Assembly: GCF_011682145.1 (NCBI RefSeq)
Contig: NZ_WHJH01000004.1
Location: 124,001 to 188,000 of the forward strand
Direction: 5' to 3'
DNA from: Massilia mucilaginosa
GTDB lineage: Bacteria > Pseudomonadota > Gammaproteobacteria > Burkholderiales > Burkholderiaceae_D
Length of the DNA: 64,000 nucleotides
Part shown: piece after piece, positions 1-64,000 of the stretch
Numbering within the stretch: position 1 is the first letter of the stretch
Layout of the letters: every line of letters starts with the position of its first letter
Translations under genes and position numbers: made by a program
The notes under the pieces: model-generated
Seen by the model: the letters and a program-made list of their open reading frames with translations, nothing else
The model's database searches: none
What the model was told of the DNA's origin: nothing

Positions 1-1
1 C

Positions 2-253
2 TACATCTTCCGCACCGCGTCCACGCTCAACAGCACGGCCAACGCCGTGGTGGCGCTGACCGGCGGCGCTTCCGCTGGCAGCGTGTACTGGATTCCGGCC
101 GGACCGACCACCCTGGGCGCGAACGGCGTCTTCAAGGGATCGATCCTGAGCCAGTCGGCCGCCATTACCGTCGGCGACAACACGACCCTGCAAAGCGGCC
201 GTACGCTCAGCGGCGCCGCGGTCACCCTGCGCAATAACCAGATCAGCAAATAA
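2..253 (+). CDS. DUF3494 (ice-binding-like) protein, C-terminal fragment
   Basis: This is the last 83 codons of a gene whose start lies before the window; frame 2 is open from the first base and ends in TAA at 251-253. The translation begins YIFRTASTLN and continues through VYWIPAGPTTLGANGVFKGS to a NNQISK end. This pattern matches the C-terminal half of the DUF3494 beta-solenoid ice-binding-like fold. The complete protein at 1663-3069 has the same pattern (FIIRAKSTL, VFWIPFGETNLGAKSAFQG, NNKITK), so the two are paralogues. DUF3494 domains occur in ice-binding proteins and adhesins. Whether this one binds ice cannot be told from a fragment. An OmpA-family gene follows after 30 bases. Confidence 0.85.
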   Translation, partial: YIFRTASTLNSTANAVVALTGGASAGSVYWIPAGPTTLGANGVFKGSILSQSAAITVGDNTTLQSGRTLSGAAVTLRNNQISK

Positions 254-283
254 GCCGGCCTTCCATTTTTCCGAAAGAACATC

Positions 284-1426
284 ATGACATTAGCAAAACA
301 TATCGGCGCCCTGAGCGTCATCGGCTGCGCCCTGCTGGCGAGCCAGGCAGCCCGGGCCGACGAGCCTTTCGTCAATCCGGAGTGGGCCAACAGCGCGTGG
401 TACATCGGCGCCGGCCTCGGCCAGTCGCGCGCCAATATCGACAATGAACGCCTGACGCGCAGCCTGACCGCCAACGGCGCCAGCCTGTCGTCCTTCAAGG
501 TCGACGAGCGCGAGCTGGCCTATAAACTGTACGTCGGCAAGCAGCTGAACCGCTACTTCGCGCTCGAGGCCGGCTTTTTCGACCTCGGCAAGTTCGGCTT
601 CGACGCCACCACCTCGCAAAATGGCCGGCTGGTGGGCGAAGCGGGTTTCCGCGGCGTCAACATGGACCTGGTCGGTCAGCTGCCGCTGTCCGAGCGCTTC
701 TCGGTGCTGGGCCGGGTCGGCATGAATTACGCCAAGGCCAGCACCCATTTCAGCGGCAACCGCCTGTTCGCGGTGACCAATCCCAACCCGAGCGAGCGCA
801 AGCTCAATGCCAAGGCCGGACTGGGACTGGAATACAAATTCAGCGAAGCGCTGGCGCTGCGCGCTGAAGTCGAGCGTTACCGCGTCAACGATGCCGTCGG
901 CAATCGCGGCGATGTCGACCTGGCGTCGGTGAGCCTGGTGTACAAGCTCGGACGTCCCGCGGCGAGCCGCCCGGTACCCGTCACGCCGGTGGCGCCTGCC
1001 GCGCCAAGCGTGACGCCGGCGCCGGCCATTGTCCAGCCGGCCCCGGCCGCGCCGGTGCTTGTATCGGAAAAAGTATCGTTCGCCGCCGAAGCGCTGTTCG
1101 ACTTCGACAAGTCGGTGGTCAAGCCGGCAGGCAAGGCTGCCCTCGACGATCTGCTGGGCAAGCTGCAAGGCATGAACACTGAAGTGATGGTTACCGTCGG
1201 CCACACCGACTCGGTCGGTTCGGACGCCTACAACCAGAAGCTGTCGATGCGCCGCGCCGAAGCGGTCAAAGCCTACATCGCGTCGAAAGGCGTCGACAGC
1301 GCGCGCATCTACACCGAAGGCAAGGGCGAATCGCAACCGGTGGCCGATAACAACAGCGCCGAAGGGCGCGCCAAAAACCGCCGCGTGACGGTGGAAGTGG
1401 TCGGCACCCGCAGCGTCAACAAGTAA
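284..1426 (+). CDS. OmpA-family outer membrane protein (copy 1)
   Basis: The 380-residue protein has a signal peptide of about 24 residues ending in QAARA. An N-terminal eight-strand beta-barrel type region covers roughly residues 30-220. A Pro/Ala/Val linker runs to about residue 265, followed by a C-terminal OmpA-like peptidoglycan-binding domain. Family hallmarks of that domain are the FDFDKS strand near residue 271, GHTDSVGS near 305 and AKNRRVTVEV near 362. It should sit in the outer membrane and hold it to the murein. It lies 30 bases after a DUF3494 gene, and the same two-gene arrangement is repeated at 1663-4230, so a functional pairing of the two products is likely but inferred. Confidence 0.9.
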   Translation: MTLAKHIGALSVIGCALLASQAARADEPFVNPEWANSAWYIGAGLGQSRANIDNERLTRSLTANGASLSSFKVDERELAYKLYVGKQLNRYFALEAGFFDLGKFGFDATTSQNGRLVGEAGFRGVNMDLVGQLPLSERFSVLGRVGMNYAKASTHFSGNRLFAVTNPNPSERKLNAKAGLGLEYKFSEALALRAEVERYRVNDAVGNRGDVDLASVSLVYKLGRPAASRPVPVTPVAPAAPSVTPAPAIVQPAPAAPVLVSEKVSFAAEALFDFDKSVVKPAGKAALDDLLGKLQGMNTEVMVTVGHTDSVGSDAYNQKLSMRRAEAVKAYIASKGVDSARIYTEGKGESQPVADNNSAEGRAKNRRVTVEVVGTRSVNK

Positions 1427-1662
1427 TCCACCCGCAACAATTGCTTGACCGGGGGCAGAGCCCGGCCTGACCCGCCTTGTCCATTCTTTCCCACGCAGGG
1501 CGGGAATGGCCGCAGCGGGACTTTTCCGTTGTAATTAAGTACAATGTTGCCAATCTTTAAGTCGTTATGTTCGCTATCGCACAGAATTGTGCGTTGCGGA
1601 AGACAATCATGTTGAATACATCTCGTAACGACGAGAAATTTTCATTCCCCAAGGAAGATTTA

Positions 1663-3069
1663 ATGAACATCCAAAAACATACAAGAACTTTGCTCTGCGC
1701 AACCGGCTTGCTGGCTGCGGCGGTGCTCGCCGCGTGCGGCGGCAGCAGCGACAACGGCCGTGATCCGATCCTGGGCCTGCCGGCTGCGGAACTGGTCAGC
1801 GTCAGCGTTACCCCGGCCACGGCCACTGTCCTGGTTGGTGCCAGCCAGCAATTCATGGCCACCGCCAGCTATGCCGACGGCACCTCGCGCAACGTGACGG
1901 CCCTGTCGACCTGGGCCTCGGCCTCGCCGGCCATCGCCCGCGTCACCCCTGCGGGTGGCCTGGCAACCGGCCTGACCCCGGGCAGCGCAGCCATTACCGC
2001 CGCCTTCGGTGCTAAAACCGGCGCCGCCACGCTGCTGGTCAATGCCCAGACCCCAGTCACGCCACCGGTGGTGGTGAGCCTGACCGGCCTGTCGGTGACC
2101 CCGGCCAGCGCCACCGTCCGCGTCGGCGCCAGCCAGCAGTACACCGCGATCGCCACCTATTCCGACAGCTCGACCGCAGTCATCACCAACAACGTGAACT
2201 GGGTCTCGGGCAGCACCGCGATCGCCACCATCGCCCCATCGGGCAGCGCCACCGGCGTCGCCGCAGGCAATGCCGTGATCACGGCCAGCACCGGCGACAA
2301 GAGCGCCACCGCATCGCTGGCCGTCACGCCCGCGCTGATCACCGATCCGCCGCCGCCAGTGGTGGTGGTGCCGCCGGTTGTGGTTCCACCAGTCGTGGTG
2401 CCGCCAGTGGTCGTGCCGCCGGTCACCACGCCGTCGGAGCCGACGCCGCCCGTGATTGATTCCCCAAGCGATGGCAGCATCGGCCTGGGCAGCATGCGCG
2501 ACTTTGCCGTGCTGGCAAGCACCACCATCACCAACAACGCCGGCGGCACGACGCTCGTGACCGGCAACGTTGGCGGTCCTGTGCAAAATGTCGAACCGCC
2601 GCAAGCGCCCGGCTACCGCAACATCAAATCGGGTTTCGACCTGAGCCGTCCTTTCGAGGACCTGCAAACCGCCGTTTTCAATGGTAACAACCGTCCTTGC
2701 ACCGTCCTCTCGGACGTCGGCATCGAACTCGGCGGCCTGGTGCTCGAGCGTGGCGTGTATTGCTACTCGGGCGCCGTCACCCTGAACGGCAAGCTGACCT
2801 TGCGTGGCCCGGGCCCGTTCATCATCCGCGCCAAGTCGACCCTGACCACGGCACCGAACTCCATCATTGAACTGACCAATGGCGCCGATCACAACACCGT
2901 GTTCTGGATTCCGTTCGGCGAAACCAACCTCGGTGCCAAGAGCGCGTTCCAGGGCACCATCCTCGCCGGCGGCGAAGACATCAAGGTCGGCGATGGCGCG
3001 TCGGTGTTGAACGGTCGTTTGTTGAGCGGCAAGGCTGTCGTCCTGCTCAACAACAAGATCACCAAATAA
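1663..3069 (+). CDS. Lipoprotein with two Ig-like (BIG2) repeats and a DUF3494 domain
   Basis: The 468-residue protein starts at ATG 1663. A Shine-Dalgarno sequence AAGGAAG lies at 1651-1657. This start gives a lipoprotein signal with lipobox LAAC followed by GGSS, whereas the in-frame ATG at 1567 would bury the signal. Two BIG2-type repeats follow, both containing a VSVTPA- or LSVTPA-like strand and VGASQQ, at about residues 35-130 and 145-225. A Pro/Val linker (PPVVVPP repeated) then leads to a DUF3494 domain from about residue 270 to the end. The layout suggests an outer-membrane lipoprotein that presents an adhesive or ice-binding-like domain on a stalk. Ice binding itself is unproven. 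It is a paralogue of the truncated gene at 2-253 and is followed after 21 bases by an OmpA gene. Confidence 0.87.
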   Translation: MNIQKHTRTLLCATGLLAAAVLAACGGSSDNGRDPILGLPAAELVSVSVTPATATVLVGASQQFMATASYADGTSRNVTALSTWASASPAIARVTPAGGLATGLTPGSAAITAAFGAKTGAATLLVNAQTPVTPPVVVSLTGLSVTPASATVRVGASQQYTAIATYSDSSTAVITNNVNWVSGSTAIATIAPSGSATGVAAGNAVITASTGDKSATASLAVTPALITDPPPPVVVVPPVVVPPVVVPPVVVPPVTTPSEPTPPVIDSPSDGSIGLGSMRDFAVLASTTITNNAGGTTLVTGNVGGPVQNVEPPQAPGYRNIKSGFDLSRPFEDLQTAVFNGNNRPCTVLSDVGIELGGLVLERGVYCYSGAVTLNGKLTLRGPGPFIIRAKSTLTTAPNSIIELTNGADHNTVFWIPFGETNLGAKSAFQGTILAGGEDIKVGDGASVLNGRLLSGKAVVLLNNKITK

Positions 3070-3090
3070 TAAAAAACTCGAGAGAATACA

Positions 3091-4230
3091 ATGACATTCA
3101 CTAAAAAAGCGGGCCTCATGGGCGCCATCGGCTGCGCCCTGGTGGCCGGGCAGGCGACGGCGGCGGACGACGTCTTCATCAATCCGGAATGGGCCAACAG
3201 CGCTTGGTACGTGGGCGGCAATGTCGGCCAGTCGCGCGCCAAGATCGACGATGTGCGCCTGATCCGCAGCCTGACCGCGAATGGCGCGTCCATGACCAAC
3301 TTCACGGCCGATGAGAAAGATGTCGGCTACAAGTTGTACGTCGGTAAGCAGCTGAACCAGTACTTCGCGGTAGAAGCAGGCTTGTTCGATCTGGGCAAGT
3401 TCGGCTTCAAGTCGACCACCAACCAGAACGGTACGCTCAACGGCGAAGCCGGTTTCCGTGGCGCCAACCTGGACCTGGTAGCGCAAGTGCCGCTCTCGCA
3501 GCGTTTCTCGGTATTCGGCCGCGCTGGCATGAACTATGCCAAAGCGACCACGCGTTTTAACGGCAACCGCCTGTTCGCGGTGACCAATCCGAGCCCGAGC
3601 GAGCGCAAGCTCAACGCCAAGGCTGGTTTCGGCCTGGAATACAAGTTCAGCGAAGCGCTGGCCTTGCGCGGCGAAGTCGAGCGCTACCGCGTCAACGACG
3701 CCGTCGGCAACCGTGGCGAGGTCGACCTGTTCTCGGTCGGCCTGGTCTACAAGATTGGCCGTCCGGCCGCCAAGCCGGTCGCCGCGCCGGTCGAGCCGCC
3801 GCCGCCAGCGGTCGTGCCGACCGTCGCGCCAGCCGCCGCCCAGCCGCCGGTCGAGCCAGCCAAGCCGGTGCCAACGTCGGAAAAGACCACCTTCTCGGCT
3901 GAAGCCGTGTTCGCTTTCGACAGCGCCGTGCTGCGTCCAGCGGGCAAGGCATCGCTCGACGAGCTGCTGAGCAAGCTGCAAGGCATGGATACCGACGTCA
4001 TGATCACGGTCGGCCACACCGACTCGATCGGCAGCGCCGCGTACAACGAGAAACTGTCGCTGCGCCGGGCCGCGTCGGTGAAGGCGTACCTGGTATCGAA
4101 AGGCATCGATGCATCGCGCGTCTACACCGAAGGCAAGGGCGAAACCCAGCCGGTTGCCGACAACAAAACCGCTGAAGGCCGCGCCAAGAACCGCCGCGTC
4201 ACGGTGGAAGTGGTCGGCATGCGCCGCTAA
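3091..4230 (+). CDS. OmpA-family outer membrane protein (copy 2)
   Basis: The 379-residue protein is a close paralogue of the OmpA protein at 284-1426. The two share long stretches such as FVNPEWANSAWY/FINPEWANSAWY, GNRLFAVTNP and ERYRVNDAVGNRG. It has a signal peptide ending near ATAA, a barrel region, a Pro-rich linker (about 230-265) and a C-terminal OmpA peptidoglycan-binding domain with FAFDSA, GHTDSIGS and AKNRRVTVEV. The linker differs most between the copies. An RBS-like GAGAG precedes the start. A strong terminator follows at 4251-4287, so this gene probably ends the four-gene unit. Confidence 0.9.
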   Translation: MTFTKKAGLMGAIGCALVAGQATAADDVFINPEWANSAWYVGGNVGQSRAKIDDVRLIRSLTANGASMTNFTADEKDVGYKLYVGKQLNQYFAVEAGLFDLGKFGFKSTTNQNGTLNGEAGFRGANLDLVAQVPLSQRFSVFGRAGMNYAKATTRFNGNRLFAVTNPSPSERKLNAKAGFGLEYKFSEALALRGEVERYRVNDAVGNRGEVDLFSVGLVYKIGRPAAKPVAAPVEPPPPAVVPTVAPAAAQPPVEPAKPVPTSEKTTFSAEAVFAFDSAVLRPAGKASLDELLSKLQGMDTDVMITVGHTDSIGSAAYNEKLSLRRAASVKAYLVSKGIDASRVYTEGKGETQPVADNKTAEGRAKNRRVTVEVVGMRR

Positions 4231-4250
4231 GCCGATCCGGCTCGCAGTGC

Positions 4251-4287
4251 AAAAAAACCGCCCGGCCTCGCGCCCGGCGGTTTTTTT
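4251..4287 (+). terminator. Rho-independent terminator after the OmpA gene
   Basis: A GC-rich stem (CCGCCCGGC against GCCCGGCGG, one C-C mismatch) with a five-base loop is flanked by seven A on the left and seven T on the right. It can therefore act on both strands. It closes the DUF3494/OmpA unit. Confidence 0.9.
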
Positions 4288-4312
4288 ACATCCGCCCCGC
4301 GCCCACCACCAC

Positions 4313-4455
4313 CGGTGTCAGGTCTGACAATCGGACACGTGCTCAGCACTAGCACATCACCCCCCATCGGTGTCAGGTCTGACAATCGGACACGTGCTCA
4401 GCAATAGCGCGCAGCCTGGTGTTGAGGTCGTGTCCGAATGTCAGACCTGACACCG
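4313..4455. repeat. REP-like repeat cluster: two direct copies and one inverted copy
   Basis: A 36-base unit beginning CGGTGTCAGGTCTGACAATC occurs identically at 4313-4348 and 4368-4403. The first 27 bases return in inverted orientation at 4429-4455 with a single mismatch. The unit contains an internal short palindrome (TGTCAGG/TCTGACA). No transposase or target-site duplication is visible. The cluster sits between a terminator and the UvrA-like gene. A palindromic interspersed repeat is the simplest reading, but dispersal through the genome cannot be tested here. Confidence 0.75.
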
Positions 4456-4541
4456 GCGGGGGAGTTTTGGTGTGGGAACGTACGGTGGCGACAAGCGGAC
4501 TGGGGTCTAATGGCGGCTGATCATTGATTGGCAGCTCCTCC

Positions 4542-7094
4542 ATGCGCAAGAAAAACGACGACGCTCCCGCCATCGCACCGCTGGCCCGGCCCGGCTTCGT
4601 CCAGGTGCGCGGCGCGCGCGAGCATAACCTGAAGAACGTCGATGTCGATATTCCGCGCGATGCGCTGGTGGTGTTTACCGGCGTATCCGGCTCCGGCAAG
4701 TCATCGCTCGCTTTCGGTACCTTGTACGCCGAGGCCCAGCGGCGCTACCTCGAATCGGTCTCGCCGTATGCGCGCCGCCTGTTTCACCAGATGCCGGTGC
4801 CCGAGGTCGACGATATCGACGGCCTGCCGCCGGCCGTCGCCCTGCAGCAGCAGCGCGGCTCGCCCACCACCCGCTCGTCGGTCGGCAGCGTCAGCACCTT
4901 GTCCAATTCGCTGCGCATGCTGTATTCGCGCGCCGGCGATTATCCGGCGCGCCAGCCGCTCTTGTACGCCGAATCGTTTTCACCCAATACGCCGGAGGGC
5001 GCGTGCACGGAGTGCCATGGCCTGGGCCGCGTGTACCAGGTCACCGAACAGTCGATGGTGCCCGACGATAGCCTGACCATCCGCGAACGCGCCGTCGCCG
5101 CCTGGCCCACCGCCTGGCACGGCCAGAACCTGCGCGATATCCTCGTCACCCTCGGCTACGATGTGGATACGCCCTGGCGCGACCTGCCCAAGAAGGTGCG
5201 CAACTGGATCCTGTTCACCGACGAGACGCCGACGGTGCCGGTCTACGCCGGCTTCACGCCCGACCAAGTGCGCGCCGCGCTCAAGCGCAAGGAGACGCCC
5301 AGTTACCAGGGCACCTTTACCGGTGCGCGCCGCTACGTGCTGCAAACCTTCGCCACCACCGAAAGCGCGTCGATGAAAAAGCGCGTGGCTCGCTACATGG
5401 TCAGCGCCGAATGCCCGCTGTGCCGCGGCAAGCGCCTGCGCCAGGAGTCGCTCTCGGTCACCTTCGGCGGCATGGACATCGCCGACATCTCGCGCCTGCC
5501 GCTCGAACGCCTGTCGGCGCTGCTGCGTCCTTTCGCCGACGGCAGCGCCAAGCGCAACGCCAAGGCGGCAGCCGCGCATCCCGAAAAAATCATCGTCACG
5601 CGCCGCATCGCCGAAGATCTGATCGCGCGCCTCGACGTGCTGCTGGCGCTGGGCCTGGGCTACCTGTCGCTCGAGCGCAGCACGCCGACCCTGTCGCCGG
5701 GCGAGTTGCAGCGCCTGCGCCTGGCCACCCAGGTGCGCTCCAACCTGTTCGGCGTGGTGTATGTGCTCGACGAACCGTCGGCCGGCCTGCATCCGGCCGA
5801 TACCGAAGCCTTGTTGACGGCGCTGGCCCAGCTCAAGGCGGCCGGCAATTCGCTGTTCGTGGTCGAACACGCGCTCGATGTGATCCGCCACGCCGACTGG
5901 ATTGTCGATGTCGGCCCCGCAGCGGGGGAGCAGGGCGGCCAGCTCCTGTACAGCGGCCCGCCCGAGGGACTGCGCGATGTCGCGGCGTCGCACACGCGCC
6001 GCTACCTGTTCGCGGCCGATCCGCCGCCAGCCCGCACGCCGCGCGAACCTGCGGCCTGGCTGCGCCTGGAAGGCGTCACCCGGAATAACCTCGACCAGCT
6101 CGATATCGACCTGCCGCTCGGCGTCATGGCCAGCGTGACCGGCGTATCGGGCTCCGGCAAATCGAGCCTGGTCAGCCAGGTGCTGGTGGACCTGGTCGGC
6201 GCGGCGCTGGGCCAGCCGCAGGTGGCGCAGGCGGACGAAGGCGACGAGCCCGAACACGAAGAAGTCATCCCCACCGAAGGACGCATCGCGTCCGGCATGG
6301 AGCGCATCTTGCGCCTGGTGCGGGTCGACCAGAAGCCGATCGGACGCACGCCGCGCTCGAACCTGGCCACCTACACCGGCCTGTTCGACCATGTGCGCAA
6401 GCTCTTCGCCGCCACCAGGACGGCGCGCGCGCGGCATTATGACGCGGGCCGCTTTTCGTTCAACGTGGCCAAGGGCCGCTGCGGGCATTGCGAAGGCGAG
6501 GGCCAGGTGATGGTCGAACTGCTGTTCCTGCCCAGCGTGTACGCGCCATGCCCGACCTGCAACGGCGCGCGCTATAACGCGAAGACGTTGGAAGTGACCT
6601 GGAACGACAAGAACATCGCCGAGGTGCTGGGGATGACGGTCGATGCGGCCGCCGGTTTTTTTGCCGACGAAGCGCCGGTGGCGCGCTCGCTGGAGGTGCT
6701 GCGCGATGTCGGCCTGGGCTACCTGCGCCTCGGCCAGCCGGCCACCGAGCTCTCTGGCGGCGAAGCGCAGCGCATCAAGCTGGCCACGGAGCTGCAGCGC
6801 GCCGCGCGCGGCAATATGCTGTACATACTCGACGAACCGACCACCGGCCTGCATCCGTCGGATGTGGACAAGCTGCTGGTGCAGCTCGAACGCCTGGTCG
6901 ATGCCGGTAACAGCGTGATCGCGGTCGAACACAATATGCGGGTGGTCGCGGCGAGCGACTGGGTGATCGATATCGGACCGGGCGCCGGCGACGCGGGCGG
7001 CAAGGTCGTCTATTCCGGGCCGCCGGCCATGCTGGCGCGTGAAAAACGCAGCCGCACGGCACCTTACCTCGGCAAGTTCCTGCAAGGAGGCTGA
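4542..7094 (+). CDS. UvrA-like excinuclease ATPase (UvrA2 type)
   Basis: This is an ABC-type ATPase with two nucleotide-binding halves. Walker [10 protein letters not shown] lies at residues 47-55 and again in the second half, with ABC signatures LSPGELQRL and LSGGEAQRI, and Walker [13 protein letters not shown] and [12 protein letters not shown]. Zinc-binding cysteine pairs are visible (CTECHG, CPLCRG, CGHCEG, CPTCNG). At about 850 residues it is shorter than canonical UvrA (about 940 or more), and [18 protein letters not shown] is typical of the UvrA2/drug-resistance-linked branch. It may bind damaged or drug-bound DNA without classical UvrB coupling. ATG 4542 is preferred; a TTG at 4524 would add six residues, and neither has a clear Shine-Dalgarno. 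uvrB and uvrC are not nearby. Confidence 0.85.
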
Positions 7095-7167
7095 CCGGTG
7101 CGTTTGTGGACGGGATGCGGGAAAAGCGGCAACGACGATGCGCTCGCGCGAGCGGCGCGACAAGAAC

Positions 7168-7190
7168 GGCTACGCGGCGAACGCGTAGCC
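7168..7190. terminator. Hairpin downstream of the UvrA-like gene (weak terminator candidate)
   Basis: GGCTACGCG and CGCGTAGCC form a perfect nine-base stem with a five-base loop, 73 bases after the UvrA-like stop. No T-tract follows, so intrinsic termination is doubtful. A 14-base palindrome (CGCTCGCGCGAGCG, 7141-7154) lies just before it. Confidence 0.4.
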
Positions 7191-7269
7191 CCGGGCGTGC
7201 TCGCCAAGGCGGCGGCGGGGGTAGGGTACCGGCGACGCGTCAGCGCGCAAAACGCAAAACATCCGCTGC

Positions 7270-7392
7270 TTAATGGAAGAACAGCGCGGCGGCGTATTCG
7301 TTCAGCACATCGGTGGAGCACAACAGATACGTGGCGGCGCTAGCCAGGCCTACGTGCAGGGCAGCCCAAGTCAGTGGAAAAAAGCGCATCAT
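7270..7392 (-). CDS. Small hydrophobic protein, 40 residues
   Basis: This is a short minus-strand gene in the gap between the UvrA-like gene and recQ. It starts at ATG 7392 (a second ATG follows directly at 7389) and ends with TAA at 7270-7272. A very strong Shine-Dalgarno GGAGGA lies four to seven bases before the starts. The product begins MMRFFPLTWAALHVGLASAA. It has one hydrophobic segment of about 20 residues, which would be a membrane helix or uncleaved signal anchor, and a C-terminus rich in Ala and Phe. I do not recognise the family. The strong ribosome site and the inverted repeats upstream (7476-7557) argue for a real, regulated small membrane protein. Confidence 0.6.
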   Translation of the reverse strand: MMRFFPLTWAALHVGLASAATYLLCSTDVLNEYAAALFFH

Positions 7393-7475
7393 GATGTCCT
7401 CCGGTCGTGCGTTAGGTAAATTGCTTCTGGTATGTGATCATCTTAACCAAGGTTCTCAGTAGTAACTATCGGCAA

Positions 7476-7557
7476 AACGTCCGACGACATGTAGGACGTT
7501 GGCTCGCCATCTCGGCTGTTGTCTTCCTCCTACGAAAAATGTAGGCGGCGTCCTATG
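7476..7557. promoter_or_regulatory. Inverted-repeat region between the small protein gene and recQ, with TGTAGGAC motifs
   Basis: Two inverted repeats lie in the intergenic region. AACGTCC (7476-7482) pairs with GGACGTT (7494-7500), and CCTAC (7529-7533) pairs with GTAGG (7541-7545). The octamer TGTAGGAC (7490-7497) and the near-inverse GTCCTATG (7550-7557) also occur, and the same motif forms a perfect inverted repeat at 17499-17532. The region is upstream of both the minus-strand small gene and recQ. Operator function is inferred. Confidence 0.4.
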
Positions 7558-7590
7558 GTGCACCGTTTGTGTGCGTCTTAAAGTTGTGTC

Positions 7591-9291
7591 ATGACTACTC
7601 ACAACCGACAACTGCTCAACAACGGCGCCCGCGCCGCCCGCCGCCATACCATCAAGAAACTGCTGCGCTCGATTTTCGGGGTGGAGAGTTTGCGGGATGG
7701 CCAGCAACAGGTGATCGACAGCGTCCTCGACGGCAAGGATACGCTGGCAATCATGCCGACCGGCAGCGGCAAATCGCTGTGCTACCAGATTCCGGCGCGC
7801 ATCCTCGAAGGGACTACGATCGTGGTCTCGCCGCTGATCTCGCTGATGAAAGACCAGCTCGAAAAACTCGATGCGCTCGGCGTGCGCGCCGTGCAGGTCA
7901 ACAGCAGCCTGACGCGCGAGGAGGAAGAGGCGGCAATGGACGGCATCCGCAGCGGCTTTCACGAGATCGTGTTCTGCACGCCGGAGCGCTTGTCGACGCC
8001 ATCGTTCCTCGACACGCTCAAGGAAATCAAGATCGCCCTGGTGGTGATCGACGAAGCGCACTGCATCTCGCAGTGGGGCCACGATTTCCGTCCCGCCTAC
8101 CTCGAAATGGCGGCCGCCATCGACGCCCTGAAACGCCCGCCGGTGCTGGCCCTCACGGCCACCGCAACCGAGGACGTCATGTCCGACATCGCGCGCCAGC
8201 TTGGGCGTGCGCGCATGAACGTCGTCAATACCGGCATCTATCGTCCAAACCTGCATTACCGCGTGGCGCAGGTCACCAACAACAGCGAGCGCCATGCGCG
8301 CGCGCTGGAATACGTGCAGGCGTCGACGGGTGTGGGCATCGTCTACGCGGCCACCGTCAAGGCGGCCGAAGAGATGCTCGACATCCTGGTGGGCGCCGGC
8401 GAAAGCGCCACGCTCTATCACGGCAAGCTGCCCGCAGCTGTTCGCAAGCGCAACCAGGATGACTTCATGTCCGGCGACAAGCGCGTCATGGTCGCCACCA
8501 ACGCCTTCGGCATGGGCATCGACAAGCCGGACACGCGCTTCGTGCTGCACCTGCAGCTGCCGGCCAACCTCGAAGCCTACTACCAGGAGTCGGGCCGCGC
8601 CGGGCGCGATGGGCTCGACGCCGAATGCACCTTGCTGTACTTCCAGGACGACAAACGCCTGCAGCAGTTCTTCCTCGTGAAGCACTACCCGACCGCCAAC
8701 GACCTGAAAGCGATTTATGACGCGGTATGCGCCATGGCCGAGGAAGAGGAGGTGGTGTTCGACCGCCTCGACGACCAGTTGCAAGATCTCGCCTCGGGCA
8801 AACTGAAAATCTGCCTCAAGCTGCTCAAGGACGGCAAGCTGCTGCGCCAGAACCGCAAGCTCGAATACGTGGTAACGCCAAAAGAAGCCAGCGTCGACCT
8901 GTTCGAAGCGCTCTCCGCCATCTACGCACGCAAGCAGGAGCGCGACCGCGAATCGCTGGAACAGATGGTATCGTACGCAGTGAGCGGCTTTTGCCGCTGG
9001 AAGGTGCTGCTCGATTACTTCAAGGATGAAGTCGAGGGCTTCGACAAGTGCTGCCGCTGCGATAACTGCAAGAACCCCCCGGCGGTGGCCGAGATCGAGA
9101 TCCGCGACGACGAATTCGAACGCGACCCCGAACCGTCACCGGCGGCCCCGCGCTTCGAGCCCGGCGCCCAGGTGCGCGTGCCCAAGTTCGACCTCGGCAC
9201 CGTGGTGTCGATGGCGGGAGACCAGGTCACCATCGTCTTCCCCGAACACGGCGAAAAGACCTTCCTGGTCGATTACGTTGACGCTGTCTGA
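7591..9291 (+). CDS. recQ: RecQ-family ATP-dependent DNA helicase
   Basis: This is a 3'-5' superfamily 2 DNA helicase of 566 residues. Walker A MPTGSGKS ends at residue 62 and the Walker B DEAH box is at residues 154-157, followed by CISQWGHDFRP. TATATEDV and ESGRAGRDG complete the helicase set. A RecQ-type zinc-binding segment (CRWK...CCRCDNC) lies near residues 470-490. No HRDC domain is visible. Instead the last 50 residues (VRVPKFDLGTVVSM...VTIVFPEHGEKTF) resemble the Tudor-like tail of UvrD/PcrA helicases. This is a short, RecQ-like form rather than the E. coli orthologue. It is 16 bases upstream of the exonuclease gene and probably leads the repair operon. Confidence 0.88.
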   Translation: MTTHNRQLLNNGARAARRHTIKKLLRSIFGVESLRDGQQQVIDSVLDGKDTLAIMPTGSGKSLCYQIPARILEGTTIVVSPLISLMKDQLEKLDALGVRAVQVNSSLTREEEEAAMDGIRSGFHEIVFCTPERLSTPSFLDTLKEIKIALVVIDEAHCISQWGHDFRPAYLEMAAAIDALKRPPVLALTATATEDVMSDIARQLGRARMNVVNTGIYRPNLHYRVAQVTNNSERHARALEYVQASTGVGIVYAATVKAAEEMLDILVGAGESATLYHGKLPAAVRKRNQDDFMSGDKRVMVATNAFGMGIDKPDTRFVLHLQLPANLEAYYQESGRAGRDGLDAECTLLYFQDDKRLQQFFLVKHYPTANDLKAIYDAVCAMAEEEEVVFDRLDDQLQDLASGKLKICLKLLKDGKLLRQNRKLEYVVTPKEASVDLFEALSAIYARKQERDRESLEQMVSYAVSGFCRWKVLLDYFKDEVEGFDKCCRCDNCKNPPAVAEIEIRDDEFERDPEPSPAAPRFEPGAQVRVPKFDLGTVVSMAGDQVTIVFPEHGEKTFLVDYVDAV

Positions 9292-9307
9292 CAAGGAGAA
9301 GACACAC

Positions 9308-10387
9308 ATGTCGGACATGGTAGTGGTACGCAAGGAGGGGCTGTTCTGCGTCCCCGGACAGTTCTACATCGACCCGTGGCGGCCGGTGGACCGCGCTGTG
9401 ATCACCCACGCGCACGGCGACCACGCGCGCGTCGGCCACGGCCACTATCTGTCGGCGGCGGGCGGCGTGAACGTGCTGCGTTCGCGCCTGGGCGACATTC
9501 ACATCGACGGCCTCGAATACGGCGAGCGCATCGTGCATAACGGCGTGACGGTCTCGCTGCACCCGGCCGGCCACGTGCTCGGCTCGGCCCAGGTGCGCAT
9601 GGAGCATCGCGGCGAAGTGTGGGTGGCGTCGGGCGACTACAAGGTCGAACCGGACCGCACCTGCGTGCCGTTCGAGCCGGTGCGCTGCGACACCTTCATC
9701 ACCGAATCGACGTTCGGCCTGCCGATCTACCGCTGGCAGCCGGAGCAGGAAATTTTCGACGACATCAATGCCTGGTGGCGCAAGAACGCCGACGAAGGCC
9801 GCGCCAGCGTGGTCTTCGCCTACTCCTTCGGCAAGGCGCAGCGCATCCTGTCGGGCCTCGATCCGTCGATCGGCACCATCATCTGCCACGGCGCGGCCGA
9901 GCCGATCAACCGCGTCTACCGCGAAGGCGGAGTGGCGCTGCCGCCCACCGTGCTGGTGACCGATGTCGAGAAGGCGGCCATCAAGCGCGCGATCGTGATC
10001 GCACCGCCGTCGGCCGGCAATTCGACCTGGATGAAGCGCTTCGGCGACTACAGCGACTCATTCGCCAGCGGCTGGATGCAGCTGCGCGGCGCGCGCCGCC
10101 GACGCGGCGTGGACCGTGGCTTCGTGCTGTCCGATCACGCCGACTGGCCGGGTCTGATGACCGCGATCCGCGCCACCGAGGCGCCGCGCGTGATCGTCAC
10201 GCACGGCTCGATTCCCATCATGGTGCGCTGGCTGCGCCAGGTCGGCCTGGACGCTTCCGGTTTCGACACCGAATACGGCGACGAGGACGAAGCCGTGGAA
10301 GCTGCCGCTGCCGCTGCCGCTGCCGCTGCCGCTGCGCCGGCGCCCGAAGGGACGCCCGAGGGGACGCCCGAGGTGACGGATGCGTGA
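9308..10387 (+). CDS. Ligase-associated MBL-fold DNA exonuclease
   Basis: The 359-residue metallo-beta-lactamase/beta-CASP fold protein has the metal motif HAHGDH (His34, His36, Asp38, His39). Further motif residues are GHVLGSAQ, SGDYK, ESTFGLP and SDHADW. Proteins of this type encoded next to Lhr helicase, ATP-dependent ligase and PdeM are known as ligase-associated DNA exonucleases, and a Pseudomonas putida member has manganese-dependent nuclease activity. ATG 9308 is chosen because AAGGAG precedes it. The C-terminus is a low-complexity Ala tract and PEGTPEG repeats. The stop overlaps the ligase start by eight bases, so translation is coupled. Confidence 0.88.
   Translation: MSDMVVVRKEGLFCVPGQFYIDPWRPVDRAVITHAHGDHARVGHGHYLSAAGGVNVLRSRLGDIHIDGLEYGERIVHNGVTVSLHPAGHVLGSAQVRMEHRGEVWVASGDYKVEPDRTCVPFEPVRCDTFITESTFGLPIYRWQPEQEIFDDINAWWRKNADEGRASVVFAYSFGKAQRILSGLDPSIGTIICHGAAEPINRVYREGGVALPPTVLVTDVEKAAIKRAIVIAPPSAGNSTWMKRFGDYSDSFASGWMQLRGARRRRGVDRGFVLSDHADWPGLMTAIRATEAPRVIVTHGSIPIMVRWLRQVGLDASGFDTEYGDEDEAVEAAAAAAAAAAAAPAPEGTPEGTPEVTDA
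10301..10335 (+). repeat. GCTGCC hexanucleotide tandem repeat inside the exonuclease gene
   Basis: Five perfect copies and one partial copy of GCTGCC encode an Ala run. They are followed by a 12-base repeat (GGGACGCCCGAG type) that encodes PEGTPEG. Both units are multiples of three, so slippage would change length but not frame. Confidence 0.85.
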
Positions 10388-12011
10388 GTTTGCCCGCCTG
10401 TACACCGAGCTCGACGAAACCACCGCCACCAACCGCAAGCTCGAAGCGCTGCAAGCCTATTTCGGCAGTGCCGCGCCCGACAACGCCGCCTGGGCGGTCT
10501 ACTTCCTGGCCGGCGGCAAGCCGCGCCAGGCGGTGCCGACCAAGCTGCTGCGCCAGTACGCGATCGACTACGCGCAGCTCGACGAATGGCTGTTCGACGA
10601 GTCCTACAACGCCGTCGGCGACCTGGCCGAAACCATCGCCCACATCCTGCCGCCGCCCGAACAGCAAAGCGACATCGGCCTGGCCGAGTGGATGCGGGAG
10701 CGCATCGGCCCCTTGCGCGGCGCCGATCCGGCCGCCATCCGCACCGCCTTGTTCGGGTTCTGGAACGAGCTCGATTGGCGCGAGCGCTTCTTGCTGACCA
10801 AATTGATCGGCGGCGGCTTTCGGGTCGGCGTGTCGAAACTGCTGGTCACGCGCGCGCTGTCGTCGCTGTCGGCGGTCGACAGCAAACTCATTGCCCAGCG
10901 CCTGATGGGCTGGACCGATGGCAGCGTGCGGCCCACCGCCGCCGGCTTCCTGCAATTGATCGCGGCCCAGTCGGACGAAGAGCACAAGCTGCGCGGCGGC
11001 CATCCGTACCCGTTCTTCCTGGCGCACCAGTTGCAGGGCGAGCCGGAAGGGCTGGGCGAGGTGGGCGACTGGCAGGTCGAATGGAAGTACGACGGCATCC
11101 GCGCGCAGCTGGTGCGGCGCGGCGCGCAAAACTATCTGTGGTCGCGCGGCGAAGACCTGATCACCGAGCGCTTTCCCGAACTGGCGGCGCTGCATCTGCC
11201 CGAAGGCACCGTGGTCGATGGCGAAGTGCTGATCTGGACCGAGGAAGGCACGCCGGCCGCGTTTGCGGACCTGCAAAAGCGCATCGGCCGCAAGACCTTG
11301 TCAAGCAAGCTTCTGGCCGAGCTGCCGGCGGTGCTGGTGGCCTACGACCTGCTCGAACAAGATGGCGTCGACCTGCGCGCGGTGCCGCAGCACGAGCGCC
11401 GCGCACGGCTGGAAGTGCTGGTGCGCGACACCGATCAGCCCCAGCTCAAATTGTCGCCATTGATCCATGCGGCCAGCTGGCACGAACTGGCCACCGTGCG
11501 CACCGAATCGCGCGCGCGCGGCGTCGAGGGCATGATGGTCAAGGCGCGCGACGCCCAGTACGGCGTGGGCCGCACCAAGAACGTGGGCACGTGGTGGAAG
11601 TGGAAGGTCGACCCGTACACCATCGACGCGGTGCTGATCTACGCGCAGGCGGGCCACGGCCGGCGCGCCTCGCTCTACACCGATTACACCTTCGCGGTGT
11701 GGGACGGCGAGGGCGAGGAGCGCAAGCTGGTGCCCTTCGCCAAGGCGTATTCGGGCCTGACCGACGCCGAGATCGCGGTGGTCGATAGCGCGATCCGCAA
11801 GACCACCATCGAAAAATTCGGACCGGTGCGCTCGGTGAAACCGACCATGGTGTTCGAGATCGGCTTCGAAGGCATTGCGCTGTCGACCCGCCACAAGGCC
11901 GGCATCGCGGTGCGCTTTCCGCGCATCCTGCGCAAGCGCGACGACAAGACCATCGACGATGCCGACACGCTCGATACCCTGAAAGGCCTCCTGGCCGCCG
12001 CCGGCTCATGA
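10380..12011 (+). CDS. ATP-dependent DNA ligase (ligase-associated cluster)
   Basis: This is an ATP-dependent DNA ligase of 543 residues. Residues 1 to about 200 form an alpha-helical ligase N-terminal domain. The adenylation domain has the nucleophile motif [11 protein letters not shown] with Lys236, and further ligase motifs VVDGEVL and EGMMVKARD are present. The OB-fold region includes [10 protein letters not shown] (motif V, Lys residues) and ends with the typical RFPRI segment. It seals nicks with ATP and is distinct from the essential NAD-dependent LigA. The start codon lies inside the end of the exonuclease gene (ATGCGTGA), and a helicase gene follows 10 bases after the stop. Confidence 0.92.
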
Positions 12012-12021
12012 GTCAGAACCA

Positions 12022-14496
12022 ATGAGCAAGAGCCAGATGGCACAGGCCATCGACGACTGGTTCGCCGGGCGCAAATGGAAGGTGTTCCCGTTCCAGCGCG
12101 CGGTGTGGCGCGCCGCGCTGGCCGGCGAATCGGGCCTGCTGCACGCGAACACCGGCGCCGGCAAGACCTACGCGGTGTGGCTGGCGGCGCTGCTGCGCGG
12201 TGCGCTGGCCGGCAAGCGCCGTGCGTCCGGCCTGCGCGTGCTGTGGATTACGCCGATGCGCGCGCTGGCCGCCGATACCCAGCGCGCGCTGGAAGAGTCG
12301 AGCGCCGTGCTGGCGCCCGGCTGGACGGTCGGCGCGCGCACCGGCGACACTGGCTCGGCCGAGCGCGCGCGCCAGTCGCGCGCCATGCCGTCGGCGCTGA
12401 TCACCACGCCCGAGAGCCTGTCGCTGCTGCTTAGCCACGCGGCCGCGCAGACCCAGTTCGCGAGCCTGGACATGATCATCATCGACGAATGGCATGAACT
12501 CATGGGCAGCAAGCGCGGGGTGCAGGTGCAGCTGGCGCTGGCGCGCCTGCGCCACTGGAACCCGCAACTGGTGGTGTGGGGCCTGTCGGCCACGATGGGC
12601 AACCTGGCGCAGGCGCAGGATGTGCTGCTGGGAGAAGGGAAGGGCACCCTGGTCGAGGGCGACCTGAAAAAGGAGATCCGGGTCGATACCCTGATTCCGG
12701 CCAACGTGTCGCGTTTTCCTTGGGGCGGGCATCTGGGCATCGCCATGCTGCAGCCGGTGATTCAGGAAATCGAGGACTACAACGCGACCCTGGTGTTTAC
12801 CAACACCCGCTCGCAGTCGGAGCTGTGGTACCAGAACATTCTGGAAGCGCGTCCCGACTGGGCCGGCGTGATCGCGCTGCATCATGGCTCGCTGGCGCGC
12901 GAAGTACGCGAGTGGGTCGAAAACGGCCTGAAAAAGGGCGATCTGAAAACGGTGATCTGTACCGCCAGCCTGGACCTGGGCGTGGACTTTTTGCCGGTCG
13001 AACGGGTGCTGCAGATCGGCAGCGCCAAGGGCATCGCGCGGCTGCTGCAACGCGCCGGGCGCAGCGGCCACGCGCCGGGAAGGGTCTCGCGCGTGACCCT
13101 GGTGCCGACCAACAGCATGGAATTGCTGGAGGCGGCCGGCGCCAAACAGGCGGTCGCCTCGCGCCGCATCGAAGGGCGGCTGGTGCCCAACAAACCGTTC
13201 GACGTGCTGGTGCAGCACCTGGTGACGGTGGCGCTGGGCGGCGGCTTTCGCTCCGAGCAACTGTATGAAGAAGTGCGCAGCGCCTGGTCGTACCGCGCGC
13301 TCACGCCGGAAGAATGGCAATGGGCGCTCGATTTTGTCGCGCGCGGGGGACAAAGCCTGACCGCCTATCCGGAATACCAGCGCGTGGTCGCCGACGACGA
13401 GGGCGTGTACCGCGTGCCGAGCGTGGCGCTGGGGCGGCGCCATCGCATGGGCATCGGCACCATCGTCTCCGATTCGACCATGCAGGTGAAGTACATGAGC
13501 GGAGGGCGCATCGGCAGCGTGGAGGAATCGTTCATCTCGCGTTTGAAAGCCGGCGACCATTTCCTGTTCGGCGGGCGCATCCTGGAATTCATCCGCGTGC
13601 ACGAGATGACCGCGTTCGTCAAGCGCGCCACCGGTGCGCGCGGGGCGGTCACGCGCTGGCAGGGCGCCAAGATGCCGATGTCGTCCGAACTGGCGCACGC
13701 CGCGCTGGAAGAATTGCGCCACGCCGCGCGCGGCGAGTTTCGTGGCCCGGAAATGGCGGCGATCCGGCCCTTGCTGGAGATCCAGCAGCGCTGGTCCGCG
13801 CTGCCGACCATCGATACGCTGGTGGTGGAAGCGATGACCAGCCGCGAGGGCTATCACCTGTTCATGTATCCGTTCGCGGGCCGCTCGGTGCACACGGGAC
13901 TGGCTTCGCTGTTCGCCTACCGCATCGCGCGCGTGCAGCCGATGACGTTTTCGATCGCGGTCAACGATTATGGTTTCGAACTGCTGGCGGCCGAACCGGT
14001 GGACTGGGCGCGCGCCTTCCGGGCCGCATCCGCGAACGCGACCGGTGCCGAGGTGCCGCTGTTGTCGACCGAACTGCTGCTCGAAGACGTGCTGGCCAGC
14101 CTGAACGCGACCCAATTGTCGCAGCAGCGCTTCCGCGAAGTGGCGCGCATCGCCGGGCTGGTGTTCCAGGGCTATCCGGGCCAGCCGAAAAGCACGCGCC
14201 AGATCCAGGCCTCGTCGTCGCTGTTTTTCGAGGTGTTCCGCAAACACGACGCCGGCAACCTGCTGCTCACGCAGGCGCAGCGCGAGGTGATGGAGCAGGA
14301 GCTCGAACTGACGCGCCTGCGCGACACCCTGGCCGATCTGCATGCGCGCGGCGTGGCCTATCATGAAATCAAGCGCGCCACGCCGTTCGGCTTTGCGCTG
14401 ATGGTCGAGCGCTTCCGCGAAAAACTCAGTACCGAAAAACTGTCCGACCGCGTGGCGCGCATGCTGCGCGAACTGGAGAAAGCAGCCGTTCCATGA
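12022..14496 (+). CDS. Lhr-type ligase-associated DEXH helicase
   Basis: This is a superfamily 2 helicase of 824 residues related to the Lhr core. Walker A is HANTGAGKT (TGAGKT at residues 44-49), Walker B is [10 protein letters not shown], and [23 protein letters not shown]-like and QRAGRSGH motifs follow. A winged-helix and Lhr-specific C-terminal region make up the second half. Family members unwind DNA or RNA-DNA hybrids in the 3'-5' direction. A micro-ORF (ATG at 12008) between ligase and helicase ends after five codons and probably has no role. The gene overlaps the next one by four bases (ATGA), which indicates translational coupling. Confidence 0.9.
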
Positions 14497-15143
14497 CGTA
14501 TCGCGAAATGCGGCTGGCCGACGAAACGGTCCTGCTGCTGCCTGAAAAGGCCTTGTACTGGCCTGCGCGCCAGATGCTGGTCATCGCCGACATCCACTTC
14601 GGCAAAGCCGCGTCGTTCCGCGCCCAGGGTGTGCCGGTGCCGCGCGGGACCACCACCGAAAACCTGGACGCGCTCGACGCCCTGACGGCCGCGCATCCGA
14701 CCCGCGAGATCGTCTTCCTGGGCGACTTTTTGCACGCGCGCGCCGCCCACGCCTCGGCCACGCTGGCCAGCATGCTGGCCTGGCGCGCGCGCCACCCAAG
14801 CCTGATATTGACCCTGGTGCGCGGCAACCACGACAAGCACGCCGGCGACCCGGCCGCATCGCTGGCGATCGGCATGGTCGACGAGCCGCACACGGTGGGG
14901 CCGTTCGCGTTCTGCCACCATCCCGACATCGCGGCGCCGGGCTACGTGCTGGCGGGGCATGTGCATCCGGTGTACCGGCTCTCGACCCGCCTCGATTCGC
15001 TGCGCCTGCCGTGCTTTCTGATCGGACCCACGCGCATGGTGCTGCCGTCGTTCGGGGCGTTTACCGGCGGTTTTGCGGTCACCCCAAGCGCGGGGGAGCA
15101 TGTGTGCGTGAGCTCGGGAGAGGCGGTGCATTGCGTACGCTAG
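14493..15143 (+). CDS. pdeM: Ligase-associated DNA damage response endonuclease PdeM (metallophosphoesterase)
   Basis: The 216-residue calcineurin-like phosphoesterase has the full metal-binding set: ADIHFGK, GDFLHAR, RGNHDKH, CHHPD and AGHVHP. PdeM-type enzymes are the constant partners of the Lhr helicase, exonuclease and ligase in the four-gene bacterial nucleic-acid repair cluster. The start ATG overlaps the helicase stop (ATGA). It is the last gene of the unit. 87 bases separate it from the next gene, which carries its own ribosome-binding site. Confidence 0.92.
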
Positions 15144-15218
15144 CGCACCGACGCCCCCAGGCGGTCAGCGTAACTTGACGTGACTGCCGGAAATATCCGG
15201 CCCCGCTGTCCAATCCCC

Positions 15219-15233
15219 GAGGAGAACAATATC
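15219..15233 (+). promoter_or_regulatory. Ribosome-binding site followed by an ATC codon at the expected start
   Basis: A strong Shine-Dalgarno GAGGAG (15219-15224) is followed after six bases by ATC AAA ACC AAG. This is exactly where ATG would give a perfect Sec signal peptide (KTKTIIGAAL onward). No ATG exists at this spot. A GTG at 15180 is in frame but would add a 17-residue charged and Pro-rich extension before the signal. Confidence 0.6.
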
Positions 15234-16325
15234 AAAACCAAGACCATCATCGGCGCTGCGCTCGTGGCCACCATGCCGCTCTTTTCCCTGACCCTGGCCC
15301 TGCCTGCCCACGCTCAGCAATATAACAACAACGCCGCCGCCTACAACCCGGTGATCCGCGGCTTCGACGTGGAAGAAGTACGCAACCTGAAACCGGGCGT
15401 GGAACTGAACTTCAACCTGTACGGCACGCCGGGCGGCCGCGCCACGCTGAGCATCGCCGGCGCCAACCGCAACCTGAACCTGACGGAAACCGAACCGGGC
15501 CAGTACGAAGGCACCTACACCCTCGGCAGCCGCGACAACATTACCGGCCGCAGCGCCGTGACCGCCAATCTGCGCGTCGGCAACCAGGTCACCAGCGGCG
15601 TGCTCAGCGAATCGCTGCTGCGCGACGTCGGCCGCCATCCGCGCGACAACCAGGGCCGCGAACGCGCCGCCGATGTGCCGCGCATTTCGCGCTTCGATGT
15701 CCAGGCCAATGACGACCTGACGCCGGGCAACGAGCTGGTGTTTTCGGTGTACGGCACGCCGGGCGCCAAGGTCGACATGGCCATTGCCGGCACGCGCGGC
15801 GTGTTTTTCCTGCCGGAAGTCAATCCTGGCGAATACACGGGCGGCTACACGATCCGCCGCGCCGACCGGATCGCGCCGAACAGCGCCGTGACAGCCAATA
15901 TGCGCGTGGGCAACCGCGTCTCGACCGCGACCTTGAATAAGCCGCTGCGCCTGGCGTCCGCCACGCCGGCACCGCGCGACGTGCGTTATTGCACCAATTG
16001 CGCTACCGTTGACGCGATCAACGTGGTCGAAGTCAATGGTGACGGCAACTATCTCGGCACCATCGGCGGTGGCGTGGTTGGCGCCGTGTTGGGCAGCCAG
16101 GTCGGCAAGGGCAGCGGCCGCACCGCTGCGCAGATCGCCGGCGCCTTGGGCGGTGCCTACGTGGGCCGCAATATCGAGCGCAATGCCAAGAAAACCCAGC
16201 ATTACGAAGTGGTGATCCGCTTTGCCAACGGTGGCACCCAGACCGTGACGTACGAAAACGATCCGGGCCTGCGCGTGGGCGAAAAGGTCAAGATCAACGA
16301 TGGCGTGCTGTCGCGCGACCAGTAA
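15231..16325 (+). CDS. Exported protein with two Ig-like repeats and a glycine-zipper (2TM) domain
   Basis: The protein has about 364 residues. A signal peptide ends at LPAHAQ. Two repeats of about 100 residues follow, each with the pattern RGFDVE or SRFDVQ, PGxELxFxxYGTPG and SAVTANxRVGN. The C-terminal part is a glycine-zipper segment (GGGVVGAVLGSQVGKGSGR then GALGGAYVGRNIE), as in the 17 kDa surface antigen/SlyB group, followed by a small beta domain (YEVVIRFANGGTQTVTY). It should be periplasmic or attached to the outer membrane. The start is uncertain: the signal peptide and ribosome site point to a non-standard ATC at 15231, or else GTG 15180 is used. A bidirectional terminator follows. 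Confidence 0.8.
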   Translation: MKTKTIIGAALVATMPLFSLTLALPAHAQQYNNNAAAYNPVIRGFDVEEVRNLKPGVELNFNLYGTPGGRATLSIAGANRNLNLTETEPGQYEGTYTLGSRDNITGRSAVTANLRVGNQVTSGVLSESLLRDVGRHPRDNQGRERAADVPRISRFDVQANDDLTPGNELVFSVYGTPGAKVDMAIAGTRGVFFLPEVNPGEYTGGYTIRRADRIAPNSAVTANMRVGNRVSTATLNKPLRLASATPAPRDVRYCTNCATVDAINVVEVNGDGNYLGTIGGGVVGAVLGSQVGKGSGRTAAQIAGALGGAYVGRNIERNAKKTQHYEVVIRFANGGTQTVTYENDPGLRVGEKVKINDGVLSRDQ

Positions 16326-16341
16326 GCTGGTTTATCTAAGT

Positions 16342-16371
16342 AAAAACGGCGCCCCGAGGGGCGCCGTTTTT
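16342..16371. terminator. Bidirectional Rho-independent terminator
   Basis: AAAAACGGCGCCCC and GGGGCGCCGTTTTT form a perfect 14-base stem with a GAG loop. It lies between convergent genes (glycine-zipper protein and Crp/Fnr regulator) and has A and T tracts on both sides. Confidence 0.93.
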
Positions 16372-16386
16372 GCGTGCCGACAAAGT

Positions 16387-17259
16387 TCAGACAGTGGTCG
16401 TGGCCAGCGCTTTGGCGTCGGCCGCTTGCCCGGCTTCGGCCTTGGCTTTGGCGGCGGCGCTGTTCTGCTTGGCGCGCGAGCGCGATGGCGGCAGGCGGCG
16501 CAGGGTTTTCAGGGCATCGGCGTCCTTGATGCCGATGGTGCGCTGGTCGACCGTGATCAGCCCGATTTCGTTAAACGCCGACAGGGTGCGGCTGACGGTT
16601 TCCAGGGTCAAGCCCAGGTAGCTGCCGATTTCGTGGCGCGTCATGCGCAGGTTGAACAGCTTGCTCGAATAGCCCATGGCGGCAAAACGGTCGGCCAGCG
16701 ACACCAGGAAGCGCGCCACGCGGGCTTCGGCGCTGAGCGCGCCGAGCATGCCGATCATGGCTTGTTCGCGCACCAGTTCGCGGCTCATCACGCCGTACAT
16801 GACGTTTTCGAGTTCCAGGTGCACGCGGCCGAGCGCGGTCAGCTTCTTGAACGGCAGCAGGATCAGGTCGCAGTCGGACAGGGCCACCGCTTCCGAGGCG
16901 TAATGGCGGGTGTGGATGCCGTCGACGCCGAGCATGTCGCCCTTCATGGGGAAGCTGAGGACTTGTTCGTTGCCGAATTCGTCGATGAGCACGGTTTTGA
17001 GAAAGCCGGAGTTGACGATGTAGAGGGTGTCGAAGGCCTGGCCGATGGTGTGGACGCGCTGGCCGGTCTTGAATTGCACATGCTGGAACAGCAGTTCTTC
17101 ACTGTTGATCGAGACCGCCGCGCTGATGTGCAGCAGGTCGCAGACTTCCTTGAGGTTGGACCAGAGGCGGCCCTGACGCTGCCGGCCAGCTTCCATCGGG
17201 GAGGAATGCATGGTCGAGGTGGTGGTGTTGCGGGTGTCTTGCGGGGGCGTGGTCAGCAT
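16387..17259 (-). CDS. Crp/Fnr-family transcriptional regulator
   Basis: The protein has about 290 residues, starting at ATG 17259 behind TGGAG; ATG 17265 is an alternative. A cyclic-nucleotide-type beta-roll covers about residues 55-160. The C-terminal winged helix has MTRHEIGSYLGLTLETVSR, whose ETVSR matches the FNR recognition helix (E-x-x-S-R), so an FNR-type target TTGATNNNNATCAA is expected. Only two cysteines are present, one in the EVCDLL segment and one in SDCDL, so the four-cysteine Fe-S sensor of true FNR is absent. A Lys/Ala-rich tail extends the C-terminus. A response regulator and universal stress protein lie upstream on the same strand, and a perfect FNR-type site is at 19019-19032. 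Confidence 0.88.
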   Translation of the reverse strand: MLTTPPQDTRNTTTSTMHSSPMEAGRQRQGRLWSNLKEVCDLLHISAAVSINSEELLFQHVQFKTGQRVHTIGQAFDTLYIVNSGFLKTVLIDEFGNEQVLSFPMKGDMLGVDGIHTRHYASEAVALSDCDLILLPFKKLTALGRVHLELENVMYGVMSRELVREQAMIGMLGALSAEARVARFLVSLADRFAAMGYSSKLFNLRMTRHEIGSYLGLTLETVSRTLSAFNEIGLITVDQRTIGIKDADALKTLRRLPPSRSRAKQNSAAAKAKAEAGQAADAKALATTTV

Positions 17260-17498
17260 GCTCATCTCCAGGGGTAGGAAAATTCGAAGTTTCAGGCTGC
17301 GGGTATCAGGCTTGAACAACGATCTGACGGACCTGCGACCGGAGCTTCAAAAGTGATGTACAGCACGGCTGGCTAGCTTGCGTAAGAACAATTTGTGAAC
17401 CGCAGGAAAGCCGAATCGCTGGATTTAAGTATGCCAACACGAGTCCGGCATTGATATCAGCGAACGCTGAATCTGGGAGTAGGATTGGGCGCGCTCTT

Positions 17499-17532
17499 GT
17501 AGGACTATTCCTAGTCGAGGCGCCGTCCTACA
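17499..17532. promoter_or_regulatory. Perfect inverted repeat TGTAGGAC / GTCCTACA upstream of the Crp/Fnr gene
   Basis: In the 405-base gap between the regulator and the response-regulator gene, TGTAGGAC (17499-17506) is repeated inverted as GTCCTACA (17525-17532). A nested TAGGA-CTAT-TCCTA lies inside. The same octamer is found at 7490-7497 before recQ. It is likely an operator for a shared regulator (inferred). Nothing else gene-like is seen in this gap. Confidence 0.5.
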
Positions 17533-17664
17533 GAGTGAAAACTGGGGTATGGCGAGGTGGTGCGGCGACTGCTACTGATGGGTACAGAATCCATCTACTT
17601 GAGGTTTCTCGGCACGAAACCGGCGCGCCGCTGTCTAAAACTTTTCGGGCTTGTCGGTTTGATC

Positions 17665-18309
17665 TCAGGTCTTGAACGGCGACAGCAGGCGATGGGCCAC
17701 GGCGTACTGCACCATTTCCGACAGCGAGGTCATGCCCATCTTTTGCATGATCCGGGTTTTGTGGGTGCTGACCGTCTTCACGCTCAGGTGCAGGCTGTTG
17801 GCGATCTCGGTAATCGACTTGCCGCCCACCAGCAGCGAAAACACTTCGAATTCGCGGTCCGACAATTGCTTGTGCAACAGTTGCTCGTTGGGCGTCATGA
17901 TGTTCAGCGCCAGCTGCTCGGCCACTTCGGTGCTGATGTACGGCCGCCCCGACGCCACCTTGCGGATCGCCCCCACCAGCTGGGTACCGGCGCTTTCTTT
18001 GGTCAGGTAGCCCTGGGCGCCGGCGCGGATGGCGCGCACGGCGTACTGCTCTTCCTCGTGCATGGTGAGGATCAGGATAGCCAGCTTGGGCGCTTCGCTG
18101 CGGATCTGGCGGATCAGGTCGACGCCGCTGCGTCCCGGCATCGACAAGTCCAGCAGCAACAGGTCGAAGCCGCCCTGGCGCACGTGCGACAGCACTTCGA
18201 AGCCGTTGATGGCTTCCCCGACGATATCGATGTCGAGGGCGCCGTCGAGGATGCGCTTGAGGCCCTCGCGCATGATCGTGTGGTCGTCGGCTACAACAAT
18301 GCGTATCAT
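17665..18309 (-). CDS. NarL/FixJ-type response regulator
   Basis: This is a two-component response regulator of 214 residues. The start at ATG 18309 gives the standard MIRIVVADDHTIMREGLKR beginning with the acidic pair. The phospho-acceptor Asp is in LLLLDLSMPG (near residue 56), and a conserved Lys follows the beta-5 strand (LTKES). The C-terminal LuxR-type helix-turn-helix is LSDREFEVFSLLVGGKSITE through VKTVSTHKTRIMQKM. No histidine kinase is encoded in the window. It is flanked on the same strand by a universal stress protein and a Crp/Fnr regulator, so a role in a redox or oxygen stress response is a reasonable inference. Confidence 0.92.
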   Translation of the reverse strand: MIRIVVADDHTIMREGLKRILDGALDIDIVGEAINGFEVLSHVRQGGFDLLLLDLSMPGRSGVDLIRQIRSEAPKLAILILTMHEEEQYAVRAIRAGAQGYLTKESAGTQLVGAIRKVASGRPYISTEVAEQLALNIMTPNEQLLHKQLSDREFEVFSLLVGGKSITEIANSLHLSVKTVSTHKTRIMQKMGMTSLSEMVQYAVAHRLLSPFKT

Positions 18310-18479
18310 AAAATTGCAATCAAATAAGTAGGCAAACAAACATGAACGGCGCAGGCGCCGCTGAAAAACGACGCGATAGCCAAGCGGACGCGAGCCGCAC
18401 CGGCGCGAACGCCCCGCAGTCCATCCAAGGGTACGGCAAAATTGTCAGTTGCGCCATATTCAGAACTGCTAGGTGCCAG

Positions 18480-18944
18480 CTAGGTTCCCGGCTCCTTGAT
18501 CAGCCGGTGCACCAGGACCGGCTTGCTGGTATGCGACAGCACCTTGTTCGTCACACTGCCCAGCAGCAACTGGCCCCAGCCGCTGCGTCCGTGCGAGCCC
18601 ATGAAGATCAGGTCGCACTGGCGCTGCTCGGCCACCTCGACGATTTTCAGGGCGGCGGCGTCGGCGAACTCGGTCAGGCACTCGCAACGCACCCCCGCAG
18701 CTTGCGCGGCCTGCAGGATCGAGGCGAGGTGTTCGTGGCCGATGCGCTTCATCTGCGCCACGTATTCCTCTTCGGTGGGGTAGGAGGGCGGGATGATTTC
18801 CACGTACACCGGGTATTGATAGTCGGGCGACACATACAGGGCCAGCACGTCGGCGCCCATTTGCCGCGCAAATTTCACGCCGGCACAGGCTGTGTGCTTC
18901 GATACCGCCGAGCCATCCGTCGTAATCAGAATTTTCCGATACAT
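18480..18944 (-). CDS. Universal stress protein, UspA family
   Basis: This is a single-domain universal stress protein of 154 residues. It starts at ATG 18944 behind GGGAGAA, giving MYRKILITTDGSAVS. The ATP-binding signature GSHGRSGWGQLLLGSVT is near residues 120-136. Such proteins act in the cytoplasm during energy or oxygen limitation. A perfect FNR-type site lies 75-88 bases upstream of the start codon, which suggests induction by an FNR-like regulator such as the one at 16387-17259. The response regulator gene lies 170 bases downstream on the same strand. Confidence 0.92.
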   Translation of the reverse strand: MYRKILITTDGSAVSKHTACAGVKFARQMGADVLALYVSPDYQYPVYVEIIPPSYPTEEEYVAQMKRIGHEHLASILQAAQAAGVRCECLTEFADAAALKIVEVAEQRQCDLIFMGSHGRSGWGQLLLGSVTNKVLSHTSKPVLVHRLIKEPGT

Positions 18945-19018
18945 GATGAGTTCTCCCACGCAGCAGGTCGTATTCTGTATTGTAGTGCGTGATTTCACGA
19001 TTGATAGAACGCAAACCT

Positions 19019-19032
19019 TTGATCTTGATCAA
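19019..19032. promoter_or_regulatory. Perfect FNR-type binding site
   Basis: TTGAT-CTTG-ATCAA matches the FNR/ANR consensus TTGATNNNNATCAA at every defined position. It lies in the 419-base gap between the stress protein (minus) and cheZ (plus), 75-88 bases before the stress protein start. A CGTGA-TT-TCACG palindrome at 18988-18999 is also in the gap. The rest of the gap shows no gene. Confidence 0.75.
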
Positions 19033-19173
19033 ACAGCAGGTCGAACCGGCGCCGGACCGGGCCACTGTTTTTTACCTTTTGGTTATTGCCACACCCGCCT
19101 GCGCCACGCCCTGCTTACGAAATACAACACTCCTCAGTATCAATTGCACATCAAAGTCACGTTTTAATTATCG

Positions 19174-19196
19174 ATGGCACAAGTTTCGCGTGCCAT
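19174..19196. repeat. Hairpin in the usp-cheZ gap
   Basis: ATGGCAC (19174-19180) and GTGCCAT (19190-19196) form a perfect seven-base stem followed by TTTTG. It could end leftover transcription or be an operator. Nothing decides between them. Confidence 0.3.
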
Positions 19197-19363
19197 TTTG
19201 CCGCGACCCATGCACAGTGATTTACCAAGGGCACTTCACACTGCTAAACTCGCGTAAACCGGCGATGTTGCCGCGCATCATGCTTTGCCCCAAACTTGCA
19301 TGCCAGGACCAGACACCAGCAACTTGATTGCGAACACCTTACAAACATGGAGAAGCAGGGACT

Positions 19364-20209
19364 ATGACCGACGCCGCTGATGATTTCGACGCATTATTCG
19401 AGGAAGTGTCCGCGCAGCGCAGCAGCGAACCGGCGCCCGCAGTTGCGCCGGCGCCCGCCGCCGCTGCCGAAGACGACATGGATGCACTGTTCGACCAGGT
19501 CGCTTCGACCCGTCCATCCGAGCCGGCGCCAGTTGTCGCGGCCGCGCCGCTGGTCGCCGCCGTGGCCGCCGCCGCACCGGCTGCGGACGGCGCCGCCGTC
19601 GAAACCGACGAGCACGGCAAACCCATGTTCGAGCGCCTCGGCGGCATTGTGCGTCTGCTGCACGACTCGCTGCGCGAACTGGGCTACGACAAGGCCCTGT
19701 CGGAAGCATCGACCCAGATCGTGGACGCCCAGGACCGCCTGGAATACGTCGCCAGCCTGACCGAGCAGGCCGCCAACAAGGTCCTCAACACGCTCGACGA
19801 AGGCATGCCGGCGCAGGACGTGCTGTCCAAGCAAGCCAAGGCGATGGACACGCGCTGGGCCGACCTGTTCGCTGGCAAGCTCAGCATCGACGAATTCAAG
19901 ACCCTGGCCGGCGACTCGCGCGCCTTCGCCCAGACCGTGACCGACGCCACCGAAGCCGAAAAAGCGCGCCTGCTCGACATCATGATGGCCCAGGACTTCC
20001 AGGACATCACCGGCCAGCTGATCAAGAAAGTCGTGATCATCACCAAGACCGTGGAACACGAACTGGCCGAGCTGCTGCGCGACAACGCGCCGCCGGCGGT
20101 CCGCGAAAAACTGCTGCACAAGCCAGCGCTGATGTCGGGTCCGTCGGTTCCGTCCGTCGCACTCGATCAAGACAATGTTGACGACCTACTTGCCGATCTG
20201 GGATTCTAA
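19364..20209 (+). CDS. cheZ: Chemotaxis protein phosphatase CheZ
   Basis: CheZ speeds dephosphorylation of CheY-P. The 281-residue protein has the long four-helix core (GGIVRLLHDSLRELGYDKAL onward) and the catalytic segment DFQDITGQLIKK, which carries the Asp and Gln of the CheZ active site. It ends in VDDLLADLGF, the C-terminal CheY-P tether. Two similar acidic peptides, DDFDALFEEV and DDMDALFDQV, occur in the Ala/Pro-rich N-terminal 60 residues, so the protein may hold several CheY-docking sites. ATG 19364 is used; the upstream in-frame start at 19328 is less likely. The stop codon overlaps the cheA start by one base. Confidence 0.92.
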   Translation: MTDAADDFDALFEEVSAQRSSEPAPAVAPAPAAAAEDDMDALFDQVASTRPSEPAPVVAAAPLVAAVAAAAPAADGAAVETDEHGKPMFERLGGIVRLLHDSLRELGYDKALSEASTQIVDAQDRLEYVASLTEQAANKVLNTLDEGMPAQDVLSKQAKAMDTRWADLFAGKLSIDEFKTLAGDSRAFAQTVTDATEAEKARLLDIMMAQDFQDITGQLIKKVVIITKTVEHELAELLRDNAPPAVREKLLHKPALMSGPSVPSVALDQDNVDDLLADLGF

Positions 20210-22113
20210 TGGACGATATGCTCAAGGATTTCGTCGTCGAGGCGATGGATCTTGCAGTCAACGTAGAAGAACACCTGCTCGCCCTCGAGCGCGATCCGAA
20301 CAATAAGGAAACGCTCAACGCGGTGTTTCGCTCGTTCCACACGATCAAGGGCGGGGCCGGTTTCATGGGCTTGCCGGCCCTGGTGGCGGCCTGCCACCTG
20401 ACCGAGAACCTGTTCGACGCGCTGCGCACCGGCGCCGCCCCGGTTACGCCGATCGCGATCGAAGCGGCGCTGCAAGCATCCGGTTTTGTGGCCGACCAGC
20501 TGACCGACCTGTCGAACGGCGCCCGTCCCGAACAACTGGCCTCGATGCCCGACTCGCTCGAACGCATCCTGGTCAACGCCATCGAAGGCAATGCGCCGGC
20601 GCCAGCGGCCGCGCCGCCAGCACCCGTGGCTGCACCGGCTCCGGTGGCCGCACCTGCCACTGCCGCGCCGGCCGCCGCCGTCTCGACCAGCGGTCCGGGC
20701 GCCGATGGACTCGACTGGGAAGCGATGTACGTCTCGGTGATCCCGGCCGGTACCTACACACCGGCCGAAAAGCCTGCCGCCGCCGCTCCCGCCGCCGCCG
20801 AACATGCTAGCGCCCCGGTAGCCGCCGCGCCGGCACCGGTGGCCGCAGCCGCCAAGCCGGCCGCCGCCGACGCCGGCGCCGACCGCCGCGAAGAAAAGGT
20901 GCAGGAATTCCGCGCCGCCTCCGCCCCGGCCAAGGAAGACAGCATCCGGGTCGACGCCGTCAAGCTCGACGCGCTGCTCGAAGTGGCCGGAGAATCGGTG
21001 CAGGCAGCCAACCAGGCCGCCGTGCTGCTCGAACGCCTGCTGCAATTCAAATTCGAAGGCCCGGCCGCCACCCTGATGGCGACCCTGACCGAAACCCTGG
21101 AACGCGCCTCGCGCTATTCGGCCGAACTGCAGCGCGCCACCCTGGCCACGCGCATGCAGCCGGTGGGGCGCCTGTTCCAGAAATTCCCGCGCCTGGTGCG
21201 CGAGCTGGCCAAGGACTTGGGCAAGGACGTCGAACTGACCATCGAAGGCGCCGAGACGGAAGTCGACCGCGTCGTGGTCGACAGCCTGTACGACCCGCTG
21301 GTGCACATGCTGCGCAACGCGCTCGATCACGGCGTGGAGTCGCCCGAAGACCGTCTCGCCGCCGGCAAGCCGGCCAAGGCCTTCATTTCGCTCAAGGCCT
21401 GGCAGGAAGCGAACAGCGTCATGATCGTGCTGCAGGACGACGGCAAGGGCATGGACCCGCACGCGCTGCGCCGCAAGGCCGTGCAAAAGGGTTTGATCGG
21501 CGAAAGCGGCGCCCCGACCGACGAAGAAGCCTACCAGCTGGTGTTCCTGCCGGGCTTCTCGACCAAGGAAGTGGCGTCCTCGGTGTCCGGCCGCGGGGTC
21601 GGCATGGACGTGGTCAAGACCGCGGTGGAAAAGAACCGTGGCGCGATCCACATCGATTCCTCGCTCGGCCACGGCACCAAGTTCGCGATCCGCCTGCCGA
21701 TTGAACTGTCGATCGTGCCGACCATGCTGGTATCGACCTCCGGCGCCGCGCTGGCGCTGCCGATGGCCGTGGTCCAGCGCGTGGTTGAACTGCCCGACAA
21801 TTTCATGAACGTCGGCGGCGCGCCGGTGCTCAAGGACCAGGGACGCCCGCTGCCGGTGCGCTCGCTGGCCAGCGCGCTCGGTTACGAAGCCTGTTCCGAA
21901 AAAGTCGGCATCGTCGTCGCCGCGCCCCAGCCTTACATCCTCGCGGTGGAAGCGGTGGACGGCACCGCCGACCTGGTGATCAAGCCGATGACGGCCATCA
22001 GCGTGGACGGCATCACCGGCACCGCGCGTTCGGCCGAGGGCGAACTGGTGCTGGTGGTGGGCCTGTCCTTCCTCATGGACGGCTGCCGCGGCACCCTCAA
22101 GGTCGCCGCCTGA
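20209..22113 (+). CDS. cheA: Chemotaxis histidine kinase CheA
   Basis: The 634-residue CheA-family kinase has an N-terminal Hpt domain with phospho-acceptor His44 in SFHTIKGGAGFMG. A 150-residue Ala/Pro linker follows, and no P2 CheY-binding domain is evident. Dimerisation and ATPase domains come next, with HMLRNALDHGVE (N box), DDGKGMD (G1) and GRGVGMDVV (G2). A CheW-like receptor-coupling domain forms the C-terminal 130 residues. It works with CheZ, to which it is directly coupled. No CheY, CheW or receptor gene is in the window, so this pair may serve a system encoded elsewhere. A perfect hairpin follows the stop. Confidence 0.92.
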   Translation: MDDMLKDFVVEAMDLAVNVEEHLLALERDPNNKETLNAVFRSFHTIKGGAGFMGLPALVAACHLTENLFDALRTGAAPVTPIAIEAALQASGFVADQLTDLSNGARPEQLASMPDSLERILVNAIEGNAPAPAAAPPAPVAAPAPVAAPATAAPAAAVSTSGPGADGLDWEAMYVSVIPAGTYTPAEKPAAAAPAAAEHASAPVAAAPAPVAAAAKPAAADAGADRREEKVQEFRAASAPAKEDSIRVDAVKLDALLEVAGESVQAANQAAVLLERLLQFKFEGPAATLMATLTETLERASRYSAELQRATLATRMQPVGRLFQKFPRLVRELAKDLGKDVELTIEGAETEVDRVVVDSLYDPLVHMLRNALDHGVESPEDRLAAGKPAKAFISLKAWQEANSVMIVLQDDGKGMDPHALRRKAVQKGLIGESGAPTDEEAYQLVFLPGFSTKEVASSVSGRGVGMDVVKTAVEKNRGAIHIDSSLGHGTKFAIRLPIELSIVPTMLVSTSGAALALPMAVVQRVVELPDNFMNVGGAPVLKDQGRPLPVRSLASALGYEACSEKVGIVVAAPQPYILAVEAVDGTADLVIKPMTAISVDGITGTARSAEGELVLVVGLSFLMDGCRGTLKVAA

Positions 22114-22135
22114 TCCTGCCTGATCCCGCCTGACC

Positions 22136-22162
22136 GCCGCCCCGGATGCGCTCCGGGGCGGC
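22136..22162 (+). terminator. Hairpin terminator after cheA
   Basis: GCCGCCCCGGA and TCCGGGGCGGC form a perfect 11-base stem with loop TGCGC, followed by a pyrimidine-rich stretch with short T runs. It lies 23 bases after the stop codon. Confidence 0.75.
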
Positions 22163-22285
22163 GCGTATTTCCTCCCCCTTTTCTTCCCAAATTTACAACA
22201 GTCAAGTTGTGTTGCCGGTCAATACATGGCACGATGACGTCCGCTGTTCTTGCAGTGTGAAAACTTTTATTGAGATTTGATAATA

Positions 22286-24322
22286 ATGACTTCGGAAACT
22301 TTCGAGCAGGTGCTCACCGCTGCGCAGGCGCAGGGATCGATTAATCCAGCGTGGAAAAAATTCGTGAATACGAAGTTTTTCGTTCCTGTGGCCCAGCCTG
22401 GCACCGGCGAGACTGGCGGCGTCAAGCTGCGCACCCGTGACAGCCAGGGCGACGGCACCCGGTCGATCGTGATCTCGGAAGTGCGCGAGCGGGCCGAAGA
22501 CGGGCAGGGCAGCTTGCTGGCCGCGCTCTCGGGCGCCGATGTGGTGCGCCTGCTGCAGGCCGACGCCGCCATCGTCGTGGCCCTCAGCGAGCGCAGTTTC
22601 GACATCGCCGCCGACCGCGTCGCCTGGCTCAGGAAAAGTATCGAATCGTCGCTGGCCAGGGCCGCTGCCGCGAAGGCTGGTGTTGCCGCAGCCGCAGCAG
22701 CACCCGCAGCCGCACCCGCAGCGGTAAGCGCGCCTGCCGTTGCCGCCGCCGTTCCAGCGGCCTCGCCGGTCTTCCTCGGCAAGCCCGAAGCGGTCCAGCC
22801 AACGCCGCCAAAGCCCCGTAATAATGGTCCGCTCGATGTGGCCGCGCTCAAGCCGCGCCATGTCACCATCCCCAAGATCGGCCTGAAATTCTACGTACCT
22901 GGCGCATGGCGCGATTCGGTCATGTCGAACGGCATGCGCTTCCACGACGACGAAGGCGGCACCGTGCTCGAAGCGATCGGCTACCTGCGTCCCGACGTGT
23001 CGCTGAACAAATGGATCGAGCAGCGCGTGGCCATCATCAAGCACGAAATGCGTTACCTGAAGCAGGACGGCGAAGCCTATGCCCTCAACGGCGCCGAGTG
23101 GGGCGACCGGGTCACCGGCCGCGCCATCGAATTTACCGGCACCATTCCCGGCCACGCCGGCGAAAGCCGCTACCTGGTTGCCTTCATCCGGGTCGATGGC
23201 ATCGTGGCCGCGCTCACGCTGCGCGCGCCGGCCGAGGCCTTCGAGGACAACCGCGCGCTGTACAAATGGTTCCTGGCGCGCGTCGAAATCGACGAGATGG
23301 CCGCGCCCGAGCCCTACCGCGCCCCCGCTTCGGGCGGGCGCACACGTGAAGACGACCCCGCGGAGCGCGACGCGCCTGCCGTATTCGGCTTCTCGATGGA
23401 AGGGCGCATCGGGCGCTTGCGCGCGATGGCGTATTCCCTGCTGATCTTCCTGCCTATGGTGGCGCTGGCGATCGTGATACCCCTGCTGGGGATAAAAGAC
23501 GGCAACGGTGTAATGGCCGTGATCGGCATCTCTGTCATCGTCTCGGCGATTTTTTGCGTGCGGCTGATGGTGCTGCGCATGCACGATGTGAACCTGAGCG
23601 GCAAATGGATTATCGGCTTCATGCTTGCGGTCGCCGTCTGCGGCGCCGCCGGCGGCAAGGAGTTCGCCACCTTCGGGTCGGTCATTTTCTGGCTCGGCAT
23701 GATCATCATTTACTGCTTCATTCCCGGCACCGATGGCGACAACGACTTCGGCGACGCTCCCGGCCCCAACTCCACCCTGGTCAAGGTCGGCGCCGGCGTG
23801 TTCATCGTCTTCCAGCTGTTCTCGCTTGGCGCGCAGGGCAAAATGCGCAGCGCGGGCGGCTACGACGCGATGCGCGCCGAACGCACCAGCTGGACCTCGG
23901 CCGACGGCGCCATGACGATTGCTTTCCCGGCCAAGCCGAACGAGGTACCGGTTCCGGCCGGGGTGAGCGAGCGTCTCGGCAGCGGCGGCGTGCAGCAGCT
24001 CGGCGCCACCCTGAAAGGAACGGTCTACTCGGTGCAGGTGATCGACCTGGGCCAGACGCCGCCCGACGCCGAAGCGCTCCTGCAGCGCATGCAGGACACG
24101 GTGGTCGGCGCGGATGGCGAGCTGGTGTCGGGCGCGACCCAGCGGCGCCTCGGCAGCTATGCGGCGCGCGAGGTCAAGGTACGCGCCCGCGGCGGCAAGA
24201 TGCGCTGGGCGAAGATGACGACGGCCGGCACCAGGATGTACATGGCGATGGCCGAGTCGCCGGATGCGAAGTCGGAGCAAGCCGCCGAAGCCTTCCTGAA
24301 TTCCTTTATCCTGAACCGCTGA
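22286..24322 (+). CDS. Uncharacterised membrane protein: SseB-like, PsbP/DcrB-like, DUF805 and C-terminal domains (paralogue 1)
   Basis: The protein has 678 residues with no signal peptide. The N-terminal 115 residues (FEQVLTAAQAQGSINPAWKK through DRVAWLRKSIE) resemble the SseB N-terminal fold. An Ala-rich linker leads to a PsbP/DcrB-like domain (about 185-335; KIGLKFYVPGAWRDSV, WIEQRVA). A DUF805 membrane region (about 365-495) has three to four hydrophobic helices plus LMVLRMHDVNLSGKW and CFIPGTDGDNDFG. The last 130 residues (WTSADGAMTIAFPAKPNEV onward) form a second PsbP-like domain. Two shorter paralogues follow in tandem. Function is unknown; domain names are inferred from sequence pattern only. 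ATG 22286 is preferred over TTG 22277. Confidence 0.75.
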   Translation: MTSETFEQVLTAAQAQGSINPAWKKFVNTKFFVPVAQPGTGETGGVKLRTRDSQGDGTRSIVISEVRERAEDGQGSLLAALSGADVVRLLQADAAIVVALSERSFDIAADRVAWLRKSIESSLARAAAAKAGVAAAAAAPAAAPAAVSAPAVAAAVPAASPVFLGKPEAVQPTPPKPRNNGPLDVAALKPRHVTIPKIGLKFYVPGAWRDSVMSNGMRFHDDEGGTVLEAIGYLRPDVSLNKWIEQRVAIIKHEMRYLKQDGEAYALNGAEWGDRVTGRAIEFTGTIPGHAGESRYLVAFIRVDGIVAALTLRAPAEAFEDNRALYKWFLARVEIDEMAAPEPYRAPASGGRTREDDPAERDAPAVFGFSMEGRIGRLRAMAYSLLIFLPMVALAIVIPLLGIKDGNGVMAVIGISVIVSAIFCVRLMVLRMHDVNLSGKWIIGFMLAVAVCGAAGGKEFATFGSVIFWLGMIIIYCFIPGTDGDNDFGDAPGPNSTLVKVGAGVFIVFQLFSLGAQGKMRSAGGYDAMRAERTSWTSADGAMTIAFPAKPNEVPVPAGVSERLGSGGVQQLGATLKGTVYSVQVIDLGQTPPDAEALLQRMQDTVVGADGELVSGATQRRLGSYAAREVKVRARGGKMRWAKMTTAGTRMYMAMAESPDAKSEQAAEAFLNSFILNR

Positions 24323-24424
24323 GCGAGCGCGTTCGCCTACGCGTGCAATGATCGCCGGCGCAACATCCAGGCCCGCATTCCGGGTAAGATGACGCGCCGG
24401 TCCGGCTCGGCTGCGGCCGCGCTG

Positions 24425-24450
24425 GACAGAACATTGGATAAGGGTCGTGG
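24425..24450 (+). repeat. Duplicated upstream element of paralogue 2
   Basis: GACAGAACATTGGAT followed by AGGGTCGTGG lies directly before the start of paralogue 2. The same block precedes paralogue 3 at 25704-25730. The copies mark the edges of a tandem duplication and may carry the ribosome-binding or promoter signal of these genes. Confidence 0.6.
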
Positions 24451-25659
24451 ATGATGGCGTCGGAAAATTTCGAGCAGGTGCTGGCCGCTGCGCAGGCGGG
24501 TGAATCGCTGCATCCGGCGTGGAAGAAGCTGGTCAGGACGCAGTTCTTTGTGGCCGTGCTGGCCCCGGCCGATGGCGACGCCGGCTACACCCTTCACCTG
24601 CCGCAAGGTGCGCGCGCGATCCTGATGTCGGAAGTGCGCGAGCGGCTCGCCGACGCGGAGGGCAGCCTGCTGGTGGCGCTCCCGGGTGCCGACGTGGTGC
24701 GCATGGTGCCACACGGCGTCGGCTTGGCCGTCACCCTGAGCGAACAGGTCTTCGAGATCGCCGCCAGCCGGGTCGCATGGATCGGGAAGAGCATCGAGGC
24801 CACCCTGCTCAAGGCAGCCCAGGCGCGCGCGGCCGCCACGCCGCCTGCCGCTCCCGATCCTGCCAGCGCCTCCGACCCCACCCCCGCCGCCGCCGCCCCG
24901 TACGCCCCGGCCGCTCCGCAAAAGACAGCCCCCGCCGCCGGGCGCTTGCCCGTGCTCGAACCCATGCCCGCAGGCGCCTACGAAGACCTGGTCTTCGTCG
25001 ATGAAGATCCGCCTCCGCCGACAGTGCCACTGCTCGATCGCATCGGCCGCAAGCGCGCGCTCGCTTACGGCCTGCCGCTGCTTGCCGCCGCCGGCCTGGC
25101 AGGCCAGGCGCTGATGCGCGCCATGGCCGAACGTCCGCGCTCGGCGCAGGCGTTCGGGGGCAGCGGCGATGGTGCGACCCGGGATGCCGGCCCGGCCGGC
25201 GCTGCGCGCAAGGGCGGCGCGCCGCTCGCCAGCCAGGTCTGGACCTCGCCCGACGGCGCCCTGACGATCGAATTTCCGGGCAAGCCGGACGAAGATGCGG
25301 TGCGCGCCAATATGCTCGAACGAATGGGCGCGGTGCGCATGCGCCAGTTCAGTGCATCGGCCCACAGCGAAAGCTACCGGCTCCAGGTGCTCGACCTGGG
25401 CACGGCGCCCGACGATCCCGAGGCGGCCATGCTCAAATTGCAGGCAACCCTGCTCGGCCACAACGACGTGTTGACCGTGCCGCCGATGGAGTTGATCTTC
25501 AAGGGCTATCCCGGACGCGACATCAAGGCCGGGCAGCGCCTGATCAGGATGGTCGTGGTGGGCTCCACCGCGTACATCGCAACGGCCGACGCCGACGCCG
25601 CCCCGGCATCGATGGCGCGCGCCGGCGCCTTCATCGGATCGCTGGCGCTGACCCAGTGA
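24451..25659 (+). CDS. Uncharacterised protein, SseB-like N-terminus and PsbP-like C-terminus (paralogue 2, DUF805 lost)
   Basis: The 402-residue protein is a paralogue of its two neighbours. The N-terminal domain begins ASENFEQVLAAAQAGESLHP and the C-terminal domain begins WTSPDGALTIEFPGKPDED. Between them only a single hydrophobic helix remains (RKRALAYGLPLLAAAGLAG), aligned with the first DUF805 helix of the neighbours (RLRAMAYSL, RMRAIAYSL). The rest of DUF805 and its LMVLR-HDV-LSG motif are missing. An internal deletion or independent origin would both fit. A single-span protein with both soluble domains kept is expected. The start codon is aligned with that of paralogue 3. Confidence 0.7.
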   Translation: MMASENFEQVLAAAQAGESLHPAWKKLVRTQFFVAVLAPADGDAGYTLHLPQGARAILMSEVRERLADAEGSLLVALPGADVVRMVPHGVGLAVTLSEQVFEIAASRVAWIGKSIEATLLKAAQARAAATPPAAPDPASASDPTPAAAAPYAPAAPQKTAPAAGRLPVLEPMPAGAYEDLVFVDEDPPPPTVPLLDRIGRKRALAYGLPLLAAAGLAGQALMRAMAERPRSAQAFGGSGDGATRDAGPAGAARKGGAPLASQVWTSPDGALTIEFPGKPDEDAVRANMLERMGAVRMRQFSASAHSESYRLQVLDLGTAPDDPEAAMLKLQATLLGHNDVLTVPPMELIFKGYPGRDIKAGQRLIRMVVVGSTAYIATADADAAPASMARAGAFIGSLALTQ

Positions 25660-25703
25660 CAATCGCATCGTTCGTCGATGCGATGCATGAAGTGAAAAAA
25701 CGA

Positions 25704-25730
25704 GACAGAACATTGGATTGAGGGTTGTGG
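25704..25730 (+). repeat. Duplicated upstream element of paralogue 3
   Basis: This is the second copy of the block at 24425-24450 (GACAGAACATTGGAT, then AGGGTTGTGG), ending at the ATG of paralogue 3. The 3' flanks of paralogues 2 and 3 (25660-25702 and 27315-27357) are also alike, including a CGATGCGAT segment, so the duplicated unit extends past the stop codons. Confidence 0.6.
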
Positions 25731-27314
25731 ATGACGGGGTCGGAAAATTTTGAGCAGGTGCTCGCGGCTGCGCAGGCGGGTGGTTCACTGCATCCGGCGT
25801 GGAAGAAGCTCGTTAATACCAGGTTCTTCGTCGCGGTGCTCGCGCCGGCTGGCGGCAACGCGGGCCATACCCTGCGCGCTCCCGGCGGCGTCCTGTCGAT
25901 TCCAATTTCGGAAGTGCGCGAGCGGGTGGACGGCGGCGCTGGTGGCTTGCTGGTTGCGCTGTCGGGTGCCGAGGTGGTGCGCCTGGTGCCGGGCGGCTGC
26001 GCCATCGCGGTGGTCTTGAGCGAGCGTACTTTCGAGATCGACGGCGAGCGCGTCGCGTGGCTCAGGAAAAGTATCGATGCCGCCCTGGTCAAAGCGGCCC
26101 AGGCGCGCGAAGCCGCCGTGCCGGCCCCTGTTCCCGTTTCCGTTCCAGCCACCGCTCCCGCGCCACCGCGTTCCCCGGTCGTGCTGGGAAAAACAGAGCG
26201 CGCCGCAGCGCAGCGCCGCGCGCGCGCAGCGGCGCGCGATGCGACGCGTGAAGCGGAAAGCATGCACGTCCACGCGGAATCGGCGGAATCGATGCACATG
26301 GCCCCCGAACCGTCACTGTTCGCTTTGTCGATGCAGGGCCGCGCAGGCCGCATGCGCGCTATCGCCTACAGCCTGCCGTTGTTAGTCTTGCTGGGCATCC
26401 TGTCGGTGATCGGCCTGCGCTTTGCATCGCAATTCCAGTGGGCCGCGCTCACGCCGGTCGTTGCGGCCGCTGTCATGGTACTGTACTGGATGATCCGCTT
26501 GATGGTGCTGCGCCTGCACGACGTGAGCCTGAGCGGCGTCTGGCTGGGTGGCGTCGTCCTGCTCGTCGTTATCGGCGGATTCGTGGGTGGCGAGCCCCTT
26601 GCGGCGTTGGTGTCGACCATATTCTGGCTCGGCACGATCATCGTCTGCGCCCTCATTCCAGGCACCGACGGCGCGAACGATTACGGCCCCGCGCCGGGTC
26701 CTAATTCCATCCTGGTCAAGGTGGGCGGCTGGCTGTTCATCCTGGCGTATCTGGGATCCCTGGGAACAAGATCAATGCTGCGCGACGAGGCCGGGCGTGC
26801 CGATTCCACGCCGCCGTCCGCGGGCGCCGATGCCGGGACCTGGCAACCGGCGCCCGCCGGCAGCGCAGGCAAAGCCGGCCCGGCCGGCCCGGCCTGGACC
26901 TCGCCCGACGGCGCCATGACGATCGCGTTTCCCGTCAAGCCGTACGAAGATGCGGTGCGCGCCAACGTGCTGCAACGTATGGGTGCGGTGCGCATGCGCC
27001 AGTTCAGTGCATTCGCACACAGCGAAAACTACCGGGTCCAGGTGCTCGACCTCGACGCGGCGCCCACCGATCCCGAAACGGTCATGCTCCAGGCGCAAGC
27101 AAGCCTGCTCGCACATAGCGACGTGATGACGGTGCCGCCAACGGAGTCGAGTGTCGATGGCCATCCCGGCCGCGACATCAAGGCCGGGCAGCGCCTGATC
27201 CGGATGGTGGTGGTGGGCGCCACGGTATATATCGTTACCGTGGATGCCGACCCCGCTCCGGCATCGATGGCGCGTGCCGGCGCCTTCATCGAATCAATGG
27301 TGCTGAACCGGTAA
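25731..27314 (+). CDS. Uncharacterised membrane protein: SseB-like, DUF805 and PsbP-like domains (paralogue 3)
   Basis: The 527-residue protein is a paralogue of the two preceding genes. The N-terminal domain contains SENFEQVLAAAQAGGSLHP and ends VAWLRKSIDAAL. An Ala/Pro linker is followed by DUF805, with hydrophobic helices at about residues 205-320 and motif LMVLRLHDVSLSGVW plus ALIPGTDGANDYG. The C-terminal domain is WTSPDGAMTIAFPVKPYED onward. It lacks the middle PsbP/DcrB-like domain of paralogue 1. The C-terminal part is very close to that of paralogue 2 (VRANVLQRMGAVRMRQFSA), which points to recent duplication or gene conversion. Function is unknown. Confidence 0.75.
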   Translation: MTGSENFEQVLAAAQAGGSLHPAWKKLVNTRFFVAVLAPAGGNAGHTLRAPGGVLSIPISEVRERVDGGAGGLLVALSGAEVVRLVPGGCAIAVVLSERTFEIDGERVAWLRKSIDAALVKAAQAREAAVPAPVPVSVPATAPAPPRSPVVLGKTERAAAQRRARAAARDATREAESMHVHAESAESMHMAPEPSLFALSMQGRAGRMRAIAYSLPLLVLLGILSVIGLRFASQFQWAALTPVVAAAVMVLYWMIRLMVLRLHDVSLSGVWLGGVVLLVVIGGFVGGEPLAALVSTIFWLGTIIVCALIPGTDGANDYGPAPGPNSILVKVGGWLFILAYLGSLGTRSMLRDEAGRADSTPPSAGADAGTWQPAPAGSAGKAGPAGPAWTSPDGAMTIAFPVKPYEDAVRANVLQRMGAVRMRQFSAFAHSENYRVQVLDLDAAPTDPETVMLQAQASLLAHSDVMTVPPTESSVDGHPGRDIKAGQRLIRMVVVGATVYIVTVDADPAPASMARAGAFIESMVLNR

Positions 27315-27478
27315 CAATCGGTTCGTTTGCCGATGCGATACATTAAGTGAATAAACTTCAGTAAAGGCGTATCGAAAGCTGCAAAAGTATCAAAATGGTG
27401 CAAGGCTTACTGCGGTGCACAAATATGGCATAATCAAATGCGGTACTTGATTCATGCAGTCGCCCACTACCCACCATC

Positions 27479-28882
27479 ATGATAAAAACGCTCTACGACA
27501 AACTCTGGGAATCGCACATCGTGCGCTCCGACGACGACGGTACGACGGTGCTGTACATCGACCGTCACCTGCTGCATGAAGTGACCAGCCCGCAGGCCTT
27601 CGACGGCTTGCGCGCCGCAAACCGCAAGCTATGGCGCAACTCGGCCAACCTGGCGGTGGCCGACCACAACGTGCCGACCACCGACCGCAAGGACGGCATT
27701 GCCGACCCCACCTCGCGCCTGCAGGTCGAAACGCTCGACGCCAACTCGAAGAGTTACGGCCTGACGTACTTCAACATGAACGACAAGCGCCAGGGCATCG
27801 TGCACGTGATCGGCCCGGAGCAGGGCGCAACCCTGCCCGGCATGACGGTGGTCTGCGGCGACTCGCACACCTCGACCCACGGCGCCTTCGGCTGCCTGGC
27901 GCACGGCATCGGCACCTCCGAAGTCGAGCACGTGCTGGCGACCCAAACGCTGCTGGCCAAGAAATCGAAGTCGATGCTGGTGCAGGTCGACGGCGTGCTG
28001 CCGCTCGGGGTGACCGCCAAGGACATCGTGCTGGCCGTGATCGGCAAGATCGGCACCGCCGGCGGCACCGGCTACGCCATCGAATTCGGCGGCTCCGCGA
28101 TCCGCGCGCTGTCGATGGAAGGGCGCATGACGGTCTGTAACATGGCGATCGAAGCGGGCGCGCGCGCCGGCATGATCGGCGTCGACGACACCACCATCAA
28201 CTACGTCAAGGGCCGTCCGTACGCGCCCAGCGGCCCCCATTGGGCGCGCGCGGTCGATTACTGGCGCACCCTGCACACCGACCAGGGCGCCCAGTTCGAC
28301 CTGGTCGTGCTGCTCAATGCCGCCGACATCACGCCGCAGGTCACCTGGGGCACCTCGCCCGAAATGGTCACCTCGATCGACGGCCGCGTGCCCGATCCCG
28401 ACCTGGAAAAAGACGCCGTACGGCGCGACGCCATGGAAAAGGCGCTGGTCTACATGAACCTCAAGCCGAACACGCCGATCGCCGACATCCGCATCGACAA
28501 GGTGTTCATCGGTTCGTGCACCAATTCGCGCATCGAAGACCTGCGCGCCGCCGCCGCCGTGGTGCGCGGCAAGCACCGCGCCTCGAACGTGCGCCTGGCG
28601 CTGGTGGTGCCCGGTTCGGGACTGGTAAAAGACCAGGCCGAACGCGAAGGGCTGGACAAGATTTTCAAGGACGCGGGCTTCGAATGGCGCGAGCCGGGAT
28701 GCTCGATGTGCCTTGCCATGAATGCCGACCGGCTCGAGCCGGGCGAGCGCTGCGCCTCGACCTCGAACCGCAATTTCGAAGGTCGCCAGGGGCAGGGCGG
28801 GCGTACCCACCTGGTATCGCCCGCCATGGCGGCGGCGGCCGGCATCACCGGCCATTTCGTCGACGTGCGCGCACTGCGCTAA
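27479..28882 (+). CDS. leuC: 3-isopropylmalate dehydratase large subunit
   Basis: The protein catalyses isomerisation of 2- to 3-isopropylmalate in leucine synthesis, together with LeuD. It is an aconitase-family protein of 467 residues. The 4Fe-4S ligands are Cys347 (GSCTNSR) and Cys408 and Cys411 (GCSMC). The typical [21 protein letters not shown] and [10 protein letters not shown] motifs are present. It heads the leuC-entericidin-leuD-leuB-asd run. A 164-base gap separates it from the tandem paralogues upstream and is the likely promoter region. Confidence 0.97.
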
Positions 28883-28905
28883 CATCCATCGTCTGTGAGT
28901 TTGTA

Positions 28906-29028
28906 ATGAAAAAGCTGTTTGCCCTGTTTGCCATCGCCCTGCTGCTCACCGGTTGCAATACCGTCTCGGGCTTTGGCAAGGACATTCAAAAAGTCGGCCA
29001 GAAGATAGACGGCGCCGGCAAAAAATAA
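28906..29028 (+). CDS. Entericidin A/B-family small lipoprotein
   Basis: The 40-residue lipoprotein begins [20 protein letters not shown]. Lipobox LTGC gives a mature peptide of about 24 residues with a short amphipathic [10 protein letters not shown] helix. This matches the entericidin family, membrane-active toxin/antidote-like lipoproteins. It stands between leuC and leuD, a placement familiar from Burkholderiales. It is single, without a visible partner peptide. Two GC-rich hairpins follow before leuD. Confidence 0.9.
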
Positions 29029-29030
29029 CA

Positions 29031-29079
29031 GGCGGATCGCTGTGGTCCGCCGCGCAGTCCCGCTTCGGCGGGGCTGCGC
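29031..29079 (+). terminator. Two hairpins between the entericidin gene and leuD
   Basis: GGCGGA (29031-29036) pairs with TCCGCC (29046-29051). Directly after it, a 12-base stem (29052-29063 with 29068-29079, one G-T pair) is capped by a TTCG tetraloop. No T-tract follows. They may be partial terminators or mRNA stabilisers that tune leuD relative to the small lipoprotein. Confidence 0.5.
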
Positions 29080-29096
29080 CCACACTGCTAAAGACC

Positions 29097-29744
29097 ATGG
29101 ATAAATTTACGATATACGAAGGCCTGGTGGCCCCGCTCGACCGCGCCAACGTCGACACGGACGCGATCATTCCCAAGCAGTTTCTCAAGTCGATCCTGCG
29201 CACCGGCTTCGGTCCCAATCTGTTCGACGAATGGCGCTATCTCGATCACGGCGAGCCGGGCAAGGACAACAGCGGCCGTCCGCTCAATCCCGACTTCGTC
29301 CTCAACGAGCCGCGCTACCAGGGCGCCTCGATTCTGCTGACCCGCAAGAACTTCGGCTGCGGCTCCTCGCGCGAACACGCGCCGTGGGCGCTCGACCAGT
29401 ACGGTTTTCGCGCCATCATCGCGCCCAGTTTCGCCGACATCTTCTTCAACAATTGCTACAAGAGCGGCCTGCTGCCGATCGTCCTGACCGAAGCGCAGGT
29501 CGAGCACCTGTTCAATGAAGTCAAGGCCTTCCCGGGCTTCCGCCTGGTGGTGGACCTGGAACAGCAGCGCATCTCCACCGCCAACGGCGCGGTCGGCTAC
29601 GAGTTCCAGATCGACCCGTTCCGCAAATACTGCCTGTTGAATGGCCTGGACGATATCGGCCTGACCCTGCGCCACGCGGACGAGATCCGCGCCTTCGAAG
29701 AACGCCACCTGGCGGCCCAGCCCTGGCTGGCCAACGTCATCTGA
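29097..29744 (+). CDS. leuD: 3-isopropylmalate dehydratase small subunit
   Basis: The small subunit of isopropylmalate isomerase has 215 residues. Family marks are [14 protein letters not shown], the [15 protein letters not shown] loop that contacts substrate, and [12 protein letters not shown] 29097 gives [13 protein letters not shown], the usual start. It pairs with LeuC, encoded 200 bases upstream beyond the small lipoprotein. leuB follows after 20 bases. Confidence 0.97.
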
Positions 29745-29764
29745 ACATAAGAAAAAGAGATCAC

Positions 29765-30835
29765 ATGAAGATTGCAATCCTGCCCGGCGACGGCATCGGC
29801 CCTGAAATCATGGCGCAAGCGGTCAAGGTACTGAACGTCCTTGGCGAACAGTTCGAGATGGAGAGCGCCGACGTCGGCGGCGCCGGTTACGCCGCGCACG
29901 GCCACCCGCTGCCGCCGGCCACGCTGGCGCTGGCCAAGAGCGCCGACGCGGTGCTGTTCGGCGCCGTCGGCGACTTCAAATACGACACCCTGGAGCGCGC
30001 CCTGCGCCCCGAGCAGGCCATTCTGGGCTTGCGCCGCGAGCTGGCGCTGTTCGCCAACCTGCGCCCGGCGATCCTGTACCCCGAACTGGCCGGCGCCTCC
30101 ACCCTCAAGCCCGAAGTGGTCTCGGGCCTGGACATCCTGATCATCCGCGAACTGACGGGCGACATCTACTTCGGCAAGCCGCGCGGCGTGCGCGAATGCC
30201 CGGACGGCCCGTTCAAGGGCGAGCGCGAAGGCTTCGACACGATGCGCTACGCCGAAACCGAAATTCGCCGCATCGCGCACGTTGCCTTCCAGGCCGCGCA
30301 AAAGCGCAGCAAGCGAGTCACCAGCGTGGACAAGGCCAACGTGCTCGAGACGTTCCAGTTCTGGCGCGACATCGTCACCGACGTGCACAAGGAATATCCC
30401 GACATCGAGCTCGATCACATGTACGTCGATAACGCCGCCATGCAGCTGGTGCGGGCGCCGAAAAAATTCGACGTGATGGTCACCGGGAACATGTTCGGCG
30501 ATATTCTGTCGGATTGCGCGGCCATGCTCACCGGCTCGATCGGCATGCTGCCATCGGCCTCGCTCGACGCCAATAACAAGGGCTTGTACGAGCCGTCGCA
30601 CGGCTCGGCGCCCGATATCGCCGGCAAGGGCATCGCCAATCCGCTGGCGACGATTCTGTCGGCCGCGATGATGCTGCGCTTCTCGCTCGGTAAAACCGAG
30701 CAGGCCGAGCGTATCGAGAACGCGGTCAAAAAGGTGCTGGCGCAGGGCTTGCGCACGGCGGATATTTTTGAAGCCGGTACCACCAAGGTCGGTACCGAGG
30801 AAATGGGCAATGCAGTGGTCAAGGCGCTTGGATGA
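29765..30835 (+). CDS. leuB: 3-isopropylmalate dehydrogenase
   Basis: This NAD-dependent oxidative decarboxylase makes 2-oxoisocaproate in leucine synthesis. It has 356 residues, with [11 protein letters not shown] at the start, [28 protein letters not shown] and [14 protein letters not shown] as substrate and cofactor motifs. An AAGAAAAAGAG-type ribosome site precedes the ATG. It lies between leuD and asd, and leuD-leuB spacing suggests co-transcription. Confidence 0.97.
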
Positions 30836-30878
30836 TCGGTTTTTAACAAGCGGTCTTTAACAATAACGAGGAAAGAAG

Positions 30879-32006
30879 ATGAAATTAGTTGGCTTGGTAG
30901 GTTGGCGCGGTATGGTTGGTTCGGTCCTGATGCAGCGCATGCAGGACGAGGGCGATTTCGCCCACATCGAACCGGTGTTCTTCACAACGTCGAACGCGGG
31001 CGGCAAAGCGCCTGCGATGGCGAAGAACGAGACTACCCTGAAAGACGCAACCGACATTTCCGAGCTGTCGAAATGCGAAATCATCATTTCCTGCCAGGGC
31101 GGCGACTACACCAGCGAGGTGTTCCCGAAGCTGCGCGCGGCCGGCTGGAACGGCTACTGGATCGACGCCGCCTCGACCCTGCGCATGAACGACGACGCCG
31201 TCATCGTGCTCGATCCGGTCAACCTCGATGTGATCAAGAACGCCATGACAAAGGGCGTAAAGAACTACATCGGTGGCAATTGCACGGTGTCGTGCATGCT
31301 GATGGGTCTCGGCGGCCTGTTCCAGCACAAGCTGGTCGACTGGATGAGCTCCATGACCTACCAGGCGGCATCCGGCGGCGGTGCCCAGCACATGCGCGAG
31401 CTGCTGACCCAGTTCGGCACCATCAACCAATCGGTCAAGGCGCTGCTGGACAACCCGGCTGCCGCCATCCTCGAAATCGACCGCACCGTGCTGGCCACCC
31501 AGCATGGCATGTCGGCTGACGAAACCAAACAGTTCGGCGTGCCGCTGGCCGGCAACCTGATTCCGTGGATCGACAAGGACCTGGGCAACGGCCAGTCCAA
31601 AGAAGAGTGGAAGGCCGGCGCCGAAACCAACAAGATCCTCGGCCTGGGCGAGGCCTTCGGCAGCAAGGAGATCCCGGTCGACGGCTTGTGCGTGCGCGTG
31701 GGCGCGATGCGCTGCCACTCGCAGGCGCTGACCATCAAGCTGAAAAAGGATGTGCCGCTCGACGAAATCAACGACATCATCGCCGCCAACAACCAGTGGG
31801 TGAAGGTGGTGCCGAACACGCGCGAAGCGTCGATGCGCGACCTGTCGCCGGCGGCGGTCACGGGCAGCCTGACCATCCCGGTCGGCCGCCTGCGCAAGAT
31901 GTCGATGGGCGGCGAGTACCTGTCGGCCTTTACGGTCGGCGACCAGCTGCTGTGGGGCGCGGCCGAACCGTTGCGCCGCATGCTGCGCATTATCCTCGAT
32001 AAGTAA
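30879..32006 (+). CDS. asd: Aspartate-semialdehyde dehydrogenase
   Basis: This enzyme reduces aspartyl phosphate to the semialdehyde, feeding lysine, threonine, methionine and diaminopimelate synthesis. It has 375 residues, with NADP motif GWRGMVGS near the start and catalytic Cys135 in GGNCTVSCM. The length and the [18 protein letters not shown] and RCHSQALT regions fit the Gram-negative Asd class. GAGGAAAG precedes the ATG. It is the last gene before the fimV upstream region. Confidence 0.97.
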
Positions 32007-32342
32007 TTCGGCCCGGTAAACACGTGTAGAATTGCGGGTTGTGCATGACTTCTGTGCATGACACGGCAGTGGTGGCCAGCGCAGGGATGCGTTTTTGGCC
32101 ACTGTTTCCCGGGTTTTCCATATCCTTCTTGATAATTCAGTTGTTATCTCTTGCAAGGTAGTTGACAAAGCGGCATGAATGGGGTTCTGAGTGAGCTGTT
32201 ACAGAAAGCGCGAAATTGCGTATTTAGTGAGCAGCTTCCCGACATAGTTGCTCCAAAAACTTGCATGCTCTAGAGCATGATGATATGTTGAGACCTCCGG
32301 GAAACCAGCCTTCTCCCCCGTCAACTCAAGATGCCGCCAACT
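32007..32342. other. Upstream region of fimV (no gene seen)
   Basis: This gap of about 330 bases holds no convincing ORF. It has a direct repeat TGTGCATGAC at 32040-32049 and 32053-32062. An inverted GTGGCCA/TGGCCAC pair lies at 32072-32078 and 32096-32102 and could end asd transcripts. An AT-richer tract before 32280 may contain the fimV promoter. Confidence 0.4.
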
Positions 32343-35228
32343 ATGCATTTAAACACTCGCTCCAAGCTCACTTCGTTCGCGTTGAAAACCCTCACAGGCG
32401 CGGTCGCCAGTGCTGTGTTTCTGTCCACCTCGGCATACGCGGCGGGTCTCGGTAAACTGACCGTCCTGTCCGCGCTCGGCCAGCCCCTGAACGCAGAGAT
32501 CGAACTGACCTCGGTTGCCAATGACGAAGCGAGCGGTCTGGTCGCCAAGCTGGCCCCGGTAGAAGCCTTCCGTCAAGCCAATATCGATTTCAATCCCGCC
32601 CTGCTGTCGCTGCGTTTCAGCGTCGAGCAGCGCGGTGGACGCCAGTTCATCAAGGTCACTTCGTCGCAGCCGGTCAATGAACCGTTCGTCGACATGCTGC
32701 TCGAATTGAACTGGGGTTCGTCGGGCCGCCTGGTCCGCGAATACACCTTCCTGCTCGACCCTGTCGAAATGCGCTCGACCCAGACCGCGCAAGTATCCGC
32801 GCCGGTCGACGTGCTCTCGCAGGGTAGCCGCACCAGCGGCGCCAAGCCGAACTCCAGGGCCGACAAGGCTGCCGCCAAAGCCGCCGCCGCTGCAGCCGCA
32901 GCCGCCGCCAGGGCGGACGCCAAGGCCGAGCAAAAAGCCGAACAAAAAACCGAGACCGCGGCCGAGCCGAAATCGCAGGAGCCGCAGCGTGCCGGCGGCG
33001 CCGGCAAGAACGCGGGCGACAGCGACTACGCCGTCAAGCGCGGCGACACGTTGGGCAAGATCGCGGCGCAGGTCAAGCCGGCCGACATTTCGCTCGACAT
33101 GATGCTGGTCGCGCTGTACCGCGCCAATCCGGACGCGTTTGCAGGCAATAACATGAACCGCCTGAAATCGGGCCAGATCCTGTCGGTGCCGGATGCCGCC
33201 GCGATCAAGGGTTCCGATGGCGAAGCGCGTGGCGTCGTGGTGGCCCATGCCGCCGACTTCAACGCGTACCGCAACAAGCTCGCTGGCCAGGTTGCCGGCG
33301 CGGCACCGGACAAGGCGCCTGAAAAGACCCAGAGCGCCGCCGGCAAGATCACCGCCAAGGTGGCCGAGCGTCCAACCGCCGCCAACGAATCGAAAGACCA
33401 GCTCAAGCTGTCGAAACCGACCGGCCAGGCCGACGCCGCCGCCGGCAAGACCGGCGTGCTCACGCCGGAAGACAAGATCGCCAAAGAACGCGCCATGGCC
33501 GAAGCGACCAAGCGCGTCAAGGAACTGGAAAAGAACGTCGGCGATCTCGAAAAGATCGTGACCGTCAAGAGCAAGACCGGCGCTGCCGTCACCACCCCTG
33601 CCACCCCGGCTGTGCCGGCTGTGCCGCCGAAGGCATCGATCACCGAAGCGGTCAGCACCAAGCCGCCGGTGACGCCGCCAGCGGCCGTCACGCCGCCGCC
33701 AGCGGTGCCGGTGCCAGCGGTCACGCCGCCTGCCGCCGCCCCTGCGGACGCCACCCCGGCGGTAACGCCGCCAGCGGCGACCGAAACGCCTGCCGTGGTC
33801 GCACCGCCTGCGCCGGTGGCCAAGCCGGTCGTCAAGCCGGCGCCGCCGCCAGCCGAGCCAAGCTTCTTCGACATGCTGATGGAGAACATCGTCCTCGTGG
33901 GTGCCGCCATCGTCGCCCTGCTCGCCGGCCTGTTCGGCCTGTCGAAATGGCGCGAGCGCAAGCAGGTCGAACGCAATCCGTCGGAGCCATCGATCCTCGG
34001 CGCGCCGACCGACCAGGCGCATTCCCTGTTCGCCGAAACCGGCGGCCAGAGCGTCGACACCAACAACAGCGTGTTCAACTCCAGCTTCGCCCCATCGGCC
34101 AGCCAGCTCGACACCAATGAAGTCGATCCGGTCGCCGAAGCCGACGTCTACATCGCCTATGGCCGCGACGCCCAGGCTGAAGAGATCCTGAAGGAAGCGC
34201 TGCGCACCCATCCGGACCGCTACCCGGTCCGTCTGAAACTGCTCGAAATCTACGCTGCCCGCAAGGACCAGCGCGCGTTCGAAAGCCAGGCCAGCGAACT
34301 GTATGGCATGACCAAGGGCCAGGGCGACGAGTGGGCACAAGCTGCCGCACTGGGCCTGTCGATCGATGCGATGAATCCGCTGTACGCCAGCGCCGGCACC
34401 AGCAACGCGGCCGCCGATGCGCCCCAGCCAGTGGTCCTGGCCGACCAGTTCGACGCCTCGGCGATCGACAACGGTCCGCACAGCGCACTGATGGACCTCG
34501 ACCTCGACCTGGGCAAGGACAACACCGTGGCCCCGGCGCCGGTCGTGGCGGCAGCGCCAGCCAAGGCGGAAGAAGAGCACACGCTCGACTTCGACCTGGG
34601 CGGCCTGAGCTTCGAGCCAGTCACCAACACTGCGCCAGCCGCCACGCCGGCAGCCGAAGTCATGGACGAGCATCACCTGTCCTTCGACACGCCGGCGGTC
34701 ACCCCGGCCCGCGTCGACCTGGCCAAGGACAGCACGCCGGAGATGGACTTCGACATGGACTTCAATGCTCCGTCGACGAGCGCACCGGCGGCCGGCACGG
34801 TCAGCCTGGACAAGCCGGCGGCCGATGAATTCGACCTCGATGGCATGAACTTCGACCTGCCGCAATCGAACGCGCCTGACGCTGCGCCAAGCCTGGCCAA
34901 TGGCGATCCTTTTGCAGCCGACAGGGCCGCCCGGGCCGAGGCCGCGCCGGACTTCGACATGCACTCGCTCGACCTCGACCTGCCGGCCCATGCCAGCGCC
35001 GAAGCGACCGCGCTGCCTGACTTCGACGACATCGGCAGCGCCGGCGATGCCCAAGCGGGCGAACTGACCGCGGTCCAGATGGAGATGGAAACCAAGCTTG
35101 ACCTGGCCATCGCCTATCAGGAAATCGGCGACAAGGAAGGTGCGCGCGAACTGCTCGACGAAGTCATCAAAGGCGGCAGCGCTGCCCAGGTGGCCAAGGC
35201 GAACGACATGCGCATCAAGCTGGCTTGA
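32343..35228 (+). CDS. fimV: FimV/HubP-family polar peptidoglycan-binding protein
   Basis: This large inner-membrane protein of about 961 residues belongs to the FimV/HubP group, which organises type IV pili and polar assemblies. A signal peptide ends at SAYAAGLG. The conserved N-terminal region (GKLTVLSALGQPLNAEIEL) is followed by a periplasmic LysM domain at about 229-285 (KRGDTLGKIAAQVKP). Ala/Lys- and Pro-rich stretches with a short coiled coil lead to a transmembrane helix at about 515-536 (NIVLVGAAIVALLAGLFG). The cytoplasmic part is acidic with TPR-like repeats and ends in the FimV C-terminal motif (KLDLAIAYQEIGDKEGARELL). The start could be ATG 32331 or 32343. It sits between asd and truA as in other Burkholderiales. 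Confidence 0.9.
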   Translation: MHLNTRSKLTSFALKTLTGAVASAVFLSTSAYAAGLGKLTVLSALGQPLNAEIELTSVANDEASGLVAKLAPVEAFRQANIDFNPALLSLRFSVEQRGGRQFIKVTSSQPVNEPFVDMLLELNWGSSGRLVREYTFLLDPVEMRSTQTAQVSAPVDVLSQGSRTSGAKPNSRADKAAAKAAAAAAAAAARADAKAEQKAEQKTETAAEPKSQEPQRAGGAGKNAGDSDYAVKRGDTLGKIAAQVKPADISLDMMLVALYRANPDAFAGNNMNRLKSGQILSVPDAAAIKGSDGEARGVVVAHAADFNAYRNKLAGQVAGAAPDKAPEKTQSAAGKITAKVAERPTAANESKDQLKLSKPTGQADAAAGKTGVLTPEDKIAKERAMAEATKRVKELEKNVGDLEKIVTVKSKTGAAVTTPATPAVPAVPPKASITEAVSTKPPVTPPAAVTPPPAVPVPAVTPPAAAPADATPAVTPPAATETPAVVAPPAPVAKPVVKPAPPPAEPSFFDMLMENIVLVGAAIVALLAGLFGLSKWRERKQVERNPSEPSILGAPTDQAHSLFAETGGQSVDTNNSVFNSSFAPSASQLDTNEVDPVAEADVYIAYGRDAQAEEILKEALRTHPDRYPVRLKLLEIYAARKDQRAFESQASELYGMTKGQGDEWAQAAALGLSIDAMNPLYASAGTSNAAADAPQPVVLADQFDASAIDNGPHSALMDLDLDLGKDNTVAPAPVVAAAPAKAEEEHTLDFDLGGLSFEPVTNTAPAATPAAEVMDEHHLSFDTPAVTPARVDLAKDSTPEMDFDMDFNAPSTSAPAAGTVSLDKPAADEFDLDGMNFDLPQSNAPDAAPSLANGDPFAADRAARAEAAPDFDMHSLDLDLPAHASAEATALPDFDDIGSAGDAQAGELTAVQMEMETKLDLAIAYQEIGDKEGARELLDEVIKGGSAAQVAKANDMRIKLA

Positions 35229-35305
35229 TCGCTGTCTTGACCAACGCACGGCTGTTACTGGATCTCGTGTCCCGAGTCAGAAATTCGTTGAATAAATACG
35301 GCGAT

Positions 35306-35382
35306 CATCGCGCCGATACGGCGTCACAAATGCTCGCCAGGCGTTTGCCTGTCTGCGCTTTGTTCCTTGTCTCGGCGCGATG
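35306..35382. repeat. Long-range inverted repeat upstream of truA
   Basis: CATCGCGCCGA (35306-35316) is repeated inverted as TCGGCGCGATG (35372-35382), a perfect 11-base pair of arms. The right arm contains the ATG at 35380 that would be the longest truA start. A CAGGC-GTTT-GCCTG hairpin lies between the arms. Such a structure would hide that ATG, which supports the TTG start at 35428. Confidence 0.5.
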
Positions 35383-35427
35383 TCGCCCTATTTAATCATC
35401 AACGAATTTCCACCTCAGGACACTAGA

Positions 35428-36225
35428 TTGAAGCGAATAGCACTGGGAGTCCAGTACGACGGTACCGCCTTCAACGGCTACCAGAAGCAGCCAGACCGCA
35501 ACACGGTGCAGGACCGGCTCGAAATCGCGCTCGAAAAATTCGCGCGCGTCGAGCTCGGTACCACCTGCGCCGGCCGTACCGATACCGGCGTTCACGCGCT
35601 CGAACAGGTGGTCCACTTCGACACCGATCTCGCGCGCGGCATGCAGTCCTGGGTGCGCGGCGTGAACGCCTTTTTGCCCGACGCGATCGCCGTGCGCTGG
35701 GCCACCGAAGTGCCCGAGCATCCGGGGCAGGAATTCCACGCCCGCTTCGCCGCCTTTGCGCGCACCTATCACTACGTCCTGTATAACAATCCGATTCGCT
35801 CGCCGCTGCTGGTGGGCCGCGCCGGCTGGGTGTTTCGCCCGCTCGACGTGGACCTGATGCGCGCCGCCGCGCAATGCCTGGTCGGCACGCACGACTTTTC
35901 CGCCTTCCGTTCCTCGCAATGCCAGGCCAAGTCGCCGGTCAAGCAGATGCACGCGGTGCAGATCGAGCGCCATGGTGAAGTCATCGTGTTCACCCTGCGC
36001 GCCAGCGCCTTCCTGCATCACATGGTGCGCAACCTGATCGGCTCCCTGATCTACGTCGGCCAGGGCCGCCACACGCCGGCATGGATGAAGGATGTACTCG
36101 AAGGGCGCGACCGCAACGATGCCGCGCCCACCTTCATGCCCGACGGCCTGTACCTGGCCAAGATCGATTACGATCCCAAATGGGGCTTGCCGCACGAGGC
36201 GGCCCGTCCACTGCCCTGGTTCTGA
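35428..36225 (+). CDS. truA: tRNA pseudouridine(38-40) synthase
   Basis: TruA converts uridines 38-40 of the tRNA anticodon arm to pseudouridine. The catalytic Asp is in [29 protein letters not shown] and [13 protein letters not shown] are further family segments. With TTG 35428 behind CAGGA the protein has 265 residues and begins [12 protein letters not shown] after the initiator. ATG 35380 would give 281 residues but has no ribosome site and lies in an inverted repeat. trpF follows after eight bases, as is usual in this order. Confidence 0.93.
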
Positions 36226-36233
36226 GGCCGCTT

Positions 36234-36908
36234 ATGCAAACCTTGCAACGCACACGCATCAAGATTTGCGGGCTGACCCGCCCCCAAGACGTCCAGGCGG
36301 CAGTCGCCGCCGGCGCGGACGCACTCGGCTTCGTGTTCTATGCAAAAAGCCCGCGCTACGTCACGGCGGCGCAGGCAGGCGCGTTGATGTCCGCCGTGCC
36401 GCCGTTCGTCTCCACGGTGGCGCTGTTCGTCAACGCCGGCATCGAGGAGGTGAGGGCGGTGGCCGCCGTGGTGCCGTTTGCACAATTGCAGTTCCATGGG
36501 GACGAAACGGTGGAACAGTGCGCGGCGATTGCCGCCGCCGTGGGGCGCCCGTTCATGCGCGTGTTCCGCGTGCGTCCCGAGACGACCGGCGCCGACCTGC
36601 TGGCCGAAGAAGCGCTGTGCCGCGCCGCCAGCCCGCTGTTTTCCAGCCTGCTGCTCGATACCTTTGTCGAGGCATACGGCGGCGCCGGCAAGGTCTTCGA
36701 CTGGGCCGTCATTCCGCCCGAACTGGCGCCGCGCGTGGTCTTGAGCGGCGGCCTGACGGTCGACACCGTGGCCGGCGCGGTGCGCCAGGTGCGCCCGTAC
36801 GCGGTCGATATCAGCAGCGGCGTGGAGCAGGCCAAGGGCATCAAGGATGCCGCCAAAATCGACGCCTTTGTCGCGGCAGTGCACACTGCCGGAACCGGCG
36901 CACGATGA
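36234..36908 (+). CDS. trpF: Phosphoribosylanthranilate isomerase
   Basis: This TIM-barrel enzyme of tryptophan synthesis has 224 residues. Catalytic Cys12 is in KICGLT, and the general-acid Asp is in LLLDTF. ALGFVFYAKSPRYV, LQFHGDE and VVLSGGL complete the family pattern. ATG 36234 lies eight bases after truA. The stop overlaps the start of an unknown gene (ATGA at 36905-36908), so the next product is translationally coupled to TrpF. Confidence 0.96.
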   Translation: MQTLQRTRIKICGLTRPQDVQAAVAAGADALGFVFYAKSPRYVTAAQAGALMSAVPPFVSTVALFVNAGIEEVRAVAAVVPFAQLQFHGDETVEQCAAIAAAVGRPFMRVFRVRPETTGADLLAEEALCRAASPLFSSLLLDTFVEAYGGAGKVFDWAVIPPELAPRVVLSGGLTVDTVAGAVRQVRPYAVDISSGVEQAKGIKDAAKIDAFVAAVHTAGTGAR

Positions 36909-37825
36909 CGGACGCCGATCCCGAATTCGGCTACATTTTTTGCGCGGCTCTGTCGCGTGCGCACCTCTACATCGGCGGCGTCGCGCTGGAGCTGGAAGAC
37001 GCCGACCATCCTCACGCGATCCTGTTTGAACGTGACAATGGGGCCTGGTCGCGCTGGTCGATGGAGCACCGCCTGGCCGGCATCGCTGCGTTTACCGACG
37101 CCGGCATCGGCAAGCTGCTGTGCGTGGGCGAAACCGGCGATGTCGAAGTTGCCGATGCCGAGGGCGCCGATGAAGAACGCATCGGCGACGATGCTGGCGG
37201 TCCAAACACCCTGCGCCCGCTGCGCTGTGTGCGCATCGTCGGGCACCATGCTTACGCGGCTGGCGCCCAGCGCCAGGTCTACCGGCGCCGGCTCGATGCG
37301 GCGGGCTGGCAGGCCGTCGATCAGGGCTGCGCCATTGCGCGCGGCGGCGCCGATGTCGGCAGCTTCCACGCAATCGACGGACGCGACGAACACCTGCTGC
37401 TCGCCGTCGGGATGGGCGGCGCCATCTGGCGTTGCGCTGGCGGCGTATGGGAAGCGCTGGACAGCCCGTCCGGCGCCATGCTCGAATGCGTGCTGTTCAT
37501 GGGTGGAGAACGCTTTCTCGCTGCCGGTGCGGGCGGGGTGCTGCTGTCGATCGACGGCAGCACCGTGCGCCAGCTTGCCCACGAGGCGACGGAAGAAGCT
37601 TTTGTCGGCGGCGCAGTCGCTTTCGGCGCCGCTTACCTGTGCACCGATCAGGGCAGCCTGTTCCGGTTCGAGGGCGATACCCTGACCCGCATCGATACCG
37701 GTGCGGCGCCCGTGGCAGGCGGGGGCGCGCTGGCGTACGCCGACTCCCTGCTGGTGTTTGTGAGCGATACCCGCGTGCAGTGCTTCGACGGCAGCTCCTG
37801 GACCGAACACGATCCGGCGGCGTAA
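36905..37825 (+). CDS. Uncharacterised beta-propeller-like protein coupled to trpF
   Basis: The protein has 306 residues with no signal peptide or membrane helix, so it is probably cytoplasmic. It starts inside the trpF stop (ATGA). The sequence is built of short Gly/Ala-rich beta repeats with aromatic or Gly-Gly turns (LLLAVGMGGAIWRCAGG, RFLAAGAGGVLLSIDGS, LFRFEGDTLTRI, VQCFDGSSW). This is like WD40/Kelch-type propellers, with about six or seven such units. I do not recognise a named family. Its place between trpF and trpB suggests shared transcription but not necessarily a role in tryptophan synthesis. Confidence 0.75.
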   Translation: MTDADPEFGYIFCAALSRAHLYIGGVALELEDADHPHAILFERDNGAWSRWSMEHRLAGIAAFTDAGIGKLLCVGETGDVEVADAEGADEERIGDDAGGPNTLRPLRCVRIVGHHAYAAGAQRQVYRRRLDAAGWQAVDQGCAIARGGADVGSFHAIDGRDEHLLLAVGMGGAIWRCAGGVWEALDSPSGAMLECVLFMGGERFLAAGAGGVLLSIDGSTVRQLAHEATEEAFVGGAVAFGAAYLCTDQGSLFRFEGDTLTRIDTGAAPVAGGGALAYADSLLVFVSDTRVQCFDGSSWTEHDPAA

Positions 37826-37871
37826 CTGGCCGCGCCCCGCTGAGTGACTTTCACCACAAGCAGCGCCGATT

Positions 37872-37880
37872 TGCTAGAAT
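37872..37880 (+). promoter_or_regulatory. Candidate extended -10 promoter for trpB
   Basis: TGC-TAGAAT forms an extended -10 element (TGn plus hexamer at 37875-37880), 46 bases after the unknown gene. No good -35 is present. It would give a leader transcript of about 280 bases before trpB, holding the Trp-rich small ORF and hairpins. Confidence 0.45.
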
Positions 37881-37969
37881 ACCTCCAACAATACCGCACC
37901 ACCATTTGTTCGTTCCCGGCGCTTTCTGCCGGAGTGCGCAAAATCCACGGTGGTGCACGAAAGACTGCG

Positions 37970-38044
37970 ATGGTTTCTCATACCAAAAGAACGCGCGCCT
38001 CGGGTCGTTTTGTGTGGTGGCTCGGGCGTACTAAACGCGATTGA
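37970..38044 (+). CDS. Candidate Trp leader peptide upstream of trpB
   Basis: A 24-codon ORF (ATG 37970, TGA 38042-38044) contains two adjacent tryptophan codons, TGG TGG at 38015-38020 (residues 16-17), inside RFVWWLGRTK. A weak GAAAGA ribosome site lies five bases before the ATG. It stands in the 341-base gap before trpB. The GC hairpins at 38046-38090 begin two bases after its stop. This layout is that of a transcription attenuator leader. Tandem Trp codons in such a short ORF next to a trp gene are unlikely by chance, but expression is unproven and the frame is also open further upstream. Confidence 0.5.
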   Translation: MVSHTKRTRASGRFVWWLGRTKRD

Positions 38045-38090
38045 CGCGGGGCTTGTCACGCCCCATGCACGCGGGGCTTGTCCACGCCCC
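38044..38090 (+). repeat. Tandem hairpin repeat in the trpB leader
   Basis: The block ACGCGGGGCTTGTCACGCCCC (38044-38064) is repeated at 38069-38090 with one added base. Each copy can fold by GGGGC with GCCCC. The right arm of copy 1 (38060-38064) can instead pair with the left arm of copy 2 (38073-38077), so two exclusive structures are possible. No T-tract follows. A further GACCGC/GCGGTC hairpin lies around 38105-38130. Confidence 0.55.
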
Positions 38091-38166
38091 CTGATGCACC
38101 AGCCATGACCGCCGCTATCGCGCCGCGGTCTGTCAGCAGATATCACCTTTACAAGCGAGTACATCC

Positions 38167-39414
38167 ATGAAAGACGCACCTGCGCGCGCTCCGGCCGCCC
38201 CGATTTTCCAGACATCCGACTACCAGCTGCCCGATGCGCGCGGCCACTTCGGCCCCTACGGCGGCGCTTTTGTCGCCGAAACGCTGACCCACGCGCTGGC
38301 CGAGCTGAAAGAAGCGTACGCCAAATACAGCCACGATCCCGAGTTCCTCGACGAATTCCGCTATGAGCTCAAGCACTTCGTCGGCCGTCCGTCGCCGATC
38401 TACCACGCCAAGCGCTGGTCCGAACAGCAGGGCGGGGCGCAGATTTTCTTCAAGCGCGAAGACCTGAACCACACCGGCGCGCACAAGATCAACAACGTGA
38501 TCGGCCAGGCATTGCTGGCCAAGCGCATGGGCAAGCCGCGCATCATCGCCGAAACCGGCGCCGGCCAGCATGGCGTGGCCACGGCCACCATCTGCGCCCG
38601 CTTCGGGCTCGAATGCGTGGTCTACATGGGTAGCGAAGACGTCAAGCGCCAGGCCCAGAACGTGTACCGCATGAAGCTCCTCGGCGCGACCGTGGTGCCG
38701 GTGGAATCGGGCTCGAAGACGCTCAAGGACGCGCTCAACGAAGCGATGCGCGACTGGGTCACCAACATCGAAAACACTTTCTACATCATCGGCACGGTGG
38801 CCGGCCCGCACCCGTACCCGATGATGGTGCGCGACTTCCAGTCGGTGATCGGCGAGGAATGCCTGGTGCAGATGCCTGAACTGGCCGGACGCCAGCCCGA
38901 CTACGTGCTGGCCTGTATCGGCGGCGGTTCGAACGCGATGGGGATTTTTTATCCCTACATCGACGAGAAGAACGTCAAGCTGATCGGCGTCGAAGCGGCC
39001 GGCGAGGGACTCGGTTCGGGCAAGCATTCGGCCTCGCTCACGGCCGGCATTCCGGGCGTCCTGCATGGCAACCGCACCTACCTGCTGCAGGACGAAAACG
39101 GCCAGATCATCGAGACGCACTCGGTGTCGGCGGGCCTCGATTATCCGGGCGTGGGACCGGAACACGCGTGGTTGAAGGACCTCGGGCGCGCGCAGTACGT
39201 GTCGGTGACCGACAACGAAGCGCTGCAGGCGTTCCACGACTGCTGCCATATCGAAGGCATCATCCCGGCGCTGGAGTCGTCGCACGCGCTGGCGTATGCG
39301 GCCAAGCTGGCGGCGACCTTGCCCAAGGAGCAGCTGATCCTGGTGAACCTGTCGGGCCGCGGCGACAAGGACATGCACACGGTGGCGGAGCGGATGGGGC
39401 TCGATTTCAGCTAA
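38167..39414 (+). CDS. trpB: Tryptophan synthase beta chain
   Basis: This PLP enzyme condenses indole with serine. It has 415 residues, with the PLP Lys107 in [30 protein letters not shown], and the phosphate-binding loop [28 protein letters not shown] near the start is the family signature. It is preceded by a leader region with a Trp-codon ORF and followed after 63 bases by trpA, its complex partner. Confidence 0.97.
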
Positions 39415-39477
39415 GTTGCAAGTGACTTGCTTGCTGCAAATCCGACCTTTTCGACCACACTACAAGAAAGCATCGCC

Positions 39478-40275
39478 ATGTCCAGAATCGCACCAACCTT
39501 TGCCGCTTTGGCGGCCAGCAAAAAAACCGCGCTCGTCACCTTTATCACGGCCGGCGACCCGGGTCCTGAAATGACCGTGCCGCTGATGCACGCCCTGGTT
39601 GCGGGGGGCGCCGACATCCTCGAACTGGGGGTGCCGTTTTCCGATCCGATGGCCGAAGGGCCGGTGATCCAGCGCGCCTGCGAGCGCGCGCTCAAGTTCA
39701 ACGTCGGCCTCGGCGACGTGTTCGGCTTCGTGCGCGAGTTCCGCAAGACCAACCAGAGCACGCCCGTGGTGCTGATGGGGTATGCCAATCCGATCGAGCG
39801 CATCGGGTCGGACGCGTTTATCGCCAAGGCCAAAGAGGCCGGTGCCGACGGCGCCATCGTGGTCGATTATCCGCCCGAGGAGTGCGAGGAGTTTGCCAGC
39901 GCGATGCGCGCCAGCGACCTCGATCTGATCTTCCTGCTGGCGCCGACGTCGACGCCGGAACGCATCGCGCAGGTGGCCAGGTTCGGCAGCGGCTTTAGTT
40001 ATTATGTGTCGCTCAAGGGCGTCACGGGTGCCGGCAATATCGATGTGGCCGATGTGGCGCGCCGCCTGGCGCCGATTCGCGAGCACGTCAAGCTGCCGAT
40101 CGGGGTGGGCTTCGGAATTCGCGATGGCGAGACCGCCAGGGCGGTGGCGCAGGTGGCCGACGCGGTGGTGATCGGCAGCCGCATTATTCAGGAGATCGAA
40201 GCCACGCCGAAAGAGCAGGCCGTGGAGGCCGTGCAGCGTTTCGTCGCGGGCATCCGCGGCGCGCTCGATCGCTGA
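39478..40275 (+). CDS. trpA: Tryptophan synthase alpha chain
   Basis: TrpA cleaves indole-3-glycerol phosphate and passes indole to TrpB. It has 265 residues. The catalytic Glu and Asp lie in [17 protein letters not shown] and [34 protein letters not shown] and [11 protein letters not shown] complete the barrel motifs. ATG 39478 behind AAGAAAG is the start; the in-frame ATG at 39427 is too far upstream. In related genomes accD usually follows closely, but here about 4.3 kb of accessory genes intervene. Confidence 0.97.
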
Positions 40276-40345
40276 CGTCGGCCCGAAGCGCGCTGCCTGC
40301 TTTTTAGCGGCCTGGCAGCCGCTTCAGGCCGGCCAGGGCCCGGTG

Positions 40346-41170
40346 TCAGCGGCGGCGGCGCGCCGTTGCCGCCAGTACCCCAAGGCCGGCCAGCAGCATC
40401 CCGTAGGTAGCCGGTTCCGGCACCGGCGAGGTGGCCAGGGTCTGGGCCGAGGCGATCGCGGTGAAGGTCATCATGTTGGTGATCGAGGCGGTCGAACGGT
40501 TGTTGAGCACATAGTCCGCACGGGTGGCCTGGAACAGACTGGTGGTGCTCTCGTCAGGCATGTAGGTAGCGGCGAAGAACCCTTCCGGACGCGGGTAGCT
40601 GGTCGACTCGGGAACGTTCTCGAAAATGAGGAACTGCACGTCGGCATACGAGCCGCCGTCGATCAGGCCCGGGGCGCGCGTCGCGGTTGCATACAGGTCG
40701 GCCGTGATGCGCACCGCGGTGTTAGGGGACAGGATGAAATGAACATGGCCCGACGTGGCGAGACTGGTGGCCTCGGCATCGCCACCCGCGCTGCTGGCCT
40801 GCGCTTGCATCGCCAAGCCGTCGAACAAGTGGCCGGTCACGCTTGCCGAGGCGTTCAGCGCCGTGCCGGCGGAGGGTGCATACGATGCGCTGCGCTGGTA
40901 CGGTTCAGACATTGTCTCGTTGTGCCGCTGCGTGTTGTTGTAGCCGCTGCGCTGGTCGGCCAGCTTTAACTCCGTGTACGGATCTTCAAAATAATAGCCG
41001 CCAGTGACGTTGAAATTGAGCGAAGGCGTGATGCCGTCGTTCAGATCGAGATCGATCAGCTCGAAACCGATATTGCTGACCGTGCCACGTGCGGTCGTAG
41101 CGGCGTACGAGGGCGCAGCTGCGGCCAGACTGAGGACGGCCGACAGGATGGCTGTGCGGTAGGTGTTCAT
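40346..41170 (-). CDS. PEP-CTERM sorting-domain protein
   Basis: This exported protein of 274 residues has a signal peptide (MNTYRTAILSAVLSLAAAAP, cleavage near SYAA). The C-terminal PEP-CTERM sorting signal is PVPEPATYGMLLAGLGVLAA followed by RRRR, which is cut and attached by an exosortase. The middle is a beta-rich secreted domain without a recognised family. It starts at ATG 41170 behind CGGAGAG. Proteins of this class are linked to exopolysaccharide and biofilm in beta-proteobacteria. No exosortase is in the window. It is transcribed away from the GH74 gene, with which it forms an insert in the trpA-accD block. Confidence 0.9.
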   Translation of the reverse strand: MNTYRTAILSAVLSLAAAAPSYAATTARGTVSNIGFELIDLDLNDGITPSLNFNVTGGYYFEDPYTELKLADQRSGYNNTQRHNETMSEPYQRSASYAPSAGTALNASASVTGHLFDGLAMQAQASSAGGDAEATSLATSGHVHFILSPNTAVRITADLYATATRAPGLIDGGSYADVQFLIFENVPESTSYPRPEGFFAATYMPDESTTSLFQATRADYVLNNRSTASITNMMTFTAIASAQTLATSPVPEPATYGMLLAGLGVLAATARRRR

Positions 41171-41470
41171 GAACTCTCCGTTAAACAAAATGCAATCTTA
41201 ATCGAAGGTATAGCACAGCGCACGTGTTCTTTTTGCTTTCGTGTCGATCGTTTCCGCGTCAGACCTGGCACAGCGCCGTGCAGGCAAAAGCGAACAGGCA
41301 AGTGCCCGTATGCCGCCTTGGTCGTTGCCTTCTTCCACGCAATCATCTCTTGCTTATGGACTGTACTTTTTGCTTGTAAACCATGCTAATTCGTCCATTG
41401 TTTTGTCAAATGCTTTCAAAATAGAGATTGGACACCCGTACATACGGGGCATAGGATGGCCTCCGATAAT

Positions 41471-41486
41471 ATGAAAACGTTTTCAT
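41471..41486. promoter_or_regulatory. LacI/GalR-type operator palindrome before the GH74 gene
   Basis: ATGAAAACGTTTTCAT is a perfect 16-base palindrome with the central CG step typical of LacI/GalR-family operators, 29 bases before the GH74 start codon. The rest of the 344-base gap between the divergent genes contains no ORF of note. No LacI-family gene is in the window. Confidence 0.65.
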
Positions 41487-41514
41487 CATTAACGCCACCA
41501 GAAAAGCGAATCCC

Positions 41515-44052
41515 ATGACCCTCATGCATCGACTCTCGACGATTGCAGCCGCGTGCGCTCTGTGCGCCGCTGCTTGCGCACCGGCCTCGGCCGCATCTGA
41601 AACCTACCAATGGAACAGTGTCGCCATGGGCGGCGGCGGTTTCGTGTCGGCGGTTATTCCGAGCAAGACCCAAAAGGGCCTGGCCTACGCCCGCACCGAT
41701 GTCGGCGGTGCCTACCGCTGGGACAGCACGGCCGCGCGCTGGGTGCCGCTGCTCGACTGGGCGTCGGAAGACGAAACCGGCCTCCTGGGCGTCGAATCGA
41801 TCGCGCTCGATCCGAAAAACCCCGCCAAGGTCTACATGCTGGCCGGCATCAGCTACTTCAACAATGGCAAGACCATGATCCTGCGTTCTTCGGATTACGG
41901 CAAAACCTTCATCAAGACCGACGTGTCAGCCCTGTTCAAGGCGCATGGCAACGGCATGGGCCGCCAGAGCGGCGAACGCCTGCAGCTCGATCCCGGTTCG
42001 AGCAACATCCTGTATGCGGGCACGCGCGCCAATGGCCTGTTCAAGAGCACCGACAGCGGCGCCACCTGGGCGCGCCTGTCCAGCCTGAACGTGACCACCA
42101 CGCCCAACGAAAACGGCATCAACTTCGTCTCGCTCGACCCGTCCAGCGTGGTGGGCGGGGCGGCCCAGCGCATCGTGGTCGGGGTGTCGCGCTTCGGCTA
42201 TGTGGCGCCGAACCTGTACCGCAGCAACGATGGCGGCCAGACCTTCGCGCCCGTCCCCGGGGCCCCGACCGACCTGATGCCGCAACGCGCCGCGCGCGCC
42301 AGCGACGGCAACCTGTACCTCACCTACGCCAACGGCGCCGGTCCGCACGGCCACTGGGCGCAGCCGGAACCGATGGACCGCGGCCAGATCTGGAAGTACA
42401 ACATCGGCACGGGCGCCTGGACCAATGTGACGCCGGACGGCATCGGCTCGGCGTTCAGCGGCATCAGCGTAGCACCCGACAATCCGAACAACCTGGTCGC
42501 CTCGACCGTCAACACCTACCAAGCCCAGGGCAACGCCTGGGGCGACCGCGTCTACACCTCGACCAACGGCGGCGCCAGCTGGACCGATGTGATCGCGCGC
42601 GGCTTCGCCAAGGACAGCGCGGGCGTGTCGTGGGTGGGCGACAAGGCGATCCACTGGGCTGGCACGGTCGAGCTCGACCCGTTCGATACCAAGGCGGCGT
42701 GGGTATCGTCCGGCAACGGCATCTTCAAGACCGCCAACATCAACGCCACCCCGGCCACCTGGACCTTCAACGTGGCCGGGCTGGAAGAAACCGTGCCGCT
42801 CAACCTGGTCAGCATTCCGGGCGGGCCGCTGGTTTCGGCGATTGGCGACTACGATGGCTTCCGCCATACCGACACCAGCCGCTACGCGCCGATCCACACG
42901 CCGTCGATCGGCACCACCACCGGCCTCGACGTCGCCGCGCGCAAGATCTCGGTACTGGCGCGTGCCGGCGGCAACGATACGCCGGCCATGTATTACTCGA
43001 CCGACACGGGTGCCACCTGGAAGAAGAGTGCTGTCATGAACGGCAAGAACGGCCAGGTCGCGCTCTCGTCCGATGGCGCCGTGCTGCTGCACAGCCCCGA
43101 CAATTCGGCCACCAGCTACCGTTCGACCGACTTTGGTACAAGCTGGACCACCGTCAACGGCCTGAACGTGACCAGCGCGCGTCCGGTGGCGGACGCCGTC
43201 AACCCGCGCAAGTTTTATGCGTACGACAACGGCCGCGTGTTCGTCAGTACCGACGGCGGCGTGTCCTTCGCGCCCAAGGCGACCCTGCAATCGGGCGGCT
43301 CGAAAGTCATCCGCGCGGTGCCCAACCGCGAAGGCGAGCTGTGGGTGCCCTTGAACGGTGCGGGCCTGGCGCGCTCGACCGATTCGGGCGCGACCTTCAG
43401 CAGCATCGGCGGCGTCAGCCATGCCGGCGCGGTCGGCTTCGGCGCGGCCGCTGCGGGCGCGACCTTCCCGACGGTCTATATATGGGGGACGGTGGGCGGC
43501 GTGAAGGGCGTGCACCGCTCGGGCGACGCGGGCGCGACCTGGGTGAGGGTCAACGATGACGCCCATCAATATGGCGGCCCGGCCAACGGCCAGTTCGTCA
43601 TCGGCGACATGAACCGCTACGGCGTGGTGTATATGAGCACGGCCGGACGCGGCATCGCCATGGGCGTGCCTGGCGGCACCACCACGCCGCCGATCGATCC
43701 ACCGCCACCGGTCGAACCGCCGCCGACGCCAACCCCGACCGGCCAGTGCGTCTACCAGGTGCGCAGCCAGTGGCCGGGCGGATTCAATGGAGCGGTGCAG
43801 ATCACCAACCGCGGCACGGCCGCCATGAACGGCTGGAGCGTCAGCTGGACCTATTCGGATGGGTCGAAAGTGGCCAGCATGTGGAATGCGGTCTTGAGCG
43901 GCAGCAATCCTTACACGGCGACCAATGTCGGCTGGAACGCGCTGATCCAGCCCGGTCAGACTGTCGAGTTCGGCTTCCAGGGCACCAGCGGCAGCGCCGG
44001 TAGCCAGGTGCCGGTGCTGACCGGAGCGACCTGCGCCAAGGCAAAAAAGTAA
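41515..44052 (+). CDS. Secreted xyloglucanase, GH74 family, with CBM2 cellulose-binding module
   Basis: This secreted 845-residue glycoside hydrolase has a signal peptide ending near APASAA. The catalytic part (about 30-720) is the tandem seven-bladed beta-propeller of GH74. The first catalytic Asp is expected at Asp62 in ARTDVGGAYRWD, and the second in the region of IGDYDGFRH. Repeated BNR/Asp-box units are visible (RSSDYGKTF, KSTDSGATW, RSNDGGQTF, TSTNGGASW, YSTDTGATW). A Pro/Thr linker (PPPVEPPPTPTPT) leads to a C-terminal CBM2 (YQVRSQWPGGFNGAVQITN, GWSVSWTYSDG). It should cleave plant xyloglucan outside the cell. A LacI-type palindrome upstream suggests sugar-controlled expression. Confidence 0.9.
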   Translation: MTLMHRLSTIAAACALCAAACAPASAASETYQWNSVAMGGGGFVSAVIPSKTQKGLAYARTDVGGAYRWDSTAARWVPLLDWASEDETGLLGVESIALDPKNPAKVYMLAGISYFNNGKTMILRSSDYGKTFIKTDVSALFKAHGNGMGRQSGERLQLDPGSSNILYAGTRANGLFKSTDSGATWARLSSLNVTTTPNENGINFVSLDPSSVVGGAAQRIVVGVSRFGYVAPNLYRSNDGGQTFAPVPGAPTDLMPQRAARASDGNLYLTYANGAGPHGHWAQPEPMDRGQIWKYNIGTGAWTNVTPDGIGSAFSGISVAPDNPNNLVASTVNTYQAQGNAWGDRVYTSTNGGASWTDVIARGFAKDSAGVSWVGDKAIHWAGTVELDPFDTKAAWVSSGNGIFKTANINATPATWTFNVAGLEETVPLNLVSIPGGPLVSAIGDYDGFRHTDTSRYAPIHTPSIGTTTGLDVAARKISVLARAGGNDTPAMYYSTDTGATWKKSAVMNGKNGQVALSSDGAVLLHSPDNSATSYRSTDFGTSWTTVNGLNVTSARPVADAVNPRKFYAYDNGRVFVSTDGGVSFAPKATLQSGGSKVIRAVPNREGELWVPLNGAGLARSTDSGATFSSIGGVSHAGAVGFGAAAAGATFPTVYIWGTVGGVKGVHRSGDAGATWVRVNDDAHQYGGPANGQFVIGDMNRYGVVYMSTAGRGIAMGVPGGTTTPPIDPPPPVEPPPTPTPTGQCVYQVRSQWPGGFNGAVQITNRGTAAMNGWSVSWTYSDGSKVASMWNAVLSGSNPYTATNVGWNALIQPGQTVEFGFQGTSGSAGSQVPVLTGATCAKAKK

Positions 44053-44155
44053 GCGGTCACTCCACGCTACGTGTGCGCGAGGTGAATACTCACTCGCGCC
44101 GCAATGCAGCCGGGTCGACGGCGGTCCGGCGCTGCGGCGCTTCGGCTGTCTCTGC

Positions 44156-44377
44156 CTACAGCCAGCCCTGGCGCCACAGCGTGTCGTCGCGCAGCGTCTT
44201 CCAGGCGATGCGCCGCGTTTCCCGGCTGTGCACGGCATCGATATCGACCCATTCCACGGCAGCACCCGGCGCGTCGGGCTCGATCACCCTGGTCACGATG
44301 AAGTGCTTCTCCTTGTTGACAGGCGCCAGCGCCGTCCATTTCGAAAGCAGTAATTTTTTAGGATGCAAGGGATTCAT
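44156..44377 (-). CDS. TIGR02450-family small Trp-rich protein
   Basis: The 73-residue protein begins MNPLHPKKLLLSKWTALAPV and ends LRDDTLWRQGWL. The pattern (NKEKHFIVT, VHSRETRRIAWKTL) fits the short conserved family TIGR02450, whose function is unknown. ATG 44377 is chosen; ATG 44395 would add six residues. It is a single-gene unit convergent with the GH74 gene and divergent from accD. Confidence 0.8.
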   Translation of the reverse strand: MNPLHPKKLLLSKWTALAPVNKEKHFIVTRVIEPDAPGAAVEWVDIDAVHSRETRRIAWKTLRDDTLWRQGWL

Positions 44378-44455
44378 GCCCGGAGCATAGCGCATCGCAT
44401 GAGTTCGCGCCGCACGGGGAACCCGTCGACACCTTGCGCATCGAACAGCAGTACT

Positions 44456-44473
44456 GGCATTGAAAACAATGCC
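44456..44473. promoter_or_regulatory. Inverted repeat between the TIGR02450 gene and accD
   Basis: GGCATTG-AAAA-CAATGCC is a perfect seven-base inverted repeat in the 185-base divergent gap, about 90 bases before accD. It could be an operator or a small hairpin. Confidence 0.35.
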
Positions 44474-44562
44474 AAATAGACAATTTTTATTCCGTTGTGT
44501 TCGACAAGCAGTGTCTTAACGGCTAAACTACCGACCACTAAGATGCCGCAGAAGGAGAATGT

Positions 44563-45435
44563 ATGAGTTGGTTAGAGAAACTACTGCCCCCACGAATCCA
44601 GCGTTCCGACGCTGCCGCGCGCAAGACCATGCCCGAAGGCCTGTGGGTCAAGTGCCCCTCCTGCGAAGCCGTTTTGTACCGTACCGACCTCGAATCGAAC
44701 CTGCACGTCTGCCCGAAATGCAGCCACCACATGCGCATCCGCGCACGCGAGCGCCTCGATGGCTTGCTCGACGAAGGCGGCCGCTACGAAATCGGCCAGG
44801 AAACCCTGCCGGTCGATACGCTCAAGTTCAAAGACAGCAAAAAATACCCCGACCGCCTGAAAGCGGCGATGGAAGCGACCGGCGAGACCGATGCGCTGAT
44901 CGTCATGGGCGGCGCCATCATGAGCCTGCCGGTGGTCGTGGCCGCCTTCGAATTCGAATTCATGGGCGGCTCCATGGGCTCCGTGGTCGGTGAGCGCTTC
45001 GTGCGCGGCGCCCAGATCGCCATCGAGCAAAAAGTGCCGTTCATCTGCATCACCGCCACCGGCGGCGCGCGCATGCAGGAGGGCTTGCTCTCGCTGATGC
45101 AAATGGCGAAAACCACCGCCATGCTGACCAAGCTGTCCGAAAAGAAGCTGCCGTTCATCAGCGTGCTGACCGACCCGACCATGGGCGGCGTGTCGGCCTC
45201 GTTCGCCTTCATGGGCGATGTGGTCATCGCCGAGCCGAAAGCGCTGATCGGCTTTGCCGGCCCGCGCGTGATCGAGAACACCGTGCGCGAAAAGCTGCCT
45301 GAAGGCTTCCAGCGCGCCGAGTTCCTGGTCACCAAGGGCGCTGTCGACATGATCGTCGACCGCCGCAAGATGCGCGAAGAAATCGCGCGCCTGCTGGCGC
45401 TGCTGCAAGACCAGGCGGTTGAAGTCCTGGCCTGA
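44563..45435 (+). CDS. accD: Acetyl-CoA carboxylase carboxyltransferase beta subunit
   Basis: AccD is the zinc-containing beta half of the carboxyltransferase that makes malonyl-CoA for fatty acid synthesis. It has 290 residues, with the zinc site at Cys31, Cys34, Cys50 and Cys53. [28 protein letters not shown] and [13 protein letters not shown] are the crotonase-fold motifs. A strong GAAGGAG lies before ATG 44563. It is followed by folC, the usual neighbour in beta-proteobacteria. Confidence 0.97.
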
Positions 45436-45541
45436 TCGACTAGTCTGACTGGCTCACGCCAGTCGTTTCATCGCGGTTCATGGCGGACGGGCAGGCTTGC
45501 CCGGCTCCCATGAGCCGCCGCCGTTTTTACAGGTTCACTCC

Positions 45542-46840
45542 ATGTCCACACTTCCCACCACCTTGCCCGCCTGGCTGGCCCTGCTCGAATCGCGCCACGC
45601 CGAAATCCACATCAACATGGGTCTGGACCGCGTGCGCCAGGTCAAGCAGCGCATGGGCCTCGCGTTCAGCTGCCCGGTGATCATGGTGGCCGGCACCAAC
45701 GGCAAGGGCTCGACTTGCTCGATGCTGGAAGCCATCCTGCTGCGCGCCGGCTACAAGGTGGGCCTGTACATCAAGCCGCACTTCCTCGACTTCAACGAGC
45801 GCGCCCGCATCAACGGCGACATGGCGTCCGACGACGCCCTCATCGCCAGCTTCAACGCGGTCGAAGCGCAGCGCGGCGACCTTGACCTGACCTACTTCGA
45901 ATTCACCACCCTGGCCATCATGCACCTGCTGGCCGCATCGAACCTCGACGTGGCCATCCTCGAAGTGGGCCTGGGCGGGCGCCTCGACGCGGTCAACGTG
46001 ATCGACGCCGATGTCTCCATCGTCACCTCGATCGATATCGACCACACCGACTTCCTCGGCACCACGCGCGACGAAATCGGCTTCGAAAAAGCCGGCATTT
46101 TCCGCCCCGGCAAAGCGGCCATCTGCAGCGACCCGGTGCCGCCGCAGTCGCTGATCGACCACGCCGCGGCGATCGGCGCCGACCTGTGGCTGCTGGGCCG
46201 CGACTTCAATTATTCCGGCGACAAGCAGCAGTGGAACTACGGCGGGCGCGAACAGCGCCGCAATTCGCTGGCTTACCCGAGCCTGCGCGGCGCCAACCAG
46301 CTGCTCAACGCCTCGGCCGCGCTGGCCGCGCTCGAAGTGCTGCGCTTCGCACTGCCTGTGGGCGCCCAGGAAGTGCGCACCGGGCTGGTCGTGGTCGAGC
46401 TGCCAGGGCGCTTCCAGGTGCTGCCGGGACGCCCGACCGTCATCCTCGACGTGGCCCACAACCCGCACGCGGCGGCGGCGCTGGCCCAAAACCTGGGCAA
46501 CATGGGATTCCATCCCTACACCTACGCCGTGTTCGGCATCATGCAGGACAAGGACATCGACGGCGTGATCGCTCCGATGGCCCAGTACGTCGACCACTGG
46601 TGCGTTGCCAACCTGCCATCACCGCGCGCGGCCGACCCGGAAACACTGGCCGCTACCCTGGCGGCGCTGCCGCCCGGCGACGCCAAACCGGGCGAACGCA
46701 GCGTGAATACCTTCGCCGATCCGGCCGCGGCTTTTGCAAATGCAATGAGTCGAGCCGGGGAGAATGATAGAATTGTGGTCTTTGGCTCCTTCTACACCGT
46801 CGCAGGTGTGATGGCTGCCCGAAAATCCTCACATCACTGA
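45542..46840 (+). CDS. folC: Bifunctional dihydrofolate/folylpolyglutamate synthase
   Basis: FolC adds glutamate to dihydropteroate and to tetrahydrofolates. It has 432 residues, with P-loop VAGTNGKGSTCSMLEAI, YFEFTTLAIMHL, EVGLGGRLDAVN and VDHTD-like (IDIDHTDFLG) motifs. The Mur-ligase-like C-terminal domain has ILDVAHNPHAA. ATG 45542 is preferred; an upstream TTG at 45497 lacks support. The SPOR gene starts 10 bases later. Confidence 0.95.
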   Translation: MSTLPTTLPAWLALLESRHAEIHINMGLDRVRQVKQRMGLAFSCPVIMVAGTNGKGSTCSMLEAILLRAGYKVGLYIKPHFLDFNERARINGDMASDDALIASFNAVEAQRGDLDLTYFEFTTLAIMHLLAASNLDVAILEVGLGGRLDAVNVIDADVSIVTSIDIDHTDFLGTTRDEIGFEKAGIFRPGKAAICSDPVPPQSLIDHAAAIGADLWLLGRDFNYSGDKQQWNYGGREQRRNSLAYPSLRGANQLLNASAALAALEVLRFALPVGAQEVRTGLVVVELPGRFQVLPGRPTVILDVAHNPHAAAALAQNLGNMGFHPYTYAVFGIMQDKDIDGVIAPMAQYVDHWCVANLPSPRAADPETLAATLAALPPGDAKPGERSVNTFADPAAAFANAMSRAGENDRIVVFGSFYTVAGVMAARKSSHH

Positions 46841-46850
46841 AGAAAAACGC

Positions 46851-47873
46851 ATGGGCTTGTTCTCGTTCCTCAATAAAAACAAGCAAGAATCCACGGAAGA
46901 TAGTGGCTATTATTCCAAGTCGGACGACGATAGCGTCGCCGCCCGTGCCCGTTCCAAGCGCGCGTCCAGCGCCAACGAACCCGCGGCGCGCCGCAGCAAG
47001 GAAGCGCGCGCCGCCGCCGACCCGGTTTTGCCCGAGAAGAAACGCGCGCGCCGCCGCCTGGTAGGCGCCATTGCGCTGGCGCTGGGCGTGGCGGTCGGCT
47101 TGCCGATGGTGCTCGACTCCGAACCGAAGCCGCTGGCCGGCGACATCGATATCCGCATTCCGTCCAAAGACAAGGTCGCACCGCAGGCGCAGCCGCGCGC
47201 CGTGGCCGCCGCCGATGCGCTCGACAAGCGCGAAGAAATCGTCGAGGTGCCGCCGACGCCGCTGGTGACCTTGCCGAAAGAGCGCCCGGTGCCAAGGGAG
47301 GAAACCAAGCCGCAACCGAAGCCGGTTGTCAAGCCGGAGCCGAAGCCGGTCGTCAAGCCCGAGCCGAAAGTCGTCGCCAAAGTCGAGAGACCGAAGCCGG
47401 AACCGAAGCCTGAGCCCAAGCACGAGCCGAAGCCGGAACCGAAACCGGAGCCGAAAGTCGCCGAGGTCAAGCGCGTCGAAAAACCGGTCGAAAAACCCGT
47501 CGAGAAGCCGCTTGAAAAACCGCTCGCCAAGGCGCCGCCCAAGGCCGAGGAAAAGGAAAAGCCGGCCGTCAAGCCGCCGGTGCCGGACGCCCAGCGCGCC
47601 ATGTCCATCCTTGAAGGCAAGGCGCCCGAGAAATCCGCCGACGACAACCAGCGCTACGTGGTGCAGGTCGCGGCGCTGGCCACCCAGGAAAAAGTCAACG
47701 AATTGCAGGCCAGGCTGGCCGGCGCCGGCATCCGCTCGTTCACGCACAAGACCTCGACCCAGTCGGGCGACCGGATCCGCGTGCAGGTGGGACCGTTCAA
47801 CAAAGATGAAGCCGAAAAAGTGCGCGCCAAGTTAAGCAAGATGGGACTGTCGGGCATCATGGTTCCGGGCTGA
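46851..47873 (+). CDS. SPOR-domain cell-division protein (DedD-like)
   Basis: This is a bitopic inner-membrane protein of 340 residues. It has a charged cytoplasmic tail of about 69 residues and one transmembrane helix at about 70-88 (LVGAIALALGVAVGLPMVL). A long periplasmic linker of KPEPKP and EKPVEKP repeats covers roughly residues 150-235. The C-terminal SPOR domain (about 265-340) begins RYVVQVAALATQEKVNELQ. SPOR domains bind denuded glycan at the division septum. The place between folC and cvpA is that of E. coli dedD. Confidence 0.9.
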   Translation: MGLFSFLNKNKQESTEDSGYYSKSDDDSVAARARSKRASSANEPAARRSKEARAAADPVLPEKKRARRRLVGAIALALGVAVGLPMVLDSEPKPLAGDIDIRIPSKDKVAPQAQPRAVAAADALDKREEIVEVPPTPLVTLPKERPVPREETKPQPKPVVKPEPKPVVKPEPKVVAKVERPKPEPKPEPKHEPKPEPKPEPKVAEVKRVEKPVEKPVEKPLEKPLAKAPPKAEEKEKPAVKPPVPDAQRAMSILEGKAPEKSADDNQRYVVQVAALATQEKVNELQARLAGAGIRSFTHKTSTQSGDRIRVQVGPFNKDEAEKVRAKLSKMGLSGIMVPG

Positions 47874-47898
47874 TGGTGCGGATGCGGGCGGACGCAAG

Positions 47899-48384
47899 GT
47901 GACCGAGTTCGATTATGTGGTGCTGGTGATCCTGGTGTCCTCGGGCGTCATCGGGACCCTGCGCGGCCTGGTCAAGGAAATCCTGTCGCTGATCAGCTGG
48001 GTGGTGGCCTTCGTCGTCGCCAACGCCTATGGCGCCCAGCTCGCGCCGATGCTGTCCATGATTCCCGGCGAGACGGTGCGCCTGATGGTGGCCTTCGTGG
48101 CGCTGTTCCTCGGCACCCGCATCGTCATGGGACTGGTCATGATGGCGGTCGACCTGGTGGTCAAGGCCACCGGATTGAGTCCGGCGAACCGCTTGCTGGG
48201 CGCCGTGTTCGGGCTCGCGCGCGGGCTTGTGATCGTGCTGGCCGCCGTCATTTTGTGCGGCATGACCGACCTGCCCAAGCAGGCTTTTTGGACCAACGCG
48301 GTCACGAGCCCCTGGGCGGAGCAGGGCGCGCGCATGGTAAAGACATTTTTGCCGCCGGAGCTGGCGCGGCATGTACAGTTTTGA
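47899..48384 (+). CDS. cvpA: CvpA family protein
   Basis: This inner-membrane protein of 161 residues has four predicted helices (DYVVLVILVSSGVIGTLRG, ILSLISWVVAFVVANAYG, RLMVAFVALFLGTRIVMGL, LLGAVFGLARGLVIVLAAV). It matches the CvpA family, linked to colicin V production and to envelope maintenance. The start is GTG 47899. It lies 25 bases after the SPOR gene and 35 before purF, the conserved order. Confidence 0.93.
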   Translation: MTEFDYVVLVILVSSGVIGTLRGLVKEILSLISWVVAFVVANAYGAQLAPMLSMIPGETVRLMVAFVALFLGTRIVMGLVMMAVDLVVKATGLSPANRLLGAVFGLARGLVIVLAAVILCGMTDLPKQAFWTNAVTSPWAEQGARMVKTFLPPELARHVQF

Positions 48385-48419
48385 CATTCTTTAAAATCAG
48401 TAGTCTCTAGGAGCGCTTC

Positions 48420-49940
48420 ATGTGTGGCATCGTCGGCGTCGTCTCGAATAACCCCGTTAATCAAGTGCTGTATGACGCTTTGCTGCTGTTGCAGCACCGC
48501 GGTCAGGATGCGGCGGGGATCGCAACCAGTCATTCCAATATGTTTAGCATGCACAAGGCCAATGGCCTGGTGCGTGACGTTTTCCGCACGCGTAACATGC
48601 GTTCGCTGCAGGGGAACTCGGGCATCGGCCACTGCCGCTATCCGACCGCCGGTTCGTCCAGCGAGGAAGAAGCGCAACCGTTCTACGTGAATGCGCCGTT
48701 CGGCATCACGCTCGCGCACAACGGCAACCTGACCAACCAGGAACAGCTCAAGTCCGAGATGTTCCGCAACGACCGCCGCCACATCAACACCGACTCCGAC
48801 TCGGAAGTGCTGCTCAACGTGCTGGCGCATGAAATCCAGGAATCGACCACCGGCTTCACGCTCGATCCCGATTCCATCTTCAAGGCTGTCGCCGCGGTGC
48901 ACCGGCGCGTGCGCGGCGCCTACGCCGTCGTCGCCCAGATCGCCGGCCACGGCCTGCTGGCCTTCCGCGATCCGTTCGGCATCCGTCCGCTGTGCATTGG
49001 CACCAACGAAACCGACAACGGCACCGAATACCTGGTCGCCAGCGAATCGGTGGCGCTCGAAGGCATGGGCTTCCGCTTCCTGCGCGATATCGCGCCGGGC
49101 GAAGCGGTCTTCATCGACATGGACATGAAGCTGCACGAACGCCAGTGCGCCGACAATCCGTCGCTCAATCCGTGCGCGTTCGAATACGTGTACCTGGCCC
49201 GCCCGGACTCGATCCTCGACGGCGCCTCGGTCTACGCCACGCGCCTGAAAATGGGCGAGTACCTGGCCGACAAAGTGCGCCAGCAGTTCAAGTCGGGCGA
49301 CATCGACGTGGTCATGCCGATTCCCGATTCTTCGCGTCCCGCCGCGATCCAGCTGGCACTCAAGCTGGGCGTCGAGTACCGCGAAGGCTTCATCAAGAAC
49401 CGCTACATCGGCCGCACCTTCCTGATGCCGGGCCAGGCGATCCGCCGCAAGTCGGTACGCCAGAAGCTCAACGCCATCGGCTCCGAATTCAAGGGCAAGA
49501 ACGTGCTGCTGGTCGACGACTCGATCGTGCGCGGCACCACCAGCCAGGAAATCGTGCAGATGGCGCGCGAAGCGGGCGCCCGCAACGTGTTCTTCGCCTC
49601 GGCCGCGCCTCCGGTGCTGTTCCCGAACGTGTACGGGATCGACATGCCGACCCGCGATGAACTGATCGCCTACGGCCGCAGCACCGAGGAAGTCTGCCGC
49701 GAGATCACGGCCGACGCCCTGGTGTACCAGGATGTCGATGCGCTCAAGCGCGCGATCTCCGACGTCAACCCGGCCCTGACCAGCTTCGAGGCGTCCTGCT
49801 TCGACGGCGTGTACGTGACCGGCGACGTCACGCCCGCCTACCTGGACCGGCTGGAATTCGCGCGCCACAATCCGAAAGCCGCACCGGCCGAAGACGCGGC
49901 GCGCACCCAGCTGAACCTGAACCTGGCGAACGCCGAGTAA
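48420..49940 (+). CDS. purF: Amidophosphoribosyltransferase
   Basis: PurF catalyses the first committed step of purine synthesis, from PRPP and glutamine. It has 506 residues. The nucleophile Cys2 follows the initiator Met in [11 protein letters not shown], and HRGQDAAGI and GHCRYPTAG belong to the glutaminase half. The phosphoribosyltransferase half has the PRPP loop [24 protein letters not shown] precedes the ATG. A PLP enzyme gene follows after three bases. Confidence 0.97.
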
Positions 49941-49943
49941 CGG

Positions 49944-51188
49944 ATGAGCGAGAAGAAAAGCTACGGCTTCACCACGACCATCCTGCACAACGACCGGCAA
50001 AAGCCGATCGAGCATGGGTCGCTGCACAAGCCGATCCACACCTCGGTCACCTTCGGCTACAACGACGCGCGCCAACTGGCGTCGGTGTTCCAGGGGAAGG
50101 AAGCGGGCTTTCGCTACGGCCGCCAGGGCAATCCGACCATCTCCGCGCTCGAAGACAAGATCACGAAGATGGAAGACGGCGTCTCCACCCTGTGCTTTGC
50201 GACCGGCATGGGAGCCATCGGCGCCGTGTTCCAGGCGCTGCTGCGCGCCGGCGATCACATTGTGTCGTCGTCGTTCTTGTTCGGTAATACCAACAGCCTG
50301 TGGCAAACCGCCGCGGGGCAGGGCGTGGATGTGGCGTTTGCCGATGCCACCGACGTGGCCAACGTGGAAGCCGCGCTCACGCCGGCCACGCGGATGGTGT
50401 TCGTCGAGACCATCGCCAACCCGCGCACGCAGGTGGCGGACCTGGCGCGCATCGGCCAGTTGTGCAAGGAGCGCGGCATTCTGTTCGTGGTCGATAACAC
50501 CATGACCTCGCCCTACCTGTTCCGGCCAAAAACGGTCGGTGCGGGACTGGTGGTGAACGCGCTGACCAAGTCGATCGGAGGCCACGGCAATGCGCTCGGC
50601 GGCAGCCTGACCGACACCGGCATGTACGACTGGAGCGCGTTCCCGAACATTGCGGCCAACTACAAGCGCAATCCGCCGGCGCAGTGGGGCATGGCGCAGT
50701 TGCGCGCCAAGGCCCTGCGCGACTTCGGCGCCTCGCTGGCGCCGGAAGCGGCGCACCATATCGCGGTGGGGGCGGAAACGCTGGCGCTGCGCATGGAGCG
50801 GGCATCAAGCAATGCGCTGGCGGTCACGCGCATGTTAGAGGCCGACGAGCGCGTGGCGGCGGTGTACTACCCTGGTCTGGCCTCGCACCCGCAGCATGCG
50901 CTGTCGACCAATCTGTTCAAGGCCTACGGTTCGCTGTTCAGCTTTGAACTGAAAGACGGCATCGACTGCTTCGACTACCTCAATCGCCTCAAGCTCGGTA
51001 TTTCGGCCAGTAACCTGGGCGATACGCGCACGCTGGTCATTCCGGTCTCGCACACCATCTTCTACGAGATGGGTGCCGAGCGGCGCGCCAGCATGGGCAT
51101 CGCCGAATCGCTGATCCGGGTCTCGGTCGGCATCGAAGACAGCGCCGACTTGCTCGACGATTTTCAGTCCGCGCTGGCGGTCGCTTAG
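49944..51188 (+). CDS. Cystathionine gamma-synthase family PLP enzyme
   Basis: This fold-type I PLP enzyme of the Cys/Met metabolism family has 414 residues. The PLP Lys is in NALTKSIGGHGNALGG. FRYGRQGNPTISALEDKIT, CFATGMGAIGAVFQALL and RVSVGIEDSADLL are family motifs. It is only three bases after purF. That position in beta-proteobacteria usually holds a methionine-pathway enzyme (MetZ-like), but the N-terminus here (GFTTTILHNDRQKPIEHG) differs from typical MetZ. The exact substrate is therefore left open. The stop overlaps by two to three bases with the stop of the convergent SWIM gene. Confidence 0.9.
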   Translation: MSEKKSYGFTTTILHNDRQKPIEHGSLHKPIHTSVTFGYNDARQLASVFQGKEAGFRYGRQGNPTISALEDKITKMEDGVSTLCFATGMGAIGAVFQALLRAGDHIVSSSFLFGNTNSLWQTAAGQGVDVAFADATDVANVEAALTPATRMVFVETIANPRTQVADLARIGQLCKERGILFVVDNTMTSPYLFRPKTVGAGLVVNALTKSIGGHGNALGGSLTDTGMYDWSAFPNIAANYKRNPPAQWGMAQLRAKALRDFGASLAPEAAHHIAVGAETLALRMERASSNALAVTRMLEADERVAAVYYPGLASHPQHALSTNLFKAYGSLFSFELKDGIDCFDYLNRLKLGISASNLGDTRTLVIPVSHTIFYEMGAERRASMGIAESLIRVSVGIEDSADLLDDFQSALAVA

Positions 51189-53146
51189 CTGTCGCTGGCC
51201 AGGGTGTGCAGCAGCGCGTACAGCGCTGCCAGCCGCTCCGGCAGTATTCCCGGGTCGCTGCTTTTCACGCTCTCCAGCGCGGCGGCCAGGGCGTCGGCGC
51301 AGCGCGTCAGGCCGGCCGCGCGCAGGGCTGACGCCTGTTCCGCGGCGCGCACCACGGCGGCATCGCCCTGATGCCGCACTCCCTGGCGCAGGCTTTGCGC
51401 CAGCAGATTCATCGTCCCTTCCAACAGTTCATGCAGCGCGCTTTTGTCGTCGCCCTGGCCGCGCGCCAGATGCACGGGCGTGCCTTGCGCCGCCAGTTGC
51501 GGCACCTGCAAGCCCTGCGCCGTCAGCACCGCCAGCGGCATCATGCTCAGTTGCCCGGCCTCGCTCGATACGCTGCCCGCCAGCGCCAGCGGTCCATCGG
51601 CCAGCGCGCGCGCCAATGCATCGATGGCACCCGGCGTGGCCGGGTCGTGCCGCAGGCGCAGCAGCAGGAGATCGTCCTCCCCGAGCGCTACCTGCACGCG
51701 CGCGCACAAGGTCTGGCTGGCGGCATCCCACAGGCAGTCGACGACGGCCGCCACCGGCACCACATGCACATGCTCGATCGCGTGCAGCGGCCGCACGAAA
51801 TCGGGCGGCAGGGAGCGCAGGTGCGCGCGCAGGCTGGCCACGTCCGGCTGGCGCAGCGGACTTGCCAGCGTGTCCCAGGCGCCGCCGGACAGCGGCAGCG
51901 CCGACGTCTGCGTGGCGCCGGTGCCGACCGTCAGCAAGCCATTGGCGCGCCGCTTGGCCGCCCGCGTGACAATCTGGCTGGCCGCCAGCCGGTGCAGCGG
52001 CATGCCCACCAGGCGCCGGTCGCGCAGGGCGACGGCGGTGACGCCGCTGTCGCCGCGCGGCCAGGTTTTTTCCATGACGGTGACGGCCAGCGTGTCGGGG
52101 TCGGCCCAGATCATGCGCACGCCGTCGACCGCTTCGTCGGACCAGCACTGGCTGCCCATCGGCACCAGGCGCAGGTGGTCGAGCGCCACTTCACCGGAGA
52201 CCCCCACGCCGAGAATCTGGCTGGCCGGCAGGGGCGTGCGCGCGCGCGCCGCGCCCAGGCGGGCGATGAGCATCGAGACGAGGTGCAGCAGGGTGGCCGG
52301 ATCGGCATTGCTGGCGCGCGCATGCTGGCCGGCGACCGCCTGGCGCAGCTGGGTCAGCGCTTCGACCACCCAGCGCCATCCGAGCCGACCGGCTTCCTGG
52401 AGCGCCTTTTCGAAGCGCGTGTCGAGGATCAGGGGACTCTGGCTGGTGCCGTCGAGCCAGAGCTGGGACGCCAGCGCCACGATTGCTTCGGCAGCACTGC
52501 CGCCATCCTGCAGCGGCGCCGGCGCCGCATCGGCGCCCAGGTCCAGCTCCACCGTGATGCTGGCAAAGCCGCTCTGCTGGCGCTGGCCCTGCGCAAAGGC
52601 CCACACGGCCAGCGCAATGTGCGCGCAGTTCTCGGCCTGTTTGCAGTCGCAGCGCGCCAGCGCCAGGCTGGTACGCGACAAGAAGCGCACATCGCACATC
52701 GGCAGGCGGGCATTCGGCGTGGACCCGGCCGTGAGCCGGATCGCCGGGCGTGCGGCCGCCATGCGGCGTGCCTGCTCGAGCGTCGTGCGCGGCAGCAGAT
52801 CGACCGCGCCGGCCAGGGTCGACGGGCACCACGGCGCGGTGTCGGCCACGGCCTCGCTGGCGCCGCCGGCGTATTTGGACTGATACGCCAGCACCAGTGT
52901 GACCCGGTGCCGGCACAGGCCCGTGGCGGGACAGCTGCAGCGCGCTTCGCGCAGCGGCAGGCCAGGGGGCAGGGTGGTGCTGACGCCGTCGACGTAGCGC
53001 GCCAGCACGGTGCCGTCGGGCTGCTGTTCGATCTCGGGTAGCTTGCCTTCGACGACATCTTTCTGCGCGCGCTTCACGAAGCCCGCGTTCGACAGCGCGG
53101 TCAGCGCATCCACGCTCAGTTCCAGCAAATCGGTACGGGTGCTCAT
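51185..53146 (-). CDS. Double SWIM zinc-finger protein (YehQ-like)
   Basis: The 653-residue protein has two SWIM-type zinc motifs (CxCx5CxH): Cys70, Cys72, Cys78, His80 in CSCPATGLCRH, and Cys166, Cys168, Cys174, His176 in CDCKQAENCAH. The remaining part is Ala/Leu-rich and without a recognised domain. SWIM modules bind DNA or proteins. It is the last gene of the minus-strand operon. Its ATG overlaps the VWA stop (ATGA), and its own stop overlaps the convergent PLP enzyme. In E. coli the matching gene yehQ lies near yehL, yehM and yehP. Role unknown. Confidence 0.8.
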   Translation of the reverse strand: MSTRTDLLELSVDALTALSNAGFVKRAQKDVVEGKLPEIEQQPDGTVLARYVDGVSTTLPPGLPLREARCSCPATGLCRHRVTLVLAYQSKYAGGASEAVADTAPWCPSTLAGAVDLLPRTTLEQARRMAAARPAIRLTAGSTPNARLPMCDVRFLSRTSLALARCDCKQAENCAHIALAVWAFAQGQRQQSGFASITVELDLGADAAPAPLQDGGSAAEAIVALASQLWLDGTSQSPLILDTRFEKALQEAGRLGWRWVVEALTQLRQAVAGQHARASNADPATLLHLVSMLIARLGAARARTPLPASQILGVGVSGEVALDHLRLVPMGSQCWSDEAVDGVRMIWADPDTLAVTVMEKTWPRGDSGVTAVALRDRRLVGMPLHRLAASQIVTRAAKRRANGLLTVGTGATQTSALPLSGGAWDTLASPLRQPDVASLRAHLRSLPPDFVRPLHAIEHVHVVPVAAVVDCLWDAASQTLCARVQVALGEDDLLLLRLRHDPATPGAIDALARALADGPLALAGSVSSEAGQLSMMPLAVLTAQGLQVPQLAAQGTPVHLARGQGDDKSALHELLEGTMNLLAQSLRQGVRHQGDAAVVRAAEQASALRAAGLTRCADALAAALESVKSSDPGILPERLAALYALLHTLASDS

Positions 53147-54294
53147 TGCGCTATTTTCTCCGCCAGCCAGGCGGCCAGCTGGCCCGGCGTCATGGCGGCG
53201 ACGTGGGCGCCAACGCGCACCAGGCGCGCCGCCGTCTCGCGGTCGTAACTCGGATTGGCCGCCGAATCGAGCGCCGCCAGGCCCAGTACGGTGGCGCCGG
53301 CCGATATCAGCGCCTGCACGCGCCGCACCAGTTCCGTGTCATGGCCGCCTTCGTAAAAATCGCTGACCAGCACCACCACCGTGCGCTGCGGATTGACCAC
53401 CAGCGACTGCGCATACGCTACCGCGCCGGCGATATTGGTGCCGCCGCCGAGCTGCACTTTCATCAGCAGTTCGACCGGATCGGAAACATCGGCCGTCAGG
53501 TCCACGACCGTGGTGTCGAAAGCGATCAGCGAGGTACGCATGCCTGGCAGCTGCCACAGGCAGGCCGCCATCACCGCCGAGTGAATCACCGAATCGACCA
53601 TCGAGCCGCTCTGGTCGATCAGCAGGATGACGTCCCAGCGCTCGGCGTGGCGCTTGACGCGGCTGATGAAGGCCGGCCGCTTGATGTACAGTTTGCGCCG
53701 CTCCGGGTCCCAGTGTTTCAGGTTCCCGGCCACGGTGCGCTTGAAATCGAAATTGGCCGCCGCCGCGATGCGCGACGGGCGGCGCCGGTCGCGGCTGCCG
53801 CCAAACGCCTGGCGCACTTCGGTCACCAGTTTTTCCATGATGCGGCGCACCACTTCCGCCACCAGGCGGCGCGCCGCCGACAGCACGTCGGGGTTCATCA
53901 GGTGCTTGGTGTGCAGGACGGCGCGCAGCAGCGTCTCGGATGGTTCGATCCGCTCCAGCACTTCCAGGTTGGTCACCACGTCATCGATGCCGAAGCGTTC
54001 GACCGCGTCGCGTTCGAGGCGCTCGATCACCTCTTGCGGGAACAATTCGTGGATGGTGTTGATCCAGTCGGGCGTGCTCAGTACCGATGCACCGTCGGGC
54101 GAGCCGGTACGGTCCTGCGCTTGCTGGCGTTCGCCGCGCGCCAGCCGGTCCGGATCGCGCCCGTACAGCCACTCCAGGGCCTCATCGGCGGCACTGGCCG
54201 GGCCGGCCGGGCAAGGGATGCAATTTTCGGCGGTTTCGCCCAGCAGCAGGCGCCAGCGCACCAGCGGATCGGGCAGCGTCAATGGCCCGCTCAT
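53143..54294 (-). CDS. VWA-domain protein (YehP-like)
   Basis: The 383-residue protein has an N-terminal helical region and a von Willebrand A domain from about residue 218. The MIDAS metal site is complete: Asp227, Ser229 and Ser231 (DQSGS), Thr286 in GGGTNIAG and Asp312 in LVSDFYEGG. It has no signal peptide. VWA proteins encoded beside MoxR ATPases usually act with them as a metal-dependent chaperone or maturation pair. ATG 54294 overlaps the stop of the upstream gene, and the long in-frame extension to 54762 lies inside that gene and is not used. Confidence 0.88.
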   Translation of the reverse strand: MSGPLTLPDPLVRWRLLLGETAENCIPCPAGPASAADEALEWLYGRDPDRLARGERQQAQDRTGSPDGASVLSTPDWINTIHELFPQEVIERLERDAVERFGIDDVVTNLEVLERIEPSETLLRAVLHTKHLMNPDVLSAARRLVAEVVRRIMEKLVTEVRQAFGGSRDRRRPSRIAAAANFDFKRTVAGNLKHWDPERRKLYIKRPAFISRVKRHAERWDVILLIDQSGSMVDSVIHSAVMAACLWQLPGMRTSLIAFDTTVVDLTADVSDPVELLMKVQLGGGTNIAGAVAYAQSLVVNPQRTVVVLVSDFYEGGHDTELVRRVQALISAGATVLGLAALDSAANPSYDRETAARLVRVGAHVAAMTPGQLAAWLAEKIAQ

Positions 54295-56624
54295 GGCGCG
54301 ATTCCCCAGATGGCCAGGCGCTCGATGGCGGCGCGTTCGAGCGCATCGTGCCGCGCCAGCAGCGCGGGCGCCGTGGCGAGGCGGCCGGTAAGGGAGCGCT
54401 GCGAGCGGTGGCCGGCGTCGTGCAGCTTGAGCACATCGCCAGCGAGCGCGCCGCGCTCCTGGGTTGGCAGCCAGGTAAAGGCGGCGCGCATCGCCGGCAG
54501 CGCCAGCACGAAGTCGGCGTCGTCCAGGGTGCGCACCAGCGCGTCGAGCGCCTTGACGAAGCGCGCGTCCTGGCACAGGGACTGGCGCGCCAGTGCCAGC
54601 AGGCCGGCCAGGGCGTCGCCCACCATGGCCGGCGGCAGGGAGGCGAGCAGCTCGCTGGCCAGGGTGCCGGCATCGGGATCGGCATCGCTGGCCAGCAGCA
54701 GGCCGAGCGCCGCGCCACGGCTGACGGGCGCCGCGTCCATGCTGGCTGCCACGCGCCGGCACACCGCAAGCGCGCGCAAGGCTTCGACGCCGGGCAGCGC
54801 GCTAGCGCGTGCTTCGCGCACCAGCATGGCGATGGCGCTGTAGGTGCCGACGTGGGCATCCTGCTCCATCGGGGCCACGCCGCCGCCCGCTTCCGCCAGC
54901 CACAGGGCGCGATCGAAGGCGGCGCCGATGGCCGTTTGCAGCACCGCGCTGCCGCTCACGCCAAGCGCGTCGCCGTGGCGGTACAAGGCAAACAGCACCT
55001 GCATCGGACTACCCAGCTCGCCGAAGTGCGCTTCCTGGCCGATGGCCTCGTGCAGCTCGCCGAGCAGGCGCCCGCTCACATCGGCCAGGCCGGCAAAGGC
55101 GGCGCGGTTCAGGGCGCCGGTAATGGCGCCGATCCGGCTGCTGCCGGCGGGACGCTGGCGCAGGATTTCTTCGAGGCGCGCGCGGGCCGCGTCGTGCAGG
55201 GTGGCGCCGTAGGTGGCCGCTTCGATCAGCGCGGCGCGCTGTTCGAGCGGTGCGCGCACGTCCCAGGTTTCTTGCTGGCCGCGCCCGAGCGCCAGGTTAG
55301 GGCCCGTGCTGCGGACGATGCCGGGAATGTCGAGCAGGGCCAGACGGTGCAGGGCGCGGCTGCGCGCACGCTGGGCCGGGTCGAGCAGGTCGATCCTGAC
55401 CTGGCTTGGGAGAACGATGCCGAGCGCCGCCAGTTCGGCCTCGACGGCGGCCACCAGCGGCGGCTGCGGCGTGCCGGGCGCCAGCTCGCCGACGGCGTCG
55501 CCGGCCAGCACCGCCATCACTTCCACCAGCGCGGCGTCGGTACCCGGACGCACGCGGCCCCGGTAGGTCCAGGGCAAGGGCACGTCCAGCGCCTGGCTGA
55601 CCAGGCTGCCGGCCAGCGCATCGAGCCAGTCGCTGCGCAGCGGCGCCGGGTGCGCGCGCATGCGCGCCAGGCCCATGGCGCGGCTGTGGATCGCAATCAC
55701 GTCGGCGGTGGAGGCGGGCAGCTTTTTCTCGCGCAGGCGCGCCAGCACGGTGCGCAGCAGTTCCTTGCCGGCGCCCGCCAGGCCGAGCGTCCAGGCCCAT
55801 TCGTACCAGGCGGGCGACGACATGCCGGATGCATAGCCGTCGTACGCATCGAGGCGCTTGAAGTGGTAGGGCACCAGGTAGGAGCCGTAGCGCAGGCCGG
55901 GCGCGCTCGGCGGCAGCGGCGTTTCTGGCTCGCTGGCGCAGTCGGCGGCGGGAATGGCGCGCCACAGCGCCGCCAGTGCGGGCGCATGGTAGCCGCCGCA
56001 GACCACCACTACCGGGCCGTCGTCCTGGTGCATGGCCCAGGCGATGTGGCGCGCCATCATCGCCTCGCGCGCCTGGTTGCCCGGCGAGCCGGGGTCGCCC
56101 GCGCGCAGATGGGCGAAGTGCGCATCGAGCCGGGCCGACAGTTCGTCAAACGCCAGCTCGCCCTCGAACAGATGGTCCCAGAGCGCGTCGCGGCCGTCGA
56201 TCGCCATCGCGCGGCACAATGCATCTTCGTAGGCTGCCGCCGCATCGGGAGCGTCGTCGTCGTAGCGGTTCGAGATGCACGCAAAGGCGTCGTGCCAGGC
56301 CGGCAGGTCGATGAAGCGCAGTTGCGCGCCGCACGCGCGCGCAGCCTGCATGGCCTGCCATTCGGGCGAATGCAGCGCGAACGGCGACCACGAGGCGCGC
56401 CGCTCGAGCGCGTCTTCCGCCGCCGAGAAGTAGCTGTAGATCGCCACCGGCAGCCGGTGCGGCAGCGCCAGTTCGCCAAGGCGCGCGTTGAAATCGGCCG
56501 GGCCTTCGATCAGCACGTGGCGCGGCCGCAGTTCGGCAATGCGCTGCACCGCCAGCCGCGCGCAGGCGGGGCTGAAGTGGCGCACGCCGATGATCAGCGG
56601 CTCGCGCTGCGCAACCCGTGTCAC
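54291..56624 (-). CDS. DUF5682-family protein (YehM-like)
   Basis: The 777-residue soluble protein starts at GTG 56624, overlapping the MoxR stop (GTGA). The N-terminus (IIGVRHFSPACARLAVQRI, RPRHVLIEGPADFNARLGEL) carries a His and an acidic motif reminiscent of TraB/ChaN-like folds, consistent with DUF5682. The rest is a long alpha-helical repeat-like region. Members occur with MoxR and VWA genes, and E. coli YehM is the comparison I would make. No catalytic activity is established for the family as far as I know. It is translationally linked to both neighbours. Confidence 0.82.
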   Translation of the reverse strand: MTRVAQREPLIIGVRHFSPACARLAVQRIAELRPRHVLIEGPADFNARLGELALPHRLPVAIYSYFSAAEDALERRASWSPFALHSPEWQAMQAARACGAQLRFIDLPAWHDAFACISNRYDDDAPDAAAAYEDALCRAMAIDGRDALWDHLFEGELAFDELSARLDAHFAHLRAGDPGSPGNQAREAMMARHIAWAMHQDDGPVVVVCGGYHAPALAALWRAIPAADCASEPETPLPPSAPGLRYGSYLVPYHFKRLDAYDGYASGMSSPAWYEWAWTLGLAGAGKELLRTVLARLREKKLPASTADVIAIHSRAMGLARMRAHPAPLRSDWLDALAGSLVSQALDVPLPWTYRGRVRPGTDAALVEVMAVLAGDAVGELAPGTPQPPLVAAVEAELAALGIVLPSQVRIDLLDPAQRARSRALHRLALLDIPGIVRSTGPNLALGRGQQETWDVRAPLEQRAALIEAATYGATLHDAARARLEEILRQRPAGSSRIGAITGALNRAAFAGLADVSGRLLGELHEAIGQEAHFGELGSPMQVLFALYRHGDALGVSGSAVLQTAIGAAFDRALWLAEAGGGVAPMEQDAHVGTYSAIAMLVREARASALPGVEALRALAVCRRVAASMDAAPVSRGAALGLLLASDADPDAGTLASELLASLPPAMVGDALAGLLALARQSLCQDARFVKALDALVRTLDDADFVLALPAMRAAFTWLPTQERGALAGDVLKLHDAGHRSQRSLTGRLATAPALLARHDALERAAIERLAIWGIAP

Positions 56625-57736
56625 GGCAGGCGGTGGCGCGCGTTGAAGTATTCGCGCCAGTGGTTGCCCTCGCGGCGCGCGACGCGCTGCTCGAAATAGC
56701 GGCGCAGTTTGGCGCGGTCGTCCGGATTGTCCTTGACCACGGTGCCGGCGATGCAGTCGACCAGGTCGGCCGCGTTGCCGGCGCGCTGTTCCAGGAACCA
56801 GGCGCGCACGCCGACCGCATGCGCCACGTTGACCGCTTCGGCGGTCGACATCACGGCGGCCAGCTTGTCCATGCCGTCCGGCGCGCCTTTTCCGCCGCCG
56901 GAACGCAGGTCGCGGAAGGTCGATACCAGCAGGTCCAGGATGGGGCCGGGGACGCGATGCGGAATGCCGCTGCGTTCCAGCAGGCGGGCCGAGGCTTGCT
57001 CCACCAGCGCCAGTTCGTGTCCGAAGTCGAGGATCGGGAACACGGTCTCGAAGTCGAAGCGGCGTTTCAGCGCGGCGCTCATTTCATTGACGCCGCGGTC
57101 GCGCGTATTGGCGGTGGCGATGATATTGAAGCCCTCGCGCGCATACAGCATGGCGTGCTCGTTTTCCAGTTCCGGCACCGCCATCACGCGGTCCGACAGC
57201 ATGCCGAGCAGGCAATCCTGCACTTCCAGCGGGGCGCGCGTGATTTCTTCGAAGCGCACGATCAGGCCGTCGCGCATGCCGTGGTACAGCGGCGCCGGCA
57301 CCAGCGCGCGCGGGCTCGGGCCTTCGTTGATCAAGAGCGCGTAGTTCCACGAGTACTTGATCTGGTCCTCGGTGATCGACGCGCCGCCCTGGATGGTCAG
57401 GGTCGACTGCCCGCACACGGCGGCGGCCAGCAATTCCGACAGCATGGATTTGGCGGTGCCGGGTTCGCCGACCAGCATCAGCCCGCGCCCGGTGGCCAGG
57501 GTCACCAGCATGCGCTCGATGGCGGCGACCGGCGCCACCACCTTGCGTTCGATGCCAAGGGCCTCGTCGCCGCTGATGAAAGCGCGCGCCGCGTTCAGGC
57601 TCAGGGCCCACCCCGGCGGGCGCGGCGCCTTGTCGGCCTTGGCCAGTTTGGCCAGCTCGCCCGCGTACTGGATTTCCGCCGGTGGGCGCTGCATCGCTGC
57701 GGTTTTGGTTTTGCTCATTGCTGTGGTCCGACTCAT
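56621..57736 (-). CDS. MoxR-family AAA+ ATPase (YehL-like)
   Basis: The AAA+ ATPase has 371 residues from ATG 57736; ATG 57718 is an alternative, and neither has a clear ribosome site. Walker A GEPGTAKS is at residues 90-97. Walker B is VRFEEITRA, with Glu in place of the usual Asp-Glu pair. Sensor 1 is ATANTRDRG, and ALKRRFDFE carries the arginine finger. MoxR ATPases remodel or activate partners, commonly with VWA proteins. It stands 52 bases after a DUF4132 gene and is directly coupled to the DUF5682 gene. Confidence 0.9.
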   Translation of the reverse strand: MSRTTAMSKTKTAAMQRPPAEIQYAGELAKLAKADKAPRPPGWALSLNAARAFISGDEALGIERKVVAPVAAIERMLVTLATGRGLMLVGEPGTAKSMLSELLAAAVCGQSTLTIQGGASITEDQIKYSWNYALLINEGPSPRALVPAPLYHGMRDGLIVRFEEITRAPLEVQDCLLGMLSDRVMAVPELENEHAMLYAREGFNIIATANTRDRGVNEMSAALKRRFDFETVFPILDFGHELALVEQASARLLERSGIPHRVPGPILDLLVSTFRDLRSGGGKGAPDGMDKLAAVMSTAEAVNVAHAVGVRAWFLEQRAGNAADLVDCIAGTVVKDNPDDRAKLRRYFEQRVARREGNHWREYFNARHRLP

Positions 57737-57788
57737 GAAAGGTTGTCGTGCGCCGTTTGTGGATTTGCCGAGATGATAACGTCTTTTC

Positions 57789-59744
57789 TCATGCGCGCAA
57801 GAATTCGAGATCGCGAATCAATTCACTGGCGGCGACCGGATCGAGCGTGGACAGGGTGCCGGCGACGACCTTCTTCAAGGTCTGCTGCGGATATTCGTGA
57901 ACCAGGCCCGCAATGATACCGGGGGTTATGTGCAGTTCGGCCAGGCGGCCGTCGGCGAGCGGTTTGTTGAAGGTGACGATGCTGCCGCCATCCTGCGCCG
58001 TGCCACGGCGCCAGCCCTTGTTGGCCAGTCCCAGCACGCGCCCCGTCGGCACCACCACCCCTTGCCAGCGCAGCAGCGATGTGGCCATGGTCTCTTTTTT
58101 GCTCAAGGCACGGGTGTCGCGCCCGATCTGGGCAAACGGCTGCAGCAGCTCGTAGTCGGCAAACAGCTGGCCGAAGGCTGCGGCGTCCATCGGCGGCAGG
58201 TCGAGCGCATGCGGAATACCGATGTGGAGATTGCCGCACGCAGGCGGCAGGAACTCATCGTCGCCGGCGGTGGTGGTGGCGCCATCCGGTCCGACCCGAA
58301 AGCACGCCAGAAGACGCCCGCCGTCGCTGGCGCCTGGTTCGAGTTCGTACACGCCCAGCACCAGCCGCCGCACCAGATGGCGCACCAGCGGGTGGCAGGC
58401 CAGCAGGCGCACGAACACCTCCGGCTGCCAGCGCCGCTGCGCGCACATCGCCAGTTCGAGCCGCCTGACCTGCTGCGCTGCGATGGTGCGGGCGTCCTGC
58501 TTGAGCAGCTTGAAACGCGCCACGGCCGCCTTGGCCAACGCCGCTTTGTCTTTTCTGTTCGGCTTTGGCAGGCCAGGCAGGCGCGCACCGGCGGCGTCGC
58601 GCACGTAGGGCTTGAGCGCTTCGTCGAAGCCGACGCGGAACTGGCGGGCCCCGAAGTCGAGCAGCAAGGTGCCTTGTTGGTCCAGTCCCAGGTCGGGCGC
58701 GAGACGGTCTTCCAGTTCGTCGGCGCTGAGCCGGCGCGCTGCGGCGACCTGTTCGATCTGTTCGCGCGCCTTGTCCTGCAGCGCCTTGAAGCGGACCTTT
58801 TGCGCGATCCCGTTGAGGAGCATCAGCGCGGTGTCGGTGCCGATGGCGGCCAGCGCAAGCACGCCGATGGCCGCGCGCCCGTGCTGGTTCCGGCCTGGCC
58901 AGGCCCGGATCAGCGGCGTCAGTTTGCGCGCCACGTCGTCGTTGCCCAGGAGGCCAAGGCTGGTAAAGGCCCAGTTCTCCTTGATGTCGCCGCCAGCGCG
59001 CAGCCAGGCGTTGAACAGGTCCCAGGCAAAATCGGCCAGCGACGCCGGCGTGCAGGCTTGCTGTACCTGGACGATGCCTGGGTAGATACCGTGCGACCGG
59101 GGAAACCGCAGCATCACGCCGAGCCGCTCGATCGCGTCGTCCGGCAGGGCCATGCCGGTACTGGCCAGATGCGGGCGGGCCGCGCCGCGCTTTTTCCAGA
59201 ATGCGGGCAGCGGCGCGACTGTGGCGAAATAGCGTTCGAACGGATCCTCGTCAAGCATCGCCCGCATGGCCGCACGCACCGCGTGGTCCGCGTAGCGGTC
59301 CGCCACATCCAGCAGCAACGCGGCGTGGCCGCTGGCGGCGAGCATGCGTAGCGCGCCGATGGCGTTTTCGCGCGCAGTCCCGGCCTTGCCCAGGGCCGGC
59401 GCTATCAGCGCGTACGCGGCGCGTTCCGGGTTGGCCAGCAGCCAGCGATGTGCCATGTCGCGTTCGGCCTTGCCGTTGGCGTAGATACGCGCCGCCAGTG
59501 CCACGTTGCCGGCGTCGATAATGTCTTCATTGCCTGGTTTGATCACGCGTACCGCCGAAGGCCTGCGCTTGGGAAGCTGCTTCTTCTTCGGCAGCGGCTG
59601 GCGTTGTGCGTCCAGGGGATGGGGCAGCGGCGCCAGTGCCAGCGGCTTGGAGCGCGTCATGCGAGGCGCCAGCCACGGTGGGTTCACCAGCACTGCGGGC
59701 AGGCCGGCCGAATCGCCTGCGGCTGGCCAAGGAGCGAGTTTCAT
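57789..59744 (-). CDS. DUF4132 protein, short paralogue without WGR domain
   Basis: The 651-residue protein is homologous to the C-terminal half of the 1229-residue protein encoded just upstream. Shared blocks include PFDRYF/RF-type repeats, ENWAFTSLGL/NNWAFTALGL, DELEDRLAPDLGLD and the end motif ASELIRDLEFLRA. The WGR domain and first half are absent, and a Lys/Pro-rich stretch (PKKKQLPKRRPS) stands near the N-terminus. Helical HEAT-like repeats cover about residues 80-340, followed by the DUF4132 core. ATG 59744 overlaps the upstream stop (ATGA). It arose by duplication of the neighbour. Function is unknown. Confidence 0.85.
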   Translation of the reverse strand: MKLAPWPAAGDSAGLPAVLVNPPWLAPRMTRSKPLALAPLPHPLDAQRQPLPKKKQLPKRRPSAVRVIKPGNEDIIDAGNVALAARIYANGKAERDMAHRWLLANPERAAYALIAPALGKAGTARENAIGALRMLAASGHAALLLDVADRYADHAVRAAMRAMLDEDPFERYFATVAPLPAFWKKRGAARPHLASTGMALPDDAIERLGVMLRFPRSHGIYPGIVQVQQACTPASLADFAWDLFNAWLRAGGDIKENWAFTSLGLLGNDDVARKLTPLIRAWPGRNQHGRAAIGVLALAAIGTDTALMLLNGIAQKVRFKALQDKAREQIEQVAAARRLSADELEDRLAPDLGLDQQGTLLLDFGARQFRVGFDEALKPYVRDAAGARLPGLPKPNRKDKAALAKAAVARFKLLKQDARTIAAQQVRRLELAMCAQRRWQPEVFVRLLACHPLVRHLVRRLVLGVYELEPGASDGGRLLACFRVGPDGATTTAGDDEFLPPACGNLHIGIPHALDLPPMDAAAFGQLFADYELLQPFAQIGRDTRALSKKETMATSLLRWQGVVVPTGRVLGLANKGWRRGTAQDGGSIVTFNKPLADGRLAELHITPGIIAGLVHEYPQQTLKKVVAGTLSTLDPVAASELIRDLEFLRA

Positions 59745-62700
59745 GCGCACAGTGTCTCCATGTCCCGAATCAGTTCACTGGCGGCGATGGCGCTCAAGGT
59801 CGACAGCGGCTGGCCCTTGTCGAAGCTGCTCCAGGCCCCTGCGCTGCCGATACTGACCTGTTCCATGATCTGGTCTTCCGAATCCATGATCGAGCCGAGC
59901 ATCAGACCCGGGCCGAAACGCAGTGCCACCGTGCGCCCGTCGCCGAGCGGCCGGTTGAAATCGAAGACGAAGCCGGCATCCTGCGCATCGCCGCGGTCCC
60001 ACCCCTTGTGCGCCAGTCCCAGAAGGCGCCCGACAGGCACCTCGATCCCTTCCCAGCGTGTGAGCGCGCTCGCGGCCAGTTCGTCAGCGGTCAGCGCGTA
60101 GGTGTCGCGCCCGATCTGGGCAAACGGTTGCACCAGCTCGTAGTCGGCCAGCAGCTGGCCGAAGCCGGCCGCATCCTGCGCCGGCAGGTCGAGCGCATGC
60201 GGAATGCCGATGCGGATGTTCTCGCCCTGCGGCAGTTGCCAGGTGTCGTCGGCGGCGTCGGTCAGGTCGTCATCCGGGCCGACCCGGAAGCAGCCGAGCA
60301 AGCGGCCGCCGTGGCTGGCGCCCGGTTCCATGTCGTAGGCGCCCCACACCAGCCGCTGCACCAGATGGCGCACCAGCGGGTGGCCGGCCAGGAAGCGCTG
60401 GAAGATGGCCGGCTCCCATCGCCGCTGCGCGCACATGGCCATCTCCAGCCGCAGCACCTGTTGATCCGCGATGCTGCGCGCATCCTTCTTGAGGGCCTTG
60501 AAGCGCTCCGTCGCCGCCGCCGACAGCACGGCATCGTCGCTCTTGTTCGGCTTGGGCAGGTCGGCCAGGCGTACGCCGAGCGCATCGCGCACGCACGGTT
60601 TGAGTGCTTCGTCGAAGCCGACGCGGAACTGGCGCGGGCCAAAATCGAGCAGCAGGGCGCCGTCGCCGTCGAGGCCCAGGTCGGGCGCCAGGCGGTCTTC
60701 CAGTTCGTCGGTGCTCAGATTGCGCGCTTCCGCGATCTGGCTGATCTTGTCGCGTGCATTGTCCTGCAGCGCCTTGAACTTGACCTTCTGCGCAATCCCG
60801 TTCAGCAGCATCAGGGCCAGGTCGGTGCCGATCGTGGCCAGGATGTCCAGACCGGCAATGGCGCGCGCGTTCTGGCTTTCGCCCGGCCAGGCGCGGATCA
60901 GCGGCGTGAGCTTGCGCGCGCAGTCATCGCCGCCGAACAGGCCCAGGGCCGTGAAGGCCCAGTTGTTCTTGGCGTCGCCACCGGCGTCGGCCCAGGCGCT
61001 GAACAAGTCCCAGGCGAAGCGGCTCAGGGAGTCGGGCGTGCATGCTTGCCGCACTTGATCGATACCGGCGTAGACACCGTCCGCCTGGGGAAAGCGCAGC
61101 ATCACGCCGATCAGGTCGAGCACCTCGTCGGGCAGCGGCTTGCCGTTGGCGGCCAGGTGCGGACGCGCCCAGCTGCGCGGCATCCAGAACGCCGGCAGCG
61201 CAGCGATTTTGGAAGGGAAGCGGTCGAGCGGATCTTCGTCCAGCATGGCGCGCATGGCGGTGTTGACGGCGTCCTGGCCATAGCGGCCGGCCACCGCGAT
61301 CAGCATCGCTTCGTGGCCGTTCGCGGCCAGCAGGCGCAGTGCGCTGGCGGCGGCATCGCGCGCCGCGCCAGCCTTGCCCAATGCCGGGGCGATCAGGCCG
61401 CAGGCGGCATGCTCGGGATTGGCCAGCAACCAGCTGCGCGCCATATCGCGCACGGCCCTGGACTTGAGGACGGCCAGCGCGCGCGCCACCGGCGCCGCCA
61501 GTTCCACGGCGCCGAAGTACATCGCATACTTCAATTCTTCGACCGGCCGGCGCTCGCACATCACCACCAGGCCGGCAAGGGCGTCGATCCCCATGCTGCC
61601 GATGGCGTGACCGGGCGAGTTGATGTCGTACTTCGCCATGGCTGCCCACACGGCCGCGTTGAATGGCGGCGGCAGCTTTGCGATGGCATGCACGCTGTTG
61701 GCCATTTCGTGGCCGCGTTGGCGGTAAGCTTCCCAGCACGCGACCACGCCTGCCACATCGCCGGCGGCGATCGCGGCCGCATCGTTCGGCGTTTTGAACC
61801 CCGATCCCCCGTACGTGTAGAGGATAAGACGCCGTTCGCGCAGCACGCGCTGGCGTTCGGCGTCGCTCCAGTGTTCGACTGGCGCCAGCGGCAGGGGAGC
61901 GAGCAGCAGTGCCTTGCTTGCGCCTTTCGCCCGCGCCAGCCATGGTGGGTTGGCCAGCACCGCCGGCAAGTCGCCGGTATCAGCAGCGTCGGCCGGCGCT
62001 TCCAGGCGGCCGGCAAGGCCGTCGAGCACCTTGACCGCCGCTGCGGACAGCCATGGCGTCAAGGCGGGCAAGGCTGCCAGGTGTTGCGGCACCAGTGCGG
62101 CCAGCACCGAGCGTGCCGCGCCGGGGGCGCGCTTGTCGGTGGCGATCAATTCGGCCAGGCCGGCGACGGCGGCGAGCGGCCAGCGCGCCGACGCCGACGT
62201 CAGGCGCTTGATCGCCTTTTTTGCGGTGATCGACGCCAGCGCGCGGATCGCCTCCGGCGTGCCGATGCTGGCGATGGCGTCGGCGGCCAGGTCGGCGCCG
62301 GCCCCGTCGCGCAGCGCCGCCACGGCGTCGGTGCCACGGTCCTGGATGGCGGTCGCAATCATCTGCGGCTTGTCGTACCACGCGAACAGGTAGAAGTCGT
62401 CGCACGCCTTGATCGTATCGAGGGCGCACATGCTGGCGGCGTCGCGCACCGTCAGGCGCAGCCACGCCATCGAGGTGGGGTAGACGGGACCGGACGCGGC
62501 GACGATGGCGTCCGACAGGCTCGGAGCGTCGGGCAGCAGCACGCCGAACAGCGCTTGCCGGTGCGCCGCCAGCGAAGGCAAACGGTCGCGAACCAGCTGC
62601 ACGCAGGCGTCCCATACATCTTGCGGCGCATGCGCCAGATGGGAGCGCAGTGCCAGCTCGGTTTTGCCGAACACGTTTTCGGTGGGGGCGAACCATTGCC

Positions 62701-63430
62701 CGGCATCGTCGTCGATGCAGATGCCGGGGTTGCGCAGCCCTTGCTGGCGCACGCTGATGCGTTCCATCCGCAGCAAGGTGTCGAGGGCGTACGCGATGCC
62801 TTCGCGGGCCACCAGGAAGTCGATGAAAGGCACGCCATCGGACGGCGCCAGCAGGTCGTCGAAGGTGCTCGATAGTGCCAGCAAGACGATGTCGGAGGCG
62901 GCGGAGCCGTCGCGCTGCCCGTGTTCGATGCGCTGCGCCGCCTCGTCCATCGCCGGACGCCAGCCCGACGCCGAGAGCGCGGGACTGAGTGGCGCGCATT
63001 GCCGCGCATGGGCCAGGAACAGGTTCCAGCTGGCGTCGGCGTCGATTGCGGGCGCATTGCCCGGGAAGCGGCGCGAGGGCAGGGCCAGCGCCATCATCGT
63101 GGCCGGCATGTCGATCAGCGGGGAGACGGCCAGCCAGGGGGCGATGTCGGACGCGGGCGCGGGCGCCACCACCGGCACTGGTGCCGCCGGCGCGGGCACT
63201 GGCGTTGCCGCCACTGGCGCACCGGCCCCGGTTTCCGCGTAGCCCTTGCCGGTTTTTTCGCGTATCAGCTTGGCCATCGCCGCGCCGGCCGTGGCGGCAT
63301 CCGGATGGTTCTTGGTCTGGACCTTGCCCGCCGTGCCGATCTTGCCGAAGCAGACCGTGACATCGCTGCCGTCCTGGCTCACTTCCCAAAATTTGCTGGA
63401 AACGCCATCGCTCAATTCAAATCGCAGCAT
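59741..63430 (-). CDS. WGR and DUF4132 domain protein (YehI/MolR-like)
   Basis: The 1229-residue protein has a WGR domain at about 1-75 (FWEVSQDGSDVTVCFGKIGT, KLIREKTGKGY), a fold known in PARPs and bacterial DNA-linked proteins. A Pro/Ala linker follows. Long alpha-helical HEAT-like repeats cover about 110-820, and the DUF4132 region lies at about 840-1229 (DELEDRLAPDLGLD, IGIPHALDLP, ADYELVQPFAQIGRDT, ASELIRDMETLCA). E. coli YehI has the same order of domains. WGR suggests nucleic-acid or nucleoprotein contact, but target and activity are unknown. The stop overlaps the next gene start (ATGA). Confidence 0.88.
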   Translation of the reverse strand: MLRFELSDGVSSKFWEVSQDGSDVTVCFGKIGTAGKVQTKNHPDAATAGAAMAKLIREKTGKGYAETGAGAPVAATPVPAPAAPVPVVAPAPASDIAPWLAVSPLIDMPATMMALALPSRRFPGNAPAIDADASWNLFLAHARQCAPLSPALSASGWRPAMDEAAQRIEHGQRDGSAASDIVLLALSSTFDDLLAPSDGVPFIDFLVAREGIAYALDTLLRMERISVRQQGLRNPGICIDDDAGQWFAPTENVFGKTELALRSHLAHAPQDVWDACVQLVRDRLPSLAAHRQALFGVLLPDAPSLSDAIVAASGPVYPTSMAWLRLTVRDAASMCALDTIKACDDFYLFAWYDKPQMIATAIQDRGTDAVAALRDGAGADLAADAIASIGTPEAIRALASITAKKAIKRLTSASARWPLAAVAGLAELIATDKRAPGAARSVLAALVPQHLAALPALTPWLSAAAVKVLDGLAGRLEAPADAADTGDLPAVLANPPWLARAKGASKALLLAPLPLAPVEHWSDAERQRVLRERRLILYTYGGSGFKTPNDAAAIAAGDVAGVVACWEAYRQRGHEMANSVHAIAKLPPPFNAAVWAAMAKYDINSPGHAIGSMGIDALAGLVVMCERRPVEELKYAMYFGAVELAAPVARALAVLKSRAVRDMARSWLLANPEHAACGLIAPALGKAGAARDAAASALRLLAANGHEAMLIAVAGRYGQDAVNTAMRAMLDEDPLDRFPSKIAALPAFWMPRSWARPHLAANGKPLPDEVLDLIGVMLRFPQADGVYAGIDQVRQACTPDSLSRFAWDLFSAWADAGGDAKNNWAFTALGLFGGDDCARKLTPLIRAWPGESQNARAIAGLDILATIGTDLALMLLNGIAQKVKFKALQDNARDKISQIAEARNLSTDELEDRLAPDLGLDGDGALLLDFGPRQFRVGFDEALKPCVRDALGVRLADLPKPNKSDDAVLSAAATERFKALKKDARSIADQQVLRLEMAMCAQRRWEPAIFQRFLAGHPLVRHLVQRLVWGAYDMEPGASHGGRLLGCFRVGPDDDLTDAADDTWQLPQGENIRIGIPHALDLPAQDAAGFGQLLADYELVQPFAQIGRDTYALTADELAASALTRWEGIEVPVGRLLGLAHKGWDRGDAQDAGFVFDFNRPLGDGRTVALRFGPGLMLGSIMDSEDQIMEQVSIGSAGAWSSFDKGQPLSTLSAIAASELIRDMETLCA

Positions 63431-63465
63431 CGTTCATCCCGAATGTAAAAGTATGGGCGCGCCGC

Positions 63466-64000
63466 TCAGGCGCACAAGTCTTGCATGTCGCGTATCAGTT
63501 CACTGGCGACGATGGAGCCCAGCGTCGACAGAGGATAACAAGCCGCTTTGCCGTTGACTGTCTGGCTATCCGTGACGCGCACTTCCTTCAAGCGCTGTTC
63601 CGGCTCGTGCTCGGGCATGCCGACGATCAGGCCGGGGTCGAGGTGCAGTTCCAGCAGGCGGCCGTCGCCGAGTGGCTTGTAGAACTCCCCGATCCAGCCG
63701 CCGTCCTGCGGGTCGCCGCGACGCCAGCCTTTGTTGGTGAGGCCAAGCACGCGTCCCGTCGGCACTTTTTCGCTGTCCCAGCGCGTCAACGCGAGCGTGC
63801 CCGATTCCGCCCCGGTGAGCGCGTACGTGTCGCGCCCGATCTGGGCAAACGGTTGCAGCAGTTCGTAGTCGGCAAACAGTTGGCCGAACGCGCTTGCCTC
63901 GGCGGCGGGCAGGTCGAGCGCATGCGGAATGCCGATCACAGCCTCCGGCGGCAGGTCGAACACCTCGTCGGCGGCGCTGGTGAGCGCCCCATCCGGTCCC
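63466..64000 (-). CDS. DUF4132 protein, C-terminal fragment (third copy)
   Basis: The open frame enters from beyond the window end and stops at 63466-63468. The 178 visible residues show the DUF4132 end region: GPDGALTSAADE, IGIPHALDLPAAEA, FADYELLQPFAQIGRDTYAL, KGWRRGDPQDGG and VASELIRDMQDLCA. It is as similar to the two downstream DUF4132 proteins as they are to each other. The WGR/DUF4132 gene starts 35 bases later, so this is probably an earlier gene of the same operon. Confidence 0.88.
   Translation of the reverse strand, partial: GPDGALTSAADEVFDLPPEAVIGIPHALDLPAAEASAFGQLFADYELLQPFAQIGRDTYALTGAESGTLALTRWDSEKVPTGRVLGLTNKGWRRGDPQDGGWIGEFYKPLGDGRLLELHLDPGLIVGMPEHEPEQRLKEVRVTDSQTVNGKAACYPLSTLGSIVASELIRDMQDLCA

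Follow-up and report, generated by a model that had tools for sequence, protein, structure and literature searches.

Pairs of a MoxR-type AAA+ ATPase and a VWA protein, such as CoxD/CoxE and CbbQ/CbbO, remodel endogenous targets. Such pairs also form the basis of the MoxR-vWA ternary conflict systems, for which the main text of Kaur et al. (2020, PMC7159879) describes VMAP, iSTAND, FtsH and beta-propeller types. According to that text, a third component that is large and variable accompanies MoxR and vWA, a genome can encode several paralogous systems, and a fast-evolving component stands beside constrained ones. The locus of Massilia mucilaginosa analyzed here is alike in these respects: MoxR, VWA and a third large component are encoded in one operon (with the DUF5682 gene between the MoxR and VWA genes), and the core evolves far more slowly than one of the components. 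It differs from the systems described there in that the third component is a WGR-solenoid-DUF4132 protein with many copies per machine, and in that two extra fixed partners, DUF5682 and SWIM, are present. The mode of variation is also different, i.e. tandem copies and replaced segments here, but effector domains on the vWA protein, or DGR, in the ternary systems (PMC7159879). Words starting with WGR, DUF4132, SWIM, TraB or yeh are absent from the main text of that paper.

Searching with Pfam profiles, we found no third component of the VMAP, iSTAND, FtsH or beta-propeller type; of the DUF4132 proteins described below, D10 matched WGR and DUF4132 alone and D11 DUF4132 alone. With the bpMoxR profile, the MoxR protein of the locus scored 16.9 bits, which is under the cut-off of 27 bits, and its relative in a second cluster of the same genome (C383) scored 28.9 bits, which is over it. 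Judged by the Pfam domains of its third component, the Massilia system is not counted among these types. The C383 cluster (SWIM-DUF5691-MoxR-DUF5682-VWA) shares the MoxR, DUF5682, VWA and SWIM families, but it lacks DUF4132 and has a DUF5691 gene preceding MoxR instead.

The gene run in Massilia mucilaginosa

The window, i.e. the whole 64-kb stretch of contig NZ_WHJH01000004.1 that was analyzed (C361:124001-188000 in our numbering), holds part of a 44-kb minus-strand run that extends past the window edge. In this run eleven tandem WGR-solenoid-DUF4132 genes (D1 to D11) are followed by the genes for MoxR, DUF5682, a CoxE-type VWA protein and a double-SWIM protein; Pfam matches above cut-off were obtained for WGR, DUF4132, AAA_5, DUF5682, VWA_CoxE and SWIM. 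D9 (1222 aa, minus strand, 63466..64000) is cut by the window edge, its full gene lying at C361:187466-191134 (to 67134 in window numbering). It is followed on the same strand by D10 (59741..63430, 1229 aa), which consists of WGR, a HEAT-type solenoid and DUF4132, and by D11 (57789..59750, 653 aa), a short DUF4132 protein without WGR and N-terminal solenoid for which an alternative ATG start exists at 59744. The remaining minus-strand genes encode the MoxR-type AAA+ ATPase (AAA_5; 56621..57736, 371 aa; Walker A GEPGTAKS at residue 90, Walker B region LIVRFEEI at residue 158), the DUF5682 protein (54291..56624, 777 aa; GVRH at residues 13-16, GGYH at 210-213), the CoxE-type VWA protein (53143..54294, 383 aa; MIDAS-type DQSGS at residue 227, GGGTN at residue 283) and the SWIM protein (51185..53146, 653 aa), which has two CxC..CxH zinc-finger motifs, from residues 70 and 166. 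None of six window proteins matched a protein model of the known anti-phage defence systems in PADLOC-DB 2.0.0 at E 0.01.

The preliminary description of this DNA had reported an unbroken run of seven minus-strand genes, and all of them are indeed open throughout. The 4-base overlaps that it listed are present at 53143-53146, 54291-54294 and 56621-56624, and at 59741-59744 if D11 uses the ATG start; the 52-base gap between DUF4132 and MoxR and the 35-base gap to the third DUF4132 gene were found as well. Its count of three DUF4132 genes holds for the window, but eleven consecutive genes (C361:181789-219585) are seen once the sequence past 64000 is read, as the array continues 31.6 kb beyond the window edge. 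The intergenic spacing in the array ranges from -10 to 94 bp with the single exception of a 336-bp gap, which contains the remnant of one more DUF4132 copy.

Of 59 conserved residues, 54-59 are retained in eight of the eleven copies, whose frames are open over 1147-1253 aa; D11 retains 49, and D6, D8 and D11 show degeneration. The AF2 model (pLDDT 90.6) predicts an alpha-solenoid and a C-terminal alpha/beta domain (residues 926-1229 of D10), and a fold search with the predicted model matched generic HEAT/ARM solenoids. DUF4132 arrays were also found in Glycomyces, Klebsiella and Escherichia. The longest runs we met are the eleven genes described here and ten in another Massilia genome (G009); other runs comprise about three to five genes, as counted by eye among the matches listed for 42 other genomes.

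In 43 aligned DUF5682 proteins R15, H16, G210 and H213 are invariant and G13 is nearly so. Two GX2H motifs are the signature of the TIKI/TraB/ChaN superfamily, and two are present in the window protein (GVRH and GGYH). A match to ChaN had an E value of 0.039 and stayed below cut-off; 2 of the 43 members matched TraB and 2 matched ChaN at E 0.05, and hhalign gave probabilities of 2.3% and 0.6%, both on residues 184-213. A TIKI/TraB/ChaN-type hydrolase was not adopted as an assignment, the support being at motif level.

The yeh locus of Escherichia coli

The Massilia run is the same system as yehI-yehL-yehM-yehP-yehQ of E. coli, to which it had been likened before: the same five families, i.e. 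DUF4132 (including yehI), MoxR (yehL), DUF5682 (yehM), VWA (yehP) and SWIM (yehQ), occur in the same order and orientation, and the DUF5682 proteins are 47% identical. A tandem DUF4132 array is likewise present, with three copies in strains R10, TUM14771 and PEC403 (3 of 9 records). The E. coli locus differs in having three (or two) DUF4132 copies rather than eleven and in the small gene yehK between yehI and yehL. Beside yehI, K-12 has a single broken copy, yehF and yehH, which by direct comparison are two parts of one E2-type gene; at least five of the nine E. coli loci have a broken gene. The first gene of three E. coli strains was considered as an E1/E2 fusion, but identities calculated along the alignment show it to be E1- or E2-type, the other gene being lost.

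Comparing R10 with TUM14771, we found high identity for MetG (99.4%), YehL (98.9%), YehM (96.2%), YehP (97.4%) and YehQ (96.2%), and 85.9, 76.4 and 92.1% for the three DUF4132 copies. In the second of these, residues ~51-660 are replaced, with the WGR domain and the C-terminal half remaining constant. The replaced blocks in E. coli DUF4132 proteins are bounded, and dS inside them is high or saturated. Coverage of the second DUF4132 gene was then compared between genomes. Of 5426 E. coli genomes, 5275 cover at least 80% of the DNA of this gene's constant half, 662 that of the central block of R10 and 3371 that of the central block of TUM14771. For a second segment three forms were found, in 864, 3369 and 619 of the 5426 genomes (forms may overlap). 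The protein alignment drew on eight of the nine records (16 proteins), without EcPF16 and without the broken genes found in K-12, 214-4 and AF6; five of the strains had been picked because the query blocks were poorly covered in them, and these five lean towards divergence.

We claim replaced segments for E. coli. In Massilia, the resemblance to them is confined to one comparison (G006_68503 versus D2) and to the paralogue profile: among nine of the eleven copies (D8 and D11 set aside), identity is 41-45% over the segments matching the E. coli variable blocks, compared to 61% in WGR and 58-65% in the C-terminal half. A hypervariable cassette in D9 of G009 was suggested by BLAST windows but disappeared on full alignment.

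Distribution, copy number and selection

All five families occur in 71 of 80 DUF5682-anchored loci (the best 80 of at least 555 relatives), which bears out the co-inheritance proposed earlier. Near these 80 loci no sixth gene recurred, apart from clusters of neighbours that came mostly from Variovorax. DUF4132 gave no match in 50 697 phage records and one locus in viral contigs, and DUF5682 occurs in 29 of 72 556 plasmid records, some of them chromosome-sized; phage or plasmid carriage was rejected on these counts.

Of 17 genomes of the genus, 5 carry an island flanked by metZ and a TPR gene, which there are separated by 14.7-44.6 kb, compared to <2 kb in the 12 remaining genomes. The islands contain 11, 10, 8, 8 and 2 matches to PF13569 (DUF4132), together with lost-copy scars and broken copies. 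A tree of the DUF4132 proteins (three short sequences dropped) shows copy lineages common to different species. For intact orthologues picked from this tree (D1, D4-D7, D9 and D10; D2, D3, D8 and D11 set aside), dN/dS is 0.12-0.44, compared to 0.02-0.05 for MoxR and 0.10-0.14 for VWA (VWA and SWIM calculated with G004 left out). Among the array members compared, dN/dS climbs roughly with distance from MoxR, from the lowest value in D10 to 0.39-0.44 in the first array gene.

Discussion

We propose that the run encodes a MoxR-VWA machine serving diversifying recognition proteins inside the cell, with a probable role in biological conflict, and put the probability of this reading, as judged from sequence, at about one half. 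Many DUF4132 receptors would share a single conserved machine of MoxR AAA+ and VWA, which has DUF5682 and SWIM as partners. The variable solenoid of the receptors may recognize a range of ligands inside the cell, invader-derived proteins or nucleoprotein complexes being the likeliest, and the constant C-terminal half would be the docking or output part read by the shared machine. Upon ATP hydrolysis VWA-MoxR would remodel the loaded DUF4132 protein, and the remodelled protein or its ligand would be handed to DUF5682/SWIM as output. New specificities might arise by birth and death of copies and by recombination of central segments. Replacement of central segments amid a near-fixed remainder is a pattern that would be expected of proteins that track changing partners such as viruses. 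The biological-conflict role raised in the preliminary description appears to be the best fit, given the copy-number turnover and the replaced allelic segments. The fixed complex suggested there applies to MoxR, VWA, DUF5682 and SWIM, but not to DUF4132, which varies in number and sequence.

A machine for the maturation of cofactors or complexes, in which MoxR-VWA remodels endogenous targets, the DUF4132 proteins are client adaptors and their variation is tolerated drift, would suit the CoxE-type VWA protein, the purifying selection throughout and the near-universal presence of the constant half in E. coli. The old name MolR, which points to molybdate, would suit it as well, and PMC4245954 reports a growth interaction of a molR1 deletion with lepA in K-12. 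We nevertheless consider this explanation unlikely, as it sits poorly with bounded allelic blocks within one species whose flanks are nearly unchanged, with eleven diverged copies in an island that 12 of 17 congeners lack at this site, and with the lack of a recurrent metabolic neighbour in the 80 loci. Neutral or selfish expansion, i.e. amplification of a weakly constrained gene by unequal crossing-over into a largely decaying array, could account for the scars and broken copies, the degeneration of D6, D8 and D11, the roughly higher dN/dS farther from MoxR and the broken genes of E. coli. Against this stand the well-preserved residues and open frames of eight copies, the retention of lineages across species at dN/dS <0.5 and the recurrence of arrays in three other genera, which make this expansion an improbable explanation.

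It is also improbable that the run is a DNA-damage response machine, with WGR as binder of damaged DNA and the AAA+ machine as remodeller of repair or replication complexes. A profile match to the WGR of PARP3 does exist, LexA-like boxes with one mismatch precede yehF of E. coli and the type II set of G004, and a passage in PMC8533742 lists the DUF4132 protein DRA0166 of D. radiodurans as up on DdrO depletion. However, D4 and D11 are without WGR and D3 is without most of it, and the replaced segments are left unexplained. Five Massilia genomes have no LexA-like box of one mismatch or fewer in the 300 bp upstream of the array. Such boxes precede 4 of 26 proteobacterial operons, compared to 1.7 by chance, which is no clear enrichment, and two of the four, at about +40, fall inside the coding start. 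With the actinobacterial box, 6 of 24 operons of Actinobacteria were matched (3.5 expected), one of them perfectly (0.18 expected), again no clear enrichment. The stress role suggested earlier is not supported as a general stress or SOS link, and SOS control was rejected after these scans of Massilia and other operons.

Although 5275 of 5426 E. coli genomes have the constant half of the second DUF4132 gene, we found no paper on the function of this locus in open-access full text. More tentatively, and with somewhat less than even odds, the system may represent a prokaryotic immune-receptor repertoire, i.e. one AAA+/VWA machine with tandem intracellular receptors, their solenoid being diversified through allelic segment exchange between strains and copy birth and death. 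If so, a repertoire within one genome (11 proteins in Massilia) would be combined with polymorphism in the population (one E. coli segment has at least three forms), and the Massilia island, with the longest DUF4132 run we met, would offer itself for the study of such a repertoire.

An array of eleven DUF4132 genes in Massilia mucilaginosa

All seven minus-strand genes of the preliminary description are present where it had placed them, with the same overlaps and gaps; the three DUF4132 genes among them belong to an array of eleven that continues beyond the window edge. The window corresponds to C361:124001-188000; past position 64000 the gene run goes on to the first array gene, D1 (C361:215917-219585, minus strand). 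The eleven consecutive minus-strand DUF4132 genes, none of which has an internal stop, end with D11 (C361:181789-183750, minus strand) and are followed by MoxR, DUF5682, VWA and SWIM, the run ending at C361:175185 of this 7.70-Mb genome. Intergenic distances range from -10 to 94 bp, the sole exception being the D5-D6 gap (336 bp), which holds the remnant of a further DUF4132 copy. The paralogues are 43-66% identical to each other. Eight of the eleven proteins are full or near-full length (1147-1253 aa), including D4, from which WGR is absent, and D3, from which it is mostly absent; D6 (1187 aa) lacks one conserved segment, and D8 and D11 are short. Pfam matches across the run comprise WGR, DUF4132, AAA_5, DUF5682, VWA_CoxE and SWIM, and its proteins contain Walker motifs, a MIDAS-type motif and two SWIM motifs. 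A promoter-like site (TCGACA-17-TAAAGT; 1 found versus 0.2 expected) precedes D1, and the stretch carrying it is also readable 5' of the array in four related genomes. The island part of the window (52001-64000) has a G+C content of 68-74%, compared with 61-69% in the remaining window. The protein encoded at window positions 46851-47873 has a high content of lysine, proline and glutamate, and we take its C-terminal portion to resemble a SPOR domain.

Related genes were also found elsewhere in this genome. A second, divergent DUF4132-MoxR-DUF5682-VWA set (C155:43648-55968, L014) has two DUF4132 genes (961 and 983 aa) plus a third match in a shorter frame, and its MoxR and DUF5682 are 47% and 29% identical to those of the window; the matching set of M. 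atriviolacea has four DUF4132 genes. A module relative without DUF4132 (C383:84561-92063, L125:6561-14063) consists of SWIM, DUF5691, MoxR, DUF5682 and VWA_CoxE, its MoxR scoring above the bpMoxR cut-off. Two more DUF4132 genes (C33:46584-50030 and C111:259936-263805) are 55 and 50% identical to D9; no match to MoxR, DUF5682, VWA or SWIM was found within the 18-kb stretches around them.

Turnover and selection within the genus

The island lies between metZ and a TPR gene in 5 of 17 genus genomes: M. mucilaginosa, M. rubra, M. atriviolacea, M. frigida and M. aquatica. Across these five the metZ-to-TPR distances, sorted by size, are 44.6, 40.9, 36.0, 31.9 and 14.7 kb. The island holds 11 PF13569 matches in M. 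mucilaginosa, 10 in M. rubra, 8 in each of two further species and 2 in M. atriviolacea; one of the 10, and one match in one of the islands with 8, is partial, and some matches lie inside broken genes. In the other 12 genomes the two flanking genes are at most 2 kb apart (~100 bp in G002 and G016). In a tree of 51 sequences, D1, D4, D5, D6, D7, D9 and D10 form lineages common to at least two species, and their order is identical in M. mucilaginosa, M. aquatica and M. rubra, and for D9-D10 in M. atriviolacea. Since lineages and order are common across species, the array is older than these species, with copies lost, gained and moved without homogenisation. M. frigida has a D6-related copy downstream of D10, and a MoxR-adjoining copy of M. 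rubra and M. frigida is absent from M. mucilaginosa. Remnants persist in gaps (D11 in M. aquatica, D1 in M. frigida); because the M. atriviolacea gap contains a piece nearest to D1 (45% identity across 171 aa), we infer that its two-copy array is a contraction. Two genes, M. aquatica C55:249515-252607 and M. frigida C99:72240-74945, lack approximately the same 200-residue solenoid piece (around D10 516-713), the frame remaining open.

Computed against M. mucilaginosa, dN/dS is lowest for MoxR (0.018-0.048), followed by VWA (0.10-0.14), SWIM (0.12-0.18) and DUF5682 (0.15-0.20). For the array genes constraint drops roughly with distance from MoxR (D10 0.12-0.21; D9 0.18-0.24; D7 0.21-0.24; D6 0.23-0.39; D5 0.34; D4 0.24-0.30; D1 0.39-0.44), no value exceeding 1. 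Among nine Massilia paralogues, identity is 61% in WGR, 41 and 45% in two central segments, 65% in the constant solenoid and 58% in the C-terminal domain, the same profile as that of the E. coli DUF4132 alleles described below.

Co-inheritance of the five families

Scanning GTDB genomes with a DUF5682 alignment as bait, we found all five families at 71 of the 80 best loci out of at least 555 relatives (MoxR at 79, VWA 78, SWIM 76 and DUF4132 73), spanning Proteobacteria, Actinobacteria and a few other groups. At 29 of these best 80 loci there are at least two DUF4132 frames (each at least 300 aa, 10-kb flanks); no widely recurrent additional gene was found around them. The distribution is patchy, with DUF5682 in 12 of 299 sampled genomes of the phylum, our own counted.

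Mosaic DUF4132 alleles at the E. coli yeh locus

The parallel that the preliminary description drew with E. coli stands, because the five-gene set is the yeh set (yehL, MoxR; yehM, DUF5682; yehP, VWA; yehQ, SWIM). The K-12 order is metG-yehF-yehH(pseudogene)-yehI-yehK-yehL-yehM-yehP-yehQ. Three open DUF4132 genes (E1, E2, yehI) precede yehL in R10, TUM14771 and PEC403; the remaining six of nine E. coli records have two slots. By direct comparison, K-12 yehF corresponds to positions 1-823 of an E2-type gene and yehH to positions 937-3795 of that same gene, so K-12 carries yehI and one broken E2, without E1. Identities along the alignment mark the first gene of EC190759 as E1 (99-100% to R10 E1 in the segments compared) and those of AF6 and S1-CAM-02-A as E2-type. 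A DUF4132 or yehL-yehQ gene is marked broken in at least five records (K-12, EcPF16, 214-4, AF6, EC190759); several of the stretches end before yehQ. The metG-yehL region, metG included, has some match in 5376 of 5426 genomes and is 80% covered in 4503. A K-12 deletion named molR1, presumably of a gene of this locus, is reported to interact with lepA (PMC4245954).

The E. coli DUF4132 alleles are mosaics. Between R10 and TUM14771, identity is 99.4% for MetG, 98.9% for YehL, 96.2% for YehM, 97.4% for YehP and 96.2% for YehQ, and 85.9, 76.4 and 92.1% for E1, E2 and YehI. In E2, dN is 0.02 at residues 1-60 and 0.01-0.08 beyond ~660; at ~61-660 it is 0.07-0.63, with dS from 0.86 to saturated. E1 has a block with dS 1.2-1.6 at ~481-720, and YehI varies chiefly at ~440-600 (65-85% identity). 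Compared with TUM14771 E2, the AF6 gene shows 100% identity at ~236-485, 14-43% at 535-660 and 90-98% further on (positions numbered as in R10 E2). Counting genomes at least 80% covered, as DNA matches rather than unbroken genes, the constant half of E2 occurs in 5275 of 5426 (every match ≥90%), the R10 central block in 662 (some match in 4786, which among those listed usually spans one quarter of it at ~80%) and the TUM14771 block in 3371 (some match in 4890). The second segment has at least three forms, whose counts may overlap: R10 in 864 genomes (any match 865, all ≥95%), TUM in 3369 (3968) and AF6 in 619 (4059, part possibly from the shared edge of the query).

Proposed function

The closest described class is that of the MoxR-vWA ternary conflict systems (PMC7159879); none of the third components named for that class turned up here. 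In the open-access literature searched, three papers mention DUF4132, but we found no text on a DUF4132 array, its copy-number turnover or mosaic alleles, and no mention of DUF5682 or of 'SWIM zinc finger' together with MoxR. In one of the three, an ST131 study (PMC9334617), the DUF4132 region features as a place where a transposon inserts.

Because a constant WGR and C-terminal half flank a replaced solenoid, many solenoids occur per machine and the ATPase is the most constrained component, our data point to a shared AAA+/VWA machine that reads out many recognition proteins. A DNA-damage response machine would agree with the reported rise of a D. radiodurans relative upon DdrO depletion (PMC8533742), but outside E. 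coli K-12 the LexA test did not bear it out. In the shared machine, the solenoid would bind a ligand, and the constant half would link this binding to remodelling by VWA-MoxR and an output through DUF5682/SWIM. While near-universal presence and many broken copies in E. coli, a housekeeping gene neighbourhood and the lack of a defence-database match for six proteins of the window count against invaders as ligands, strain-variable recognition by DUF4132 proteins that we judge to be of cytoplasmic kind suggests that the ligands stem from invaders, for instance products of phages or plasmids.
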